Shown here one piece after another: positions 1 to 64,000 of a stretch of DNA of 64,000 bases; position 1 is the stretch's first letter, and every line of letters starts with the position of its first letter. Source of the DNA: Rhodococcus jostii RHA1 (GTDB lineage Bacteria > Actinomycetota > Actinomycetes > Mycobacteriales > Mycobacteriaceae); contig NC_008268.1 of assembly GCF_000014565.1 (NCBI RefSeq), forward strand, positions 2,790,001 to 2,854,000. Direction: 5' to 3'. Both the position numbers and the translations under genes were made by a program. The notes beneath the pieces are model-generated. The model did no database searches and was not told the origin of the DNA. It saw nothing but the letters and a program-made list of their open reading frames with translations.

Positions 1-7
1 TCGACTC

Positions 8-958
8 ATGCCGATCACCTGGTCGGGCGAGGTCGATGACGTCATAGGCGGCGATCTGACCTGCGGGTTCGCGTACATCACGCCCGCAGGCGGGGCCGTG
101 GTGACGGCGGTGGCGCCCCTCGGGCTGCGCGACCGAGAGCGGGGAACAGTCGGCTTCACCACCTCACTGGGGTTCGGCCGCAAGCTCGAACGCATCACCG
201 GTGAGCCCCGGGTGGCGCTCGCCTACCACGCCCGCGAGCACGGGATCGGCGACTCCACCAATCAGCGCTACGTGCTCGTGCAGGGAGACGCGACGTTCGA
301 CCCCACCCCCGACCCGGAACTACTCGAAGACATCGGCCGGCGCTCGACCCCCTACACGGGCGAGCCACGCCGCGGCGTGTTCTGGGACCGGTGGCTCAGC
401 GCGTACTACGCCGACCGGGTACCGGTGACCGTGACGGTGACACGAGTAGTCGCCTGGCCCGACCTGCACCTGACCGGTCCGCCCGAGGTGTTCGGCGCAC
501 CGCTGCCCGCGGTCGACGCGGAAACCCAGACCCCGCCGAAGAAGGGCACCGGCCCCCGCGTGGATGCGACCAAGACCGGGGAGCGCGCGGCGAAGCTGTC
601 GCACCGGCTGCTCGCCTACCGTCAGGCGGACGGCTATCCGTCCGTCGTACCGGTCGACGTGACCTCTTCGAGCAGCGAGGGCGTGCGTCTGACAGTGCCC
701 GCAGGAGTGCCGCAGGGCGGCCGCCGCGCAGGGCTGCTCGCCCACGCCTATCGCGCCGAGCTCGTCGGCCTCGAGTCACGTCAGAACACCGGCTGGATCG
801 AGGTCACGGGCACCGAGGCGCTGTATGCACCCCACACCCAGGCCGGGTTCGCGGCGCCGCCGAACAAGACCCTCCTGCTCCTCGCCAACGGCTTTCTGGC
901 CCGGCGAGGGCTGGCGAAGGCCCGCAAGGAGGGCCGGGCCCAGACCACGGGCCGCTGA
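8..958 (+). CDS. PNPOx-like (split beta-barrel) protein, 316 aa
   Basis: The N-terminal half (about residues 1-170) has the look of a pyridoxamine-phosphate-oxidase-like flavin- or F420-binding barrel: a strand pattern around residues 25-75 with GFTTSLGFGRKLERI, then VALAYHAREHGIG, resembling the stretch that contacts the cofactor phosphate. The second half, after a Lys/Thr-rich linker near residue 180, looks like a repeat of the same fold. No catalytic motif can be named. The ATG lies seven bases from the window edge, so its ribosome site and any upstream start are out of sight. It is followed by a divergently unrelated TetR gene. Family assignment is by overall pattern only and the reaction is unknown. 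Confidence 0.6.
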   Translation: MPITWSGEVDDVIGGDLTCGFAYITPAGGAVVTAVAPLGLRDRERGTVGFTTSLGFGRKLERITGEPRVALAYHAREHGIGDSTNQRYVLVQGDATFDPTPDPELLEDIGRRSTPYTGEPRRGVFWDRWLSAYYADRVPVTVTVTRVVAWPDLHLTGPPEVFGAPLPAVDAETQTPPKKGTGPRVDATKTGERAAKLSHRLLAYRQADGYPSVVPVDVTSSSSEGVRLTVPAGVPQGGRRAGLLAHAYRAELVGLESRQNTGWIEVTGTEALYAPHTQAGFAAPPNKTLLLLANGFLARRGLAKARKEGRAQTTGR

Positions 959-1014
959 TTCGGACGCCATACGTGGTTCACCGCCGACGCGGTCGTCACG
1001 GTATTCTCACTTCA

Positions 1015-1028
1015 ACCGAACCTTCGGT
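1015..1028. promoter_or_regulatory. Inverted repeat ACCGAA-CC-TTCGGT, probable TetR operator
   Basis: A perfect 6+6 inverted repeat with a two-base centre lies 63 bases upstream of the TetR start at 1091. Its position, between the end of the preceding gene and the TetR start, is typical of an autoregulatory operator. Whether the TetR protein binds it is inference. Confidence 0.45.
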
Positions 1029-1090
1029 CGGCTACCGTGGATGACGGCGCACCGATGCGGCGGAGTTCTGCACCTGGAAGGATTGCGCGC

Positions 1091-1702
1091 ATGACGACGG
1101 CACGCCCCGCACGGAAGACCGGTTCACCCGGACGTCCCGGCTACGACCTCGACTCGCTGCTCGCTGTCGCTGTCAAGGTCTTCAACGACAAGGGTTACGA
1201 CGGCACCAGCATGGAGGTGCTGGCCCAGCGCCTGGGAATCACGAAGTCGTCGATCTATCACCACGTGTCCGGGAAGTCGGAGCTGCTCGAACTGGCACTG
1301 TCGCGGGCGCTCAACGCCCTCTTCGCGGTCACCACCGAGGAGAAGGCGACGAGCGGCCGGTACATCGATCGTCTCGAATACCTCGTCCGCCGCAGCGTCG
1401 AGGTCCTTGCCGCCGAGCTTCCCTACGTGACGCTCCTGCTGCGCGTTCGGGGCAACACCGCGGTGGAGCGTCGCGCGCTCGCCCGCCGCCGCGAGTTCGA
1501 CGCGTTCGTCAGCGATCTCGTCGTCGCGGCGGCGGAAGAGGGAGACCTGCGGCCGGGCATCGATCCCGCGCTCACCAGCCGGCTCGTGTTCGGCACGGTC
1601 AACTCGCTGATCGAGTGGTACCGCCCGCGCACCGGCGGGACGGTCGCCGACCTCGCGGACGCCGTCGTCGAGCTGACGTTCGATGGGCTACGCCGCACCT
1701 GA
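1091..1702 (+). CDS. TetR/AcrR family transcriptional regulator, 203 aa
   Basis: The N-terminal helix-turn-helix reads FNDKGYDGTSMEVLAQRLG followed by ITKSSIYHHVSGKSELL, a canonical TetR DNA-binding domain (about residues 20-65). The C-terminal part carries a regulatory fold of the type found in KstR2-like repressors (RLEYLVRRSVEVLA then FGTVNSLIEWYRP). I chose ATG 1091 because GGAAGG sits eight bases upstream; a GTG at 1037 in the same frame has no such site. The ligand is unknown. The stop lies four bases from the 3' end of the convergent TIGR03086 gene. A palindrome at 1015 is a likely self-operator. Confidence 0.9.
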   Translation: MTTARPARKTGSPGRPGYDLDSLLAVAVKVFNDKGYDGTSMEVLAQRLGITKSSIYHHVSGKSELLELALSRALNALFAVTTEEKATSGRYIDRLEYLVRRSVEVLAAELPYVTLLLRVRGNTAVERRALARRREFDAFVSDLVVAAAEEGDLRPGIDPALTSRLVFGTVNSLIEWYRPRTGGTVADLADAVVELTFDGLRRT

Positions 1703-1706
1703 GCTG

Positions 1707-2321
1707 TCAGGCCTTCCAGTCGGGCCTGCGCCCGAGGTACCGCAGCAAGCCGGCGACCTCGTCGCCGTCCGATCCGTCGACCACCGGGGCGTACGCACCG
1801 TACTGCCGTAGCGGCTCGACGATCTCGCGCGCCACGAACAGGAGCTCAGTGGCCACCAAGGGAGACAGGGGCGACGGCTGCCCGGTCGCGACGGCGATGT
1901 CCCAGGCGTGCACGGCGGCGTCGAGGGCGCACGCTCCCGCACCGATCCGCGGGGCGAGTGCGCCTTGCGGCAGCGGGGTCGCGGCCGACTCGGCGGTTGC
2001 GTCGATGCCCGCCCACGCGTCTGCCGCGGCCAGGAGCGAGGTGTCGAGGAATTCCAGGGGGTCCGCGTCGAGGGTTCCCGACGGAGCGAACGGATTCTCG
2101 GCAGGACCTGGGCCTCCCGTAATCGCTGCGGCGAAGGCGAGTTGATCGCCCGCCGCATGCTGCAGCACCTGGGTCACCGTCCACTGTTCGCACGGCGTCG
2201 GGCGGGTCCAGCCGTCGGCGTCCACTCCACGCACCACCGTCCGCAGCATCGCGTGCGCGGCATTCAGCACGTCCCACGTCGTCGAGTTCTTCGTGGCCTG
2301 ATCGAGCCCGTCGTTGGTCAT
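1707..2321 (-). CDS. TIGR03086-family metal-binding protein (maleylpyruvate isomerase-like), 204 aa
   Basis: The sequence has the DinB/mycothiol-dependent maleylpyruvate isomerase N-terminal fold: VDADGWTRPTPCEQWTVTQVL then HAAGDQL near residue 60, and a later LDAAVHAWDIAVATG block. The three histidines (HAAGDQ, AVHAWD) match the metal ligands usual for this actinobacterial family. Members of the family are mostly uncharacterised, so the substrate is unknown. The gene starts four bases from the stop of the MpaB-type gene upstream on the same strand, so the two are very probably co-transcribed. Confidence 0.85.
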   Translation of the reverse strand: MTNDGLDQATKNSTTWDVLNAAHAMLRTVVRGVDADGWTRPTPCEQWTVTQVLQHAAGDQLAFAAAITGGPGPAENPFAPSGTLDADPLEFLDTSLLAAADAWAGIDATAESAATPLPQGALAPRIGAGACALDAAVHAWDIAVATGQPSPLSPLVATELLFVAREIVEPLRQYGAYAPVVDGSDGDEVAGLLRYLGRRPDWKA

Positions 2322-2324
2322 AAT

Positions 2325-3209
2325 CTACAGCGTAGGGATCAAAGAGGTCGGAAACGGCCCGCGTGACACCATTCCGTCGCCTGCCCTCCGCGCGACCGGC
2401 GTCAGCCGCCATCGCTCGGGAACGAACCGGAATCCGAGCCGCACTGCCGCGCCGAATCGCCGGAGCCTGCGCTCGTCGTCCGCAGACCACTCCCAGCCGA
2501 GCTTGTCGCGGGCGGCCGGAGGCAGCGTTCCGCGGGCGATCCACACGAGCAGCCGTCCGAGCACGGGACCGACGAGACGCCACAGGACCGCGGGGATCCG
2601 ATCGTCGGGACGGGGTGTCGGCTGCCCGTTGAGCACGCGCGATCTGCGCACCGTCTCGGTCTTGTCGAGAACCGTGCAGACCATCTCGTCCCAGTAGTCC
2701 ACGAAATCGGCGTATGCCTCGGGCAGGTTGGTAGCCGACACCCCGTAGAGCGCGTACCACTGCTTCGACTCCTGATACAGCTGTTCCTTCTCGGAGTCGC
2801 CGAGCGGTTCACCGAAGTATTCGGCGACCACGTACTGGGTGCCCAGGAACGTGGCGTGAGCCCAGAAGTAGGGACCGGGATTCAGCGCGTGATACCGCCG
2901 CCCCTCGTCCGTCGTGCCCTTGATGTCCTTGTGCATGTCGCGGATCATCTGGGCCTCCGCGCCCGTCGGATCGTAGAGCGCGCGGATGATCGGCCCCGCG
3001 GAACGGGCCAACCGGGCGAACTCGTTGCCGAATACTGCCGAGTGCTGCACGAGAGCGGTGTCGATGACGGGATGCATCACCTGCAGCGTGCCCGACCACG
3101 AGATCAGCAGCGCGGTTCGCCAGTCGCCGAACCGGTGCCACGTCAGCGAGTCGGGCCCGAGCGACGGCAGCGCCGAACGGCGTTGGGACGGAAGCTCCGT
3201 GGTGGTCAT
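2325..3209 (-). CDS. Oxygenase MpaB family protein (DUF2236), 294 aa
   Basis: The protein matches the MpaB/DUF2236 family: SLTWHRFGDWRTAL near the N-terminus, VMHPVIDTALVQHSAVF, the mid-protein NPGPYFWAHATFLGT and ALYGVSATNLPEAYADFVDYWD. The family includes heme-linked oxygenases such as the latex-clearing relatives and the mycophenolate enzyme MpaB', and the His in the WAHATF motif is a conserved family position. I chose ATG 3209 because CTGGAG lies eight bases upstream; an in-frame start at 3269 would overlap the palindromic operator. It probably forms an operon with the TIGR03086 gene and diverges from a TetR gene that is the obvious candidate regulator. Its substrate is unknown. Confidence 0.85.
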   Translation of the reverse strand: MTTTELPSQRRSALPSLGPDSLTWHRFGDWRTALLISWSGTLQVMHPVIDTALVQHSAVFGNEFARLARSAGPIIRALYDPTGAEAQMIRDMHKDIKGTTDEGRRYHALNPGPYFWAHATFLGTQYVVAEYFGEPLGDSEKEQLYQESKQWYALYGVSATNLPEAYADFVDYWDEMVCTVLDKTETVRRSRVLNGQPTPRPDDRIPAVLWRLVGPVLGRLLVWIARGTLPPAARDKLGWEWSADDERRLRRFGAAVRLGFRFVPERWRLTPVARRAGDGMVSRGPFPTSLIPTL

Positions 3210-3258
3210 GGCGATCTCCAGATGCCGCTCGATATGGAACGTGGTGCAATTCAGAATG

Positions 3259-3286
3259 ACTGTTGACATCGCATGATGTCAACAGT
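3259..3286. promoter_or_regulatory. 28-bp palindrome between MpaB-type gene and TetR, probable operator
   Basis: Left arm ACTGTTGACATC and right arm GATGTCAACAGT are exact reverse complements around the four bases GCAT. The site sits in the 128-bp divergent gap, 50 bases from the MpaB-type start and 52 bases before the TetR start, so one bound dimer could repress both promoters. Also contains a TTGACA-like hexamer on each strand. Confidence 0.7.
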
Positions 3287-3337
3287 GGAGCGCGGGGGTT
3301 CCCCGATCGTTACCGGGATCGATGAGACGATGACGGA

Positions 3338-3988
3338 ATGACCGACAGCGACAACCCTCGCGGAGCGCCGCGCAAATGGCGCGGCCAGGAGCCGGACGAC
3401 CGGCGCGCGGCGAGGCGTGCGGCACTGATCGAGGCCGGCCTGCAGCTCATGGGAACCGAGGGAACGGCCGCGACGACGATGCGAGCGACCTGCCGCCAGG
3501 CGGGCCTCACCGAGCGCTACTTCTACGAGAGTTTCGACAATCGGGAGGCGCTACTCGTCGCCCTCCTCGACCACGTCGTCCTGGGCGCGAGGGACACCCT
3601 GATCGGGGCTCTCGAGACGGGCCCTGCCGATCCGGGCGAGCTCGTCCGCCACGTTGTGAAGGCGTTCACCGGCTACATCGCCCAGGACCGGCGGCGGGGA
3701 CGCATCATGTTCGTCGAAGCGCAGTCGGTGCCGGAGTTGGCCCAGCGGGGCGAACAACTCGTCACCGAGTTCACGACTCCCATGGCTGCGGCACTGACAA
3801 TCCTGGGTGTCGACGGCGCACCTCGCGACGCCGTCAACACCCAGCTGAACGCGATTGCCCTGTTCGGGGCGATCGCCTTTCTGTACCAGCGCTGGCTCAC
3901 CGGGAGCCCGAAGATCTCGCAGAAGCGGATCGTCGAGCACATCGCACTCACCATCGAGGCTCATGCGCCGGTGAACAGCACCCCCTAG
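3338..3988 (+). CDS. TetR/AcrR family transcriptional regulator, 216 aa
   Basis: A TetR helix-turn-helix is clear: AALIEAGLQLMGTEGTAATTMRATCRQAGLT is followed by ERYFYESFDNREALLVALLD (residues about 25-75). The rest is an all-helical ligand domain of unknown specificity. It is divergent from the MpaB-type/TIGR03086 operon across a perfect 28-bp palindrome, so local repression is the simplest reading. Its stop overlaps by four bases the 3' end of the convergent DUF6069-type membrane gene. Confidence 0.9.
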   Translation: MTDSDNPRGAPRKWRGQEPDDRRAARRAALIEAGLQLMGTEGTAATTMRATCRQAGLTERYFYESFDNREALLVALLDHVVLGARDTLIGALETGPADPGELVRHVVKAFTGYIAQDRRRGRIMFVEAQSVPELAQRGEQLVTEFTTPMAAALTILGVDGAPRDAVNTQLNAIALFGAIAFLYQRWLTGSPKISQKRIVEHIALTIEAHAPVNSTP

Positions 3989-4452
3989 ACGTGCTCGCCG
4001 CGAACCAGGGGTCGCCGCATCGCTTCCAGGCCCGCGACGACTGCCACGGCGATCACCACGTGCATGGCCGAGAGCGCGGTGGTGCTGGCGGTGTCGAAGT
4101 CGGCCTGAATGGTCAGGGCGATCGTCGCGAGCGGCAGCAGGGCGCCGATCACTTCGGCCGGCCGGATGACGGCCACCCATTTCAGCGAGATCAGCGCGGC
4201 CAGTGTCATTCCGATCAGTATCGGAACGACCGTCAGGATGACGACTCCGCCGGGCGCCACGCTGCTGGTCTTGCCGGCATCCGTCATCTCGAACGAACCG
4301 CCGGCAGCCAATCCCAGCAGCCAGATCACCAGGTTGGGGACGAGCGCGCCGATCGTAGTCGCGGCGATCGCCCACGGGCGGCTCAGTTCGAGCGTCATCG
4401 GGTTGATCCGCGAGGTCGTGGTTGCAGAAATCGTGGTTCCGGTGCTGGACAT
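3985..4452 (-). CDS. DUF6069-type membrane protein, 155 aa
   Basis: Four hydrophobic segments are visible: WAIAATTIGALVPNLVIWLL, VVILTVVPILIGMTLAALI, VIGALLPLATIALTI, and MHVVIAVAVVAGLEAM, giving a small four-helix integral membrane protein. This matches the DUF6069 pattern seen in many actinobacteria. The function is unknown. I chose ATG 4452 because GGGAGAAA lies just upstream; the longer reading from 4509 has no ribosome site. It ends inside the last codons of the TetR gene on the opposite strand. Confidence 0.75.
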   Translation of the reverse strand: MSSTGTTISATTTSRINPMTLELSRPWAIAATTIGALVPNLVIWLLGLAAGGSFEMTDAGKTSSVAPGGVVILTVVPILIGMTLAALISLKWVAVIRPAEVIGALLPLATIALTIQADFDTASTTALSAMHVVIAVAVVAGLEAMRRPLVRGEHV

Positions 4453-4620
4453 GTTCGTTTCTCCCTGTCGAGTGGCTCGAAGTGCTACTGACCGATCCTG
4501 CAACCTCAACCATTGTTTGGGTCAAGGCCTGAAATCGAGGACTCTCGGTGAGACCCGAACAGGTAGACCCGGGCGGAACGCAAAACTCATCGCGGTCGGC
4601 CCCGGTCGGTCATCTGAGGG

Positions 4621-5172
4621 ATGATGGCGACTATGAACTCTGCCCCCAAGCCACCCTCCCGACCGCGGGGGCTCCGCAACCCCCTCCGCATACTCGCGCG
4701 CTGGCTCGGCACCCGCGAATGGGTGATGCGGATGGCGCCGATCATCATCTGGCTGGAGTCGCACCTGCGCGCGTGGACCGGGAACCGGGTGAGCCTGATC
4801 GGCATCGCCGGACTGCAGTCCGTGCAGGTGACGGTCCCCGGACGCAAGAGCGGAACCCCGCGCACGACGGCCCTTCTGTGCATTCCGTACGGGGACGGGT
4901 ACATCGTCACCGGCTCGAATTGGGGACGTCCCGAGCATCCGACGTGGTCGGTCAATCTGCGTGCGGCCGACGAAGCCCAGGTGAAGGCCGGGTCGCACAA
5001 ATCCCGGATGAGCGTCCGGATGATCACCGGAGACGAACGCGAGAATCTCTGGAAACTGGTGGTCGACTACTGGCCCGGCTACCTCATGGAGCATCGCCGG
5101 TCCGGTGGACGTGAGTTCCGGCTGTTCGTGCTCGAGCCCACCCGCTCGGCTACCGAGAGTCGCGAATCCTGA
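4621..5172 (+). CDS. Deazaflavin (F420)-dependent nitroreductase-family protein, 183 aa
   Basis: The core VSLIGIAGLQSVQVTVPGRKSG, RTTALLCIPYGDGYIVTGSNWG and HPTWSVNLRAADEAQV follow the Ddn/TIGR00026 family order: a phosphate-binding GRKSG motif, a beta strand ending in GSNWG, and the W-x-x-N-L strand. Family members use F420 to reduce quinones and other electron acceptors. A positively charged, partly hydrophobic N-terminus (LARWLGTREWVMRMAPIIIWLE) suggests membrane association. ATG at 4621, 4624 or 4633 are all possible. It overlaps slightly with the 3' end of a broken SDR gene on the other strand. Confidence 0.85.
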   Translation: MMATMNSAPKPPSRPRGLRNPLRILARWLGTREWVMRMAPIIIWLESHLRAWTGNRVSLIGIAGLQSVQVTVPGRKSGTPRTTALLCIPYGDGYIVTGSNWGRPEHPTWSVNLRAADEAQVKAGSHKSRMSVRMITGDERENLWKLVVDYWPGYLMEHRRSGGREFRLFVLEPTRSATESRES

Positions 5173-5603
5173 AGACCGGCTCCACGAAGCGTTCGACGGC
5201 GCGACGCTCGGCGGCCGCATCGCCCAACGGCCAGGTCAACAGCGACAGGACGACGCCCACGATCCGTTGCGAACTCGGAATCCACGACATCACCCGCGAA
5301 CAGGATCCCGGCATTGTTGAACACCGCATCGACGCGGCCGAACTTGTCCCCGACATCCGAAGCGTGCTCCAACACCGCATCTCTGTCCGACACATCCACC
5401 GCGGCAGCGAAAACGGAACCCGACACCGTACCAAACAGATCCAACGTGTCCTTCACCGCCGACGCCTCCAGATCCGCGAGAGCCAACCGCGCTCCCGCCC
5501 GTGCGAGCTGCACGGCAAGCTCACGACCGATCCCGGCGCCGGCACCCGTCACCGCGACGACACGGCCCCCGAAGTAGCCCAACCAACTTCCCCTCCCGCT
5601 CAT
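5150..5603 (-). pseudogene. Short-chain dehydrogenase with internal deletion
   Basis: The 5' part encodes a good SDR N-terminus: VVAVTGAGAGIGRELAVQLA (TGxxxGIG cofactor motif), then ADLEASAV, and VDAVFNNAGILFAGDVV (NNAG). After about residue 115 the frame breaks. A different frame carries RIVGVVLSLLTWPLGDAAAE and a C-terminal tail. The catalytic Ser/Tyr-x-x-x-Lys region is missing altogether. I read this as an SDR that lost its central part and shifted frame near 5270, so it is not functional as a dehydrogenase. Confidence 0.7.
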
Positions 5604-5739
5604 GAACCCAGGTAACAATCCCCACGATCGACATCAGAAGATAAGTACGGGGAAAGCTGTGCACGCCCGTCCTCTCGCACCGTTGTTCGACCCCGAAACG
5701 CACTGCGAACTTAGACGATTCGCAAATTGAGGCCTCACC

Positions 5740-6040
5740 ATGCTCGCGGGCCGATCTCCCCTCGCCACTAGCCAGTGTGCCGGCAAGTGCTGGTGGACGC
5801 GGACGATCGTCGAGTCGATCAAGAGCACATGTTCGCGCTGTGCGTCGCGTTCGGGGCTGCCGCGAGCACCGCGGCGAACATCCGACCGTAGAGTTCCCTC
5901 GTCCAACCAACGGCCGTGACGCTCCCACATTCTTCCGGCACATCGCGCCACGGTGACCCGGTATCGCCAGTCGATCCCTCCCCCGGTCAACCGACGGTCC
6001 TTCCACGGACATTCCCTGCGCCCGGTGGGGCAGGTAACAC
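5740..6040 (-). pseudogene. IS5-type transposase remnant
   Basis: One minus frame reads GGGIDWRYRVTVARCAG, then MWERHGRWLDEGT, and further on LLIDSTIVRVHQHLPAHW. These follow the order of the IS5-family (IS427-like) DDE transposases, whose N-terminal half has GIxWRYR, W-x-x-RHRRW-x-x-DGTW and the catalytic-Asp motif SxDSTIxRAHQH. The stretch is truncated at both ends and no terminal repeats were seen, so it is a dead remnant. Confidence 0.6.
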
Positions 6041-6138
6041 GGGCTCCTCACGGCGCCACAGGTCTTTGGATATTCTCTACTGCGCACGACACTCTCACAC
6101 GATCCCGCACTCGGGCCCGGTCATTTGGCACAAATGCT

Positions 6139-6678
6139 CTACGGGACCGGGAAGGTGCCCAACCCCGGGTGGACCAGAATCTGGTACCCGTCGACAGGAG
6201 GGTGTGCGCCGACGTCGGCGACCGCGGTGATCGTGCCGCTGCCAGTGATAACCGTCGCGGGGGCGTATCGGCACCGATCCTCCGGTCCGGTGGGCGGACT
6301 GTAGTCGGGCCCCACGAGCCCAAGAGCGGTGGTGCCGGCGACGCCGGTGGTCAGGTTCCGCCAGTTCACCGACACGGCGACGCAGTAGGTCGAGGTCGTC
6401 GCGGAGCGCTCCGCCGCAAAGGTCACCATCCCGGATGTTCCCGTCGTCGCTGACGGTGTCACGGTCGACAGCGGCGGCGGGTAGTCGCAGGCCAGCACGG
6501 TCAGCAGCAGGCATCCTGCGACGAACCGCACCGGGACCTGGAACGCCGTGGTCGTCGCTGCCGGGACCGGCGGCGTGTCCGCGATCGCGGTGGCGGACGA
6601 GCAGAGCGGGATCGCGAGGACCGCCATCAATGCCGCGGCCCAGGCTACGAACGAACGACGAATCGCTGCACGACACAC
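6139..6678 (-). CDS. Secreted hypothetical protein, 179 aa
   Basis: A Sec signal peptide is clear: positively charged MCRAAIRRS, a hydrophobic core FVAWAAALMAVLAIPL, and a probable cleavage near ATAIA-DTPP. The mature part is short and rich in Thr, Val and Pro with four cysteines (CLLLTVLAC, TYCVAV, EDRCRY), which could form disulfides outside the cell. I do not recognise a family. The start is GTG with GAGAGG eight bases upstream. It lies between transposon and phosphotransferase remnants, so it may be an isolated survivor of the decayed region. Confidence 0.55.
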   Translation of the reverse strand: MCRAAIRRSFVAWAAALMAVLAIPLCSSATAIADTPPVPAATTTAFQVPVRFVAGCLLLTVLACDYPPPLSTVTPSATTGTSGMVTFAAERSATTSTYCVAVSVNWRNLTTGVAGTTALGLVGPDYSPPTGPEDRCRYAPATVITGSGTITAVADVGAHPPVDGYQILVHPGLGTFPVP

Positions 6679-6996
6679 GGCGTCAGCCTCTCGTGGGGAT
6701 CTTCCCGACCCTGGTGCAGTGTCACGCTACTCGCTTGGCGTCAGCGCGGACCTGGCTATGGCGGGCGGAACAGGCCCCAGGATACCTTCTACGCGGCGCT
6801 CGTCATCCATCATCGGGTCCGCACTAGGCAGCCACGCTCTAGTCCCACGGGAATGGACTCCGCTCACCGACCTGCCCGCAGCGCGTTATGCCGCGCACGC
6901 GTCAAGGACAGTTCGGTCAGGACCGTGCCCATCGTCGTGCATGCGGTTCGCGCCTGCGGCACCGGGCAGGTTCGTGTCGATGGCTGTGCGAGTGCG
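6679..6996. other. No recognisable gene
   Basis: This stretch lies upstream of the secreted-protein gene and downstream of the phosphotransferase remnant. Open frames cross it but none shows a family pattern. It probably holds the promoter of the secreted-protein gene. Confidence 0.4.
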
Positions 6997-7602
6997 TCAC
7001 AATGCGGGCAGTTCGTCGATCAGGCTGTCCAGCAGGTCCCTGTCGTGGCGATTCGAGCGCGACGGAGGCAGCATGGCAGTGTCGAGCTCGAGAGGGAACC
7101 TGTCGATGACGCGGCCCGGGTCGAGTCGATCCAGCGCTGCATACCATTCGGCCAGCGGTGCGGCGAGGCGGCCATGCAAGTCACCATGCAGCCACACCGG
7201 CGCCCCCCTGCCAGCCCGGCGCCGCGACGGCCTCCTGCCACACCTCCCGCGCGCCCTCCGCGCTCGCGTGGTCGGCAATGACCTCGAACCCGACCTCGGC
7301 CTCTTCCTGCAATCCGGCCAAGGGGATACCGCGCGTCGGGATGGCCGGCGCATCGGCGGGCGCCGGCACGTGCAGCGCACCAAGGAACCCGGCGAGGACC
7401 TCGGCCACATCGACACGTGTGACCGGCACATGATCGGCCGGCTCCCCCTCGACCCAGCGCCCGATCGTCCACGTGTGCTCGAACAGCCCGAAGGTTTGCC
7501 GACACGCACCGGGGCAGGCGTGGGCAGCGGCAACCGCACCGCCAACTCCGGCAACCACCTCTGCTCAACGCTCAACAGAGCAGGCGCACGCTCGGTACGC
7601 AA
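6997..7602 (-). pseudogene. Aminoglycoside-phosphotransferase-family pseudogene
   Basis: Three pieces in two frames match the common actinobacterial APH-type protein in the right order: QRWLPELAVRLPLPTPAPVRVG, then HTWTIGRWVEGEPADH with VAEVLAGFLGALHVPAPADA, then PVWLHGDLHGR, which contains the HGD catalytic loop. Frame changes occur near 7490 and 7210. After the HGDLH motif the expected Mg-binding IDxxD region is missing and another sequence follows. The gene is dead by frameshifts and by loss of the C-terminal half. Confidence 0.65.
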
Positions 7603-7790
7603 TCCGGGGTATCAAAGACGTCCTGAAGGTCTGGGCGCACGCCGACGTCCAGTCCTGGACCATCGCCTCGTGGCTGTCGAGCCCACAAACCGAACTCGAC
7701 GACCGCACCCCGAGACAGGCCCTCCTCGACGGCGACACCGCCGATGTCGTGACGCTCGCCCGGCAGGCAGCCGAACGGCTGGCTTCGTGA
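7575..7790 (+). pseudogene. Antitoxin (Xre/MbcA/ParS type), N-terminally truncated
   Basis: The C-terminal 60 residues read VQSWTIASWLSSPQTELDD, TPRQALLDGDTADVV and LARQAAERLAS, the toxin-binding domain shared by antitoxins that pair with RES toxins (DUF2384-like: W-L-x-x-P-x-x-x-L, P-x-x-L-L-x-G). The expected N-terminal helix-turn-helix is missing because the gene runs into the phosphotransferase remnant near 7575. Its stop overlaps the GTG of the RES toxin (GTGA), the usual coupling of this toxin-antitoxin family. Confidence 0.6.
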
Positions 7791-8428
7791 CCAAATCCCG
7801 CGCGACACAACACCTCGGCGTCTCACCGTCCCCGGACACACTCCGGGGACGGTTCCCTGTGTGCACGGTGCCCGCCAGCACGACGACGTACCGCACCCAC
7901 GGGGCCAAGTTCGCCCCGTGGTGGTTCGGCACCAGCCTCGGGGGCCGCTTCGACCTCCCCGGCCCCGACTGAACCTGCTACACCGCAGAATCCGGACTGA
8001 TCACCCTCATCGAGACCTGGTGCGGCATCGCGATCATCCCGAGCCCGGAGATCGCACACCGCGTCATCTCCGCGGTAGCAGTCAACCGAGACCTGCACCT
8101 CGCCGACGCAACCTCGAACGCCGCAATCGGATTCGGCATGACATCCGAGGTCTCGACCACCACCGACTACGCCCTCACCCAGCAATGGGCGCACGCGTTC
8201 CGTGCAGCCGGGTTCGACGGAATCCGCTACTGGGCGCGGCACGAACTGACGCACGTGCACGCCTGCTACGCCCTGTTCGCGCCCAGTGGGGACCAGACCA
8301 GCACGGTGGCGATCCCCACAGACTTCACCGTGCTCGGCACCGACGCGTTGCCCGATCGCACCGACCTCTGGGATGCGCTGTACGAGACGGCCGGCATCGA
8401 AGTCCTTCACATCCCCGGCAGCATCTGA
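7787..8428 (+). pseudogene. RES-domain toxin gene with in-frame stop
   Basis: Starting at the GTG that overlaps the antitoxin stop, the frame encodes a RES-domain protein of about 213 residues: an Arg motif (TTTYRTHGAKFAPWWFGTS, GRFDLPGPD), then TCYTAESGLITLIE with the Glu, and a C-terminal block ending in LYETAGIEVLHIPGSI. RES toxins degrade NAD+. A TGA at 7970-7972 interrupts the frame exactly where family members have Gly before TCY, a single G-to-T change from GGA. The remainder of the frame stays open to 8428. Expression as an intact toxin is therefore unlikely unless the stop is read through. Confidence 0.7.
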
Positions 8429-8759
8429 AGCCAGGCCATCCCGAGACACCGGTGAGCGCCTCGGGATGGGCGTCTCGGGGTGGCGTCGAAGGCACCATCC
8501 CGAGCCTGCGCTAGAGAGCCGTAGAGAACGCAACAGAGGCTGGTCAGCGCACCGCCCATCCGAAAAATCCGCAATCGCATCAAGGAAGCGCACCGTCCAC
8601 GAGGAGGTCGAGCAGCTGCTCTTCGGTGGACTCTCCAGACCCGCGACGCCGACTTCGACGGGAACAGCCCGACGATCCGGTCGCCCGGGCGGTGGCCGGC
8701 ACTCTCACGCAGGGGCCTGGGTGCAGGTCGCCGCGCCGTACGATCCACCACCGTGCCGG
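8429..8759. other. No recognisable gene
   Basis: No frame here shows a convincing family match. Minus-strand pieces such as GDRIVGLFPSKSASRVW read like decayed coding sequence but cannot be assigned. Confidence 0.35.
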
Positions 8760-8861
8760 TCAGCGGAAGATCGTCCACACCGCGGCGGCGGCGAGCGCCA
8801 CGACGACCACAACCATCACCACGGTGACGAGGGATTCGTGAGCGGCGAGAAGTTGCTGCAT
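8760..8861 (-). CDS. Possible small membrane protein, 33 aa
   Basis: The reading MQQLLAAHESLVTVVMVVVV with a continuing hydrophobic helix and a short C-terminus WTIFR would make a single-span membrane peptide. GGGAG lies about eleven bases upstream of the ATG. Low-complexity GTG runs in GC-rich DNA can produce such frames by chance, so this is tentative. Confidence 0.25.
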   Translation of the reverse strand: MQQLLAAHESLVTVVMVVVVVALAAAAVWTIFR

Positions 8862-9132
8862 GACAAGAAGTCTCCCAGCCCGGCCCCCGTCAGAGCACGC
8901 TCGCGAGACCGAACACCGACATGGGCACTGACCGCATGCGAGAAACCGGCACCGACCGGAAAAGCCCAGACAACGGCAACGGCAACGTGTCGAGCCGAAC
9001 CTGGCGACTCGCGATCCCCTCACCGCCCCAAAAGGTTAACCACAGCACACCAGACCACAAGGGCGTGACGCGGCCCGCCGGACCCCGGTGGGTGGCGGTC
9101 CGAACACCCCAGAAAATGAGAAAGCAGCAGGC

Positions 9133-9409
9133 ACGGCCACCGACCTGTCACCGAATCCGACGAGCCGGACACCTCCCTCGAACAGTTCACCGCCGGTCGG
9201 AAAGACACCCAGTCCCCCGTCGTCGACGTCGAAGACACTGACACCGCCGAGTCTTTCGAACTGCCCGGCGCCGACCTCTCCGGTGAAGAATTCACCGTCC
9301 GCGCCATCATCAAGCAGCGGACGAATTCACCTGCGCCAGTTGCTTCCTCGTCCACCACCGCAGCCGCGTCGCCGACGCTGGGCAACAACTTTGCCGCGAC
9401 TGCGCCTGA
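9133..9409 (+). pseudogene. DUF4193 small zinc-ribbon-like protein, degenerate
   Basis: The stretch VVDVEDTDTAESFELPGADLSG followed by EEFTVRAI and, after a one-base frame change near 9311, ADEFTCASCFLVHHRSRVAD and LCRDCA matches the roughly 100-residue DUF4193 proteins of actinobacteria, including their two CxxC pairs. The expected start codon is ACG (9133) and another frame change lies near 9150. The Cys pairs survive, but the gene has no legal start and two frameshifts, so it is dead. Confidence 0.65.
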
Positions 9410-9419
9410 ACAGGATCAG

Positions 9420-10020
9420 TCTCCGGCAGCGGGAGTGGATCGCCCGCCTCGAGCGTGAACTGCCGAATCTGCGCGAGGTGATGGGATCGTGTCTGTCCGA
9501 GCCCGGCGACGACGCCACCGCAGGGCTCGCGATGGCCGCCGCCCTGTTTCAGTTCTGGCTCTCCCGCGGCCTGCTCAGCGAGGGGCGGCACTGGCTCGAC
9601 CGCGCCCTCGCCCGTGTGTCCGGGCTGCCGACCACGGCACGAGTCGAAGCTTTGTACGCCGACAGCGTGCTGGCGGACGTACAGGGCGACCTTACGGCGG
9701 GCAGCCTCCTGGTTGAGGAGGCGCAGGCCCTGGACGAGCAGCTGGCCGACCCCGTGGTCCACGCGCGCATCGCCCACGCCGATGGACTGCTGGCCCTCTA
9801 CAGCGGCGACATACCCCGCGCCTGCGCCCGGTTGGAGGAAGCACTCGCGGTGTTCGGCGCACGCAGGAACCTGTCAGACCAGGTGTGGATTCTTTTGATG
9901 CTCGGGCTGGCCTACGAATTGCAGGGTGACGCTCCCCGTGCCATCGCCTGCCATGAGCGAGTGCTGGACACCACCGAAGCCCACGGCGAATCAGTGTTTC
10001 GATCGTACTCACTATGGGCC
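9420..10020 (+). pseudogene. Fragment of a LuxR-family ATPase/TPR regulator
   Basis: One frame encodes QREWIARLERELPNLREVM, then ALFQFWLSRGLLSEGRHWLD and TPR-like helices (ADGLLALYSGDIPRACARLE, MLGLAYELQGDAPRAIACHE). This is the middle region of large NB-ARC/TPR LuxR regulators, the same class as the intact gene at 39474. Both the ATPase N-terminus and the DNA-binding C-terminus are missing, and the frame runs into unrelated sequence at each end. Confidence 0.6.
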
Positions 10021-10331
10021 AGTGTTCCCTCGGACACGGGGCCGCCGAATACGACCGCGGGTGTCACAAACTCCTTTGCGATGACGCGTAGCTCGGCGCG
10101 AAGGGCATCGTCATCTCGCGGTCGGAGCAACCGTGCTGAGCCCTCAGCGCAGTAAGGGGGACCCTCGGCGCGTGAAGCTGCCACCTCTACCTCCTCGTGG
10201 CGGGTCTCGTGACTAGTGGCGCGTGATCCGAGAACGAAGTCCCTCATCTTCTCTTCATTCGCGCAAGGACGGGTGCAAGAGCGGCGCGTATTGCGGGGCA
10301 GCGAATTCGTGCGCTGCACCCGGCGGATTGA
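10021..10331 (-). other. Unassigned coding-like remnant
   Basis: A minus frame reads LLRPRDDDALRAELRVIAKEF followed by VTPAVVFGGPVSEGTLAHSEY, which looks like real protein sequence, but I cannot place it in a family. It has no intact start or stop context and lies between the LuxR fragment and the ALDH gene. Confidence 0.3.
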
Positions 10332-11774
10332 TCAGCGGGTGTACATCGATTTCGTGCGGACGTATGCGTCCAGACCTTCCGGTCCCAGTTCACGGCCGAG
10401 ACCACTGGCCTTGACTCCCCCGAACGGGGCTCCGATGTCGAGATCGAAGAAGTTCACACCCACGCTGCCGGTCTCGATCCGACGGGCCAGGTCGAGGCCC
10501 TTTTCGGGATCGGAGGTCCAGACCGTTCCGCCCAGCCCGTACTCGGAGTCATTGGCGATTGCGACGGCGTCGTCGAGGTCGTCATACGGCAGGACGGTCA
10601 GGACCGGCCCGAAGATCTCTTCCCGCGCGACGGTCGCCGAGTTGTCGAGGTCGGCGAACACGGTCGGTTCCACGAACCATCCCCGGTCGAGGTGTTTCGG
10701 CCGGCCGCCTCCGGCCGCGACGGTGGCGCCTTCTCGTCTACCCGTGTCGATGTACGCCTCCACACTGCGCCGTTGGCGCTCGGACACCAACGGTCCCACC
10801 CGGGTGGCGGGGTCGGCAGGGTCCCCGACCACGAGCTCCGACGCGAGGTGTGCGACCGCGTCGACTGTTTCGCGGTAACGAGACCGGGGAGCAAGGATTC
10901 GAGAGGACAGATAGCAGGTCTGGCCATTGTTGAGCAGGCTCGCCCAGGACAGTCCCCTGGCGACGCTCACCAGGTCCGCGTCGTCGAGGATGATGGCGGC
11001 GCTCTTGCCTCCCAGTTCCAGGGTCACCGGTCGCAGCAGGCGACCGCAGGTCTCCCCGATCACCCTGCCGGCGGCGGTCGACCCGGTGAAAGCGATTTTG
11101 TTCACCTCGGGGTGAGCCACCAGATAGGCACCGATCTCTCGGCCGCCGGTCACGATGTTCAGCACACCGCCGGGCAGCCCGGCTTCTTCGGCCGCGTCCG
11201 CGAGTTGGAAGGCGTCGAGCACGGTTTCGGGTGCAGGCTTGAGGACCACGGTGCATCCGGAAGCGAGTGCGGGGGCAAGCTTGAACATGGTCAGCGACTG
11301 GGGAAAGTTCCACGGAATGATCGCGGCGACAACGCCGATCGGCTCGCGGCGCACGATCGTGGTGGACCGACCGTTTGCGGCGATGCGCGGGGTCTCGACG
11401 GGTGTCTTCTCGGTCAGATCGGCGTAGTACCGGAGCGTCGCTGCCGGGCCGCTCCCCTCGGCCGCTAGGGATATCGCTGCCGGCATGCCGTTCTCGTCGG
11501 TCACGATGGCGGCGGTGTCTATTCGGCGCCGGTCGAGCGCATCGGCGAATCGCCGCAGGAGGTCGGCACGTTCAGCCGGTTCCAACTCAGACCACTCGGG
11601 TGCACGCAGGGCCCGGCGGGCTGCGGAAACTGCGGCGTCGACGTCGGCTGGGGTACTGTCCGGCGCCGACCCGACGGGTTCCTCGGTGGTCGGCGAGATA
11701 ACCGTGATGCGGTCGGAGGTGGACGGCGTATGCCATCTGCCGTCGATGAACAGATGCGATCGGGTGTACTTCAT
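10332..11774 (-). CDS. NAD(P)+-dependent aldehyde dehydrogenase, 480 aa
   Basis: A full-length ALDH with all core motifs: PIGVVAAIIPWNFP (substrate/cofactor strand), KIAFTGSTAAG (NAD loop), LELGGKSAAIIL (general-base Glu) and NNGQTCYLSSR with the nucleophilic Cys near residue 290, then EEIFGPVLTVLPY. It should oxidise an aldehyde to the acid. GAGG lies nine bases before the ATG. It is the second gene of a minus-strand unit behind a zinc ADH 30 bases upstream, so the pair can convert a primary alcohol to an acid. The unit starts next to the shared TGACCGT-N4-ACGGTCA operator. Substrate is not evident from sequence. Confidence 0.95.
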   Translation of the reverse strand: MKYTRSHLFIDGRWHTPSTSDRITVISPTTEEPVGSAPDSTPADVDAAVSAARRALRAPEWSELEPAERADLLRRFADALDRRRIDTAAIVTDENGMPAAISLAAEGSGPAATLRYYADLTEKTPVETPRIAANGRSTTIVRREPIGVVAAIIPWNFPQSLTMFKLAPALASGCTVVLKPAPETVLDAFQLADAAEEAGLPGGVLNIVTGGREIGAYLVAHPEVNKIAFTGSTAAGRVIGETCGRLLRPVTLELGGKSAAIILDDADLVSVARGLSWASLLNNGQTCYLSSRILAPRSRYRETVDAVAHLASELVVGDPADPATRVGPLVSERQRRSVEAYIDTGRREGATVAAGGGRPKHLDRGWFVEPTVFADLDNSATVAREEIFGPVLTVLPYDDLDDAVAIANDSEYGLGGTVWTSDPEKGLDLARRIETGSVGVNFFDLDIGAPFGGVKASGLGRELGPEGLDAYVRTKSMYTR

Positions 11775-11804
11775 GTGGGGAACCTCGGTCGTCGTGGTGC
11801 GCGG

Positions 11805-12902
11805 TCAGGGATGTGGGAGAAGAACCGGTTTGATGGCGTCGCCACGGGCGGCGTCCGCCTCGGCGACTGAGATCTCGGCGAGCGGGTAGGTGCGGATCAG
11901 CCGGTCGAACGGAAACCGGCCTTGACGCCAGAGTTCGATCAGTCGGGGCAACAGCAACTGCGGGACAGCGTCCCCTTCGAGGATTCCCATGATGTTCTTC
12001 CCGGCTGCCAGCACGGCCGGGGCGAGGACCAGTTCGCGGGTTGCGGCGCCGACGAGGCCGACGGTTCCGGTGGGCCGGAGGCTGTCGATCGCCGACGCGA
12101 TGACCTGCGGGACCCCGGTGGTGTCGAGGGCGGCGTGCACTCCGCTTCCGGTCAGCTTCCGAATCTGTCGCGCGATATCGTCAGCGGACCCTTCGATCAC
12201 GTCCGTCGCACCGAGTTCGAGGGCGAGATTCAAGCGATTCGCGTGCAGGTCGACGGCGATGATCCGGGAGGCGCCGGCGACGCGGGCGGCCATGATCGCC
12301 GACAGACCCACCGCGCCGGCACCGAAGACGGCGAACGTCGTGCCCGTGCCCACCTTCAGGGCGATCAGCGCGGACCCGGCGCCGGTCTGGATCCCGCATC
12401 CCAGCGGCCCCAGCAGATGCAGCGGTAGATCCTTGTCGACAACTACGACGTTGCGGGCACTGACGACCGCGTGGGTGGCCAGGGAGGACTGACCGAACCA
12501 CCGTGATGTAAGGGCGTTGCCGTTCAGGTCGGTGAGCGGGCCGGGCCCTTCGGGGCCGCGGCCGGACAGATTGCGCGCGAAGAACGCGAAACAGTACGCC
12601 GGGTGCCCACCCGCGCAGTTTTCGCACTGCCCGCAGGAATCGAACGACAACAGAACATGGTCACCGGCCTCGATGCCGGTGACGCCGGCGCCGACTTCCT
12701 CGACGACTCCGGCGCCCTCGTGGCCGACCACGATCGGCGGCTGGGCGAGGAATGACAGGTCTCTGGGCAGGACGTCGGTGTGACAGAACCCGACACCGGC
12801 GATGCGAACCCGTAGTTGGCCGCCGGTCGGGTCGGCCAATTCCACCGTCTCGATCTCGAACGGTGCGTCGTGGTGACGTAGCACTGCGGCTTCGATGCGC
12901 AT
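11805..12902 (-). CDS. Zinc-dependent alcohol dehydrogenase (XylB/aryl-alcohol type), 365 aa
   Basis: A medium-chain dehydrogenase with catalytic zinc ligands in GVGFCHTDV and VVGHEGAGVVEEVG, and the structural-zinc pattern C-x2-C-x2-C-x7-C in CGQCENCAGGHPAYC. The Rossmann motif is FAVFGAGAVGLSAI and the following Asp (IIAVDLHANRL) predicts NAD+ preference. Close family members act on benzyl, geranyl and similar primary alcohols. It is a clear paralogue of the ADH at 25468, sharing WFGQSS, THAV, SARN and LLGPLGC blocks. AGGGAG precedes the ATG. It heads the ADH-ALDH unit, with the operator at 12946 just upstream. Confidence 0.95.
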   Translation of the reverse strand: MRIEAAVLRHHDAPFEIETVELADPTGGQLRVRIAGVGFCHTDVLPRDLSFLAQPPIVVGHEGAGVVEEVGAGVTGIEAGDHVLLSFDSCGQCENCAGGHPAYCFAFFARNLSGRGPEGPGPLTDLNGNALTSRWFGQSSLATHAVVSARNVVVVDKDLPLHLLGPLGCGIQTGAGSALIALKVGTGTTFAVFGAGAVGLSAIMAARVAGASRIIAVDLHANRLNLALELGATDVIEGSADDIARQIRKLTGSGVHAALDTTGVPQVIASAIDSLRPTGTVGLVGAATRELVLAPAVLAAGKNIMGILEGDAVPQLLLPRLIELWRQGRFPFDRLIRTYPLAEISVAEADAARGDAIKPVLLPHP

Positions 12903-12945
12903 CGGAATGCTCCCTCTGTTCGGTGCGTAACCAGAACGTACAGAC

Positions 12946-12963
12946 TGACCGTCTGTACGGTCA
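12946..12963. promoter_or_regulatory. Operator copy 1, TGACCGT-CTGT-ACGGTCA
   Basis: A perfect 7+7 inverted repeat with a four-base centre, 44 bases upstream of the ADH start at 12902. The same arms recur at 16099 and 21834, each at the head of a transcription unit of the P450 cluster. The position fits a repressor site overlapping the promoter. Confidence 0.8.
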
Positions 12964-12995
12964 ATAGTCGTTGACGAGGTCGCTAGACCAGGTCC

Positions 12996-13163
12996 ATGCG
13001 TTTCGATATCGTGCAGGACTGCGAGGACGCGATCGAGCGCCTCTTCAACGCATTCGCCACGAGGGACGCCCAGGGGATCGCGACGCGAGCCCCTCCCCCA
13101 TCGTCGTCACGACACCCGCTGCCGCTGTCACGTAAAGCAGTTGAGCAACACTGCGATTCGTAG
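12996..13163 (+). pseudogene. Possible NTF2-like protein remnant
   Basis: A 55-codon frame begins MRFDIVQDCEDAIERLFNAF then ATRDAQGI, similar to the first helices of SnoaL/NTF2-like proteins (compare the intact gene at 26890). Then the frame drifts into low-complexity Pro/Ser sequence and stops. No ribosome site is clear. Tentative. Confidence 0.25.
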
Positions 13164-13236
13164 TTCGTCGAACATGTGGTCATCACTTATCGACCATCGG
13201 GGCGCTACCCTGCCCCACCGCGTGCTGCACGTCTCA

Positions 13237-14265
13237 TTATGCGAGAAGTTGTGCAACCGCCTCGATCGAGGAGTAACCGAGGCCCTGAAGTAGCAGCGTT
13301 TTGACCGCAGTCTTCTCCCATCGAACGAGGTCTTCTTTGATCTTGTCTCGTGATCCGACGAGGGCGACATCCTCGACCATGGCCAGGGGCACCGACGCGA
13401 TTGCTTCGGATTTGCGCCCCTCCAGGTAGAGACGCTGAATGCGTGCGCATTCCGCTTCGTAACCCATGCGCACAAACACTTGATTGTGAAAGTTGGCCTC
13501 CTTCGCGCCCATTCCACCCACGTAGAGCGCAATGTTGGGCCGGATCACGTCGGCTGCCTTCTCGATGTCGTCGTCGATGACAACGGGGACCGTGGCGGCG
13601 ATGTCGAAATCGTCGAGAGATCGGCGAGCCCCGGGTTTCGAGAATCCTTCCTCCAGCGCTCCTCGATAGAAGTCGTCCATTCGGGGCGAGTAGAAGATCG
13701 GCAGCCACCCATCGGCTATCTCGGCGGCGAGTGCGATGTTCTTTGGCCCCTCGGCCCCGAGATAGATCGGGATCTCGGTACGAATGGGGTGGATCATGGA
13801 CCGAAGTGGTTTTCCGAGGCCGGAGCCACCTTGCAGCGGGAGTTGGTAGAACGAACCGTCGTGACTCACGGGTTCGTCTCGTCGCACGAACTTACGGACG
13901 AGTTCGACGTATTCACGTGTGCGAGCGAGCGGCCGGGGATACGGCTGCCCGTACCATCCCTCGACGACCTGTGGCCCGGAGACGCCCAAACCCAGAATGA
14001 AGCGGCCTCGAGACAGGTGGTCCAGTGTCATCGCCGCCATGGCAGTCGCCGCTGGGGTCCGCGCCGACATTTGCAGGATATTGGTGCCCAACCTGACGGT
14101 ACTGGTTGAGGCGCCGTACCACGCCAAGGGGGTTAAGCAGTCGGATCCGTAGGTCTCGGCAGTCCAGACCGAGTCGTAGCCGAGACTCTCCGCAAGGGAG
14201 AAGGCCGCTCGTTCGTCGTCCGACGGCGCGGTAGACCAATAGCCCAGGTGGAATCCCAATTTCAT
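13237..14265 (-). CDS. LLM-class F420-dependent oxidoreductase, 342 aa
   Basis: The luciferase-like TIM barrel is evident: LGFHLGYWS at the N-terminus, LAESLGYDSVWTAETYGSD, VRLGTNILQMSARTPAATAM, LDHLSRGRFILGLGVSGPQV and EIPIYLGAEGPKNI. This pattern matches the actinobacterial F420-dependent LLM group rather than FMNH2 monooxygenases. Such proteins oxidise or reduce small organic substrates using F420. It sits 71 bases behind the acyl-CoA ligase on the same strand, so it belongs to the ligase unit driven from the shared operator at 16099. Its place in the pathway is inferred from position only. Confidence 0.9.
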   Translation of the reverse strand: MKLGFHLGYWSTAPSDDERAAFSLAESLGYDSVWTAETYGSDCLTPLAWYGASTSTVRLGTNILQMSARTPAATAMAAMTLDHLSRGRFILGLGVSGPQVVEGWYGQPYPRPLARTREYVELVRKFVRRDEPVSHDGSFYQLPLQGGSGLGKPLRSMIHPIRTEIPIYLGAEGPKNIALAAEIADGWLPIFYSPRMDDFYRGALEEGFSKPGARRSLDDFDIAATVPVVIDDDIEKAADVIRPNIALYVGGMGAKEANFHNQVFVRMGYEAECARIQRLYLEGRKSEAIASVPLAMVEDVALVGSRDKIKEDLVRWEKTAVKTLLLQGLGYSSIEAVAQLLA

Positions 14266-14336
14266 TGTTTGCTTGTCCTTACTTCGTCGTCATTGGTGTG
14301 TCTTGTTGTCGAGGTATGCGGATCCGGTGGTGGTGC

Positions 14337-15992
14337 CTACTGAGATGGTGGAAGCGCGCTGTCGCTCGTCCGGACAGTCCGCAGGTCGTTGACCACCAAT
14401 CCGTCGGCGTCGTAGCTCCGGCGCAGGTCCTTCTTGTCCAGCTTGCCGACACTGGTCTTGGGAAGGGTGTTGACGAAGGCCCACCGTTCGGGGAGCCACC
14501 AGCGGGCGACCTTGCCGTCGAGGAAGGCGAGCAGTTCGGGTGCGGTGGCGGTAGCTCCGGGCGCCAGTTTGATGCAGACGAACGGGCGTTCCTCCCATTT
14601 CGGGTCGGGTACTCCGATCACCGCGGCCTCGGCGACGGCGTCGTGCTCGAGCAGTGCGTTCTCGAGTTCGACCGTGGAGATCCATTCCCCGCCGCTCTTG
14701 ATGCCGTCCTTGAGCCGGTCCTTGAGCTGGATCCAGCCGCCCTCGTGCAGGACCCCGAGGTCACCGGTGCGCAACCAGCCGTCGTCGAACTTGTCCGGTG
14801 CGGCGGTGCGAAAATAGGTGCCCGCGATCGTCGCGCCGCGCAACTGGACTTCCCCGATGGATTCGCCGTCCCAGGGCAACTCGTCGCCGTATTCGTCGAC
14901 GATGCGCGCCTGCACTCCGGGGACGATGCGCCCCGTCAGGCTCGCCCACTGCGCCACGTCGGCGTCGGGTGTGTTGTGGGGTGGCCGGGAGAAGGTCAGG
15001 AGGGGGCTGGTTTCGGTCATCCCCCATCCCTGGGTCAACCGGACGCCGTGGCGGGACTGCATACTGCGGACCAAGGCAGCCGCCAGCGGGGAGCCGCCGG
15101 ATACGGCCAGACGCAGGCTGCTGAAGTCGACCGGGTGGGTTCGGGCGTACTCGTCGAGGCCGGTCCACAGTGTCGGCACGGCCGCGGCGGCGGTGGGCGC
15201 GAGGTCGGTGATGATGCGGGCCAGGTGGTCGATCTGGAGATATCGGTCGTTGAGGATGATGTCGGCCCCGCTCGTCCAGGCGGCGTGGGGCCAGCCCCAG
15301 GCGTTGGCGTGGAACATCGGCACGATCGGCAGGACCCGGTCGGCGTCGGAGAAGCCGAAGGCACTTCCGGTGGAGATCTGCAGGCTGTGTAGGTAGATGG
15401 ACCGGTGACTGTAGGCCACCCCCTTCGGGTCGCCGGTCGTCCCGGTGGTGTAGCAGAGCGCGGCGGCGCTGCGCTCATCGAGGCGCGGCCACCGGAAGTC
15501 GGTCTCGGTGTCCAGCATGTCGTCGAGGCGGTGCAGTTGCACACCGGTGGGAACGGCCAGGTCCGCCTCGCCCGCGACGATCACGTGCTCGACGGTGGGC
15601 AACCGGTCGATCACCCGCTGCAGCTGGGGCACCAGGTCCGCGTCGACGAGGATCACCTTGTCCGCGGCGTGGTTGGCGATGTAGACGATCTGATCGTCGT
15701 GCAGTCGCAGGTTCAGTGTGTGCAGCACCGCCCCCATTCCCGGTACCGCGAAATAGGCGGCCAGATGCGCCGGGCTGTTCCAGCACAACGTGGCAACGAC
15801 ATCGTCCTCGGACACGCCGAGGCGGCGCAGACCGGCGGCCAGGGAGGTCACCGCCGTCCCGAACTCCCGGAACGACCCTCGCCGTACCTCGCCCGCCCGA
15901 TAGTGCAGAACCGCACTGTCGGGGTGTGTGCGAAGGCCGTGCAGGAACAAATCCGACACGAGGAGATCGACATCTTGCATGGTGCTGTGCAT
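14337..15992 (-). CDS. Acyl-CoA synthetase (AMP-forming), AlkK-like, 551 aa
   Basis: A complete ANL-family ligase: P-loop CYTTGTTGDPKGVAYSHRS near residue 185, the A5 motif GWGMTETSPLL, the hinge and A8 region TGDLGVLHEGGWIQLKDRLK then GIKSGGEWIST, and the catalytic lysine region LPKTSVGKLDKKDLR. The IKSGGEWIS form is typical of medium-chain AlkK-like enzymes. It activates a carboxylic acid to its CoA ester. Start may be 15992 or the internal ATG 15980; neither has a perfect ribosome site. It diverges from the P450 operon with the shared operator between them, and the LLM gene follows. Confidence 0.93.
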   Translation of the reverse strand: MHSTMQDVDLLVSDLFLHGLRTHPDSAVLHYRAGEVRRGSFREFGTAVTSLAAGLRRLGVSEDDVVATLCWNSPAHLAAYFAVPGMGAVLHTLNLRLHDDQIVYIANHAADKVILVDADLVPQLQRVIDRLPTVEHVIVAGEADLAVPTGVQLHRLDDMLDTETDFRWPRLDERSAAALCYTTGTTGDPKGVAYSHRSIYLHSLQISTGSAFGFSDADRVLPIVPMFHANAWGWPHAAWTSGADIILNDRYLQIDHLARIITDLAPTAAAAVPTLWTGLDEYARTHPVDFSSLRLAVSGGSPLAAALVRSMQSRHGVRLTQGWGMTETSPLLTFSRPPHNTPDADVAQWASLTGRIVPGVQARIVDEYGDELPWDGESIGEVQLRGATIAGTYFRTAAPDKFDDGWLRTGDLGVLHEGGWIQLKDRLKDGIKSGGEWISTVELENALLEHDAVAEAAVIGVPDPKWEERPFVCIKLAPGATATAPELLAFLDGKVARWWLPERWAFVNTLPKTSVGKLDKKDLRRSYDADGLVVNDLRTVRTSDSALPPSQ

Positions 15993-16098
15993 GGCAGGTC
16001 CGTCCTGGCTGTGAGGAATCAGTGTCGTTCCGCTGCCCCGTCGGCCGGATTTACGGAACCGAGCCGGTCTTGACCCGCGGACAGCTGCTCTCTACCCT

Positions 16099-16116
16099 AG
16101 ACCGTACGTACGGTCA
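16099..16116. promoter_or_regulatory. Operator copy 2, AGACCGT-ACGT-ACGGTCA
   Basis: This copy differs from copies 1 and 3 by one base in the first position of the left arm. It lies in the divergent gap between the ligase (start 15992 or 15980) and the P450 (start 16182), so one site could control both transcription units. The inner 16 bases are fully palindromic. Confidence 0.8.
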
Positions 16117-16181
16117 GTCAAGATGTTCTGCTGATCCTCTGCTCGACCATCCCCTTCCTGCCAGCCCCTGAAGGAAACGCC

Positions 16182-17414
16182 ATGACGTTATCGGCCCTGC
16201 ACACCGACCTCGGAAGTCCCGACGCGTACATCCACGGAGTTCCCCATCAGGTATTCGCCGAGCTCCGTCGCCACGAGCCGGTGGCCTGGATCGAGGAGCC
16301 GGCCGGTGAGGGTTTCGCCGGCGGTCCCGGGTTCTGGGCAGTCACCCGCTACGACGACGTGATGACGGTCTCGAAGAAGCCGGACGTCTTCTCCTCCCAC
16401 AAGGGTGCGTCGTTCCTGCGCGATCAGAGCCCTCAGGATCTTGCCGCCCTGCAGCAGATGATGCTCAACCTCGACCCCCCGGACCACTCGCAGATGCGGT
16501 CGATCGTCAGCAAGGTTTTCACTCCGAAGATGGTGCGCGGGATGTTCGACAGCATCGCTGATCACGCTCGCGCCATCGTCGATGCATTGCCCGACGACGG
16601 TGAGATCGACCTCGTCGAACACGTCTCGGCGGAGATGCCGCTGCGGGTCCTCGCCGACGTCCTCGGTGTGCCGTCGGAAGATCGGCACCTGCTCTACGAC
16701 TGGACCAATCGGATGGTCGGCCTCGACGATCCCTCCTACGGAGGCCGCGAGGCTTTCCTTTCTGCATTCATCGAAATGTTCGAGTACTCCGCGGCTCAGA
16801 CCAGGGCCAAGCGCACCGAACCCGGGTCGGACGTGTGGTCGTTGATCGTCAATGCCGAGGTCGACGGCACCCAGCTGTCCCCCGAAGAGCTCAACCGGTT
16901 CTTTCAACTACTGGTCATCGCCGGAAACGAAACCACCCGCAACCTGCTGACCGGCGCGATCCTCACCCTCGGCGAACACCCCGGTGAACGTGAGAAGCTC
17001 GCCGACGATCCGGCGCTGCTGCCGAACGCCATCGAAGAGGTGCTGCGGTTCCACTCCCCCGTCATCCAGTTCCGGCGCACGGTGACCCGGTCGACCGAAC
17101 TCGGCGGCAAGCAGATGCACGAGGGACAGAAGGTCGTCATCTTCTACGTCTCGGCCAACCGGGACGAAGCACAATTCGATGACCCGGACACCTTCCGCAT
17201 CGACCGCGGCGCCGCCAATCACCTCGCCTTCGGCGCCGGCACCCATTTCTGCCTGGGCAACAGCCTCGCCCGCCTCGAGGCGAAGGTGCTGCTCGAAGCC
17301 CTGTTCACGCGCTTCCCGCACTGGCAGGTCACCGGACCCCCGGACCGGTTCCGGTCGAACTTCATCCACGGGATCAAGAAGCTCCCCGTTCACCTCGGAA
17401 AGGCCACGTCATGA
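16182..17414 (+). CDS. Cytochrome P450, 410 aa
   Basis: A soluble class I bacterial P450. The I-helix oxygen motif is VIAGNETTRNLL, the ExxR pair is in EEVLRFHSP, and the heme loop is FGAGTHFCLGNSLAR with Cys357 as the axial ligand. It also has the substrate-side stretch MLNLDPPDHSQMRSIVSKVF, as in CYP124/125/142 and CYP108-like enzymes. It should hydroxylate an unactivated C-H bond using O2. AAGGAAA precedes the ATG at seven bases. The ferredoxin ATG overlaps its stop (ATGA) and the reductase follows, giving a self-contained electron chain. Which substrate it takes cannot be told from sequence; isoprenoid or steroid-like side chains are plausible given the neighbours. Confidence 0.97.
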   Translation: MTLSALHTDLGSPDAYIHGVPHQVFAELRRHEPVAWIEEPAGEGFAGGPGFWAVTRYDDVMTVSKKPDVFSSHKGASFLRDQSPQDLAALQQMMLNLDPPDHSQMRSIVSKVFTPKMVRGMFDSIADHARAIVDALPDDGEIDLVEHVSAEMPLRVLADVLGVPSEDRHLLYDWTNRMVGLDDPSYGGREAFLSAFIEMFEYSAAQTRAKRTEPGSDVWSLIVNAEVDGTQLSPEELNRFFQLLVIAGNETTRNLLTGAILTLGEHPGEREKLADDPALLPNAIEEVLRFHSPVIQFRRTVTRSTELGGKQMHEGQKVVIFYVSANRDEAQFDDPDTFRIDRGAANHLAFGAGTHFCLGNSLARLEAKVLLEALFTRFPHWQVTGPPDRFRSNFIHGIKKLPVHLGKATS

Positions 17415-17605
17415 AGATCTGTGTCGACCGCACCAAGTGCACCGGCCTCGGTATCTGCGAATCCCTCGCCCCGGACATCTTCGAGATCGACGATGCCGGC
17501 GGGCTGCTGCTGCTGCGCGAGGACGCCGATGACAGTGTCATCGACGACGTCCGCGCCGCCATCGAGGGGTGCCCCACCGAGGCACTCACGCTCATCGAGG
17601 ACTGA
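17411..17605 (+). CDS. Ferredoxin, 3Fe-4S type, 64 aa
   Basis: A small single-cluster ferredoxin: CTGLGIC places Cys10 and Cys16 with Leu13 where a 4Fe-4S protein would have a cysteine, and Cys54 lies in GCPTEA. That three-Cys arrangement is typical of 3Fe-4S ferredoxins that serve actinobacterial P450s. Acidic surface residues (REDADDSVIDD) fit docking to a P450. Translation is coupled to the P450 by an ATGA overlap. Confidence 0.95.
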   Translation: MKICVDRTKCTGLGICESLAPDIFEIDDAGGLLLLREDADDSVIDDVRAAIEGCPTEALTLIED

Positions 17606-17611
17606 CCGACC

Positions 17612-18844
17612 ATGACCGAACAGAATCTCGTGGTAGTCGGGGCGTCACTGGCGGGCCTGCGCGCCGCCGAGGCGGCCCGCAAGGCCGGCTTCACCGGATC
17701 GGTGACCCTCGTCGGCGCCGAGGAACACCTGCCCTACGACCGTCCCCCGCTGTCGAAGGCGTACCTCGACCCGTCGCCGACACCACCGGACACCACCTTC
17801 AGGGCGCGCAACGCCCTCGACGACGTGGGAATCGACCTCCGTCTCGGCACCGTCGCCACCCGGCTCGACCCGGACGAGCAAATGATTCACACCTCGCGCG
17901 GCTCACTGCCCTACGACATCGCCGTCATCGCGACCGGATCGTCGGCGCGGATGCTGCCGGGCACGGCTGCCATGGCCGGCGTGGTCACCCTCCGCACACT
18001 CGACGACGCAGTCACCGTGCGCACCGCCCTCGACAACCGGGCCCGCACAGTGGTCGTCGGTGCCGGATTCATCGGCTCCGAGGTTGCCTCGGGGGCACGC
18101 AAACGAGGCCTGGACGTCACCGTGGTCGAGGCCCTGCCGGTCCCCCTGGTGCGCGCGATCGGTACGGACATGGGCCGTGCCTGCGCGGACCTTCACCGGC
18201 GCAACGGAGTCGACCTGCGCTGCGGCGTCGGGGTCGAGAAGGTCCTCGGCAACGGACACGTCGAGGCAGTGCAATTGTCGGACGGCTCAACTCTCGAGGC
18301 AGATCTGGTCGTGGTCGGGGTCGGCGCGGACCCCGCCACCGAGTGGCTCGAGACCTCGGGCATCACACTCGAAAGCGGTGTCGTCTGCGACGAAACCATG
18401 GCGACCTCGCTGCCGGGGGTCTACGCCGCCGGGGACGTCGCCCGCTGGCACAATCCGCTGTTCGATGCATCCATGCGGCTCGAGCACTGGACCAGTGCCG
18501 CAGAGCAGGGAGCCCTCGCCGTCCGCAACGCGCTCGACCCACAGGCCGCGAAGCCGTACAGCACCGTGCCGTATTTCTGGTCCGACTGGTACGACACCCG
18601 GATCCAATTCGTGGGAGTGCCCGAGGCCGACGAAATACGCACCGTCACCGGACATCTCGAGGACGGCCAGTTCGTGGCGCTCTACCGCCGCGGCGACCGG
18701 GTCGTGGGCGCGCTGGCCCTCGACCACCAGACCCACATCATGAAATATCGTGCCCTGATCGCCAAGCGTGCGAGCTGGGAGCAAGCGCTCGATTACGCGC
18801 GCACTCGCCAGCACAAGGACGAGCCGCTCGACGCGGCCCGCTGA
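17612..18844 (+). CDS. FAD-dependent ferredoxin reductase, 410 aa
   Basis: A putidaredoxin-reductase-type flavoprotein: FAD motif VVVGASLAGLRAAEAARKAG at residues 6-25, LPYDRPPLSK, NAD motif VVVGAGFIGSEVASGARKRG around residue 148, and the second FAD motif GVYAAGDVARW. The C-terminal FeS-reductase domain contains YFWSDWYDTRIQFVG. It passes electrons from NADH to the adjacent ferredoxin and so to the P450. GAGG lies upstream of the ATG, seven bases after the ferredoxin stop, so the three genes form one operon. Confidence 0.96.
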   Translation: MTEQNLVVVGASLAGLRAAEAARKAGFTGSVTLVGAEEHLPYDRPPLSKAYLDPSPTPPDTTFRARNALDDVGIDLRLGTVATRLDPDEQMIHTSRGSLPYDIAVIATGSSARMLPGTAAMAGVVTLRTLDDAVTVRTALDNRARTVVVGAGFIGSEVASGARKRGLDVTVVEALPVPLVRAIGTDMGRACADLHRRNGVDLRCGVGVEKVLGNGHVEAVQLSDGSTLEADLVVVGVGADPATEWLETSGITLESGVVCDETMATSLPGVYAAGDVARWHNPLFDASMRLEHWTSAAEQGALAVRNALDPQAAKPYSTVPYFWSDWYDTRIQFVGVPEADEIRTVTGHLEDGQFVALYRRGDRVVGALALDHQTHIMKYRALIAKRASWEQALDYARTRQHKDEPLDAAR

Positions 18845-18886
18845 CTCATCAGGGCTCACCCGGACACACTGCAGAAAAGAGGGTCG

Positions 18887-20050
18887 ATGCCAGAGCGCAA
18901 CGCCACCATCGTCGGATACGGCCTCACCGAAGTGGGCAAGGTCTTCGGGAAGACCGCGCGTGGATTCGCCGCGGAGGCGGTCCGGTTGGCTGTCGCCGAT
19001 GCCGGGTTGTCCCTCGGCGACGTCGACGGGCTCCTCGTCAACGCCCGAGCGGGCACCGATCTGAACCTGACCCTCGCTCGCACCCTGGGGCTCGGGAATC
19101 TTCGGCTGCTCAGCGAGATCAATGCATTCGGCGCCTCGGCCGCCATCATGATCGCCCAGGCCTCGAAGGCAGTGCTGTCCGGCGAAGCGGAGGTCGTGGT
19201 GTGCGTGTTCGCCGACGACCCCAAGAAGCAGGACACCGGCGGAGCGCACGCGTACCGGACCAGCTCCCTGACGGCGACGGGCTTCCGCAGCGCCGAGACC
19301 GCCGCCGGGTTCACCAGCGTCAATCACCGCTACGCACTGGCCGCGCGCCGCTACATGGACCACTACGGGCTCACCTCCTCCCACCTCGGCGCCGTAGCGG
19401 TGTCTCAGCGGGCGTGGGCACTCGACAATCCGGTGGCCCAGATGCGGACGCCGTTGACCCTGGGCGAGTACCACCAGTCGCGCTGGGTGGTCGAACCGCT
19501 GCATCTGCTCGACTGCTGCCTCGTCTCCAACGGTGGTGCCGCAATCGTGGTGACCACCCCGGAGCGGGCACGGGATCTGCCGAACACACCGGTGTACGTC
19601 CGCGGGTGGGGTCAAGCCCACCCGGGATACGTCCTCGAACGTGACAGCGATTTCGGCCTCGTGACCGGCGCCGCCGCATCCGGGCCGGCGGCGCTGAAGA
19701 TGGCCGGAATGACCGTCGACGACATTGATCTGCGGGAAATCTACGACTGCTACACCTACACCCTCCTGGTGACGCTCGAGGACTACGGATTCTGTGGCAA
19801 GGGCGAAGCCGGGGAGCTCGCCGCCAGCGGGGCACTCGCCCCCGGCGGCACCCTGCCCACCAACACCGGCGGCGGGCAACTGTCCTCTTTCTATCTGTGG
19901 GGCATGACCCCGTTGATAGAAGCCCTCACGCAATTGCGAGGAGAAGGCGGCCGACGGCAGGTCCGTGAGCACGCCACCGCCATCGTCAGCGGCAACGGCG
20001 GCATTCTCGACCACCACGGCACCCTGGTTCTCGCCACCAGCTCGGCGTGA
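18887..20050 (+). CDS. Thiolase-fold lipid-transfer protein (Ltp2-like aldolase), 387 aa
   Basis: A thiolase-superfamily protein of the SCP-x/Ltp class. Where thiolases have the nucleophilic Cys (ACASG) this one reads EINAFGASAA, so Cys is replaced and thiolysis is not expected. The block EIYDCYTYTLLVTLEDYGFC and NTGGGQLSSFYLWGMTPL are typical of Ltp2-type steroid side-chain aldolases, which rely on Tyr residues and need a DUF35 partner; that partner is the next gene. The likely reaction is retro-aldol cleavage of a 3-hydroxyacyl-CoA type intermediate. It follows the ferredoxin reductase by 42 bases in the same unit. An alternative is a condensing or lipid-carrier role. Confidence 0.85.
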   Translation: MPERNATIVGYGLTEVGKVFGKTARGFAAEAVRLAVADAGLSLGDVDGLLVNARAGTDLNLTLARTLGLGNLRLLSEINAFGASAAIMIAQASKAVLSGEAEVVVCVFADDPKKQDTGGAHAYRTSSLTATGFRSAETAAGFTSVNHRYALAARRYMDHYGLTSSHLGAVAVSQRAWALDNPVAQMRTPLTLGEYHQSRWVVEPLHLLDCCLVSNGGAAIVVTTPERARDLPNTPVYVRGWGQAHPGYVLERDSDFGLVTGAAASGPAALKMAGMTVDDIDLREIYDCYTYTLLVTLEDYGFCGKGEAGELAASGALAPGGTLPTNTGGGQLSSFYLWGMTPLIEALTQLRGEGGRRQVREHATAIVSGNGGILDHHGTLVLATSSA

Positions 20051-20075
20051 ACACCCGCAACGGAGAAGGAACACG

Positions 20076-20459
20076 ATGACATTTCCCGCCGTCCGGGACG
20101 AGACCTCGGCACCGTACTTCGAGGCCCTCCGGGAGGGCAGGTTGATCTTGCGGTCATGCACCCGATGTGGGCACGTCTGCCGGCCCGACACCCTCAGCTG
20201 CAGCTCATGCCACAGCGACGAGATCACGTGGGTCGGCTCCACTGGTGACGGGGTGGTGGTGTCCGCAGTCGTCGACCACGCGAGTGCGCCCGAGCCCACC
20301 GTCCTTGCGCTGGTCGAGCTCCGAGAAGGACCGTGGTTTGCCAGCCGCATCCTCGACGTCGCCACCGCGTCCGACGTCCCGGTATCCACACCGGTGCGGT
20401 TGCGCATCACCGAATTTGCCGACGGTGAAGCGATTCCCACGTTCGTTCTCGCCACCTGA
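20076..20459 (+). CDS. DUF35 / OB-fold zinc-ribbon protein, partner of Ltp, 127 aa
   Basis: The N-terminal helix (YFEALREGRLILRSCTRCG) leads into a rubredoxin-like zinc ribbon with CTRCG and CSSCH, followed by an OB fold (GDGVVVSAVVDHASAPEP). Such proteins pair with cysteine-less thiolase-fold proteins in Ltp/DUF35 aldolases and hydratases. I chose ATG 20076 because GGAGAAGGA lies directly upstream; a longer reading from 19965 lies inside the preceding gene. The pairing with the gene upstream, 25 bases away, is strong evidence of one enzyme. Confidence 0.9.
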   Translation: MTFPAVRDETSAPYFEALREGRLILRSCTRCGHVCRPDTLSCSSCHSDEITWVGSTGDGVVVSAVVDHASAPEPTVLALVELREGPWFASRILDVATASDVPVSTPVRLRITEFADGEAIPTFVLAT

Positions 20460-20553
20460 CCATCACATCGACGGTGCGCCGGATCCACGAGTGATCACAC
20501 AGCGCTTAGACTGACTGCACAATCAGGACCGTGAACGAGGTGGAGGTAGCGAA

Positions 20554-21255
20554 ATGGCAAAGGCCGGTACCCGGCTGGCCGGAAAAGCCAACGCGATCCT
20601 CGAGGTCTTCACGCACAACGTCGCGCAGTTCGGCTACGACGGGACGAACCTGAGCGACATCGCCAACGAGTTGTCGATCTCCAAGGGCACGATCGTCCAT
20701 CATTACGGCACCAAGGATCGCCTGCTCGCCGCCCTGCACACGTCCTACATGCGCCGCCGCCTCACCGAAGCGAAGCTACTGATCGGCAAACTCGATCATC
20801 CCGAGCAGCAACTCGCGGGACTGCTGTTCGCGTTCATCCTCTACCAAGAGCACGACCGCGACGCCACGATCGCGTTCCAGCGCGAGGTCATGCGCCTGGC
20901 AGCGCTCGATATCGACACCGAGGGACTCGAACTACGCGCCGAATACATCCAGCTGGTGCGTGACGTAATCGAAGCCGGAATCGCCGCGGGACGGCTTCGA
21001 AAAACGGATCTGCGGATTCAGTCACTGCTGATGTTCGGATCCGCGCAATGGGCCTACACCTGGTTCGATCCGAGCGGTGACGAATCCGTCGAAGAGGTCG
21101 GGGCAGCACTGGTCGATCTCGTGCTGGGCAGTCTCCTGGTCCGTCGCACGGCACTACCGGGGTTGTCGGACCCGAGAGGACTGGCCGCCCAGACCGCGCG
21201 CCAGTGCCTGCTCGAAACGTCCGCCGAATCCGACAGCGGGCTCGCTGCATCCTGA
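20554..21255 (+). CDS. TetR/AcrR family regulator (KstR2-like), probable regulator of the P450 cluster, 233 aa
   Basis: A clear TetR HTH: VFTHNVAQFGYDGTNLSDIA then ELSISKGTIVHHYGTKDRLL (residues about 17-56). The C-terminal domain with FILYQEHDRDATIAFQREV and MFGSAQWAYTWFDPSG follows the KstR2/TetR_C group that senses CoA thioesters. It lies 94 bases after the DUF35 gene at the end of the P450 operon, with GGAGG eight bases from its ATG. It is the only regulator inside the cluster, so I infer it binds the three TGACCGT-N4-ACGGTCA sites. That assignment has not been tested. Confidence 0.9.
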   Translation: MAKAGTRLAGKANAILEVFTHNVAQFGYDGTNLSDIANELSISKGTIVHHYGTKDRLLAALHTSYMRRRLTEAKLLIGKLDHPEQQLAGLLFAFILYQEHDRDATIAFQREVMRLAALDIDTEGLELRAEYIQLVRDVIEAGIAAGRLRKTDLRIQSLLMFGSAQWAYTWFDPSGDESVEEVGAALVDLVLGSLLVRRTALPGLSDPRGLAAQTARQCLLETSAESDSGLAAS

Positions 21256-21833
21256 TCACAGTATCGTGACCGCCGCCGATACCAACATCAGCGCCGCCGA
21301 CGACGGTCGACCAAGCCTGCTTATTCGGCACGCACATACATAGCGGGAAAAGGGGCATGGGCATCGGCCCCGCTCGATACTGCGCCTTTTCGGGTGAAGG
21401 CTGTCTCCCGCCACCCGGTACCGCCGCTCGGGTTCGGTCAGTCCGCTGCGAGTAGAGCCGTATCGAGCTAGCTCGCTGCACCGCCCGGGTGCCCGGAGCG
21501 CTCGCCACCGCACTTCGAACGCTTCCGATCTGCACCCAAAAGCATTGGGGTACTCACCACGGCGACACCCGCTAGAGATCGCACGCCGTAGCTTTGTCAG
21601 GCGGCCGCGGCCGAGCGTACGCATCCCTGCCGACCCGGCGGCAAGAACACAGCGACGAACCTGGTTGCGCAGCAATAACTTGCGAACGAGACACGATTTC
21701 TGCCGGTAGGTGTCCTCGCGGCAAATCGGCAATGCGTCGACTGTGCGGCGCAATACCGATCGCCCTCCATGTTTGGTTTTCCGCCCAAACCGTTCAGCGG
21801 CCCCTTGTGCTGCACGTCACGATTCTGCTTTAC
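21256..21833. other. Gene-free stretch between regulator and second CoA-ligase unit
   Basis: I see no family pattern in any frame here. The 3' part must contain the promoter for the 21902 unit, whose operator begins at 21834. The base composition looks the same as the flanks, and a decayed gene is possible. Confidence 0.4.
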
Positions 21834-21851
21834 TGACCGTGCGTACGGTCA
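21834..21851. promoter_or_regulatory. Operator copy 3, TGACCGT-GCGT-ACGGTCA
   Basis: Perfect 7+7 inverted repeat 51 bases upstream of the acyl-CoA ligase start at 21902. The right arm continues GTACGGTCA as in copy 2. It places the ligase-SCP2-ALDH-ADH unit in the same predicted regulon. Confidence 0.8.
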
Positions 21852-21901
21852 CTAGTTGAGCCGGGCGAAACGGACTGAACAATCCCCTCGAGAGGTGCCT
21901 G

Positions 21902-23455
21902 ATGGCTTCACCCATCCACCATGTCTTCGACCCGATCACATACTGGGTATCGCAGGATCCCACCCGAGTCGCGCTGCGCTTCGAGGACCAGTCGTGGACA
22001 TGGCAACAGTTGTCGGACCGGGTGCGGCGTAACGCCGCAGCACAGTCCGCACTCGGGCTGGCGCCCGGTGACCGGGTCGCGTTCCTGGACAAGAATCACC
22101 CCGCCAGCCTCGAGACCACACTGGCGTGCGCCTTGGCCGGAACGGTGAACGCGGTACTGAACTACCGCCTCGCACCGTCCGAATTGGCCTACGTCATCAA
22201 CGACAGCCGTGCCGAACTGCTGATCCTCGGCGCCGAATTCGTCGACGTCGTCGACGCGATCAAGCCGAACCTCGACCACGTGCGCACCATCATCGTGCTC
22301 GGTGGCGAGGCGGACGAGTACGAGGCATGGCTCGGCAAGGCCCCGCCGCGCGAGATCGCTCATCCAGCCCATCCGGAGGATTGCTTCCTGCAGCTCTACA
22401 CCTCCGGCACCACCGGGCACCCGAAGGGAGCCATGCTGACACACCGCTCCGTGGGCGCCCACAGCATTGCGGCCAGCGCCGCCTTCGGCTTCGCCCGGGA
22501 CAGCGTGAACATGGTCGCCATGCCGCTCTTTCATGTGGGTGGCACCAGCTGGGCACTGGCCGCAATGTCGCAGGGCGCGGAGACGATCCTCGTACGCGAG
22601 GTCGTTCCCGCGGTAGTTCTGGACCAGATCACCCGCCAGTCGGTCACCCACGCGTTCTTCGTCCCCGCCGTCATCCGGTTCTTCCTGCAGGTCCCGGGTG
22701 TGTCCGCACGAGACTTCCGATCGCTGCGCTGCCTCGGATACGGCGGATCGCCCATGCCCGAAGCCCTCCTACGAGAGGCGATGAGCACCTTCGAGGTCGA
22801 CTTCTACCAGGTCTACGGCATGACCGAGGCGTCCGGAGTGTTCTGCGTACTCGGGCCGCAGGACCACCGCGACCCCGCCCGGCCCGAACTGCTCCGCGCG
22901 GCAGGCCGGCCGGTCGAGGGTGCCGAAGTCCGGGTGGTCGACCCGGCCACCGGCGACGAACTGCCCAGCGGAGAGGTCGGGGAGTTCCAGATCCGCGGAC
23001 CGCAGGTGATGGCCGGGTACTGGCAGCGCGAGGCGGACACCGCCGCCAGTTTCGATGGGGAGTGGTTCAGGACCGGTGACGCCGGCCGACGGGATCCCGA
23101 CGGGTTCTTCTTCGTCGAAGACCGGGTCAAGGACGTGATCATCTCCGGCGGTGAGAACATCTACCCCGCCGAGGTGGAGCGCGTGGTCAGTGAGTTTCCC
23201 GACGTCGCGGAAGTCGCCGTCATCGGCGTCCCCGACGACAAATGGGGCGAAGTGGTCCGCGCGGTCGTCGTCGCGAAGAGCGGCGCCGACATCGACGAGA
23301 ACAAACTGCTCGACTTCTGTGCCGCTCATCTGGCCGGTTACAAGCGGCCCCGCACCATTGACATCGTCACGAGCCTGCCGCGCAACGCGACAGGAAAGAT
23401 TCTCAAGCGCGATCTGCGCGCACCACATTGGGCCGGCCGCAGCCGATCGGTCTGA
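21902..23455 (+). CDS. Long-chain acyl-CoA synthetase (FadD-type), 517 aa
   Basis: Complete AMP-forming ligase: P-loop LYTSGTTGHPKGAMLTHRS, A5 motif QVYGMTEASG, TGDAGRRDPDGFFFVEDRVK followed by DVIISGGENIYPAEVE, and the C-terminal LPRNATGKILKRDLR with the catalytic Lys. It resembles mycobacterial/rhodococcal FadD3-like enzymes, and differs from the AlkK-like ligase at 14337 in its ISGGENIYP loop. It makes a CoA ester, so the cluster has two ligases for two acid intermediates or two substrate classes. First gene of a four-gene unit behind operator copy 3. Confidence 0.95.
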   Translation: MASPIHHVFDPITYWVSQDPTRVALRFEDQSWTWQQLSDRVRRNAAAQSALGLAPGDRVAFLDKNHPASLETTLACALAGTVNAVLNYRLAPSELAYVINDSRAELLILGAEFVDVVDAIKPNLDHVRTIIVLGGEADEYEAWLGKAPPREIAHPAHPEDCFLQLYTSGTTGHPKGAMLTHRSVGAHSIAASAAFGFARDSVNMVAMPLFHVGGTSWALAAMSQGAETILVREVVPAVVLDQITRQSVTHAFFVPAVIRFFLQVPGVSARDFRSLRCLGYGGSPMPEALLREAMSTFEVDFYQVYGMTEASGVFCVLGPQDHRDPARPELLRAAGRPVEGAEVRVVDPATGDELPSGEVGEFQIRGPQVMAGYWQREADTAASFDGEWFRTGDAGRRDPDGFFFVEDRVKDVIISGGENIYPAEVERVVSEFPDVAEVAVIGVPDDKWGEVVRAVVVAKSGADIDENKLLDFCAAHLAGYKRPRTIDIVTSLPRNATGKILKRDLRAPHWAGRSRSV

Positions 23456-23508
23456 TCCGAATCCGGACAAGCACCAACCACAGACCCCAATCCGAAAGGG
23501 AAAACACC

Positions 23509-23913
23509 ATGAGCTACTTCACCGACGCCTCCGAGGTCTACCGCTACCTGGGCGGAGTCTTCCGCGCAGCCAACGACGAACCGACCGCCGGCCCTGCGCT
23601 CAAGGACGCCGACCTCATCCTCCGACTCGACTACACCAACCCCGATTCGTCGCTCACCGTCACACTGAAGCCAGAAGGCATCGAGGTGATCGAAGGCGAA
23701 AACGACCTCATCCCGGACGTCCGGTTGGCGATGTCCGCCGACAACGGCAACAAGTTCTGGCGCGGTGAATACAACGTCGCGGTGGGGTTGGCCAAGGGCC
23801 AGGTCAAGGCCAAGGGCCCGGTGTCGAAGATCCTCAAGCTGATTCCGATCTCCAAGCCGCTCTTCCCGATCTACAAGAACCTGGTCGCCGAGAAAGACGC
23901 CCAGCACAGCTGA
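23509..23913 (+). CDS. SCP2 sterol-binding-domain protein, 134 aa
   Basis: A short alpha/beta protein in the SCP2 pattern: DLILRLDYTNPDSSLTVTLK, then GIEVIEGENDLIPDVRLAMS, ADNGNKFWRGEYNVAVGLAK and GQVKAKGPVSKILKLIP. SCP2 proteins bind lipids or fatty acyl-CoAs in a hydrophobic tunnel. I chose ATG 23509 with GAAAGGGAAAA upstream. It lies between the ligase and an ALDH, so presenting a hydrophobic substrate to these enzymes is the natural reading. Confidence 0.85.
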   Translation: MSYFTDASEVYRYLGGVFRAANDEPTAGPALKDADLILRLDYTNPDSSLTVTLKPEGIEVIEGENDLIPDVRLAMSADNGNKFWRGEYNVAVGLAKGQVKAKGPVSKILKLIPISKPLFPIYKNLVAEKDAQHS

Positions 23914-23944
23914 TCACACGGCCTCGAGCAAGGACATCCCAACC

Positions 23945-25471
23945 ATGACAGCCATACCGCACTACACCCAGTTCATCGACGGTCAATGGGTCGATACCGA
24001 CCGCACGTTCGACATCATCGATCCCGCGAACGGCGAACTGGTCGCCACCGCCGCCCGTGGCTCCGTCGAGAACCTCGACCAGGCGGTCGCCGCCGCCAAA
24101 GCTGCCCACGCCCGGGGTGAGTGGCGCACGAAGACGCCGGACGAACGCGCCGACATCCTGTCGGCGATTGTCGCCGACCTGTCCGAGCGCATGGAGGAGC
24201 TGGTTGCTCTGCACGTCAAGGAGAACGGCGTCACCATCCGCCAGGCGATGGCCTTCCACGTCGGCTACTCGATCTCGCATCTGCAGTACTTCGCCGACCT
24301 GGCCCGCACCTACGAATTCGAGCGGTCAGGGCCGCAATTGTCCTACCCGACATTGGCATCCGGGATCGTGCGCCGGGAACCGATCGGTGTGGTCGCCGGC
24401 ATCGTGCCGTGGAACTTCCCGCTGCTGCTTGCTGTGTGGAAACTCGGTCCCGCCTTGGCGGCCGGCAACACCATCGTGCTCAAGCCCGACGAGAAGACGC
24501 CGCTCACCCTGCTCGAACTGGCCAAGTCGGCGGAACGGGCCGGGCTGCCGAAAGGTGTCCTCAACATCGTCACCGGTGCCGGCGAAGAGGTCGGAGCCCG
24601 TCTCGCCGCACACCCGGACGTACGCAAAATCGCCTTCACCGGGTCGACGGCGGTCGGCCGGGAGATCAGCAAGCTTGCCGCGGAGAACATCAAGAAGGTC
24701 ACCCTCGAACTCGGCGGCAAGGGACCGAACATCGTGCTCGCCGACGCCGACATCGACTCCGCGGTCGACGGGGCACTCTTCGCCTGCTTCCTCTACGCTG
24801 GTCAGGCATGCGAGTCGGGAACCCGGCTGCTGCTGCCCGAGAGCTTGCACGACGAATTCGTCGACCGCCTGGTGCAGCGGGCGGCGACCATCAAGGTCGG
24901 CGACCCGTCGGAGTTCGACACCGACATCGGTCCGGTCATTTCCGCCGAGCAGCACGCCCGGATTCTCGACTACATCGAAATCGGCCAGAAGGAGGGCGCA
25001 ACCCTCGCGTTCGGCGGTGAACCGCCCACCGGAACGCAATTCGAGCAAGGGCACTGGGTGCGCCCGACGATCTTCACCGACGTCACACCCGACATGCGCA
25101 TCGCCCGCGAGGAGATCTTCGGTCCCGTCCTGTCGGTTCTGAAGTACCGCACCGTCGACGAAGCCGTCGCGATCGCCAACGACTCCGAGTACGGATTGTC
25201 GGCCGGGGTGTGGAGCGAAGACCTCGAAGCGGCACTCGTCGTCGCGGCGCGAATCGAGTCGGGCACCGTCTGGATCAACGACTGGCACATGGTCAACGCT
25301 CTCTACCCCTTCGGTGGTTACAAGCAGAGCGGAAACGGCCGCGAACTCGGACCCCACGCGCTCGACGAGTACACCGAGGAGAAGTTCGTCCACGTCGACC
25401 TCTCGCGCTCCGTCGACCGCAAGGTGTACGACCTTGTCCTGCCCGCGGCCCAGGCGGCGGTGAACCGATGA
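23945..25471 (+). CDS. NAD(P)+-dependent aldehyde dehydrogenase, 508 aa
   Basis: All ALDH motifs are present: PIGVVAGIVPWNFPLLLAVW, KIAFTGSTAVGREI, LELGGKGPNIVLADADI (general-base Glu) and YAGQACESGTRLLLPES with the catalytic Cys near residue 300, then EEIFGPVLSVLKY. AAGGA lies upstream of the ATG. Its stop overlaps the ADH start (ATGA), so alcohol and aldehyde oxidation are translationally coupled. It is a distinct paralogue of the ALDH at 10332. Confidence 0.95.
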   Translation: MTAIPHYTQFIDGQWVDTDRTFDIIDPANGELVATAARGSVENLDQAVAAAKAAHARGEWRTKTPDERADILSAIVADLSERMEELVALHVKENGVTIRQAMAFHVGYSISHLQYFADLARTYEFERSGPQLSYPTLASGIVRREPIGVVAGIVPWNFPLLLAVWKLGPALAAGNTIVLKPDEKTPLTLLELAKSAERAGLPKGVLNIVTGAGEEVGARLAAHPDVRKIAFTGSTAVGREISKLAAENIKKVTLELGGKGPNIVLADADIDSAVDGALFACFLYAGQACESGTRLLLPESLHDEFVDRLVQRAATIKVGDPSEFDTDIGPVISAEQHARILDYIEIGQKEGATLAFGGEPPTGTQFEQGHWVRPTIFTDVTPDMRIAREEIFGPVLSVLKYRTVDEAVAIANDSEYGLSAGVWSEDLEAALVVAARIESGTVWINDWHMVNALYPFGGYKQSGNGRELGPHALDEYTEEKFVHVDLSRSVDRKVYDLVLPAAQAAVNR

Positions 25472-26571
25472 GCCGCGCACGTGTCGCGCTGTTCGAGGCG
25501 CCGGACGAGAAGCTCACGGTTGTCGATGTGCAGGTCGGTCCGCTCGCCGAGGACGAGATCCGGATCCGTGTCGCCGGCGTCGGGATCTGCCACACGGACC
25601 TCACCGCTCTGCGTGGCGGTGTTCCGCTCCCGTTGCCGGCGGTGCTCGGACACGAAGCATCCGGGATCGTCGAAGAGGTCGGGGCCGAAGTGACGGCCCT
25701 CGTACCCGGCGATCACGTCGTGGTCAGTTTCGACTCCTGCCGAACCTGCACTCAATGCACCTCGGGTCGGCCGGCCTACTGTGAGTTGTTCGCGGCGCTG
25801 AACTACTTCGGCACACGCCTGGACGGCTCGACCACCATGAGCCGTGACGGCGAACCGGTCCACGGCAACTGGTTCGGCCAATCCTCGTTCGGAACCCACG
25901 CCGTCGCGAGCGCACGCAACGCCGTCAAGGTCGACGAATCCTTGCCCCTGCAACTGTTGGGGCCCCTCGGCTGCAGCTTGCAGACCGGGGCCGGCACCGT
26001 AATGAGTGTCCTGCGGGCAAAACCCGGGCAGAGCATTGCGGTGTTCGGTCTCGGCGCGGTCGGGCTCAGCGCTCTCATGGCGGCCAACGCGCTCGGCTGC
26101 ACACCGATCATCGCGATCGATCCGAATCCGGAACGCCTGAACCTGGCCACCGAACTCGGCGCCACCCACACCCTCGACCCCTCTGCGATCGACGACATCG
26201 TGTGGGCGGTCACCGACATCAGTGCCAACGGTGTCGATTTCAGCGTCGACGCCGTAGGACTCGAGTCCGTCGTGCAGCAGGCGCTGGGAGTGCTGCGATC
26301 CCCAGGCATCTGCGCCACCCTCGGACTACAAGGCCTCGAAAACGAAGTTCGGATCGACCAAGGCCATCTCCTACTCGGTCGCACACTCACCGGGGTCATA
26401 GAAGGCGACGTCGACCCCCACCAGTTCATCCCACAGTTGGTCGATCTGTGGAAGAACGGACAGTTCCCCTTCGACAAACTCATCGAGACCTACACACTGC
26501 CCGAGATCAACGAGGCCCTCGCGGCAGCTGCCGCGGGGTCGGTCATCAAACCGGTGATCGTGTTCGACTGA
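25468..26571 (+). CDS. Zinc-dependent alcohol dehydrogenase (XylB/aryl-alcohol type), 367 aa
   Basis: Catalytic zinc ligands in GVGICHTDLTAL and VLGHEASGIVEEVG; structural zinc C-x2-C-x2-C-x7-C in CRTCTQCTSGRPAYC; Rossmann motif VFGLGAVGLSALMAANALG with IIAIDPNPERL pointing to NAD+. It is a paralogue of the ADH at 11805, with the same WFGQSS-THAV-SARN and LLGPLGC blocks, so one ancestral ADH/ALDH pair was probably duplicated and diverged. Last gene of the ligase unit, with a strong hairpin 170 bases downstream. Confidence 0.95.
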   Translation: MSRARVALFEAPDEKLTVVDVQVGPLAEDEIRIRVAGVGICHTDLTALRGGVPLPLPAVLGHEASGIVEEVGAEVTALVPGDHVVVSFDSCRTCTQCTSGRPAYCELFAALNYFGTRLDGSTTMSRDGEPVHGNWFGQSSFGTHAVASARNAVKVDESLPLQLLGPLGCSLQTGAGTVMSVLRAKPGQSIAVFGLGAVGLSALMAANALGCTPIIAIDPNPERLNLATELGATHTLDPSAIDDIVWAVTDISANGVDFSVDAVGLESVVQQALGVLRSPGICATLGLQGLENEVRIDQGHLLLGRTLTGVIEGDVDPHQFIPQLVDLWKNGQFPFDKLIETYTLPEINEALAAAAAGSVIKPVIVFD

Positions 26572-26739
26572 GCACTAGATGCCGGGAAACATGTTCGATC
26601 CTCGTGGCGAGGGTGTTCCTCCCGTCGTGGCCGGACGAATGACGAAGCTGCCGATGTCCACACGTGGGACAAGTCAACGGTGCACCTCCGAGACCCCCAG
26701 TCACGGGAGCGTGGCCTGCGCGCTCCTCCGTGTGACGCC

Positions 26740-26771
26740 GCGTGGGCGGTCCGCAACGGGACCGCCCACGC
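26740..26771 (+). terminator. Strong hairpin after the second ADH/ALDH unit
   Basis: Arms GCGTGGGCGGTCC and GGACCGCCCACGC pair perfectly over 13 bp around the loop GCAACG. It lies about 170 bases after the ADH stop and 118 bases before the NTF2-like gene. No clear T-run follows, as often in actinobacteria. Confidence 0.65.
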
Positions 26772-26889
26772 CACCTCGCACCAACCGGCGCAGTGCCTTT
26801 CTGGGCTCAGGACCCACGGCCCCAACCATTGGTACACAAACCCCATCCACCAACACATCACCGTGTTCAACCACGAAGGATCTGACTCG

Positions 26890-27321
26890 ATGCCTATCGA
26901 CACCCCTGCTGTCACTGCTGACTTCATCCAGCGCTTCTTCGCGTCCGTCGATGCGCACGACTTCGACCGGGTCGAATCGATGCTCGACCCCGAGTGCGAG
27001 ATTGTCGCTCCTGGTTTCACCCAGGTCGGCGCCCCCTATGTGTGCCTGTGGATGGCGGGGTTCTTCGCCACGTTTCCCGACCTCCGCCATCATCCACGCC
27101 GCGTTGTGGTCGATGGCGACGAGATCGCCTTCGAACTGCGCGTGACCGGGACACACACGGAAGACCTCCCGCTGCCGGACGGCTCGAGCATTCCACCGAC
27201 GGGTCGGTCCCTCGACATCACCCTGGGAGAATTCTGGACACTCGCCGACGGTCGGGTGAAGAACTACACCGTCTACTACGACCACCACGACTTCCTCACC
27301 CAAATGTCCGCACTGGGTTGA
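26890..27321 (+). CDS. SnoaL/NTF2-like protein, 143 aa
   Basis: An NTF2-fold protein: FIQRFFASVDAHDFDRVESM and LDPECEIVAPGFTQ open the barrel, then MAGFFATFPDLRHHPRRVVV, ELRVTGTHTEDL and TLGEFWTLADGRVKNYTVYY close it. Members act as isomerases, hydratases, cyclases or hydrolases on hydrophobic rings; no catalytic pair is clear here. I chose ATG 26890, with AAGGAT upstream; the longer frame from 26680 has no family pattern and crosses the hairpin. It lies downstream of the hairpin, so it is probably a separate unit. Confidence 0.8.
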   Translation: MPIDTPAVTADFIQRFFASVDAHDFDRVESMLDPECEIVAPGFTQVGAPYVCLWMAGFFATFPDLRHHPRRVVVDGDEIAFELRVTGTHTEDLPLPDGSSIPPTGRSLDITLGEFWTLADGRVKNYTVYYDHHDFLTQMSALG

Positions 27322-27820
27322 GACTTGGCCAGAATTACATCGGATAGACCGGGACCGATGCGAACGGTACACACGCGTCCGCCACAGAACCCTCCCGCTA
27401 GCGGCCGTGCTTTTGACCAGGCTTTCGGCGCCGGCGATCGGTCGTGAGTGCGACCACAACCACGGGACCGGCGAAACTGAGACGTCCCGGTGGTGGGGCA
27501 CGGGACGGGCAGCCGCCGGTGGCACGTGTCATAAAGATGAAGCCGATCGCCCCCATATCGGCGCAAAATTGTTGCCGTGGAGTGAAACAGCCATGCCGGT
27601 TGCTCATGCTCGGCAGCTACGAACACCGCGGATACTCATGCTGCGTTGCCAGCCCGTCTCCGAGTACCAGAGAATGTCGACCTCCACACGGCATACCCGG
27701 AACCGCGGCGCATCGCCTGCAGCAGAGGTTCTTCCGCGCCCCCCATTCGGGGGTTTGGGTGCTATATCGAGCCATGCCGGAGTTGTGATCCATATCACCA
27801 ATACCCCTAGGAGGGTTCGG
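27322..27820. other. Intergenic stretch before the lipase
   Basis: No convincing gene is seen. The 3' end holds the AGGAGGG ribosome site at 27809 and the lipase promoter should lie in the last 150 bases. Open frames crossing it lack family patterns. Confidence 0.4.
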
Positions 27821-29095
27821 ATGAAACGTCATCGTTTTCGCGCCGTGACCGCCGCGGCAGTCACGCTCGCTGCGGTGGCCATGTTCGGGTCGGCTGGACA
27901 AGTGGTGGCCGAACCGCTAACCGCCGCAGCCGCGGCGGACTTCTATCTTCCACCGCATCCGTTGCCCGCCGGCAACAGTGGGGATCTGATCCGCAGCGAA
28001 CCCTTCCGCCCGCTGGGTGCTTCGCCATTGGCGGCTCTGGTACCGGCCGCGTCCGCAACCCGAATCATGTATCTCTCCTCCGACACCGTCGGCGCGCCGG
28101 TCGCGGTCACCGGAACGATTCTGGAGCCGACCGCGGCGTGGCCTGGGTCCGGGCCACGCCCCCTCGTCAGCTATACCTACGGCACCATCGGCGCGGGCGA
28201 CAATTGCGCCCCCTCGAAACTGATCGCCGACGGCATCACTACCGATGGCGCCGGAACACCGATGCCCAACCTATACATTCTCGACGTCGTGTCGCTGTTG
28301 GCACGCGGCATCACGGTCGTGGTCACCGACTATGAGGGGCTCGGTACCCCGGGCGCACACACGTACCTGCAACCGGTACCCGAAGCGCACGCCGTGCTTG
28401 ACGCAACACGGGCCGCCATTCGCTTCGGCGCGGCGACACCGCGTGCGCCGGTGGGAATTTGGGGATACTCGCAAGGCGGCTCGGCAGCCGGTGGCGCCGC
28501 ACAACTCGCCCACAGCTACGCTCCGGAACTCAACCTCGCGGGCACCGTTGTCGGCGCACCGCCGGCGAACGTCGCCTCTACCCTGTCGAACGTCGACGGC
28601 AAAGCGCTCACCGATGTAATCGGGTTCTTCCTCAACGGCCTGCTGGCCAGCCACCCGGAATTCACGGAGGCGGTCACCACGATGCTCAACTCCGACGGGA
28701 TCGACTTCCTGCACCGCACCGCAACCGAATGCGACGTGAACGCCCTATTCCATGCCTATCAGCCCACCAGCTCGTTGACGGTCAGGGGCCGACCCATCAT
28801 CGACGAACTGCAAGCCCATCCCGCGATCCGGGCTGTTCTCGACAGCTTCAACCTGGGCACACCAGCCCCCGCTGATCCCGTTCTCCTCGCTCGGAACGTC
28901 AACGACGACGTCACCCCCGCCGCGGACACCTACGACTTGGAGAACGCCTGGCGTGGTGCCGGCGCCGACGTAACCGTGGCACATCTCGACACGCCTCCGC
29001 TGCTACCGCAACTCGGGGCCGCGGGGCATGGGGTCGGGCTTCTCCTCGACAATCCGACCGCCGTGCAATGGCTCATCGACCGGTTCAACCATTGA
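27821..29095 (+). CDS. Secretory lipase (LIP family), 424 aa
   Basis: A Sec signal peptide MKRHRFRAVTAAAVTLAAVA with probable cleavage near GQVVAEP leads into a LIP-family alpha/beta hydrolase. The nucleophile elbow is IWGYSQGGSAAGGAAQ (G-x-S-x-G), with Asp candidates near NDDVTPAADTYDL and a His in AAGHGVGLLLDN. Family members hydrolyse lipid esters outside the cell. AGGAGGG is placed perfectly upstream of ATG 27821. It has no obvious operon partner. Confidence 0.92.
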   Translation: MKRHRFRAVTAAAVTLAAVAMFGSAGQVVAEPLTAAAAADFYLPPHPLPAGNSGDLIRSEPFRPLGASPLAALVPAASATRIMYLSSDTVGAPVAVTGTILEPTAAWPGSGPRPLVSYTYGTIGAGDNCAPSKLIADGITTDGAGTPMPNLYILDVVSLLARGITVVVTDYEGLGTPGAHTYLQPVPEAHAVLDATRAAIRFGAATPRAPVGIWGYSQGGSAAGGAAQLAHSYAPELNLAGTVVGAPPANVASTLSNVDGKALTDVIGFFLNGLLASHPEFTEAVTTMLNSDGIDFLHRTATECDVNALFHAYQPTSSLTVRGRPIIDELQAHPAIRAVLDSFNLGTPAPADPVLLARNVNDDVTPAADTYDLENAWRGAGADVTVAHLDTPPLLPQLGAAGHGVGLLLDNPTAVQWLIDRFNH

Positions 29096-29099
29096 CACC

Positions 29100-29116
29100 C
29101 TAGCCGATTCGGCTAG
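29100..29116. promoter_or_regulatory. Inverted repeat CTAGCCGA-T-TCGGCTAG
   Basis: An 8+8 perfect inverted repeat with one central base, just after the lipase stop. A near-identical element (CAGCCGA-T-TCGGCTG) lies at 45043-45057. Too short and T-poor for a good terminator; role unknown. Confidence 0.35.
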
Positions 29117-29187
29117 AGGCGCCGGCCTGGATCGCGTCCGAGTGGCGCGACCCAAACCGGGCCGCACTGCTAGGCGATGAACGCAAA

Positions 29188-29396
29188 GACATTGGCCGAG
29201 GAGAAGCTCGCGCCCTTCATCAAGGAGCGCGGTTACGACTGGGAGATCTACATCGACGAGACCCCCATGGACCTCTGGCGCACGCAGGGTCTGGTGCCGC
29301 CGCCGCCGGAGTCGGACATGGAGAAGCTCTGGGCCAAGGAGAACCGACCCATTCCGTACGACGTCGCTGCCTCGTGACTGAGGATCCCGGGGTACG
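29188..29396 (+). pseudogene. 3'-end copy of the Tautomerase_3 gene
   Basis: The encoded tail EEKLAPFIKERGYDWEI then IDETPMDLWRTQGLV and ENRPIPYDVAAS is identical, apart from one His-to-Tyr change, to the C-terminal 60 residues of the gene at 33272-33712. The DNA match also runs about 20 bases past the stop. The rest of the gene is missing. An ATG at 29177 lies at the junction and is not the authentic start. The copy is in opposite orientation to the intact gene. Confidence 0.8.
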
Positions 29397-29929
29397 GCGT
29401 CGCCGTGCCCCGGGCCTTGTCTGTCCGGGCTCCGGGCACTGATCCCGACACGGGCCGACGGTCCGGCTCCGGCCTGTCGGCGGTTCCCGACGATCGATCG
29501 TGACGGTCGCGGGCGCATTCGTGCCGGCAGAAAGCGGTCAGCTCGTAGGCGTTCTCCGCGAAGGGCTGATCCTGGACGCGGCTCGTCCCGGCCTTTGCGG
29601 CGATCACGACTATTTCGGCAGTGTCGCCTTCCAAATGCGCTGGCAGACAGGAATTTCTATTTGCTCAGTAGCAATATTACGTAAACTGGTAAGTTGGTTA
29701 TTCGCATGGCCCGCGAATAACCGACCACTCGTGGTAACGCTACTCCGCTGCCGTCTCCGAGGGTATTCACCTGCGGCCCTGGTGAATTGGGCGAGGCGGT
29801 GACATTTGCGATACGCAGTACGTGGGCAGCCGAGCCGAGCGAACGAAACAGCCTCTGACCTGTGTGTTCACCTCGCGCCATTGCAGGATATGCATTTCGA
29901 ATGCAGAATTTGCAGCGACTGAGGGACTG
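29397..29929. other. No recognisable gene
   Basis: Lower local GC around 29640-29720 sets this apart from its flanks, which fits decayed mobile DNA near the integrase remnant. No frame gives a family match. Confidence 0.35.
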
Positions 29930-30117
29930 GATGGGTGCCCGGGCGTTGCGGGAGAGATCGACCAGCTGCAGGTGCCGGACTTCGTTGCGGCGCAGGCCCC
30001 TCCGTAGAGGGTTTTGAACGCCACCGCATCACGCCACACCGCCAAGGCACCCTTGCGGCCGGACCGCAAGATTCGCTCCGGTTCGAGGTCAGCTACCCCC
30101 GCGATCAAACACCCCAA
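29930..30117 (-). pseudogene. Tyrosine recombinase/integrase fragment
   Basis: The minus frame reads GVADLEPERILRSGRKGALAV then WRDAVAFKTLYGGA, and a neighbouring frame continues LRRNEVRHLQLVDLSRNARAP. This matches the catalytic-domain entry of actinobacterial phage-type integrases (AVWRDAVAFKTxYxxGLRRNE with the first catalytic Arg in LRRNE). One frame change and loss of both ends make it a remnant. Confidence 0.5.
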
Positions 30118-30601
30118 ACGATGAGCGACTCTCCGCCATGAGATCGACAGAACTTGATAAGTCCCTTATCCAGTCAACTCGCGTATCTGGATCAGATTCC
30201 TCATTCCCCAGTGCCCTTGTCGTTTCCTCAGTTCATGGAGGGGTGAAGGAGGTTCGGAAGATCGATTCCACCACCACCCAACATTGCCGGGCAGAGCAGG
30301 GAATTCAACGCCACGATATGTCGAAGGTCAAGGAGTTCATCGAAGGGGGTGAGGATGATCTCGCGCCGGGCCGCGCGGGGCCCGAGGAGGTGGGTTCGAT
30401 CATTCGTCCTCGGTCCACGCGCGACGGGTGACGGCCCTCGGCCGAAGGGGTCAGCGGTCGAGGGTCTCGCCGCCTGCGGACTGCCGTCGGGCCGCGGTTC
30501 CCGGGGAACGGTTTCCCGGGAAGTCCGCTGTATTTCGCCGGGCATTGAATTATGGTGACCTCACGTTGGACTCCCGTGACACAACCCATCCTATGAACTT
30601 T
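30118..30601. other. No recognisable gene
   Basis: Frames here are open in several phases but show no family pattern. It separates the integrase fragment from the 3' end of the SDR gene. Probably decayed sequence. Confidence 0.35.
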
Positions 30602-31375
30602 TCAGAACAATTGGCTCGTGAAACCGCCGTCGACGGTCAAGGCACTCCCGGTGATCATCGAAGCTTGGTCCGAAGTGAGGAAAAGAGCCGCATCTGCGAT
30701 ATCCTCTGGGGATATCAACCGCCCCTGCTTCTGGTCGATTACCTGAGCGAAACCGCCAGGGGCGAGGCCCATGGTGGACTCCCAAACTGGGACTTCAGAG
30801 TCAATGAGCGGAGTATCAACGTAGCCGGGCACCAGGGCGTTGACTCGGACGTTCTGTGCTCTGAGTTCACCTGCAGCTGTTGCGGTGAGGTTACGAACTG
30901 CAGCTTTCGACGCCCCGTAAGCCGCCGCGAGAGGTGTGCCCCCGGTCCCCGAAATGGACGAGAGGGTGAGGATCGATCCACCACCGGAATTCGCGATAGC
31001 CGCCGCGCTGTGCTTGATGGTCAGGAAGACACCGTCAAGGTTCACTGACATGGTGGATCGCCAAACATCGAGCGGCGTCTGCGCGATCGGATGCGATGCG
31101 CTGATTATCCCAGCGTTGGCGACCACGTGATGCAAAGCCCCATGCTCTTCGACAGTCCGTTCTATCAGTGCAGAAACGTCCTGCTCGCGGGTCACATCAG
31201 CCGGGATTGCGCTCGCGCCGGGGATGCGGGAAACAACTGCCTCGGCGGCTCCGCGGTGTCGATCGGAGACGACAACCCGAGCGCCTTCCTTCGCGAACCG
31301 GGCGGCGATCACAGCGCCGATTCCGCCGCCCGATCCAGTGACGATCACGACCTTGCCTTCGAGTGATGCAGGCAT
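30602..31375 (-). CDS. Short-chain dehydrogenase/reductase, 257 aa
   Basis: Classical SDR: cofactor motif VVIVTGSGGGIGAVIAARFA, VVVSDRHRGAAE (Asp selects NAD+), VVANAGIISASHPI (NAG), catalytic Ser in ILTLSSISGTGG and Tyr/Lys in AAYGASKAAVRN, then PGYVDTPLID and the C-terminal ITGSALTVDGGFTSQLF. It oxidises or reduces a hydroxy/keto group. I chose ATG 31375 with GGAAGG five bases upstream; the reading from 31429 has no such site. No operon partner; an IS remnant lies upstream. Confidence 0.93.
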   Translation of the reverse strand: MPASLEGKVVIVTGSGGGIGAVIAARFAKEGARVVVSDRHRGAAEAVVSRIPGASAIPADVTREQDVSALIERTVEEHGALHHVVANAGIISASHPIAQTPLDVWRSTMSVNLDGVFLTIKHSAAAIANSGGGSILTLSSISGTGGTPLAAAYGASKAAVRNLTATAAGELRAQNVRVNALVPGYVDTPLIDSEVPVWESTMGLAPGGFAQVIDQKQGRLISPEDIADAALFLTSDQASMITGSALTVDGGFTSQLF

Positions 31376-31641
31376 GGCCACCTTCCTTTCCATTAGACGA
31401 TGTAGCTGGTTCCAGTCAGTCCGGTGCACTCGACCTGAATGTATGCACGATGGGTCGGTTTGGCGCAGTTCACGAGTAGCGTCAGCACGGCCAAGTCCGC
31501 GTTCAGGAAACTGCCGGCTTCGTGAGACGATTCGTGCGACTTCAGCGCCAGGACGGACGCGCGTATTGTTCCTACCGGCTATAAGTACTCAAATATCCTG
31601 AGTCCTTGGATAGAAGTGACAGCTCGTTGCAAACCCGTGCC
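31376..31641. promoter_or_regulatory. Upstream region of the SDR gene
   Basis: This non-coding stretch holds the SDR promoter. Visible features are an AT-richer segment at 31566-31620 (CTATAAGTACTCAAATATCC) that could be a promoter. No palindrome matching the other operators was found. Confidence 0.3.
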
Positions 31642-31941
31642 CTACCCGAGTTGCACCAATGTGCCAATCCTGCCGGAGATTCGGGGTTTCGAAGGAATGA
31701 GGGAGGCTCGCGGCATCAGCCGTGAGTGGATCGAGGGCGGTGTGCGCACAATCTTGCGGATCGACATCTCGGCCTGCAGATTGCGCGAGATCGCTAACGC
31801 AGCGAACAGATAGTCAAGTGCGCCTCGCTCGAATCTCGGGTGTGGCCGAAAATCGGCCCGCCCGCGTGTTTTCGCCTTCCGAAATGGCTGCTCGACCTCC
31901 CACAGAAAGTGATACTTCTCCATCAATTCAGGTGGATTCAT
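31642..31941 (-). pseudogene. IS1634-type transposase C-terminal fragment
   Basis: The frame contains YHFLWEVEQPFRKAKTRGRA, then DYLFAALAISRNLQ and MSIRKIVRT, which is the C-terminal signature of IS1634/IS1549 transposases (Y-x-x-L-W-x-V-E-x-x-FR-x-x-K, then ALA-x-SR and KxVR). The catalytic core is missing and no terminal inverted repeat was identified. Confidence 0.55.
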
Positions 31942-32078
31942 CAGCAGAAACAGGAAGGTTGATCACGTGGCCGTTCAATCCCATGAGGGAACGAGCCCTG
32001 GCTATGCCTTCGGTATCGAGGGTGTGGCGATCGCTCACCGACCCGCCGCTGCGAACGCCTTCCTCGCGGCCGACGCGA

Positions 32079-32831
32079 TCATCGACCGACATACCGAGGC
32101 TCGCGCTTCTCGAGGAATGAGCGGACACCCTCACGGTGATCTACGGTGGTGAACAACGACGTCTGAGTGGCGGTCACCCAGCGTCCGAATTCATTCCAGT
32201 CAGGATCCAGTGCAAGGCGGAGGCCGCGCTTGGTCGCGGCGACAGCCAACGGCGGGTTCGCCGCGATCTTCTCCGCCAGCTCGAGTGCGACCGGCATCAC
32301 CTGCTCGTCGTCGACGACTCGGCTGACAAGCCCAATCTGCCGGGCCCTCTCCGCGTCGATCATCTCGCCAGTGAAAAGCAACTCTGCTGCCAGCTCGCGC
32401 CCGACGATCTGCGTAAGGCGGCCGAGCCCCGCTACGTCACTGCACAACCCCCGTTTGACGAACAGCTCGCCGAAACGCGCACTCCGTGCCGCGATGCGGA
32501 TGTCGGCCAGCAGCGCAAGCTCCATCCCCCATCCCACGGCGGTGCCATTCACAGCCGCGATGACCGGAATATCTGTGGCCAACAGGGCCCCCGCGGCCGG
32601 AGTGATTTCTTCGTCAAACACCGGACCTGCGCCACCGCTCACCGCTCGGACATCGTCGCCCGAGCAAAAGGATCGTCCGGCACCGGTGATGACCAATACG
32701 CGAGCCGTCGCGTTGTGCACGAGTTCGGTCAGCTCGGCGTAGGTCTCGAGCCGTAACGCGTTGTGCACCTCGGGCCGCATCAGCGTGATCACCCCGACGT
32801 GGCCTATTTCTTCGTAAGAGATATCTTGCAT
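32079..32831 (-). CDS. Enoyl-CoA hydratase/isomerase family protein, 250 aa
   Basis: Crotonase fold: HVGVITLMRPEVHNALRLET, oxyanion-hole segment GRSFCSGDDVRAVSG, second oxyanion segment VNGTAVGWGMELALLADIRI, and RGLCSDVAGLGRLTQIVG. The usual catalytic Glu pair of hydratases is not clear (the second position reads CSDVAG), so isomerase or another crotonase reaction is possible. I took ATG 32831; GGAAGG lies twelve bases upstream, a rather long gap, and an earlier in-frame start is possible. C-terminal FLEKREPRYVGR is usual for the family. Confidence 0.88.
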   Translation of the reverse strand: MQDISYEEIGHVGVITLMRPEVHNALRLETYAELTELVHNATARVLVITGAGRSFCSGDDVRAVSGGAGPVFDEEITPAAGALLATDIPVIAAVNGTAVGWGMELALLADIRIAARSARFGELFVKRGLCSDVAGLGRLTQIVGRELAAELLFTGEMIDAERARQIGLVSRVVDDEQVMPVALELAEKIAANPPLAVAATKRGLRLALDPDWNEFGRWVTATQTSLFTTVDHREGVRSFLEKREPRYVGR

Positions 32832-32903
32832 TTCGCCGTACAACCTTCCCAGCCGAATATCCAGACAGTCTGTTGAGAGCAACCGCCGGAGTCGACCAAA
32901 CCG

Positions 32904-33230
32904 CTATGGCAGATGAGCCGTGAAATGGTCGCAGGCTGCCCGCGCGGCCTGGTCGAAGATCACGCCCATACAGGGATCGAAGTGCCCACCGTCCGTGACG
33001 ACAAGCCGCTTCGGTTCGAGCGCTCGTTCGTAGGCTTGAAAGGCGAGCTCGGCGGGCGCGCTGTCGAACGGTCTTCACGGAGTCGGGGCGAACGAGCCTG
33101 GTGAGATTGCCGGAGCCGCTGATGAACGGAACCTGGGCGACCGCAGCGCGGATGCGGCGGTCCACGGCCGCCACACTGAGCGCGTGTCCGCCGGCAAGGC
33201 TGGACCCCCCAAACTCCGATGGCATGCGGG
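32904..33230 (-). pseudogene. Alpha/beta hydrolase remnant with internal deletion
   Basis: Pieces match the intact hydrolase at 33862-34761 in order. LSVAAVDRRIRAAVAQVPFI and SGSGNLTRLVRPD come from the middle of the gene. Then AELAFQAYERALEPKRLVV, GGHFDP and ACDHFTAHLP match its C-terminus. About 100 residues between them, and everything before the nucleophile elbow, are missing, with a frame change at the junction near 33075. It is a decayed paralogue rather than a recent copy. Confidence 0.7.
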
Positions 33231-33271
33231 TTCACATCTCGCCGTCCGGAGACGTACCCCGGGATCCTCAG

Positions 33272-33712
33272 TCACGAGGCAGCGACGTCGTACGGAATGG
33301 GTCGGTTCTCCTTGGCCCAGAGCTTCTCCATGTCCGACTCGGGCGGCGGCGGCACCAGACCCTGCGTGCGCCAGAGGTCCATGGGGGTCTCGTCGATGTG
33401 GATCTCCCAGTCGTAGCCGCGCTCCTTGATGAAGGGCGCGAGCTTCTCCTCGGCCACTGTCATCATCAAGGCGCGAACCTCTGCGGTCTCCATCTGCCGG
33501 GCGATGTGGTCGAGTCGGATCCGGACGAAGTTGTTGTTCGCCTTTCCCCCGACATACATCGTCTCCTTCGGCATGTCCTTGAACAGGACGACCACGTAGA
33601 ACCGTGGCAGGTTGACGTAGTCCACGTAGATCGACGTGATCGCCTCGGACAGCTGCTCCTTGTCATCGGGGGTGAAGGCGTTCTCGGGCGTGAAGATCTC
33701 CCAGTACGGCAT
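33272..33712 (-). CDS. Tautomerase_3 (cis-CaaD/OCT superfamily-like) protein, 146 aa
   Basis: The mature protein would start with Pro after Met removal (MPYWEIFTPENAF), the catalytic N-terminal proline of the tautomerase superfamily. The order LSEAITSIYVDYVNLPRFYV, VGGKANNNFVRIRLDHIARQ and the C-terminal WEIHIDETPMDLWR fits the Tautomerase_3 group related to cis-3-chloroacrylate dehalogenase. The His28 and Tyr103 of that enzyme are not conserved, so dehalogenation should not be assumed. I chose ATG 33712 because only there does Pro follow the start. Lies next to an alpha/beta hydrolase of the same strand. Confidence 0.8.
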   Translation of the reverse strand: MPYWEIFTPENAFTPDDKEQLSEAITSIYVDYVNLPRFYVVVLFKDMPKETMYVGGKANNNFVRIRLDHIARQMETAEVRALMMTVAEEKLAPFIKERGYDWEIHIDETPMDLWRTQGLVPPPPESDMEKLWAKENRPIPYDVAAS

Positions 33713-33861
33713 GGCGCGGTTTCCTCTCATTGGATTGGTGCGGCGGGACTTGTGCCGCGATAGCGATTGCTTCGGTCGGGCGGTCCGAATGGGCTCATCT
33801 AACTGAGGTCTGATGTTGCCTGCACGAAGGTTCTTTATGGACCCGTAGTCGCGGACGGGTC

Positions 33862-34761
33862 CTACGCCAGGGCGCGCACAAAGTGCTCGCCCGCAGCCTT
33901 TGACGATGCTTCGAACGCGGCACCGGTATACACGTCGAAGTGGCCACACGGCAGTACGAGCAACTGCTTGGGCTGCAGGGCCCGTTCGTAGGCCTCGAAG
34001 GCGAGTTCTGCGTATGCACTGATGTCTTGGTCGGCCACGATCATCAGTAGTGGGGTCGGTGAGATCCGGTGGATTCCGTCGCCGGGCTCGAACTCGACGA
34101 TCCGCTCGAGCGACCCGAGGGTCACCTCGTTGCGCCAGGACGGAGCCCTGTCCTGCGCGGTTTTGGTGAAGAACTCCCAGGATTCGGTGCTGGACATCAG
34201 CGCGGGAGCCAGCGGATCGGCGTCGACGGCCGGCATGAGCGTGGGCTCCCCGCCGTGGTAGAGGTTGCGTCGTTCGCCGTCCAGCTGGGCGCGCACCGTT
34301 GGCAGGAAGTCCGGACGAACGAGCCGCGTCATCTGGCCGGACCCGCTGATGAAGGGGACCTGGGCGACAACGGCTCGCACCCGACGATCGACCGCAGCCA
34401 CGCTCAGCACGAGGCCGCCGCCATGGCTCGATCCCCAGATGCCGACACGGCCGGGGTCGACGTCCTCGCGGCCAGTCGCATACGTGATGGCGTGGCGAAG
34501 GTCGCGGGCCTGGGTGATCGAATCGATGTGCTGGCGCGGAGCGCCGTCACTGGCGCCGAAGTTTCGGTGGTCGTACACCAGAACGTTCAGTCCCGCTTGG
34601 GAAAAGGACTCGGCGTAGTCGTCGAGATACATTTCCTTGACGGCGGACAGTCCATGGACCATCACCACCACTGGGCCCTTGGACTGGGCCCCTTCCGCGG
34701 GATAGAACCACCCGCGCAAGGTGACATCGTCCGCTGAGAATTCAATATCCTCACGTGGCAT
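33862..34761 (-). CDS. Alpha/beta hydrolase, 299 aa
   Basis: An alpha/beta hydrolase of the dienelactone/acetylxylan-type group: VVVMVHGLSAVKEMYLDDYA (oxyanion HG), YDHRNFGASDG, nucleophile elbow GIWGSSHGGGLVLS (G-x-S-x-G), Asp in MIVADQDISAYAE and His in PCGHFDVYTGAAF. It should hydrolyse an ester, lactone or similar bond. ATG 34761 has AAGGATCTCC upstream; the longer frame to 34842 lacks a site. A decayed paralogue is present at 32904. Confidence 0.9.
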   Translation of the reverse strand: MPREDIEFSADDVTLRGWFYPAEGAQSKGPVVVMVHGLSAVKEMYLDDYAESFSQAGLNVLVYDHRNFGASDGAPRQHIDSITQARDLRHAITYATGREDVDPGRVGIWGSSHGGGLVLSVAAVDRRVRAVVAQVPFISGSGQMTRLVRPDFLPTVRAQLDGERRNLYHGGEPTLMPAVDADPLAPALMSSTESWEFFTKTAQDRAPSWRNEVTLGSLERIVEFEPGDGIHRISPTPLLMIVADQDISAYAELAFEAYERALQPKQLLVLPCGHFDVYTGAAFEASSKAAGEHFVRALA

Positions 34762-35193
34762 TGGAGATCCTTCCGAAATTTGTACGCTTGTTGAAGAAGG
34801 TAGTGACGTGGGACACACCGTTGAAGGGATGCTTGCGCCCAATCCGAGTACACGTCCGCCACGTGCGGTTTGCCGTTACCCCGGCCGCGAAATCCCATCG
34901 GAATCCGTTTCGGGAGGGGGCCGGCCGTCGAGACGCACCCGGTTCGGCCTGGCCTGTTTCACGGCGCGACGTACGACTCGACCGTGGTGCCGTTGCGCGG
35001 TGAGCGCGTTGCACAATGTCTCGCGGCCACCGCGCGGTATCGAGTGGCGGTGCTCGAGCCGAACGCCTAGAACTGCACCCCTCGCGGCGATGGGCCGGGG
35101 CAGGAGGGACCCGCGTCGAGGCGTGGGGCTCGCTGTTCTGCGAGTCCCGAGCTGCGGGCGTCATTCGCTGCGCGCGGGGTCCAGCCTGGGAAG
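34762..35193. other. Stretch without an assigned gene
   Basis: A plus-strand piece ending YDSTVVPLRGERVAQCLAATA with a stop at 35068 reads like the end of a real protein but cannot be assigned. The promoter of the minus-strand hydrolase must lie at the left side of this stretch. The rest shows nothing. Confidence 0.35.
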
Positions 35194-36105
35194 TTACGGC
35201 CGGATGTCCGCCACGGTCGAACCTGCGTCTCGAAGCTGGATCGCGTTCATGGCCGAGAACTGCAAGGTCCAGAGGTTTCCGTGCCCCGGGTACTTCGCCG
35301 ACATGATGCGGACCAGATCCTCCGCATCGTCCGCAACGTCGTAGGCAGCGGCGAAGTCCTGGATGTAGGACCGTGTTTCGGCGATCATGGAATCGACGGC
35401 GTGGTCGTCGCCGTCGGGCCTGCGGTGGCCGGCGACGATCACCTTGGGTGCCAGCTTCTCCACCAGGTCCACGGTCTCGAGCCAGTCTTGCCATTCCTCG
35501 GGCGTCGACAGACCGAGCATCGGGTGGATCTCGTTGTAGATGGAGTCACCGGCCACGACGACATCGATCTCCGGGATGTGCACGATCGTCGTGGGATGGA
35601 TGTCGGCCTGCTTCACCTCGACGATGTTGAGAGGCGAGCCGTCGACGTAGAGCGTGTTGTCGTCGATCGGGTCGGGGAGCGCATCACTGACGACGCAGGC
35701 GTCGCCGAACAGCATCGCCCACTGCTGTCGTTGTAGTTCCATGGATTCCTTCATGGCCTCGACCACGTGGGGCAGCGCAACGCACTTCGCGTCCGGGAAC
35801 CGCTCCATGAGGGGACCGATGCCAAGGTAGTGATCGGCATGGGCGTGCGTCACGTAGATCGTGGTGAGGGTCTTCCCGGTGCGTTCGATCAGGTCCCCCA
35901 GGTCCCGGACGTCATCCTCGAGGTACTGGGCGTCGATGAGCACAGCTTCGGTCGGACCGCTGATGAGGGTCGCGGTGGTGGGCGAGAACGTCCCGCTGGG
36001 AACATCAGGCCAGTCTCCCGCGGGGATCTCGGGCCAGCGACCGACGTACACGGTCGCTCGGATCGGCGGGGCGGCTGCGGCGGGCGGGCGAGTGTCGGTA
36101 TCCAT
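35194..36105 (-). CDS. MBL-fold metallo-hydrolase, 303 aa
   Basis: A metallo-beta-lactamase-fold hydrolase: TEAVLIDAQYLEDDVRDLGD, zinc motif TIYVTHAHADHYLGIG (HxHxDH), later metal ligands in VVVAGDSIYNEIH and KVIVAGHRRPDGDD. This set binds two metals and would hydrolyse an ester, thioester or lactone. It is a close paralogue of the gene at 50372, with nearly the same length and motif spacing. The substrate is unknown. It stands alone on its strand, a hairpin at 36146 separates it from the acetoacetyl-CoA synthetase gene upstream. Confidence 0.9.
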   Translation of the reverse strand: MDTDTRPPAAAAPPIRATVYVGRWPEIPAGDWPDVPSGTFSPTTATLISGPTEAVLIDAQYLEDDVRDLGDLIERTGKTLTTIYVTHAHADHYLGIGPLMERFPDAKCVALPHVVEAMKESMELQRQQWAMLFGDACVVSDALPDPIDDNTLYVDGSPLNIVEVKQADIHPTTIVHIPEIDVVVAGDSIYNEIHPMLGLSTPEEWQDWLETVDLVEKLAPKVIVAGHRRPDGDDHAVDSMIAETRSYIQDFAAAYDVADDAEDLVRIMSAKYPGHGNLWTLQFSAMNAIQLRDAGSTVADIRP

Positions 36106-36145
36106 GAAGCGCCTCCAGAATGGGAGTGATTGGTCAGTGGCATCG

Positions 36146-36164
36146 GGTGGGCCTCCGGCCCACC
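36146..36164 (-). terminator. Hairpin between acetoacetyl-CoA synthetase and MBL hydrolase genes
   Basis: Arms GGTGGGCC and GGCCCACC pair perfectly around TCC. It lies about 130 bases beyond the 3' end of the minus-strand acetoacetyl-CoA synthetase gene and just before the MBL hydrolase start, so a terminator for the former is likely. Confidence 0.5.
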
Positions 36165-36295
36165 GCGGTTAGTTCAACGGTATGAGCGCACCGTTTCCGG
36201 GACATAGGTCGACCGTGCCGGACACGGGTACACAGCCGCCACGATTCGCTGGGCGTGACTCAACCGACAGGCCCAACGCCAGCGGGTCGTGGTTC

Positions 36296-38323
36296 TCACG
36301 CGCCCTGCACCGGTGAGGTCGCAGCACGAGTGGCTGCGTAGCGGGCGAAGGTTTCCAGCAGGGACGGGTCGTCGATCGATCGTGCTTCGGCGACCGCGGA
36401 GACGTCGTTCCCTTGCAGGATGCGCTTGACCGGGACTTCGAGCTTCTTGCCCGTTCGGGTGTGCGGGATCGCCCTGACGACGATCACGTCGTCCGGTACG
36501 ACGCGGGGCGAGACCGCCTCGCGGATCCGCCCGACAATGCGCTCGCGGAGCGCGTCATCGAGATCGGCGTGATCGGACAATGCGACGAACAGCGGCATCC
36601 AGTACTCGCCGTTCTGCTGCTCCGCCCCGATGACGAGGGCTTCCGCTACCTCCGGGAGTTCTTCGACGACGCGATAGATGTCGGCGGTACCGAACCGGAT
36701 CCCGTTACGGTTCAGCGTGGAATCAGAGCGTCCGTGGACGATCACGGTGTTTCGTTCGGTGATGGTGACCCAGTCACCATGCCGCCAAACTCCCGGGTAG
36801 CTCTCGAAATAGGTCTCTCGGTAGCGGGCCCCGTCGCCGTCGTTCCAGAATCGGGTCGGCATGGACGGCATCGGCTGGGTGACCACCAGCTCGCCCACGG
36901 CATCGCGCAGGCTTCGGCCGTCGGCGTCCCACGAGTCAAGGGCCACGCCCAGGTATGGGGCTGTGATCTCCCCGGCCCGCACCGGCAGGATCGGCACGAA
37001 GCCCGCGAAGCCGCTGGCGACATCGGTGCCCCCTGTCACCGAGGCGAGCGGCACATCGCGGCCGATGTGATCGGCAACCCAGGAGTGCAGCTCGGGAGGG
37101 ACCACGGATCCGGTGGCCCCGAGGGTCCTCAGCCGACGCAGATCGTGGTCGGTGCCGGGTGACCGACCCGCTCGGGCGCAGGCCTGGAGGTATGCCGGGC
37201 TCGTGCCCAGCACGGTGACCTTGTGGCGGGCTGCGAGCGCCCACAGCGCGTCGTCGGTCGGGTACGACGGACTTCCGTCGTAGCAGACGATCGTCGCGCC
37301 GGTCAGCAGGCCGCTCACGAGGGAGTTCCAGACCATCCAGCTCGGCGAGGTGTACCAGAGATACGTGTCGGAAGGCCCCAGGTCGAGATGGAGAGCCAGG
37401 GCTTTGAGGTGCTCGAGCACGACTCCACCGTGGCCGTGAACAAACCCCTTCGGCTTCCCGGTCGTACCCGAGGAGAACAGCACCCAGAGGGGGTGGTCGA
37501 ACCGCACGTGCGCGGGGGTCATGGCCGGCCCACCCCCTGTGACTGCCTCCACCCACGGCGTGGTGCCTGCGGGAACACTCGTACCAGAGTGAAGTCGGCC
37601 GACGACGAGTACCTCACGCAGCGTCGGCATCCCAGCCTGCAGGGCTGGCAGGGCCGCGAGCCGGTCGACCTCGCGTCCGCCGAAGCGGTAGCCGTCGGCC
37701 GTGACGAGGACCACCGGTTGGAGCTGTCCGAGGCGGTCGACAACCGCTTCGGGTTGGTAGTCCTGTCCGCAGCACGACCAGGTCGCTCCGACGCTCGCGG
37801 TGGCGAGGAAGGCGATGACTGCCTCGGCAACGTTGGGGAGGTATCCGACCACACAGTCGCCCTCTCCGACGCCCCGGGCGCGCAGCCAGTTCGCCAGCGC
37901 GGTCACCTGGCGGGCGAGTTCGGTCCAGGAAACCGTCCGCGGCCCGGCCCCGCCTGGTTCGGAGTCGTCGATGATCGCCGGGCGGGACGACTGGGCGTGG
38001 CTCAGCACCGTGTCCACATAGTTCAGCCGCCTGCCGGGAAACCATTCGGTAAAGGGCATCTCCCGTGTTGCCAGCACCGGGCCAACGCCGGTCATGCGCA
38101 CTCCGAAGTAGTCCTTCATCGACGCCCAGAATTCCTCCGGGCTGGTCACCGACCAGTCCCACAAGGACTGGTAGGAGGTGGCCTCGAATCGGCCCGTCGC
38201 CTGCAGCCAGTCGATGAAGTCACTGATCCGGGCGTCGGCGATCCGTTCTGCCGAGGGCGACCAGGCGACGTCCCCGGGTCCGATCGAACTCAACTCCACG
38301 ATCGCGTCCATTCCGAAATCCAT
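36296..38323 (-). CDS. aacS: Acetoacetate-CoA ligase, 675 aa
   Basis: Length and motifs fit acetoacetyl-CoA synthetase: the N-terminal domain with SYQSLWDWSVTSPEEFWAS and WFPGRRLNYVD, P-loop LFSSGTTGKPKGFVHGHGG, the family-typical TSPSWMVWNSLVSGLLTGAT, TGGTDVASGF, and GRSDSTLNRNGIRFGTADIY. The C-terminus has the catalytic lysine region HTRTGKKLEVPVKRIL. It activates acetoacetate, joining ketone-body or leucine-type breakdown to central metabolism. AAGAAGGG lies upstream of the ATG. An AraC regulator on the same strand lies directly upstream (41 bases) and probably controls it. Confidence 0.95.
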   Translation of the reverse strand: MDFGMDAIVELSSIGPGDVAWSPSAERIADARISDFIDWLQATGRFEATSYQSLWDWSVTSPEEFWASMKDYFGVRMTGVGPVLATREMPFTEWFPGRRLNYVDTVLSHAQSSRPAIIDDSEPGGAGPRTVSWTELARQVTALANWLRARGVGEGDCVVGYLPNVAEAVIAFLATASVGATWSCCGQDYQPEAVVDRLGQLQPVVLVTADGYRFGGREVDRLAALPALQAGMPTLREVLVVGRLHSGTSVPAGTTPWVEAVTGGGPAMTPAHVRFDHPLWVLFSSGTTGKPKGFVHGHGGVVLEHLKALALHLDLGPSDTYLWYTSPSWMVWNSLVSGLLTGATIVCYDGSPSYPTDDALWALAARHKVTVLGTSPAYLQACARAGRSPGTDHDLRRLRTLGATGSVVPPELHSWVADHIGRDVPLASVTGGTDVASGFAGFVPILPVRAGEITAPYLGVALDSWDADGRSLRDAVGELVVTQPMPSMPTRFWNDGDGARYRETYFESYPGVWRHGDWVTITERNTVIVHGRSDSTLNRNGIRFGTADIYRVVEELPEVAEALVIGAEQQNGEYWMPLFVALSDHADLDDALRERIVGRIREAVSPRVVPDDVIVVRAIPHTRTGKKLEVPVKRILQGNDVSAVAEARSIDDPSLLETFARYAATRAATSPVQGA

Positions 38324-38363
38324 ATCTGCACCCTTCTTCGCTCGTTGCTAGTCAGGACGGGCA

Positions 38364-39317
38364 TCAGCAACCGTGGCTTTCCCGGTACTCGCTCGGCGAG
38401 ACCCCGAAGCAGCGGTGGAACTCCCGGCGAAGGTGGCTGGGGTCGTAGTAGCACCATCGGTGAGCGATCGTCGCGATGGTCATGTTGGAGTTCACAAGTT
38501 CCTCGCGGACCGCGGCCATTCGCCGTGCGCGCACGACCGCGGTCATGGTGTCCCCGGTCAGGGAGAAGGCCCGGTGGATGGTTCGTGTCGAGACGTTGTG
38601 GGCGGCCGCAAGATCCTCGATATGGATCGGACCGCTACGAAGATTGCGCGTGATCCAGTTGTCAATCTGCGCGCGCAAAGCAGCCAAGGCCGATCGACCT
38701 GTGACAGAGCCGGTCTCTGCGCGGATGATGCCGGCAGTCAGTGCCACCAGCGCCCGGCGGGTCGCCTCGATCTCCGAGGGATGCATGGCTGGTAGCCGGC
38801 TCCAGACCTGGTCAAGGGTCGTAAACAGGACGCCGACCAGCGGCCGGTCCTGCTCGAGCACGAGGCAGCCGGGAATGTTCGCGTCGCAACCAGCTGCCAG
38901 CAGCGCGGCCCGCGGCAGGGTCAGCGTGCGTTTCCTGACCCGCTCCGGCACCGCGAAGCCGTCACCGTCGTAACCGCCGGTGGCCACGACCACTGTCCCG
39001 CTCACCAGCGCGGCATCCGTGCCAGCGAAGGAAAGTCGCTCGTCGCCCCAGTCACCTGCCACGACCACGACGACATCGCGCTCAGCGTCACGATCTTTAC
39101 CCAGCGACAGCACGCTGTGCAGGGGCGGGCAGTCCCAGTCCGCGAGCTGGAGGTCGCCGACGTCTCGCGAACGCAAGCGAGTGGCATTGCCCCACCTCTT
39201 GCGGTGTTGCACCGTCATGGGCCCCGAGACATCGCGGACCGCAGTCTCCCAGCGGGCCCCAGGCCCGGCCGCCTCGACGTCGAGGACTTCGATTTCGGTG
39301 GCTGCGGTCGCGGTCAT
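38364..39317 (-). CDS. AraC-family transcriptional regulator, 317 aa
   Basis: The C-terminal 100 residues form two AraC helix-turn-helix motifs: IHIEDLAAAHNVSTRTIHRA and MTIATIAHRWCYYDPSHLRR, then EFHRCFGVSPSEYRE. The N-terminal 200 residues look like the AraC_binding_2 (AlkS/feaR-type) sensor, with VSLGKDRD and VVVVAGDWGDERL. GGAGG lies five bases before ATG 39317. It diverges from the LuxR-family ATPase regulator and lies 41 bases upstream of acetoacetyl-CoA synthetase. It may sense a catabolic intermediate. Confidence 0.93.
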   Translation of the reverse strand: MTATAATEIEVLDVEAAGPGARWETAVRDVSGPMTVQHRKRWGNATRLRSRDVGDLQLADWDCPPLHSVLSLGKDRDAERDVVVVVAGDWGDERLSFAGTDAALVSGTVVVATGGYDGDGFAVPERVRKRTLTLPRAALLAAGCDANIPGCLVLEQDRPLVGVLFTTLDQVWSRLPAMHPSEIEATRRALVALTAGIIRAETGSVTGRSALAALRAQIDNWITRNLRSGPIHIEDLAAAHNVSTRTIHRAFSLTGDTMTAVVRARRMAAVREELVNSNMTIATIAHRWCYYDPSHLRREFHRCFGVSPSEYRESHGC

Positions 39318-39430
39318 CGGGGCCTCCCAAAGCAGTGGACTAGGTTTGATGTGCCTGTACAGCCTGCCTGTGGACCACCACGGGGGGCATTGTGTGAATC
39401 ACGTATTCCATTACCTATTCGCGCTGCGGC

Positions 39431-39448
39431 CCGACCGCTCCCGGTCGG
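39431..39448. promoter_or_regulatory. Palindrome CCGACCG-CTCC-CGGTCGG in the AraC/LuxR divergent gap
   Basis: A 7+7 inverted repeat lies 26 bases before the LuxR-family ATPase start and 114 bases from the AraC start. It could be an operator. It does not match the TGACCGT sites. Confidence 0.4.
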
Positions 39449-39473
39449 ACGTGAGCGTTAGTCTGGTCGGACC

Positions 39474-41801
39474 ATGGCTTCACTGTCGGCGAACCAGCCG
39501 GACAACCTGCCCGCGGATCTGACGAGTTTCGTAGGCCGTCGATCCGAGACCCAGACTGTCCGAAAGCTTCTCTCCGCCGACCGGCTCGTCACGTTGACCG
39601 GGGTAGGCGGGGTCGGCAAAACCCGCCTCGCACTGCGGGTTGCCCGTGATGTCTGCCGCGCCTTCCCGGATGGGGTTTGGCTGGTCGAACTGGCGTCCCT
39701 GAAGGACCCAGACCTGCTGCCGCACACGCTGATAGATGCACTCGGGATTCGCGAGCAGTCAGCCCCTGCCCCGTTGGTCCTTACCGACTACTTGCGCCCC
39801 CGGCACACCTTGTTGGTCCTCGACAACTGCGAGCACATACTCGAGGCAGCCGCGGACCTGGTGGACCGGCTGCTCCGGGCGGCGCCGAAACTGCGGATCC
39901 TCGCCACGAGCCGACAAGCGCTGATGATCGCCGGTGAGCATGTGTACCCGGTTCCGACGCTCCCGGTGCCCGACGTCGATGTCCGTCTCGCTCCCGGCTC
40001 GGCGACGCAGTTCGCGGCTGTCGACCTGTTCGCCGCCCGGGCTGCTGCGGTCGTTCCCGGGTTCGAGATCACCCCCGACAATGAACAGGCGGTCATCCGG
40101 CTCTGTCAGCGGCTGGAGGGGATCCCGTTGGCGATCGAACTGGCGTCGGTACGGTTGCGCGTGCTCACGGTGGAGGAGCTCGCGCATCGGCTGGATAGTC
40201 GGTTCGAGCTGCTTCGCGAGGGCAGTCGTAACTTGCCGAAGCGGCATCAGACTCTTCAGGCACTGATCGACTGGAGCTACGAGCTGTGTACTCCGGCGGA
40301 GCAGACGCTGTGGGCGCGCGCATCAGTGTTCGCTGGTGGGTTCGGCCTTGACGCGCTCGAGGCTGTCTGCGCGGACGAGTTGCTTGCCGAGGAGGTCATT
40401 CTCGACACGGTGGCCGGGCTGACCGACAAGTCGATCTTGATCCGAGGCGAGCACGGCGGGCGCGTCAGGTTCCGCATGTTGGAGACTATCCGGGAGTACG
40501 GTCACGCCCGACTACGAGAGTCCGGCTCCGAAGCGAAGGTGCAGCGCAGGCACAGAGATTGGTACTGGCGGCTGATCGAGAAGGCTGCCGCGGAGTGGTT
40601 CGGTCCGGGACAGGAGGCCTGGGCGGCCCTGCTCCGTGTGGAACATCCGAACGTGCGCTCGGCGCTCGAATTCTGCCTCGCGCGGCCAGACGAGGTGCGC
40701 GTCGGACTGCGGATGGCGGGCCTGCCCTGGTTCCTCTGGACTGCGCTCGGCTTCATGACCGAAGGCCGCCTGTGGCTGGACCGGGCTTTGGCAATGGATC
40801 AAGAACCGAGTCTCGAGCGGGTTTGGGCGCTGGGCACCGCCGCCGACATCGCTGTCTTCCAGGGCGATGAGGCTGCTGCTACTGCACTGATCGACGCCGT
40901 CCACGATCTGGCGGGCCGACTGGGCGACCCACAGGGCCTGGCTTACGCAACCCATATGCTCGGCCTACGCGAACTGGGCACCGACCCGAGCGCTGCGATT
41001 CCACTGTTGGTTGAAGCGCTCGAGCGATATGGGTGCGCCGACGTACCCGCCGACTACCCCAACAGTGTGCGGCCTGCACTGACCATGGCCTACGTGCTGT
41101 CGGGCGAGCTGGACAGAGCCGCCGAAGTGGTCGAGGAGGCATGCGAACAGTGCAAGCAGGCCGGCGAGCGTTGGCTGTTGTCCTACGCCATGTGGGCGAA
41201 GGGGTTCTTGAGGCTCCTCCAAGGCGAGCTCGAGCAGGCCGAAGCCGATCTGTGCGAGGCGCTCCAGCTCAAGCGGTTCACCCAGGACAGTCTGGGCCTG
41301 GCGTTCATCCTGGACGTTCTCGCCTGGACCGCCGCGGCGAGCGGCGACTGCGAGCGGGCCGCCGTGCTCCTCGGCGCATCGGACCAGGCCTGGCAGACCA
41401 TTGGCGTCCCACTGCTCGGAGCGAAACACCTGCTCGCGCGGCGCGAACACTTCGAGAACATGGCTCGGCAGGCGATGGGCAACCCCGGCTTCGACACCGC
41501 GTTTGCGCGCGGAGGCCAGCTCACCGTCGAGGACATGCTGAGCTTCGCGCTCCGAGAGCACCGAGTCTCCCCCGTCGAGCCCCGACAGGCCGACAGCTTG
41601 TTGACACCTCGAGAGCGCGAGGTCGCGGAGCTGGTGGCGCAGGGAATGTCGAGCAAGGACGTGGCAGCCAAGCTGGTCATCTCCCGGCGCACCGTCGACG
41701 TACACGTGGAGCACATCTTCGGGAAACTTGGGTTCAACTCCCGCACTCAGATCGCGACCTGGGTGGCACAACGGCGCGCGCCGGAATCGCCAAATCGGTG
41801 A
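39474..41801 (+). CDS. LuxR-family regulator with NB-ARC-type ATPase and TPR region, 775 aa
   Basis: Three parts are visible. First an NB-ARC/AAA-type ATPase (residues 15-350): Walker A TLTGVGGVGKTRLALR, Walker B RHTLLVLDNCEHI, and ILATSRQALMI. Then a helical TPR-like region (about 360-690). Last a LuxR DNA-binding domain: LTPREREVAELVAQGMSSKD, VAAKLVISRRTVDVHVEHIF, GKLGFNSRTQIATWVAQ. It is a signal-controlled activator; the ligand is unknown. No strong ribosome site is seen before the ATG. It is divergent from AraC/aacS and overlaps a lipoprotein gene (GTGA). A fragment of the same class lies at 9420. Confidence 0.93.
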   Translation: MASLSANQPDNLPADLTSFVGRRSETQTVRKLLSADRLVTLTGVGGVGKTRLALRVARDVCRAFPDGVWLVELASLKDPDLLPHTLIDALGIREQSAPAPLVLTDYLRPRHTLLVLDNCEHILEAAADLVDRLLRAAPKLRILATSRQALMIAGEHVYPVPTLPVPDVDVRLAPGSATQFAAVDLFAARAAAVVPGFEITPDNEQAVIRLCQRLEGIPLAIELASVRLRVLTVEELAHRLDSRFELLREGSRNLPKRHQTLQALIDWSYELCTPAEQTLWARASVFAGGFGLDALEAVCADELLAEEVILDTVAGLTDKSILIRGEHGGRVRFRMLETIREYGHARLRESGSEAKVQRRHRDWYWRLIEKAAAEWFGPGQEAWAALLRVEHPNVRSALEFCLARPDEVRVGLRMAGLPWFLWTALGFMTEGRLWLDRALAMDQEPSLERVWALGTAADIAVFQGDEAAATALIDAVHDLAGRLGDPQGLAYATHMLGLRELGTDPSAAIPLLVEALERYGCADVPADYPNSVRPALTMAYVLSGELDRAAEVVEEACEQCKQAGERWLLSYAMWAKGFLRLLQGELEQAEADLCEALQLKRFTQDSLGLAFILDVLAWTAAASGDCERAAVLLGASDQAWQTIGVPLLGAKHLLARREHFENMARQAMGNPGFDTAFARGGQLTVEDMLSFALREHRVSPVEPRQADSLLTPREREVAELVAQGMSSKDVAAKLVISRRTVDVHVEHIFGKLGFNSRTQIATWVAQRRAPESPNR

Positions 41802-42187
41802 TAGTCATCTCCGCCCTCATCAGCGGCTGCGGCGGCGGCGCGCCGTCCAGCAGCACGTCGCCCACCACCACGGCCTCGTTGGCCCGGCTGGTCGACGCAT
41901 CGACCGCACGACCCACGACCACCACCAGCGCGGCGCCCGCCACGACCACCGCCGCCCTGCCGATGACCACGACGTCGGCCGTCGCCCCGCCGGTCGCGCC
42001 CACGACAACGGTGGCCGTTGCTCCCCCGCCCGCCCCCGCCGTGATCCCGGCCGCCCCGCAATCATCGGTCAGCTACGCGTCCTGCGCCGACGCAAAAGCA
42101 GCCGGCGCCGCGCCGATCTACCAAGGCGAGGCCGGCTACTCGACGAAACTCGACCGGGACAAGGACGGTATCGCCTGCGACAAGTGA
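41798..42187 (+). CDS. Excalibur-domain lipoprotein, 129 aa
   Basis: Starts with GTG overlapping the stop of the LuxR-family gene by four bases. A short hydrophobic leader VIVISALISGC ends in a lipobox-like ISGC, so Cys11 could carry lipid, though the leader lacks the usual Lys/Arg. A long Thr/Ala/Pro linker spans about residues 20-90. The C-terminus ASCADAKAAGAAPIYQGEAG and DRDKDGIACD is the excalibur calcium-binding domain, found on the cell surface. The coupling to a regulator is odd and may be incidental. Confidence 0.75.
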   Translation: MIVISALISGCGGGAPSSSTSPTTTASLARLVDASTARPTTTTSAAPATTTAALPMTTTSAVAPPVAPTTTVAVAPPPAPAVIPAAPQSSVSYASCADAKAAGAAPIYQGEAGYSTKLDRDKDGIACDK

Positions 42188-42234
42188 GGCGGCGTCACCG
42201 TCGCCCGACGCCGTGCCGTCGTCGACGGTGCGGG

Positions 42235-42675
42235 TCACAGGGGGCACAGGGTTTGCCGGGTCCTGTTCCAGAACGGAAACAACTCGGGGCTGCCGGCGTC
42301 CGGGTGTTGCCGTTGCGCTTGTTCGTCGAATTCGAGGACCGTCTTTCCGGTGGTGTGCGACAGTGCGCAGGCGTCCAGACTCAGCTTCGCCGACGCCACG
42401 AACCCGATCCGCTCGGCGTACGGGCCCAGGACCCCGGAATCGACGAACGGGCCGAGGCCTGGCCCCCACCGGTTGAAGGCGGACTGCAACCCGAAATCAC
42501 AGGGCTGCCCGAAGAGTTCACTGCACGTCGTCGGCCGGCCGTGGACCATGACCGCGGTATCGGGCAGCGGGCGCGGCGGCTCGGGCGAGTCCGGTCGCGA
42601 CGCCACCGCCCACACCACCAGCACCGCGGCGCCGACGACCAGGCACACCAGCACCGCCTTCAGGACCTGCTTCAT
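42235..42675 (-). CDS. Membrane-anchored hypothetical protein, 146 aa
   Basis: A leading hydrophobic helix (VLKAVLVCLVVGAAVLVVWAVA) with Lys near the start makes this a secreted or membrane-anchored protein. The outer part holds four cysteines (TCSELF, PCDFGL, DACALS, TLCPL) that could form two disulfides. I do not recognise a family. It ends 47 bases from the convergent excalibur gene. No operon partner. Confidence 0.6.
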   Translation of the reverse strand: MKQVLKAVLVCLVVGAAVLVVWAVASRPDSPEPPRPLPDTAVMVHGRPTTCSELFGQPCDFGLQSAFNRWGPGLGPFVDSGVLGPYAERIGFVASAKLSLDACALSHTTGKTVLEFDEQAQRQHPDAGSPELFPFWNRTRQTLCPL

Positions 42676-43261
42676 CGCTCACTCACCTCGTCACACACCT
42701 TCATTGCACCACTCCTGCCCTCCGGCCCGCTGACACACGGCCCGACGACAACCAGAAGGCCAGAACTGGAGCGTCGTCGTAGGTCACCGCCGGGCCCCCA
42801 ACGCGAGCCGCTCCTCGCATGACGCGCGCACTGCACCGTGTGCTCGGTCGCAGGCGATAGCCGCCGGGCGCCTGCCCCGACCGATACCGATGACACCCGA
42901 CCCGTGAGGTCACCGGGTGCCGACGCACTCCCCCGGCGCCCGAGTCAGCACCCGGGCCAGCGATAGTGACATCAGAAGACCTCCTGCATCGGGCGGACCG
43001 AGTCCGAACCCTGCCACTATCGCGCATCACGAGCCGTGGGCGCCGAAGAACCCCGGTCGGCGCCCACGGAACTTCACCGCGACCGGCTGCCGTGCACCCG
43101 GCACGACGCGTTGCTCACGGGTCGGCACACGTCGCTATCCGACCGATGATCGTCACAAATGCACTGGCAGGCAGTACTTTCGATGTGCCGACAACAAATA
43201 TTATGTCAACTAGTGGATTGCAGGGCCCGCCCCCGCAGCATGCAGGGTCCATCCGCCCTCC
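42676..43261. other. No recognisable gene
   Basis: Stretch between the membrane-anchored protein gene and the pntB remnant. A less GC-rich segment lies at 43145-43210. No frame gives a family match. Confidence 0.35.
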
Positions 43262-43350
43262 GCCGCGCACCCGTGTTCGTCCGCGACAACAGCCAGATGC
43301 TGTTCGGTGATGCGAAGCAGCGGATCGAAGACATCCTCAGCGTGCTGTGA
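43262..43350 (+). pseudogene. NAD(P) transhydrogenase beta-subunit 3' remnant
   Basis: The frame ends with VFVRDNSQMLFGDAKQRIED then ILSVL and a stop. This is the C-terminal signature of PntB (R-x-N-x-x-MLFGDAK at the NADP-binding end). Nothing else of the gene remains. The remnant lies upstream of the Old Yellow Enzyme gene and marks a deletion or rearrangement endpoint. Confidence 0.6.
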
Positions 43351-43616
43351 CCGTACGACCTCGTCGACCAGCAGCGTGGACACAAGCGCGCGGCGTTATG
43401 TGCGGCTCGCCCGGGCGAGCCGCGGTTAGCGTGAGAGTCGCAGGCAGCCCCCTCGCCGAAGAGCCGAGTGGGCAAACTCACCACAAGAGAGCGAGCCATC
43501 TCTCTTGCAGGGTGGCAGAATGGCCTACATCGTGTTCGACGCCGAGAAGCGCATCGGGTTTCCGAACCATCACGTCGCTGTCGACCTCGAGTCGCCCCGA
43601 AACCAAGGAGGAACAA

Positions 43617-44741
43617 ATGTCCATCGCGTCAGATGCGGTACGTACTGCGCAGGTTCTCGGCCGCTCCTTCAGCGTCGGCAACCTCACCGTGCCCAACCGC
43701 ATCGTCATGGCTCCGCTGACACGGTTCTTCTCCCCAGACGGGGTTCCCGGCCACGACGTGGCGCAGTACTACGCACGCCGGGCCGCCGCGAATGTCGGCC
43801 TGATCATCACCGAGGGGACTTTGGTCCAGCACCCCTCGTCGGGCTCCAGCGACCGGGTCCCGCGTTTCTGGGGCGAAGAATCGCTCGCTGGCTGGCGCGG
43901 TGTCGCATCGGCCGTCCACGAGGCCGGCGGAAAGATCATTCCGCAGCTCTGGCATGTCGGCTCCACGCGTACCGAGGGGGTCGGACCCGTCCGTACGGCG
44001 CCGCCCGTCGGACCCTCCGGTCTCGCCCTCGACGGCTTGCCGGCGGGGGTTGCCCTCAGTACAGCCGATATCGACGATGTCATCGGCGCTTTCGCGACCG
44101 GCGCTGCCGCCGCGCAGGAGCTCGGCTTCGACGGCGTCGAATTGCACGGTGCCCATGGCTACCTCGTCGATCAATTCCTCTGGGGACGGACGAATCAGCG
44201 TACGGATTCCTACGGCGGTGACCTCGCCTCCCGGGTCCGCTTCGCCGCCGAGGTCGTCGCGGCCGTCCGGGAATCCATCGCGCCCGACTTCCCGGTCTTC
44301 TTCCGACTGTCGCAGTGGAAGACCGGGCAGTACGACGCGCGTATTGCCGAGACACCCGCGGAATTGGAGGCGATTCTAACACCTCTCTCCGACGCAGGTG
44401 TCGACGTCTTCCATGCGTCCACTCGACGGTACTGGATTCCGGAGTTCGAAGGCAGCAACCTCAACCTGGCTGGCTGGGCCAAGAACGTCACCGGGAAGGC
44501 TTCCGTCACAGTCGGATCCGTCGGTCTCGACAAGGAGTTCGTGGGTCCGGCTGGACGTCCGGACCGGTCAGCCGTTACGAGTATCGAAGAACTTCTCGAC
44601 CGTGCCGGACGTGATGAATTCGACCTCGTCGCGGTAGGACGTGCCCTGATCGCCGACCCCGAGTGGGCCCGCAAGGCGCTCGACGGGCGGCTCGAAGACG
44701 CCGAACCGTACGACGCGGCACTCCTCGAGACCCTTCACTGA
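43617..44741 (+). CDS. NADH:flavin oxidoreductase / Old Yellow Enzyme family, 374 aa
   Basis: An FMN TIM-barrel OYE: TVPNRIVMAPLTRFFSPDGV near the N-terminus, GLIITEGTLVQHPS, IPQLWHVGS, FDGVELHGAHGYLVDQFLWG with RTDSYGG (the FMN/substrate motif), and the C-terminal phosphate-binding VTVGSVGLDKEF with AVGRALIADPEWARK. It reduces activated C=C bonds of enones or nitro compounds. AAGGAGG precedes ATG 43617 perfectly. It appears to be a stand-alone gene next to remnants. Confidence 0.94.
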   Translation: MSIASDAVRTAQVLGRSFSVGNLTVPNRIVMAPLTRFFSPDGVPGHDVAQYYARRAAANVGLIITEGTLVQHPSSGSSDRVPRFWGEESLAGWRGVASAVHEAGGKIIPQLWHVGSTRTEGVGPVRTAPPVGPSGLALDGLPAGVALSTADIDDVIGAFATGAAAAQELGFDGVELHGAHGYLVDQFLWGRTNQRTDSYGGDLASRVRFAAEVVAAVRESIAPDFPVFFRLSQWKTGQYDARIAETPAELEAILTPLSDAGVDVFHASTRRYWIPEFEGSNLNLAGWAKNVTGKASVTVGSVGLDKEFVGPAGRPDRSAVTSIEELLDRAGRDEFDLVAVGRALIADPEWARKALDGRLEDAEPYDAALLETLH

Positions 44742-45042
44742 GGTGATTTCCGAAGCCCACGGTTGCAGAACGCCAGCGGAAGTGTCTGCCGCACAGGTAC
44801 GCTCGACCTCACGATACGGTGTTGCGACCACCGATGGAATCGCCCTGGCCACCCCGATCGGAATGAACCACGTGCCGTCCGGGTTGCGGAGCGCGATCGC
44901 GTTCTGTGGGCGCCGAACACGCGCCAGGTCCGCAGTCATTCGGTCGACGATCGAATGACCAACGATCCGAACAGATTAGCAATCCTTGATCGCAGAAATA
45001 GGTGAGCGTCATCTGTCGAGTGCTCGGTGATGTTCTCACCCA
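44742..45042. other. Stretch without an assigned gene
   Basis: A minus-strand frame reading ALRNPDGTWFIPIGVARAIP looks like protein but I cannot assign it. No start with ribosome site was seen. The segment lies between the OYE gene and the IS3 fragment. Confidence 0.3.
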
Positions 45043-45057
45043 CAGCCGATTCGGCTG
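45043..45057. repeat. Inverted repeat CAGCCGA-T-TCGGCTG
   Basis: 7+7 perfect inverted repeat with one central base. The core AGCCGATTCGGCT is shared with the element at 29100-29116. Both lie next to decayed mobile or duplicated DNA. Confidence 0.35.
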
Positions 45058-45059
45058 CT

Positions 45060-45439
45060 GGACGCTGAACTGGCCCCAGACGAGGTCGTCACGGACCGGC
45101 GGCCCGGATCGACGATGAAGTCCTCACTACTTGGCGAACACCGAGAGGACCCGCTGCTGCGAGCACAATCGGCGGACACGGTTCTCGCCGGCGACGATCC
45201 AGTGCGCGGGTAGTTCGTCGGCGATGAACCGCTACCCGAACTCTGGATCGTCGCCGGGGATAGCGAACGCGGCGTTGATCAGATGGTCGTCGTCCCGCTC
45301 CCGTCGGGACACGGGATCGGGTCCCCTCGTAGAACGCTTGCCGGGAGAATCCCGGCATCCGGCAGCACGCCGCGACGGGGATTCCGGCGGCGGAAGGGTC
45401 CCGGGCCAGCGAGAACATTCCTCCGAGCACGGCGTGCAA
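45060..45439 (-). pseudogene. IS3-family OrfB N-terminal fragment
   Basis: Pieces in three frames match the IS3 OrfB N-terminus in order: GIPVAACCRMPGFSRQAFYE, then RRERDDDHLINAAFAIPGDD with PEFG, then RFIADELPAHWIVAGENRVR with RLCSQQRVLSVFAK. Frameshifts separate the pieces, and a stop follows. The DDE catalytic core is not here; a C-terminal OrfB piece lies 12 kb away at 57420. Confidence 0.6.
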
Positions 45440-45451
45440 GGGTTGTAGAAG

Positions 45452-46798
45452 TCAGGAGTCGACCGATTCTGCAGGCGCGGACTGCATGACTTGGGAGTTC
45501 TTGATCGTCGATGCTGCTCTCCTGATCGAGAGCAGAGCAACGAAACCGAAGAAGCAGGAAGCAGTGATAAAGAATCCCGGGGATACAGCGCTACCGGTTT
45601 CTCTGATCAGCCATGTGGATACGTAAGCTGCCGTTCCGCCGGTCACGAGATTCGCGAAGTTATTGGCCAGAGCGACACCGGTTACTCGTGTGCGCGAGTC
45701 GAATAGAGATGGCAAGACAGCCGATACGGCTACGACCACTATCGCCATTGCCAGTCCAAACACCAGGAAGGAACCGACCGCAACCGTTCGACTTCCCGTC
45801 GCTGTCAGGTGGAGAACCGGGAAGACCAACACGACGCACGCGATAATCCCACCTGTATACGCCTTGAGCGCCCCGACACGGTCGGTGATCAACCCGTACA
45901 CCGGCATCAGGATCGTAATGCAGGCGATGATGCCTGCTGAGATCCATGCAACTTCGCTGGTCCCCAGATCATTTTCCCTCGCGAGATGTATACCGAGGTA
46001 CGTGAAAACCATATACAGGCAGGCGCTGGCGGGGATCGAAATACCAATAGATTGAAGGACTCTCACGGTCTGTGTCTTGAGTAATGTCAGAAGTGGAGAA
46101 TTCTCCACCGCGCCATCCTGAACAGACTTTTCGTGCTCGGAACTATCGTCGATTTTGCTTCTAGCCCATAGACAGATCGCAAGAAGGGGAACGCCCAACA
46201 GGAACGGGATGCGCCAACCCCACGACGCCATCTGCGACGCGGACAGCAGGCTCGACACCGAACCAACGCAGATTGCGGCTAGCGCAAACCCCCCGGTTAC
46301 ACCCAGGAAGACGAAGGAAGCCGCCAACCCTTTCCGCTTCGGTCCGGTGATCTCGTAGGCATACGTCATGGCGCCGCCGAATTCGCCGCCGGCCGAGAAG
46401 CCCTGAGCGAGGCGGGCCAGCACGAGCAGAATGGGCGCAATAATGCCTGCGGTCTCATACGTCGGAAGAAAGGCCATCAAGAGACTCGAGGCTCCCATGA
46501 GCAGCACGGACAGCAGCAGCACCGTCTTCCGCCCGCTGCGGTCGCCTACTCGACCGAAGAAGATGCCGCCGAGCGGACGCATGAGGTAAGCCGACGCAAA
46601 AACGGCCAGGCTGGCCAACAACGCAGCAGTCGGATCACTTCCGGGGAAAAACAACGGAGCCACTACCACTGCAAGATAGGCGTACACGGTGAAGTCGTAG
46701 TACTCGACGATTGTTCCCGTGGACGCGGCAATCAGGCCGCGTATTTTTCCTCTTTTCGCTACTTCGTCCGTTTTAGGTATGTCGTGCCGGTTCGTCAT
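45452..46798 (-). CDS. MHS-family (ProP-like) MFS transporter, 448 aa
   Basis: A twelve-helix major-facilitator protein of the metabolite:H+ symporter group: GTIVEYYDFTVYAYLAVVV in helix 1, the loop motif FFGRVGDRSGRKTVLL between helices 2 and 3, LARLAQGFSAGGEFGGAM in helix 4 (the AGGE(F/W) motif of MHS proteins), and SWGWRIPFLLG before the central loop. It should import a carboxylic acid or small zwitterion with protons. Its first 50 codons and 400 bases upstream are repeated at 57585. The hairpin at 46991 lies upstream. Confidence 0.93.
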   Translation of the reverse strand: MTNRHDIPKTDEVAKRGKIRGLIAASTGTIVEYYDFTVYAYLAVVVAPLFFPGSDPTAALLASLAVFASAYLMRPLGGIFFGRVGDRSGRKTVLLLSVLLMGASSLLMAFLPTYETAGIIAPILLVLARLAQGFSAGGEFGGAMTYAYEITGPKRKGLAASFVFLGVTGGFALAAICVGSVSSLLSASQMASWGWRIPFLLGVPLLAICLWARSKIDDSSEHEKSVQDGAVENSPLLTLLKTQTVRVLQSIGISIPASACLYMVFTYLGIHLARENDLGTSEVAWISAGIIACITILMPVYGLITDRVGALKAYTGGIIACVVLVFPVLHLTATGSRTVAVGSFLVFGLAMAIVVVAVSAVLPSLFDSRTRVTGVALANNFANLVTGGTAAYVSTWLIRETGSAVSPGFFITASCFFGFVALLSIRRAASTIKNSQVMQSAPAESVDS

Positions 46799-47249
46799 TG
46801 GTCTCTCTCACTCTGCGGTGGCGTCTAAACATGTGTGCATAGCTGTGATCGCCCTGAATGTCCGATACGCGGATTGATCCGCCCTGACGTAATTGGAGAC
46901 ATCGTTCAGACCATCTCGAGGATCGAGGCGGCGACGGGGCTGTTCACGGTAGCGCGTGTCGTAGTCGTTCGGTGGAAATTAATCGATTGACGAATGGAGT
47001 CGGTCCGTGTTGAACAGCGGACCGACTCCATTCGGCAGTCTCCCACTCAACCTCGACGGTTAGCATCCGAGTAATGCCTCAAACCTGTTGAGGTGAACCG
47101 GAAATCTGTTCTCCTGCAGGTGCACAGTGCTTGTCCGAGAACGCCGCTGACCAACGGCGTGGTCTTGGCAGTCATCACTCACCAGCCCAGAACCCGAGTC
47201 AGATTCCGGCTCGGGCTGCTACGTCGCACGCCTTCGCCACGAGCGCGAC
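46643..47249. repeat. Direct repeat copy 1, about 607 bp
   Basis: This segment runs from inside the MHS transporter gene through its upstream region to the 3' end of a phosphotransferase gene remnant. It matches 57585-58191 at a constant offset of 10,942 bases with no gaps that I could see and only scattered substitutions. The match fades where the phosphotransferase coding sequences diverge. Confidence 0.85.
46991..47034 (-). terminator. Perfect 17-bp hairpin, copy in block 1
   Basis: Arms CGAATGGAGTCGGTCCG and CGGACCGACTCCATTCG pair perfectly around a ten-base loop TGTTGAACAG. It lies beyond the 3' end of the minus-strand gene to the right and ahead of the MHS gene to the left. The same hairpin occurs at 57933. 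Probable terminator; a regulatory RNA structure is an alternative. Confidence 0.6.
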
Positions 47250-47300
47250 CATGCGGTCGACTCGTTCGGTGGCGGCGACCGGCTTCCGATGTCGCGCCTG
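47201..47300 (-). pseudogene. Phosphotransferase C-terminal remnant
   Basis: The minus frame ends VDRMVALVAKACDVAARAGI, matching the C-terminus (IDALVEKACDIAARAGI) of the intact phosphotransferase at 58141. It extends left only to about 25-30 codons (PDQARHRKPVAATERV resembles RARDEPQNKAAAGTPTVE) and then abuts the ALDH gene. The remnant shows that block 1 once held a second copy of that gene. Confidence 0.7.
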
Positions 47301-47301
47301 G

Positions 47302-48798
47302 TCAGGCATAGGGGTCTGCGAGCCCGACGTACCGGATGTCGAGGTATTCGTCGATTCCTTCGAAGCCGCCCTCGCGGCCGAGACCCGACTGCTTGACCCC
47401 GCCGAAGGGTGCGGCCGGGTTGGACACGACGCCGACGTTGATTCCCAGCATCCCGGATTCGAGTTCCTCGCTCATGCGGAGGGTGCGCGCGGTATCGCGG
47501 GTGTAGACGTAGGCGACGAGTCCGTATTCGGTGTCGTTGGCGACCTGGATGGCGTGCTCCTCGTCCTGGAAGGTCATGATCGGGGCCACGGGTCCGAAGA
47601 CCTCTTCGCGGAGGATGCGCGCATCGGTGGTGACGCCGGTCAGCACCGTCGGGGAATAGAAGTAGCCATCGCCCGGCACCGGTCGACCGCCGGTGACGAT
47701 CGCGGCGCCGTGTGCGACGGCGTCCTGGACCAGGTCGTGAACCTTGGCCCGGGACTCCTCGTCGATCAGTGGGCCGAGTTGGGAGTCCGCGTCGATACCG
47801 GGTCCGACGACCAGGCGCGCCATCTTGCCGGCGAGCTTGGTCGCGAACTCGTCCGCGACGGACTCGTGCACGATGAACCGATTCGCCGCCGTGCAGGCTT
47901 CCCCCATGTTCCGGAGTTTGGCGATCACGGCGCCGTCGACTGCTGCGTCGATGTCGGCATCGGCGAACACGAGAAAGGGCGCGTTGCCGCCAAGTTCCAT
48001 GGAGGTCCGCAGCACCTGCTCCGCCGAGTCCGCGAGCAGCCGCCGGCCGACTTCGGTCGATCCGGTGAACGAGAGCTTCCGCAGCCGGGGGTCGGCGATG
48101 AGCGGGCCGGTGACCGCTCCGGCGCGCGAGGTGGGGATGACATTGAGCACGCCGGCCGGCAGCCCGACCTCTTCGAGGACCTGCGCGAACAGCAGGGTGG
48201 TCAGGGGCGTGAGCGTGGCGGGCTTGACGACCATGGTGCAGCCGGCGGCGATCGCGGGGGCGATCTTGCGGGTCGCCATGGCCAGCGGGAAGTTCCACGG
48301 GGTGATGAACAGGCAGGGGCCCACGGGACGCTTGTGGACCAGCAGTCTGGTCTTCCCGTCGGGTGCTGCCGAGTATCGGCCCGACACGCGGACGGCCTCC
48401 TCGGAGAACCACCGGAGGAACTCGGCGCCGTAGGTCACTTCGCCGCGCGCCTCGGCGAGCGGTTTGCCCATTTCCAGGGTCATCAGCATCGCGAAGTCGT
48501 CGGATCGAGCGATGACGGCGTCGAACGCCGCCCGCAGAAGTTCGGCACGTTCGCGGGGAGCTGTTCGTGACCAGGCCTTCTGAGCGGTGGCCGCGGCGTC
48601 GAGGGCGGTGGCTCCGTCGGCGACGGTGGCGTCGGCCACGACGGCGAGTTCTCGGCCGGTCGCCGGATCGTGCACGGGGAAGGTGTTCCCCGTCTCGGAC
48701 GGACGCCACTGCCCGCCGATGTACAGTCCGGTCGGGACCGCTTCGAGTAGCGCCTGCTGGGAGGTCTGGGTGCTGGTCAAGGCTTCCTCACTTCTCAT
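47302..48798 (-). CDS. NAD(P)+-dependent succinate-semialdehyde-type dehydrogenase, 498 aa
   Basis: An ALDH of the GabD/SSADH class: LMTLEMGKPLAEARGEVTYG (the K-P-L-x-E-A/x-x-G-E segment), CLFITPWNFPLAMATRKIAP, KLSFTGSTEVGRRLL, SMELGGNAPFLVFADADI (Glu) and MGEACTAANRFIVHES (catalytic Cys near 300, with the CTAANR form typical of SSADH). It oxidises a semialdehyde to a dicarboxylic acid; succinate semialdehyde is one possibility. The start overlaps the ADH stop by eleven bases, so they are co-transcribed. An alternative TTG start lies 18 bases further in. Confidence 0.93.
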   Translation of the reverse strand: MRSEEALTSTQTSQQALLEAVPTGLYIGGQWRPSETGNTFPVHDPATGRELAVVADATVADGATALDAAATAQKAWSRTAPRERAELLRAAFDAVIARSDDFAMLMTLEMGKPLAEARGEVTYGAEFLRWFSEEAVRVSGRYSAAPDGKTRLLVHKRPVGPCLFITPWNFPLAMATRKIAPAIAAGCTMVVKPATLTPLTTLLFAQVLEEVGLPAGVLNVIPTSRAGAVTGPLIADPRLRKLSFTGSTEVGRRLLADSAEQVLRTSMELGGNAPFLVFADADIDAAVDGAVIAKLRNMGEACTAANRFIVHESVADEFATKLAGKMARLVVGPGIDADSQLGPLIDEESRAKVHDLVQDAVAHGAAIVTGGRPVPGDGYFYSPTVLTGVTTDARILREEVFGPVAPIMTFQDEEHAIQVANDTEYGLVAYVYTRDTARTLRMSEELESGMLGINVGVVSNPAAPFGGVKQSGLGREGGFEGIDEYLDIRYVGLADPYA

Positions 48799-49900
48799 CG
48801 AAGATGATGACTTGCCGGATGGCGTTGCCGTCGGCGAGTTGGTCCATGGCGGAGTTGATGTCCGACAGCGCGATCCGGGACGAGATCAGCTTCTCGACCG
48901 GGAGTTTTCCGTCGCGCCACAGCTGCGCAAAGACCGGAATGTCGCGGGCCGGTACCGCGGAGCCGAGGTAGCTGCCGATGATGGTCCGCGCGCCGGCCAC
49001 CAGAGCGAGCGGCGAGATCGAGGACCGGGCGTCCGGGGCCGGGAGGCCGACGGTGACGGTGGTGCCGCCGGGGGCGGTGGCGGCGAGGGCGGTCTCGAAG
49101 GCGCGTGGGTGCCCTGCCGCCTCGATGACGATCGGCGCCTGGATGTTCAACTCGGCGACATCTTGGGGAGTGTAGGTCGCGGACGCACCCAACTTTGTTG
49201 CCTGGGTGAGCTTGTCAGGATTCGAGTCGACGCCGATCACCTCGCCCTCCCCGAGGGATAGCGCGGTGATCAGCGCCGCCATGCCGACACCGCCGAGCCC
49301 GACGACCATGACCGCTTGGCCCGGGGTAGGGCGACCGGCGTTGATGACCGCGCCGCCACCGGTGAGGACGGCGCACCCGAGTACGGCGGCGATGTCGGGT
49401 GGAACGTCGTCCCCGACGGGTACGACCGAATGCTGGTCGACGACAGCGTGTGTGGCGAAACCGGAGACGCCGAGGTGATGTTTGATGTCAGTGTCGTCGC
49501 GGTGCAGGCGGATACCGCCGCAGAGGAGGGTGCCCGCGTTGTTCGCTGCGCTGCCTGGGGAGCAGGGCAGTTTGCCGTCGGTTCGGCATTCGGCGCAATT
49601 GTTGCAGCGCGGCAGGAAGGCCATGACGACGCGCTGCCCGACGACCAAACCGGATACGCCGTCGCCGAGCTGTTCGATCCGGCCTGCCGCCTCGTGGCCG
49701 AGCAGCATGGGGATCGGCCGCGGCCGGTTGCCGTCGACGACGGACAGGTCGGAATGGCAAATTCCGGCCGCTTCGATCCGGACGAGGACCTCGCCGGGTC
49801 CCGGCGAATCGAGTTCGAGCTCGGTGATCGAGATCGGTGTGGAGTCCGCGTACGGCCGTGGACGGCCGCTCGCCTCGAGAACGGCTCCGCGAATCTTCAT
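48788..49900 (-). CDS. Zinc-dependent alcohol dehydrogenase, 370 aa
   Basis: Medium-chain dehydrogenase: catalytic zinc ligands in EAAGICHSDLSVV and MLLGHEAAGRIEQLG; structural zinc Cys in CNNCAECRTDGKLPC (C-x2-C-x2-C-x7-C); Rossmann motif VMVVGLGGVGMAALITA and VIGVDSNPDKL (NAD+). It belongs to a different branch from the two XylB-like ADHs. A GAAGGGAAA site lies thirteen bases before ATG 49900, a somewhat long gap. It precedes and overlaps the SSADH-type gene, so an alcohol-to-acid pair in block 1 is likely. Confidence 0.92.
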   Translation of the reverse strand: MKIRGAVLEASGRPRPYADSTPISITELELDSPGPGEVLVRIEAAGICHSDLSVVDGNRPRPIPMLLGHEAAGRIEQLGDGVSGLVVGQRVVMAFLPRCNNCAECRTDGKLPCSPGSAANNAGTLLCGGIRLHRDDTDIKHHLGVSGFATHAVVDQHSVVPVGDDVPPDIAAVLGCAVLTGGGAVINAGRPTPGQAVMVVGLGGVGMAALITALSLGEGEVIGVDSNPDKLTQATKLGASATYTPQDVAELNIQAPIVIEAAGHPRAFETALAATAPGGTTVTVGLPAPDARSSISPLALVAGARTIIGSYLGSAVPARDIPVFAQLWRDGKLPVEKLISSRIALSDINSAMDQLADGNAIRQVIIFDEK

Positions 49901-49989
49901 AATGTGTGTGTTTCCCTTCTGCGGCGTCTCACAGCACTGGCTGCGGACCGCTCTACCGGCAACGCGGATGTGCGGAATCAACGGGACTA

Positions 49990-50215
49990 GTCGGCGACGA
50001 CTGATTGTGGACGGTGCAGCCGGTGGCGTTGAATCTTCCCGAGCCGGTACGTGGAATCCCTGGTACGGCAATGAATTCAGCGGGGACTTTGAAGTAGGAC
50101 AACGCCGCCGGGCAGCGACTCCGCAGATCGTCCTCATCGATGCCGCTGTCATCTGCTGCGACGATAAACGCGATGGGAACCTCTCCGAGCGCGTCGCGCG
50201 GCCGCCGCGACGCCG
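49990..50215 (-). pseudogene. AMP-dependent acyl-CoA ligase C-terminal remnant
   Basis: A minus frame reads GEVPIAFIVAADDSGIDEDD then AALSYFKVPAEFIAVPGIPR and TGSGRFN, the C-terminal domain of ANL ligases (A10 region PRTGSGK; here Arg stands where the catalytic Lys should be). The N-terminal 400 residues are missing. It lies upstream of the block 1 ADH. Confidence 0.6.
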
Positions 50216-50371
50216 CGTCGGCCACCCTCTCGCATGGGCTGTGGTGGACCGTCGGTACCGCAATCGGCGCACCGGCTGGGCTGTGTGAGCACTGCAGCGA
50301 CGCGGGTTGTTTGGGCACCGGAGGGTGGCTCGTTCAGGCACCCACAGGTACGTCAGGAGAGCGTGATTTCG

Positions 50372-51298
50372 TCACGGGACGAGGTCGGCTGCGGAGCTCT
50401 GCGCGTCGCGAAGCGCGATGACACTCATGGCGGAGAACTCCAGCGACCAAAGATTTCCGTGGTCCGGGTACTTGGCTGACATGGCGTCGATGAGGTCTTC
50501 GGCGCCCTTCGCGGTCTCGTAGGCGGCCGCGAAGTCCTGGATGTAGGCGCGGGTCTGCGCGATCATCGTCTCGACCGCGTAATCGTCGCCGTCCGGCCGG
50601 CGGTGGCCGGCGACGATCATCCGAGGGTTGAGCTTCTCTACGAGCTCCACGGTCTCGAGCCAGTCCTGCCACTCCTTGGGCGTCGCCAGGCCGAGCATCG
50701 GGTGGATCTCGTTGTAGACGGCGTCACCGGCCACGACGGCATCGATCGCCGGGATGTGCACGATCGAGGTCGGGTGGATGTCGGCCTGCTTGACCTCGAT
50801 GATCTTCAGTGGTGAGCCGTCGACGTATAGCGTGTCGCCCTCGATCGGGTCGGGGAGCGCATCGCTGACGACGCAGGCGTCGCCGAACATCATCGCCCAC
50901 TGCTGACGGTGTTCCTCCATGTTTTCCTTCATGGCCTCGACGACCTGGGGCAGCGCGACACACTTCGCCTCCGGGAACCGCTCCATCAGGGGACCGATGC
51001 CAAGGTAGTGATCGGCGTGCGCATGCGTGATGTAGATCGTGGTGAGGGTCTTCCCGGTGCGTTCGATCAGATCCCCGAGATCCCGGACGTCGTCCTCGAG
51101 GTACTGGGCGTCGATGAGAACTGCCTCGGTCGGGCCGCTCACGATGGTGGCGGTGGTCGGCGAGAAAGTCCCGGTGGGCATTTCGGGCCAATCATGCGGG
51201 ATCTGGGGCCAGCGGCCGACGTAGGTCGTCGCACGGATCGGCGGTGCAGCCGGCGACGATCCTGAGCCTGCGCTAGGTGAGTGAGCGTCGATGGTCAC
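50372..51298 (-). CDS. MBL-fold metallo-hydrolase, 308 aa
   Basis: A close paralogue of the gene at 35194: IRATTYVGRWPQIPHDWPEM, TEAVLIDAQYLEDDVRDLGD, zinc motif TIYITHAHADHYLGIG, and MIVAGHRRPDGDDYAVE. GTG 51298 has GGAGG six bases upstream, so I prefer it to a longer frame. It would hydrolyse an ester, thioester or lactone. It is divergent from the nitronate monooxygenase across two similar operator-like repeats at 51366 and 51487. Confidence 0.9.
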   Translation of the reverse strand: MTIDAHSPSAGSGSSPAAPPIRATTYVGRWPQIPHDWPEMPTGTFSPTTATIVSGPTEAVLIDAQYLEDDVRDLGDLIERTGKTLTTIYITHAHADHYLGIGPLMERFPEAKCVALPQVVEAMKENMEEHRQQWAMMFGDACVVSDALPDPIEGDTLYVDGSPLKIIEVKQADIHPTSIVHIPAIDAVVAGDAVYNEIHPMLGLATPKEWQDWLETVELVEKLNPRMIVAGHRRPDGDDYAVETMIAQTRAYIQDFAAAYETAKGAEDLIDAMSAKYPDHGNLWSLEFSAMSVIALRDAQSSAADLVP

Positions 51299-51365
51299 GG
51301 AGTACCTCCAGGGTTGCGGGTTGGGCAGCGCGTCTTCGCGGGGGCGTCGGGTCGGCGAGGCCACT

Positions 51366-51383
51366 TAGAGAGAGTAATCTCTA
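51366..51383. promoter_or_regulatory. Operator-like repeat TAGAGA-GAGTAA-TCTCTA
   Basis: A 6+6 inverted repeat 68 bases upstream of the MBL hydrolase start. The core AGAGAGTAAT resembles the GATAG-type sites at 51487 and 62909. It could be a second, weaker site for the same regulator. Confidence 0.5.
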
Positions 51384-51486
51384 CCACACGGCAGGGCAAG
51401 AGCATGACGCGGCTGCCCCATCCAGCAGGACCGCCTTGTACCGTCAATTGCCGCGACATCGGACCCAACGAACGCATCCTTGACCT

Positions 51487-51506
51487 GATAGTAATCACTC
51501 TCTATC
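51487..51506. promoter_or_regulatory. Operator GATAG-N10-CTATC, block 1 copy
   Basis: GATAG TAATCACTCT CTATC matches the block 2 site at 62910 in 18 of 20 bases. It lies in the divergent gap between the MBL hydrolase and nitronate monooxygenase genes. Confidence 0.7.
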
Positions 51507-51512
51507 GTATGA

Positions 51513-52721
<1,209 letters not shown>

Positions 52722-52723
52722 GC

Positions 52724-53632
52724 ATGGACTTCCAGACAATCCGGCACGACGTCAACGACGGCATCCTGACGATCACCCTGAACCGACCCGAACACCTCAA
52801 CGCCTTCACCGTCACCATGGCCGAGGAACTCGAGCACTCCTTCCGCGCCGTCAACGACGACGACTCCGTCCGCGCCGTCATCGTCACCGGAGCCGGTCGC
52901 GCGTTCTGCGCCGGCATGGACCTCAGTCGCGAGGGCAACGTGTTCGGCCTCGACGAGCAACGCACACCAGGCCTGAGTGACATGGCCGACCTCGACGATC
53001 CGGCCATCGCCGCGGTCCGCGACACCGGCGGACGCTGCACACTCGCCATCCACGACTGCCGCAAACCGGTCATCGCCGCCCTCAACGGCCCAGCCGTGGG
53101 CATCGGCGCCACGATGACACTGGCAATGGACCGCCGACTGATGTCCACCTCCGCCCGAATCGGACTCGTCTTCGGCCGCATCGGCATCGTGCCCGAGGCC
53201 TGCTCGACCTGGTATCTACCCCGACTCGTCGGCCCCTCCGCAGCGCTCGACCTGGTCCTGCGCGCCGACATCCTCGACGCCGAAACCGCACTGGCCGTCG
53301 GACTCGTCGACGAAATCCACCCCGGCGAGGACCTGCTCACCCAGGCCGCCGCAATCGCCGACGCCTGGACCCGGGACCGCTCCCCCGTCGCCGTGGCCCT
53401 GAGCCGACAAATGGTACGACGCAACGCCACCCTGACCCACCCCGACCAGGCCCACCGAATCGACTCACTCGCCATGTTCTGGACCAGCATCGGCGACGGC
53501 AAGGAAGGCGTCACCGCCTTCCTCGAGAAACGGAAACCCCACTTCCACGGGCGCGCCTCCGAGATGCCCGACTTCTACAACGACTGGGTGGCGGGCCGGG
53601 CCTCTGCTTCAGCGCCTGCGCACCCGAAGTGA
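52724..53632 (+). CDS. Enoyl-CoA hydratase/isomerase family protein, 302 aa
   Basis: Crotonase superfamily: ILTITLNRPEHLNAFTVTMA, oxyanion segment GAGRAFCAGMDLSREGNVFG, ALNGPAVGIGATMTLAMDRR and LVFGRIGIVPEACSTWYLPR with a Glu in PEAC that is typical of hydratase or isomerase active sites. C-terminal EKRKPHFHGR fits the family. It follows the nitronate monooxygenase by two bases, so the pair are translated together. The nitro/enoyl combination suggests a pathway step but no substrate can be named. Confidence 0.93.
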   Translation: MDFQTIRHDVNDGILTITLNRPEHLNAFTVTMAEELEHSFRAVNDDDSVRAVIVTGAGRAFCAGMDLSREGNVFGLDEQRTPGLSDMADLDDPAIAAVRDTGGRCTLAIHDCRKPVIAALNGPAVGIGATMTLAMDRRLMSTSARIGLVFGRIGIVPEACSTWYLPRLVGPSAALDLVLRADILDAETALAVGLVDEIHPGEDLLTQAAAIADAWTRDRSPVAVALSRQMVRRNATLTHPDQAHRIDSLAMFWTSIGDGKEGVTAFLEKRKPHFHGRASEMPDFYNDWVAGRASASAPAHPK

Positions 53633-53739
53633 TGCGGTCGCGACCGCTCGAAGGCGAGATTCGCTCCGCGTCACTGTGATGCCTGCAGACGCGAACGCCT
53701 TTGGTTTCGTGCCCCTTCCACGTTTGCCGCACGACTCTC

Positions 53740-53798
53740 CACGTCATCCGAGGTGTCATGCCTACCTATGGCGACGGCACGACACCTCGGATGACGTG
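53740..53798 (+). terminator. Perfect 18-bp hairpin after the nitronate monooxygenase operon
   Basis: Arms CACGTCATCCGAGGTGTC and GACACCTCGGATGACGTG pair perfectly over a 23-base loop. It starts 108 bases after the enoyl-CoA hydratase stop. No T-run follows. A 39-codon hydrophobic minus frame overlaps it but is probably chance. Confidence 0.6.
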
Positions 53799-53914
53799 AG
53801 CAACTCCGCGCCAGCCTGACACTCACTGACCCACGAGAACAGAAGTAGCAGCACGGTCATCAAAACTGCCAATAAGAACATGCCCCCGCGAACATCCAGC
53901 CATGTCGGAGGTCC

Positions 53915-54221
53915 TCCAGTCCCCTGATCGGTCAGGCGGCGTGCATCGGTGACGGCAAGCCGTACAACATTGCGTTGATCGCCCTCGATCCCGACGCCGC
54001 CGCCGGGAAGTCGGCGAGCGATCCCGCCACCATCGCCGAGATCGCGGCGGTGTGGGGTTCGCCAACAGCCAACTTTCACTGTCGAGCAGATCAGGAAGTT
54101 CAAAGTCGTCGACGAGCAGTGGCTGCCCGGGAGCGACGAACTCACGCCCCACGTTGAAGGTCAAGCGCGAGAACGTGGCGGCGAAGCATGCTCCCAGATC
54201 GGTGAGCTCTATGCACAGTAG
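53915..54221 (+). pseudogene. Long-chain fatty-acid-CoA ligase (FadD15/FAA1-type) 3' remnant
   Basis: Pieces in shifting frames read GKPYNIALIALDPDAAAG, then VEQIRKFKVVDEQWLPGSDE, then LTPTLKVKRENVAAKHAP and GELYAQ. This is the C-terminus of bacterial long-chain acyl-CoA ligases (RPYNVALIVLDPD, FRILPxEWLPGGDELTPTMKLKR, LYA). Three frame changes make it non-functional. Confidence 0.6.
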
Positions 54222-54301
54222 GCAATCTCGAACCAGTCATTGGGGTCCAATGTGGTGCCGACGAGGCTCTTCAACCCGTCGACGGTGGTGGTTGTGGGCA
54301 T
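54209..54301 (-). pseudogene. MaoC-like dehydratase 5' remnant
   Basis: A 30-codon frame reads MPTTTTVDGLKSLVGTTLDP then NDWFEIAYCA and stops. It matches the N-terminus of MaoC-type enoyl-CoA hydratases (VDELKALVG-x-x-LG-x-(S/T)DWFEI). The hot-dog fold itself is missing. Starts and stops inside the region occupied on the other strand by the ligase remnant. Confidence 0.45.
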
Positions 54302-54399
54302 GGCGGCTACTTTCGACGCGATGGGCTTGTGGGTACGGTGCGATCAGGTGATGGTCATACCGCCATCGACGCGAGGGTTTGTCTGGTTACGTACCCGGC

Positions 54400-54423
54400 G
54401 GCATCGGCATCGGCATCGGCATC
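54400..54423. repeat. GGCATC hexanucleotide repeat, four copies
   Basis: Four exact tandem copies of GGCATC, with a partial fifth (GGCGAC). It is a small microsatellite in a non-coding stretch upstream of the TetR gene; slippage here would be visible as length variation. Confidence 0.6.
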
Positions 54424-54550
54424 GGCGACATCCAACGGCGCCGCACGAGAACCGGCATCCACCACACGTCCGCATCGATCTATCCGGAGCCGGTCAGAAT
54501 TTCGCGGATGGTTCACCCGACGACGATTCCCAACGCCCTAAGGACGTTCA

Positions 54551-55201
54551 GTGACCGAAGACACCGCTCGCAGGCCACCGGTGACACGCCGGGGCATCCG
54601 CACCCGCCAAGCCCTTGTCGACGCTGCGCGGGTCATCTTCGAGCGCGACGGCTATCTCGCCGCTCGGTTGACCGACATCACCGCCGAAGCCAGCTGCTCC
54701 ACCGGAACCTTCTACACGTACTTCAACGATAAGGAGGCGATCTTTGCCGCTGTCATGGAAGCGACGAAGAACGAGATGCTCCACCCCCGGATGGAGCACG
54801 TCGATGGGGTCGATCACCCGGCCGCGATCATCGAGGCGAGCAATCGTGCCTATTTCGAGAGTTACCGCCGCAACGCGAAGCTCATGCAGCTACTCGAGCA
54901 GGTGGCGAACATCGATCCCAATGTCCGGGAGTTGCGGCAGGCTCGCAGCCAGGTCTTCGTCGAACGCAACGCTTCTGGGATCAAGGATCTCCAGGAGCGA
55001 GGTCTTGCCGATCCCGACCTCGATTCCGTGATGGCCTCGCGCGCGCTCTCCGGTATGACGAGCAGGATTGCGTTCTCCACCTTCGTGCTCAACGAAAGGG
55101 TCGACTTCGAGGAGCTCGTCTACACCGCGACACGGCTGTGGTGCAATGGGTTGCGCATCGCGCATCACCCCTCCAGGAGGAAAGCCACCGACAAGAGCTG
55201 A
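54551..55201 (+). CDS. TetR/AcrR family transcriptional regulator, 216 aa
   Basis: HTH: TRQALVDAARVIFERDGYLA then LTDITAEASCSTGTFYTYFN (residues about 18-60). The ligand domain includes VFVERNASGIKDLQERGLAD and MTSRIAFSTFVLNERVDFEE. It starts with GTG, and AAGGA lies seven bases upstream. It is the only regulator between blocks 1 and 2, so it is a candidate for the GATAG-N10-CTATC sites at 51487 and 62910; that link is inference. Confidence 0.9.
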   Translation: MTEDTARRPPVTRRGIRTRQALVDAARVIFERDGYLAARLTDITAEASCSTGTFYTYFNDKEAIFAAVMEATKNEMLHPRMEHVDGVDHPAAIIEASNRAYFESYRRNAKLMQLLEQVANIDPNVRELRQARSQVFVERNASGIKDLQERGLADPDLDSVMASRALSGMTSRIAFSTFVLNERVDFEELVYTATRLWCNGLRIAHHPSRRKATDKS

Positions 55202-55836
55202 CAGCCGGCTGGGGCCTACGTCAGTCGGCTATAAGTCGGGATCTTCGGGGCACGCCGGGCACCCGCTCGGGAGACGGTTACGACTCGTTTTGCCCGCTCC
55301 TGTACGCCGGATGCTGTCATGCGCAGCACCCGGGTCCAAAAGGAGGTGGAGAGTCGGAGCCTTGTAGAGCGCTCCTCATCCTCGGACAACGATCGCGCCC
55401 TCGAGCGCGTTCGTTCCGGACCCTCCAACACCACTAGGCCTTGGATCCACAGTTGTCCGCCCATCGTCAACCACGCGTTCGCGTCGAATGGGTATGCCTC
55501 GGGAGTGTGTGGAGTTGGTTGGCGCCTGCGTGCTGGCCTAGGAGGAATGTACGAACTCATGCACGTCCTCGTGCTCCTCGGTGAATGCAAGCCCCACGGC
55601 GCTCCCGCCTTCCACACCGGGTGGTGGGCGGACAGTCTTTGGTAGCGTGTTCGGCAGTTGTGAGAACTCGGGCGTTCCCCACGACCGGGGTGACGCGGGT
55701 TGATCTCGGACGCGAATACGCACTCGCCGCGCGCAATACGCCGTTGACACGGCGCAGTCCGGCACCAGCCCATCGCAGGCTATTCCAGCAAGAGTCGGGC
55801 GACTTCGCCGCTTACTTGTCAGATTTTGTGCACTTA
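55202..55836. other. Mostly gene-free stretch
   Basis: No intact gene. A short minus-strand piece VGLAFTEEHEDVHEFVHSS near 55545-55600 resembles the N-terminus of an acyl-CoA dehydrogenase, but it is too short for certainty. The rest shows nothing. Confidence 0.35.
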
Positions 55837-57279
55837 TCAGGTGACTGCGACGCTTGCGTCGGGATATACCCTTTCGCGCCGCGGCAGGAACCAGGCGATG
55901 GCGAGTGCTCCCAACGCCGCGAGCCCGGCCGCCGCGAAAGCAAGCCGCAAACCAGTTGCGGTGGTGTACTCGTGGCCGCCCACCGCCACCACATTCTGCG
56001 CGAGGAGCACGGCGACGACAGCACTGGCGGTGGAGGTACCGATCGACCGCATCAAGGTGTTCAAGCCGTTGGCGGCACCAGTCTCATGCTCTGGAACCGA
56101 ATGGATGATCAGTGTCGGCAGCGCCGCATACGCGAAACCGATCCCGACACCGATGAAGCAGCCGACGAGCACGATGTGCCACACCTGCGTCATCAACACC
56201 AGTGCCACACCATATCCGGCCGCGATCGTCGCAGCGCCGATGATCAGACTGGTGCGGGGCCCACGGGCGGCGGAGACCCGTGCGGCGAGCGGCGAGACGG
56301 CCATCATGATCAGACCGGTCGGGACCATGCACAAGCTCGCCACCACCATCGACTGCCCCAACCCGACCCCGGTGACGGCGGGCATCTCGAGCAGTTGCGG
56401 CAGCACCACCGACGACGCGAACAGACCGAAACCAACAGCGACCGACGCGAGGTTCGTCAGCAGCACCGGACGACGGATGCTGACGCGTAGATCGACGAGC
56501 GGACTATGTGAGCGCCATTGGTAGCACCCCCAGACCACCAGCACGAGTAGTCCTCCCACGGCGCAGACGAGGGTCGGCGCGGCGGCCCAGCCCCAATCAC
56601 TGCCCTTGGAGACCGCCAGCAGCAGTCCCGTGAGCCCGACGGCCAATCCGAGCGCCCCCGCAATGTCGAAGCGCATGTCCAGATGCCGTGGACCCGCCGG
56701 CACGATCACCCACAGCGCCCCCGCACCGAGGACGCTGAGCGCACCCGACATCCAGAACAACATGTGCCAGTTGTAATGCTGTGTAGCGAACGCCGACAGC
56801 GGCATTCCCACGGCCGCACCCACTCCCAGTGTGGAGCTCATCAACGCAACGGACCGGCCCAGTCGCTCGGGCGGGATGGTATCGCGCAGCATGCCGATTC
56901 CCAGCGGGATCATGCCCAGGCCGGCACCCTGGAAGGCTCGACCCACGACCATCGGGATAAGGGTGGTAGTCACTGCCGCCAGGAGCGAGCCGACCAGGAT
57001 CGCGCCGAGCAGGACGAGCGCCACCCTCTTCTTACCGAAGATGTCGCCGAGGCGTCCCGAGATCGGGGTGAAGACGGCGCCCGCCAGGAGCGTGGTGGTA
57101 ACGATCCACGACGCATTGGAAGGGCTCGTCGAGAGCAACCGCGGAAGTTCGGGGACGAGTGGGATCATGAGCGTCTGCATGAACGAGCAGATCACCCCGC
57201 ATCCGGCGAGCGTCGCGGTGATTAGAACAGGGCTACCGGTACTACCGGTGACAGGCGGAGCTAGTACGTTCGCGGACAT
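55837..57279 (-). CDS. DHA2-family MFS transporter (14-helix), 480 aa
   Basis: A 14-helix drug:H+ antiporter-type MFS protein: MQTLMIPLVPELPRLL in helix 1, ISGRLGDIFGKKRVALVLLG (loop 2-3 motif A), VVGRAFQGAGLGMIPLGIG (motif B/C region), and many further helices to LAIAWFLPRR. It could export a toxic compound or metabolite. ATG 57279 is preferred over a TTG one codon earlier; no strong ribosome site is seen, so it may be leaderless or weakly translated. Remnants flank it. Confidence 0.92.
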   Translation of the reverse strand: MSANVLAPPVTGSTGSPVLITATLAGCGVICSFMQTLMIPLVPELPRLLSTSPSNASWIVTTTLLAGAVFTPISGRLGDIFGKKRVALVLLGAILVGSLLAAVTTTLIPMVVGRAFQGAGLGMIPLGIGMLRDTIPPERLGRSVALMSSTLGVGAAVGMPLSAFATQHYNWHMLFWMSGALSVLGAGALWVIVPAGPRHLDMRFDIAGALGLAVGLTGLLLAVSKGSDWGWAAAPTLVCAVGGLLVLVVWGCYQWRSHSPLVDLRVSIRRPVLLTNLASVAVGFGLFASSVVLPQLLEMPAVTGVGLGQSMVVASLCMVPTGLIMMAVSPLAARVSAARGPRTSLIIGAATIAAGYGVALVLMTQVWHIVLVGCFIGVGIGFAYAALPTLIIHSVPEHETGAANGLNTLMRSIGTSTASAVVAVLLAQNVVAVGGHEYTTATGLRLAFAAAGLAALGALAIAWFLPRRERVYPDASVAVT

Positions 57280-57419
57280 CAATCACGACCATTTCACATC
57301 AACTAGTTAGCACATGCATCTTCTTCCGCTCATCAAGACCTGCTGCGATGAGAAGGCGAAGGCCAGGAAGTCGAACGTATCGCTGTCGTGCGAGCCCGGT
57401 GGCACGCCACCTCGAGGGA

Positions 57420-57555
57420 CCGCCACAGGGCGCTGCGGTTCACACAGATGCTCGTGGACGCCGGCATCGCCCCGTCCATCGGCAGCGTCGGAGACAGGCT
57501 CGACAACTCGCTCGCGGAAAATCTGTGGTCAGCACGAGATCGAATCATCTACTGA
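57420..57555 (+). pseudogene. IS3-family OrfB C-terminal fragment
   Basis: The frame reads ALRFTQMLVDAGIAPSIGSV and GDRLDNSLAENLWSARDR, ending in a stop at the junction with repeat copy 2. This matches the region around the last catalytic Glu in IS3 OrfB (G-D-x-x-DN-x-x-AE). An N-terminal fragment of a similar OrfB lies at 45060. The DDE triad is not complete here. Confidence 0.6.
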
Positions 57556-57740
57556 CCCGCAACTACATTCCCGACCAGAGCGGAGGGGAAAAACAACGGA
57601 GCCACTACCACTGCAAGATAGGCGTACACGGTGAAGTCGTAGTACTCGACGATTGTTCCCGTGGACGCGGCAATCAGGCCGCGTATTTTTCCTCTTTTCG
57701 CTACTTCGTCCGTTTTAGGTATGTCGTGCCGGTTCGTCAT
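57549..57740 (-). pseudogene. Truncated MHS transporter N-terminus
   Basis: The first 52 codons are identical to the MHS transporter at 45452 (MTNRHDIPKTDEVAKRGKIR through VVVAPLFFP). After 57585 the frame runs into the IS3 fragment and stops. It cannot form a transporter. It keeps the full upstream region of the intact gene. Confidence 0.85.
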
Positions 57741-58191
57741 TGGTCTCTCTCACTCTGCGGTGGCGACTGAACATGTGTGCATAGCTGTGATCGCCCTGAA
57801 TGTCCGATACGCGGATTGATCCGCCCTGACGTAATTGGAGACTTCGTTCAGGCGATCTCGAGGATCGAGGCGGCGGTGGGGCTGTTCACGGTAGTGCGTG
57901 TCGTAGTCGTTCGGTGGGAATTGGTCGATTGACGAATGGAGTCGGTCCGTGTTGAACAGCGGACCGACTCCATTCGGCGGTCTCCCACTCAACCTCGGCG
58001 GCTAGCATCCGAGTGATACCTCGAACCTGTTGAGGTGAACCGGAAATCTGTTCTCCTGCAGGTGCACAGTGCTTGTCCGAGAACGCCGCTGACCCACGGC
58101 GTGGTCTTGGTAGTCATCACTCACCAGCCCAGAACCCGAGTCAGATTCCGGCTCGGGCTGCTATGTCGCACGCCTTTTCCACGAGCGCGTC
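57585..58191. repeat. Direct repeat copy 2, about 607 bp
   Basis: Matches 46643-47249 at an offset of 10,942 bases without gaps, including the 17-bp hairpin (arms 57933-57949 and 57960-57976). The left border is sharp at the junction with the IS3 fragment. The right end runs into the phosphotransferase coding region. Confidence 0.85.
57933..57976 (-). terminator. Perfect 17-bp hairpin, copy in block 2
   Basis: Same arms and loop as the hairpin at 46991. It lies about 165 bases beyond the 3' end of the phosphotransferase gene, at the end of the five-gene block 2 operon, which makes a terminator role likely. Confidence 0.6.
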
Positions 58192-59175
58192 GATACGCTC
58201 CACCGTCGGCGTTCCTGCTGCTGCTTTGTTCTGCGGTTCATCTCGCGCCCGACGCATGACACCCTCGGCGATGACCGCGACCTTCCACATTCCGAGCGCA
58301 TGCCAGAACCCGAGGTCTTTCAAATCGCGCCCGGTCTCGTCGAAATACACCTGGGCGATCTCGGCTCGGTCGGGAAAGCCGTCGAGCGTCGAAGCCGGGA
58401 ATTCACCACCGAACGTCTCGCCGGGCTCGGGCCAGTAGGCGAGCAGACTGCCGAGATCGGCGAGTGGATCGCCCAGGGTGCACAATTCCCAGTCGAGTGC
58501 CGCGGTGACGTCGCCGGTGTCAGTGGACGTGATGACGTTGCGGAGATGAAAGTCCCCGTGCACCAATGTCAGTTCGTGTTGTTCGGGCACAGACTCGACG
58601 AGCCGACGCGTCAGATCATCGAGGGCGGGCAACTCGCGGGTCTTCGATTGCTCCCACTGCCCCGCCCACCGTTTGAGTTGACGCTGCGCATACGGCTTGT
58701 GGCTGGCCAGATCGATCAGCCCCGTCTGCTCGAGGTCGACCGCATGAATCTTCGCGAGCGTGCGGGGTAGGGACAGGCCGATCGCCCGCCGTCGCTCGGG
58801 TGTCAGCGCCTGCGCCTCCGACATCCGGTCGACCACCTGCCCCTCGACGAACTCCATCAGCAGCAGCGGCACGTCGGTGACCGCCTGGTCTTCGGTGAAG
58901 CCGAACACCCGCGGGGTCGGCACCGCGGTGTCCTGCAGTGCGGAGAGTATTCGGGCCTCACGGGCCACGTCGTGTGCCGACGCGAGAAGGTGCCCCAGCG
59001 GTGGGCGCCGCAGCACCCACCGCCCACCGACGCTGTCGCGAACGAGGTAGGTGAGGTTCGACTGACCGAGACCGATCCGGTCGAAAGTCATTGTGCCCGT
59101 GTAATCGACGCCCGTGGTGTGCAACCATCGGGCCACGGCGGCGGTGTCGATTCCGACGATACCCACGCTAGACAC
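58141..59175 (-). CDS. APH-type phosphotransferase family protein (ACAD10/11 kinase-like), 344 aa
   Basis: A kinase-fold phosphotransferase: MTFDRIGLGQSNLTYLV (nucleotide loop), VGGRWVLRRPPLGHLLASAH, DVPLLLMEFVEGQVVDR (hinge), catalytic LTLVHGDFHLRNVITS with HGDxxxxN, and the Mg site AALDWELCTLGDPLADLGSL. It belongs to the group with an ACAD10/ACAD11-like kinase domain, whose members include LvaA of the levulinate operon and phosphorylate 4-hydroxyacyl-CoAs. GTG 59175 overlaps the SDR stop; GTG 59166 is an alternative. Last gene of the block 2 operon; its C-terminus is also found at 47201. Confidence 0.9.
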   Translation of the reverse strand: MSSVGIVGIDTAAVARWLHTTGVDYTGTMTFDRIGLGQSNLTYLVRDSVGGRWVLRRPPLGHLLASAHDVAREARILSALQDTAVPTPRVFGFTEDQAVTDVPLLLMEFVEGQVVDRMSEAQALTPERRRAIGLSLPRTLAKIHAVDLEQTGLIDLASHKPYAQRQLKRWAGQWEQSKTRELPALDDLTRRLVESVPEQHELTLVHGDFHLRNVITSTDTGDVTAALDWELCTLGDPLADLGSLLAYWPEPGETFGGEFPASTLDGFPDRAEIAQVYFDETGRDLKDLGFWHALGMWKVAVIAEGVMRRARDEPQNKAAAGTPTVERIDALVEKACDIAARAGI

Positions 59176-59950
59176 CGAGCTGGACCTCCTGCCGGAACGG
59201 GAGAACGTCACCGAGCACCTGCCCGCCATCGATGACCAGAGTTTCGCCGGTGACCCAGCTGGCTGCGTCGGAGACGAGGAACGCGACAGCCGAGCCGATG
59301 TCCTCGGGTTCACCGATCCGCCCGAGGGCCGTTGAGGCGGACACCGCCGACTCGTGTTCCTTCCACAGTGCCTCGGCGAGCTTGGTCCGCACCACGCCGG
59401 GGGCGACGGCGTTGACCCGCACCTTCGGTGAAAGTTCCAGTGCCAGTTGTTTCGTGAGGTGAATGAGCGCCGCCTTCGACGCGTTGTACACGCCGATGTT
59501 CGCCTCGGCCGCCATCCCACCGATGGAGGCGGTGTTGACGACGGCGCCGCCGTGCTCACCCATCCACGCCTTTGTGGCGAGCCCCGTCCACAGCACCGGA
59601 GCCCACACGTTTATATCGAAGGTCTTGGTAAAGCGCTCGTGGTCCTGGTCGATGATCGGACCGTACGCACGGTTCGTTCCCGCGTTGTTGACGAGGATGT
59701 CCACACTGCCGAACCGCTCGAGAGTCAGATCGATGCACCGCCGGGCCGCGTCCTCGTCGACGGCATGGGCGGCAACGCCGATCGCGGTGCCCCCGACCTG
59801 TGCTGCGGCGGCGTCCGCCGAGTCCTGCGACCGAGAGGTGAGTACCACGTTGGCGCCGGCGGCGGCGATGGCCTGGGCGGCCGCGAGGCCGATGCCCCGC
59901 GAGGCGCCGGCAACAATGGCGGTGCGTCCGGTGAGGTCGAGTCCGGTCAT
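59168..59950 (-). CDS. Short-chain dehydrogenase/reductase, 260 aa
   Basis: Classical SDR: TAIVAGASRGIGLAAAQAIA, VLTSRSQDSADA (Ser-Arg at the end of strand 2 suggests NADP(H)), ILVNNAGTNRAYGPI, catalytic Ser in VVNTASIGGMAA and Tyr/Lys in GVYNASKAALIHL, PGVVRTKLAE, and WVTGETLVIDGGQVLG. It is one base from the acyl-CoA dehydrogenase and overlaps the phosphotransferase start by eight bases, so it is in the same operon. Probably oxidises a 3-hydroxyacyl intermediate. Confidence 0.93.
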   Translation of the reverse strand: MTGLDLTGRTAIVAGASRGIGLAAAQAIAAAGANVVLTSRSQDSADAAAAQVGGTAIGVAAHAVDEDAARRCIDLTLERFGSVDILVNNAGTNRAYGPIIDQDHERFTKTFDINVWAPVLWTGLATKAWMGEHGGAVVNTASIGGMAAEANIGVYNASKAALIHLTKQLALELSPKVRVNAVAPGVVRTKLAEALWKEHESAVSASTALGRIGEPEDIGSAVAFLVSDAASWVTGETLVIDGGQVLGDVLPFRQEVQLGV

Positions 59951-59951
59951 C

Positions 59952-61205
59952 TCAGCTCACCGCAACCTTGTGGCCGTTGGTCGAGGACGCCGGCGCCGAA
60001 TCGCGGTACCGCCGGAGTTCCTGGCGCGCGATGGACCGCTTGTGCACCTCGTCGGGGCCGTCCGCCAGTCGCAGTGTGCGCTGGTGCGCCCAGGCCATGG
60101 CGAGCGGGAAGTCGTCGGTGACACCGGCGCCGCCGTGCACCTGGATCGCCCGATCGATGATCTTCAACGCAACGTTCGGCCCCACCACCTTGATCGCCGC
60201 GATCTCGGTGCGCGCCTCCTTGTTCCCGACCGTGTCCATGAGGTGAGCCGCCTTGAACGTGAGCAATCGGATCATCTCGATCTCGATCCGGGCCTCGGCG
60301 ATCCAATCCTGGATGTTCGCGTTCTCGCTGACCGGTTTCCCGAACGTCACCCGCGACGACGCCCGCCGGCACATCAGCTCGAGCGCCCGCTCGGCCATCC
60401 CGATCGATCGCATGCAGTGGTGGATCCGGCCCGGCCCCAGGCGCGCCTGGGAGATCGCGAATCCCTCGCCCTCACCCTTGAGCACATCCTTGGCCGGAAC
60501 CCTCACGTCGGCGAAGTCGATCTCCGCGTGGCCCTCTCGGTCCTGGTATCCGAACACCGGAAGTCCCCGCATCACCGTGACACCGGGTGCATCTATGGGG
60601 ACGACCATCATCGACTGCTGCCGGTGCGGCGCCGCCGACGGATCGGTCTTGCCCATCACGATCAGCACCTTGCAGTTGCGGTGTAACGCATTTGACGCGA
60701 ACCACTTTCGGCCGTTGAGCACATACTCGTCGCCGTCGCGGACCATCGAGAGTTCGACGTTGGTGGCGTCGGAACTTGCCACCGCCGGCTCGGTCATCGC
60801 GAATGCCGAGGCCATCGCCCCGTCGAGCAGCGGCTTGAGGTACTTCTCCTTGTGCTCCTCGGTGCCGAAGAGTTCGAGCACTTCCATGTTCCCGGTGTCG
60901 GGTGCGTTGCAGTTACACGCCTCCGGGGCGATGTGGCTGCGGCCCATGATCTCCGCCAACGGGGCGTACTCGAGGTTCGTCAGCCCTGGCCCGGAGTCGG
61001 GATGGGGGTGGAAGAGGTTCCACAACCCGCGGCTACGCGCCTCCGCCTTCAACTCCTCGAGGATCGGCGGCTGGAAGTGCGGATCGCCCGATTCGCGCAT
61101 CTGCTCTTCGTACACCGCCTCCGCGGGATACACGTGGGAGTCCATGAACTCCAGCAGATCGGCCTGGTACTTCTTCGCGCGGTCAGAAATGTCGAACAGG
61201 GACAC
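59952..61205 (-). CDS. Acyl-CoA dehydrogenase, ACAD10/11-like, 417 aa
   Basis: An acyl-CoA dehydrogenase whose motifs match the ACAD10/11 branch: [60 protein letters not shown] (the human ACAD11 enzyme has a near-identical SSDATN segment), and [20 protein letters not shown], then [20 protein letters not shown] and [18 protein letters not shown]. It uses FAD. I chose GTG 61205 because AAGGAG lies five bases upstream; a longer reading has no site. It overlaps the 3' end of the enoyl-CoA hydratase gene by 23 bases. Confidence 0.95.
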
Positions 61206-61995
61206 GGGAACTCCTTGTAGGTAGGGAGGGAAATGTGGGTGTGCGCTTGTCGAGGTGGCTCTGTACACCCTCAACGAGGTCTTCGCGTCGGAAAGAGTCG
61301 AACATCAGACCTTCCGCGCGGGACACGGAGTCGGCGTAGGTGCCGTCCGCGTCGGTCTGTAGTTGTTTGATCACGGCCATCGAGGTCGGTGAGCACTGCA
61401 TGGCCAGCTGCTGGGCGTACGACACCGCCGCGGCGAGCACGTTTCCATCGACGATCAGGTGATCGACGAGTCCGATCCGAAGCGCTTCCTCTGCGTCGAC
61501 CATCCGACTCGACAGCAGCAGATCCGCCGCGCGGCTTCGTCCGACCAACCGTGGCAGCAGCCAGGAGATGCCGTATTCGGCGATCAGCCCACGCTGAGCG
61601 AAGGCGGTGGTGAAACGCGCAGCCGGTGAAGCAAACCGGACATCGCAATAGAGCGCCTCGACCATCCCGAGCCCTGCCGCGACGCCGTTGACCGCACCGA
61701 TGAGCGGCTTGCGCAGCCGCAGCGGGACGTCACGCGGCCGACGATCCAGCAGGTCGGTGGCATCACCCACCGCCTGCAGATGCGTCAGGTCGGCACCGGC
61801 ACAGAACCCGCGACCTGCCCCCGTCACGACGACAGCACGCACGTCCGGGTCGTCTTCGGCTGCGTCGAGCAGATCGAAATAACGATCCTCGAGTTCGTCC
61901 GTCCAGGCATTAAGTTTCGACGGCCGGTTGAACGTCAGAACCAGCACCGGTCCGCGACGCTCGGCGAGTACGAAATCCTGTTGCCCACCCGTCAT
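61183..61995 (-). CDS. Enoyl-CoA hydratase, 270 aa
   Basis: Crotonase family: [20 protein letters not shown], oxyanion [40 protein letters not shown] and [20 protein letters not shown], with the family Glu/Tyr in AEYG. C-terminal region [20 protein letters not shown]. It hydrates an enoyl-CoA. The start overlaps the SDR stop (ATGA) and the stop overlaps the acyl-CoA dehydrogenase start, so translation is coupled both ways. Confidence 0.93.
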
Positions 61996-62810
61996 GCGTG
62001 TTCCAGCAGTGAGCTCTGGTAGCGGCGCATCCCGCGCAGCCAGCGGTCGTAGTCGGAACTCTTCTGCCGGTACATGGTGAGGACGCGCTCGTGGGGCAAG
62101 ATCAGGAATGTTTCCCGTTCGACGGCGTCCAGCACAATGTCGGCGACCTCCGCCGGCTGGAGCACGTCCCCCGCAGAGATCACGGCCCGTGTGGCCGCAA
62201 CACCGAGCGGATCCCCCGAGTCTTCACCCGAGCGCATCAACTTCGTCTCCACTCCCATCGGACAGAGGCAGCTCACCCGGATTCCTCGGTCTCCGTACGT
62301 CACCGACAGCCATTCGGCGAATGCGACAGCCGCGTGCTTGGTGACTGCATAGGTGGCGGAGCCGATCTGTGTGAGTAAGCCCGCTGCAGACGCCGTCGTG
62401 ACGAAGTAACCCTCACCGCGCTCGATCCACATGGGCACCAACTGCTGGGCGGCGCGGATGTGGGCGCGGACGTTGACGTCAAAGGCTCGATCCCAGGCGG
62501 TGTCGTCGGCATCGAGGCCCGGCGCTCCCCCGATCCCGGCGTTGGCGAAGTACAGGTCCACCGGACCCAATTCGGTCTCTGCCCGCTCGATGACGCGCCG
62601 AATCTGCTCGGAGTCTGCGATATCCGCACCTTCCGCGAGAGCCGATCCGGGGTGCCGTTCATTGATGCGGTCCGCAACCGCGGTGGCTGCTTTCGGGTCG
62701 AGATCGGCCACAAGTACCCGCGCACCCCGTTCGGCGAGACGTTCGGCGATCGCTCCGCCGATCCCGTTTCCACCGCCGGTCACGATGGCGACCTTCCGTG
62801 CAACCTTCAC
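61992..62810 (-). CDS. Short-chain dehydrogenase/reductase, 272 aa
   Basis: SDR: KVAIVTGGGNGIGGAIAERL, VLVADLDPKAATAV (Asp favours NAD+), LYFANAGIGGAPGLDA, catalytic Ser in YFVTTASAAGLLTQI and Tyr/Lys in ATYAVTKHAAVAFAE. The C-terminus is long (TFLILPHERVLTMYRQKSSD and [16 protein letters not shown]). GTG 62810 has AAGGAGAGGGAG upstream, so I prefer it to a longer frame. It is the first gene of the block 2 operon, 100 bases from the GATAG-N10-CTATC operator. Confidence 0.92.
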   Translation of the reverse strand: MKVARKVAIVTGGGNGIGGAIAERLAERGARVLVADLDPKAATAVADRINERHPGSALAEGADIADSEQIRRVIERAETELGPVDLYFANAGIGGAPGLDADDTAWDRAFDVNVRAHIRAAQQLVPMWIERGEGYFVTTASAAGLLTQIGSATYAVTKHAAVAFAEWLSVTYGDRGIRVSCLCPMGVETKLMRSGEDSGDPLGVAATRAVISAGDVLQPAEVADIVLDAVERETFLILPHERVLTMYRQKSSDYDRWLRGMRRYQSSLLEHA

Positions 62811-62908
62811 GAGGCTCCCTCTCCTTCGCCGTGCACTGTGACTCGCGTCCCTTTTCGTATAGTCCGAATCTGGCGTCAAGTTCAAGTGCAAAGGCCGCAA
62901 TATTTGCG

Positions 62909-62930
62909 CGATAGTTATCGCTCTCTATCG
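62909..62930. promoter_or_regulatory. Operator CGATAG-N10-CTATCG, block 2 copy
   Basis: A 6+6 inverted repeat with a ten-base centre TTATCGCTCT. It is 99 bases before the SDR start and 375 bases before the truncated nitronate monooxygenase. The block 1 copy at 51487 has the same arms and nearly the same centre. Confidence 0.7.
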
Positions 62931-63189
62931 TAGCGGTGAATGACGATAATGGAAGGGGCAGGCGCGTCTCGTACAGGCAGCCGGCACCGTCGAGGCTCCT
63001 GTCCGTTCGAAGTCGCGCTGCGAGGCGGTCCACACCACCGGTCGCCCGGGCCCAGCAGATCGATACACCGGTTCCTCGTGGAGCCTGCACCACATCGCAT
63101 GACCGACGCAGCGCAGGGACGCGCCGATCGATGCCTGACTTCCTGTGACCGCCAAGACGGATTCATCTCGTCCCGTCGACAGTTCCTGA

Positions 63190-63600
<411 letters not shown>

Positions 63601-63633
63601 CTGATCACGAGTTCGCGGGGACGTAGGTCGTCT

Positions 63634-63807
63634 TTATTCTCGGGTTCGACCCCGAGCATCAGGTGCCCCCACACCGCAGTCCCAGGTGATCATCTCTGCG
63701 TCGACGGCCTTCTGCAGAAGCCAATGTCCGGCGAGATAGTAGCCGTCGCTGACTTGGCTGGGGGTGAGTCGGTCGAGTCGGTCGGTGTGCAGTGTCAGCA
63801 ATACCAT
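63634..63807 (-). CDS. Possible small protein, 57 aa
   Basis: A frame beginning MVLLTLHTDRLDRLTPSQVS and continuing DGYYLAGHWLLQKAVDAEMI reads like folded protein, with GAAAGGACC upstream of the ATG. I do not recognise a family. The frame is also open upstream of the ATG, so it might be the end of a longer, decayed gene. Confidence 0.3.
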   Translation of the reverse strand: MVLLTLHTDRLDRLTPSQVSDGYYLAGHWLLQKAVDAEMITWDCGVGAPDARGRTRE

Positions 63808-64000
63808 TGCGGTCCTTTCAGAGTGGATTTCGGTCGAGGACGTCGTGGCCCGGCTCGCCGGAGCCCACAGGGCGTCATCGACCTTCCGCCGGAGTCGGTC
63901 TGCCGTTTCGGCCCACTCGAGAGTCGATCCCGGATTTGTGCCAGTTCTCCGTGCACGTCGAGTGCCGTCAGTGATTCGGTGCCACGACGAAGGCGCCGAC

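Follow-up and report, generated by a model that had tools for sequence, protein, structure and literature searches.

In Rhodococcus jostii RHA1, a cytochrome P450 gene cluster contains three near-identical palindromes as well as a gene for a TetR-family regulator, which raises the question of whether the former are the operators of the latter. Sequence comparisons across the 64,000-nucleotide stretch analyzed here (the window), the rest of the genome, and other genomes make it highly probable that the palindromes are operators of the TetR repressor encoded at 20554 and that they control four predicted transcription units (Table 1). A small control circuit of this kind, conventional in type, is very likely real, because relatives of the repressor elsewhere carry the same site nearby.

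Table 1. Putative operators and genes of the cluster (positions in the window)
Feature	Position	Strand	Remarks
Aldehyde dehydrogenase 1 (ALDH1)	10332..11774	-	
Zinc alcohol dehydrogenase 1 (ADH1)	11805..12902	-	Second-best PDB match, benzyl alcohol dehydrogenase 1f8f
Operator 1 (putative)	12946-12963	.	TGACCGTCTGTACGGTCA; 0 mismatches; matrix score 25.3 (maximum, 31.6)
F420-type LLM oxidoreductase	13237..14265	-	TIGR03559, Rv3520c type, above cut-off
Acyl-CoA ligase 1 (LIG1)	14337..15992	-	
Operator 2 (putative)	16099-16116	.	AGACCGTACGTACGGTCA; 1 mismatch; matrix score 29.5
Cytochrome P450, CYP125/CYP124-like	16182..17414	+	
Single-cluster ferredoxin	17411..17605	+	Fer4_13
Ferredoxin reductase	17612..18844	+	
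Thiolase-fold lipid-transfer protein (Ltp)	18887..20050	+	Half of predicted retro-aldolase
DUF35/ChsH2-type OB-fold partner of Ltp	20076..20459	+	
TetR-family regulator	20554..21255	+	TetR_N and TetR_C_24; proposed reader; recognition helix SKGTIVHHYGTK
Operator 3 (putative)	21834-21851	.	TGACCGTGCGTACGGTCA; 0 mismatches; matrix score 28.5
Acyl-CoA ligase 2 (LIG2)	21902..23455	+	
SCP2 sterol-transfer domain protein	23509..23913	+	
Aldehyde dehydrogenase 2 (ALDH2)	23945..25471	+	45% identical to ALDH1
Zinc alcohol dehydrogenase 2 (ADH2)	25468..26571	+	45% identical to ADH1

The letters and mismatch counts given for the palindromes in an earlier sequence-only reading of this DNA proved correct, and the sites do lie close before catabolic-looking units, as it had proposed, at 43 to 106 bp from start codons. 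The start codon of ADH1 and site 1 are 43 bp apart, site 2 separates the divergent starts of LIG1 (106 bp away) and the P450 gene (65 bp away), and site 3 is 50 bp upstream of the start of LIG2. With a scoring matrix made from sites of other genomes, including the L018 copy of site 2 and an identical L019 copy of site 3, the three sites had the top three scores in the window. The earlier reading had treated the four central letters as free; the consensus of the relatives, ACCGT-N-CG-N-ACGGT with TGA and TCA flanks, mostly has NCGN at the center, from which CTGT in site 1 departs. A second inverted repeat, CGTACAGAC-TGACC-GTCTGTACG (12937-12959), overlaps operator 1.

The motif had 13 matches in the window, versus 4.8 expected from shuffles. 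The ten besides the three sites have 3 mismatches. An exact 14-bp core (ACCGTACGCACGGT) is also present at 59660. This copy has three mismatches to the 18-mer, lies within an SDR-like reading frame, is probably due to chance, and was left out of the regulon. Random occurrence of the motif over the genome, which the earlier reading had named as a refutation, was not what the search showed: the 9.7-Mb genome has two exact 18-mers, both in the cluster. Six 18-mers with 1 mismatch occur genome-wide, including the site at 16099; the five outside the cluster, all in reading frames (four long ORFs and one GntR/UTRA gene), were rejected as regulon members. The 14-bp core by itself has four exact genomic copies, two of them in the cluster, and hence is not rare. 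No further convincing site was found in the R. jostii RHA1 genome, and the additional sites beside related genes that the earlier reading had named as support for the regulon are therefore seen in other species only. In its own genome, the regulon seems to comprise three sites and four transcription units.

The regulator itself was assigned by its N-terminal helix-turn-helix (PF00440, 37 bits; cut-off, 24) and its TetR_C_24 domain (73 bits; cut-off, 26). Its predicted model (pLDDT, 89.8) has an all-helical fold like that of solved TetR regulators. Among its best structural neighbors are KstR2, PfmR, AibR (isovaleryl-CoA), and FadR (stearoyl-CoA), the first three of which are near the top of the matches with TM scores by target length of 0.82 to 0.85; the third-best match is DarR, the ligand of which is, according to the entry title, c-di-AMP and not an acyl-CoA. 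Close orthologues are rare in the class, since a class-wide search at E <= 1e-60 retrieved the regulator in 2 of 394 genomes, one of them its own.

That the protein encoded at 20554 is the probable reader of the palindromes is suggested by the way in which the motif accompanies its relatives from genome to genome. A set of 33 non-redundant TetR relatives (37 to 82% identity) was compared with a control in which 119 permuted palindromes were scored at the same loci. In 15 of the 33 relatives, the exact core lay between -150 and +30 relative to the projected TetR start (control maximum, 0), the core with 1 mismatch was at the TetR start in 19 (control maximum, 1), and the exact core was in the wide region, likewise in 19 (control maximum, 1). 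Among the closer relatives (at least 54% identity), the core within 1 mismatch was found at the TetR start in 2 of 15 and in the wide region in 7 of 15, and a looser 18-mer was found in 10 of 15. At five loci (L020, L022, L023, L026, and L079), the best-scoring site was a weaker copy before a molybdenum (Mo)-hydroxylase gene ~3 kb upstream. Four relatives (L017, L022, L025, and L072) had no site at the thresholds used, and the first three of these retain the recognition helix. The helix reads SKGTIVHH[YF]GTK in 31 of the 33 relatives; the exceptions are L087, with a single changed letter and a site, and L072, with more changes and no site. A palindrome near the latter TetR (TGACTGTCTGCGCAGTCA) was considered as a case of helix-operator covariation, but no such claim is made because 7+4+7 palindromes occur at ~0.5 per 150 nt in these loci.

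The same association was seen when whole genomes were counted. With one family (f15) left out, 15 of the 25 genomes encoding the TetR had the strict pattern, versus 2 of the 294 that lack it (Fisher test, 2e-17; 2e-16 with the R. jostii genome removed as well). This comparison is not independent, as the pattern was defined after sites had been seen in part of the genome set, and a single genus (g2) accounts for 10 of the 15 positives. With f15 included, the counts were 15 of 25 versus 62 of 372 (4e-6, or 1e-5 without the R. jostii genome). This family, in which 60 of 78 genomes have the strict motif and no TetR match, was set aside because of a coding coincidence: in 26 of 28 loci checked, the motif is within the trigger-factor gene (of the remaining two copies, that of L164 is in another long ORF, and that of L170 was not placed in a gene).

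The sites are also conserved in their surroundings. A 19-bp block at site 2 is identical in a Streptomyces locus (L018), where it lies between the same divergent genes, 74 of 132 aligned spacer positions are identical, and the order P450-ferredoxin-ferredoxin reductase-Ltp-DUF35-TetR is retained. At site 3, a 37-bp block is identical in L016. In ten relatives from genus g2, which on gene content is probably the mycobacteria, the site is 7 to 26 bp from the projected TetR start. Elsewhere, sites of the relatives precede other operons (Mo-hydroxylase, AtuA, and Mce), with an AtuA-encoding stretch following the site in L085 and L086.

The palindromes could be real operators whose reader, or one of whose readers, is another TetR, such as the nearest paralogue in the genome (on C4; 38% identical) or the regulator at C1:1129875-1130486. 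An exact 14-bp core (ACCGTCCGGACGGT) does lie at the 5' end of the latter gene (TetR_N, TetR_C_28), and two related palindromes, TGACCGGACGTACCGTCA (in an enoyl-CoA hydratase frame) and TGACCCTACGTACCGTAA, are found a few kilobases from the C4 paralogue. However, the paralogue has an altered recognition helix (SKGTILHHFKSKE) and lacks a core with up to 1 mismatch in both a 3.5-kb and an 18-kb region, while the C1 regulator belongs to another C-terminal family and is absent from the 15 matches at E <= 1e-5. The sequence-only reading had itself raised binding by another protein as the counter-case; in silico, the core (up to 1 mismatch) was present in 0 of 14 other TetR-like loci of 3.4 to 3.6 kb each. 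As the site accompanies relatives of the cluster's own TetR across genomes, we consider a different reader unlikely.

Slightly less likely still, the TetR could be an activator or could act at some sites only, so that the three sites would not form one on/off regulon. No sigma-70-like promoter was found between 10000 and 27000, and none can be placed relative to the sites; in addition, PMC3511530 reports AtrA, at 425 bp from its divergent neighbor, as a TetR-family activator. The same paper describes repression of the divergent targets for five tested TetR regulators located <200 bp from them, and all three sites here are within 110 bp of start codons. The position of the genus g2 sites is likewise repressor-like. 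Chance or coding coincidence is barely credible for the palindromes: it does occur, as the f15 trigger-factor gene illustrates, but the three sites are intergenic with exact copies confined to the cluster, and the permuted-palindrome control and the cross-species footprint strongly oppose it.

Under the repressor reading, a TetR dimer would occupy the half-sites TGACCGT and ACGGTCA on either side of the mostly NCGN center and thereby block ADH1-ALDH1, LIG1-LLM, P450-ferredoxin-reductase-Ltp-DUF35-TetR, and LIG2-SCP2-ALDH2-ADH2. Since its gene is the last of the P450 unit, the TetR would also restrain its own expression. The inducer would most likely be an acyl-CoA intermediate of the pathway. 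Judged by its genes, the cluster, which is probably devoted to lipid breakdown, looks like a system that oxidizes a methyl group of a branched or isoprenoid lipid, activates the product with CoA, and cleaves it by a retro-aldol reaction. In this scheme, the P450 would hydroxylate a methyl group, the alcohol and aldehyde dehydrogenases would then oxidize the product to an acid, the ligases would activate the acid to a CoA ester, and Ltp-DUF35 would perform the cleavage; the substrate may be terpenoid or sterol-side-chain-like. By similarity score, the P450 matched the construct CYP125MRCA at 446 bits, CYP124 at 308, and CYP125 at 286. Ltp adjoins its ChsH2-type partner as in predicted Ltp-DUF35 retro-aldolases, and the pair resembles 6ok1. 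A literature search on the cluster (locus tags, motif, CYP125MRCA, and RHA1), with subscription papers largely outside its reach, returned no paper.

Several known systems resemble this one in part. KstR2 of Mycobacterium tuberculosis (Rv3557c) is the best structural neighbor of the TetR model (4w97) and also a sequence match, at 22% identity. It is a TetR repressor in cholesterol metabolism that governs the CoA-ester catabolism of a steroid-derived lipid, but its operator is a palindrome unlike those of the cluster and its regulon has a different enzyme set. Sterol side-chain modules contain CYP125/CYP142, FadD, Ltp, and ChsH2-type DUF35. The cluster has in common with them a CYP125-like P450, Ltp-DUF35, an Rv3520c-type LLM, and SCP2; unlike them, it has two ADH-ALDH pairs and no acyl-CoA dehydrogenase or hydratase among its annotated genes. 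AtuR of Pseudomonas aeruginosa functions in acyclic terpene use. It is named a TetR-like repressor in PMC3511530. The regulator stands beside a terpenoid catabolic cluster, but it belongs to another phylum, and no atu genes were found among the cluster genes scanned. For mycobacteria, PMC6593523 describes a TetR (Rv0767c/G155_05115) with a palindrome, motif X, before operons for P450, ADH, ALDH, and SDR, the majority of which respond to phytosterol by induction. A TetR and a palindrome before P450 and ADH/ALDH operons are shared with the cluster. We located Rv0768-like genes with TIGR04284 and identified the Rv0767c-like TetR by its position beside that match. The palindrome TGGACACATGTCCA was present in 7 of 8 such regions (as a one-letter variant, TGGACACCTGTCCA, in one of these), L099 alone having none of this type; in L093 and L094, ACCGT-type cores (ACCGTGCGCACGGT in L093) lie inside the TetR frame. 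The Rv0767c-type TetR was absent from the matches to the cluster's TetR, and, with a different palindrome at the loci compared, identity of the two systems was rejected.

As a finding, this is a local repressor regulon of a conventional kind. For a catabolic cluster, it supplies a candidate operator and a likely class of inducer, and the motif flags related operons in other actinobacteria. More tentatively, the cluster's TetR may represent an actinobacterial clade with a constant operator and recognition helix and swapped neighbors. These neighbors are P450-Ltp, molybdenum hydroxylases, a GMC oxidoreductase, AtuA operons, an HMG-CoA-lyase-like gene, and Mce-type importers. If this is true, the TetR and its site would constitute a portable switch for lipid catabolism with a common inducer from isoprenoid or steroid breakdown.

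The palindrome TGACCGT-N4-ACGGTCA was found at all three positions at which the sequence-only reading had placed it, and the remaining ten matches in the window (C1:2790001-2854000) each carried 3 mismatches. Nor is the motif spread at random: a scan of the whole genome (9,702,737 bases, 4 contigs) for the 18-bp palindrome returned two exact copies, both inside the P450 cluster, six copies with one mismatch (site 2, and five others that all fall within reading frames), and 140 with at most two mismatches. Because the 132 two-mismatch sites predict, by our own arithmetic, ~7 one-mismatch copies and 0.2 exact copies by chance, the excess lies in the exact pair and the clustering and not in the loose matches. 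Site 1 is overlapped by a second inverted repeat, which could allow the binding of more than one dimer. An exact copy of the inner 14 bp (the core) within an SDR-like reading frame has the fourth-best matrix score in the window.

Operator sites, transcription units, and other features of the window
Feature	Position	Direction	Remarks
Site 1	12946		0 mismatches
Site 2	16099		1 mismatch
Site 3	21834		0 mismatches
Second inverted repeat	12937-12959		CGTACAGAC-TGACC-GTCTGTACG, listed as terminator-like stem
ADH1-ALDH1		leftward	begins 43 bp from site 1 (smallest site-to-start distance)
LIG1-LLM		leftward	diverges around site 2 from P450 unit
P450-ferredoxin-FdR-Ltp-DUF35-TetR		rightward	diverges around site 2 from LIG1-LLM
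TetR gene	20554-21255	plus
LIG2-SCP2-ALDH2-ADH2		rightward	begins 50 bp past site 3
Secretory lipase family match (LIP)	27407-29095		downstream of ADH2
Metallo-beta-lactamase-fold gene	35194-36105
Metallo-beta-lactamase-fold gene	50372-51364
Core copy	59658-59675		GGACCGTACGCACGGTTC
SDR-like reading frame	59168-59950	minus	contains core copy

We infer the operon limits of the cluster units from gene spacing. ADH1 and ADH2 are 45% identical, ALDH1 and ALDH2 45%, and LIG1 and LIG2 34%. The two metallo-beta-lactamase-fold genes of the window are possibly paralogues.

The motif, defined in one genome, was then sought in others. TetR relatives came from two sources: a related-locus search (15 matches, of which the four short ones, L027 to L030, were left out) and a survey of the order, in which 25 of 397 genomes, including the own genome, had a match at E <= 1e-40; removal of the own genome and two duplicates left 33 loci, with 119 permuted palindromes as the control. 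At the projected TetR start (-150 to +30), the exact core was present in 15/33 loci (permuted maximum, 0) and the core with up to one mismatch in 19/33 (maximum, 1). Across the wide region (-4.8 to +1.3 kb), the counts were 19/33 (maximum, 1) and 25/33 (mean, 0.98; maximum, 8), respectively. Among relatives <54% identical, the core with up to one mismatch was found at the TetR start in 17/18 and in the wide region in 18/18; the values for those >=54% identical were 2/15 and 7/15, with a looser 18-mer in 10/15. Looser thresholds gave 45 sites over 29/33 loci, an upper figure, since L082 has a single, low-scoring match and a few sites elsewhere are distant from the TetR gene. None of the 14 other TetR-like loci of the own genome had the core within one mismatch.

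The recognition helix SKGTIVHH[YF]GTK was exact in 31 of the 33 relatives; of the other two, L087 has GNK and a site, and L072 carries SRGLIAHHFGTK and lacks a site. The nearest TetR paralogue in the own genome, on contig C4, has SKGTILHHFKSKE and lacks the core. L017 (whose contig begins 1.1 kb before the TetR gene), L022, and L025 keep the helix and have no site at the looser thresholds, and L022 has a 3-mismatch copy ahead of a Mo-hydroxylase gene. Streptomyces sp. V4I2 (L018) retains the order LIG1, site, P450, Fd, FdR, Ltp, DUF35, TetR at 50 to 73% identity, and 19 bp of the LIG1-P450 spacer (TAGACCGTACGTACGGTCA) are identical, with 74/132 aligned spacer positions identical overall. Before LIG2, the own genome and a Rhodococcus metagenome bin (L016) share an identical 37-bp block around site 3. 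Elsewhere in the own genome (C1:1129916; L141, 9917 to 9934), a different TetR gene, with TetR_N and TetR_C_28 domains, carries GAACCGTCCGGACGGTAA at its 5' end, a possible convergent operator; this gene was not one of the matches listed for the cluster's TetR.

A strict form of the motif, WGACCGTNCGNACGGTYA, composed after sites in some relatives had been seen, occurred in 77/397 genomes of the order: 15/25 with the TetR and 62/372 without. Sixty of the 62 belong to one family (f15), in which the copy lies within the trigger-factor gene in 26/28 checked loci (L144 to L171). This is a codon coincidence, so a plain motif count would mislead. With f15 excluded, the strict form was present in 15/25 TetR-bearing genomes versus 2/294 others (Fisher, 2e-17; own genome dropped, 2e-16); with f15 included, the values were 4e-6 and 1e-5. 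The 15 positives are not independent events, as ten come from a single genus (g2), which its gene content marks as probably mycobacterial.

Within the genus, the TetR (E <= 1e-40) occurred in 2/28 genomes, the own and G016, apparently the bin from which L016 comes, and in the class sample (E <= 1e-60) in 2/394, own counted. This patchy occurrence suggests that the TetR may have spread horizontally. In three g2 loci (L073, L074, and L091), genes for lipid import of the YrbE/Mce type (MlaE, Mce4_CUP1) follow the TetR and its operator, and the sites lie near them. Other sites lie near genes for Mo-hydroxylases (L020, L022, L023, L026, and L079), a GMC oxidoreductase (L019), MDMPI_N and AtuA (L085 and L086), an HMGL-like protein (L087), and an SDR and ABC transporter (L088). 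These neighbours have lipid or terpenoid functions in part, not all.

The predicted TetR model was closest to KstR2, DarR, PfmR, and AibR with isovaleryl-CoA, followed by FadR with stearoyl-CoA. KstR2 is an acyl-CoA binder. Entry titles also indicate acyl-CoA binding among these neighbours (5k7h and 3whc), but DarR binds c-di-AMP (8suk), so an acyl-CoA inducer is only suggested by the model.

Background was drawn from PMC6593523, PMC4482099, PMC10312376, and PMC3511530; the literature search, with most subscription journals outside its scope, returned no paper on the cluster or motif. In the PDB, the P450 matched CYP125MRCA (446 bits), CYP124 (308), and CYP125 (286); Ltp matched a thiolase (4u4e) and Ltp2 of 6ok1, DUF35 matched ChsH2 of 6ok1, and ADH1 matched a zinc ADH (5tnx) first and benzyl alcohol dehydrogenase next. 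The LLM product is of the Rv3520c type. Judged from these similarities, the cluster would fit a role in the breakdown of a branched or isoprenoid lipid via methyl oxidation, CoA activation, and retro-aldol cleavage.
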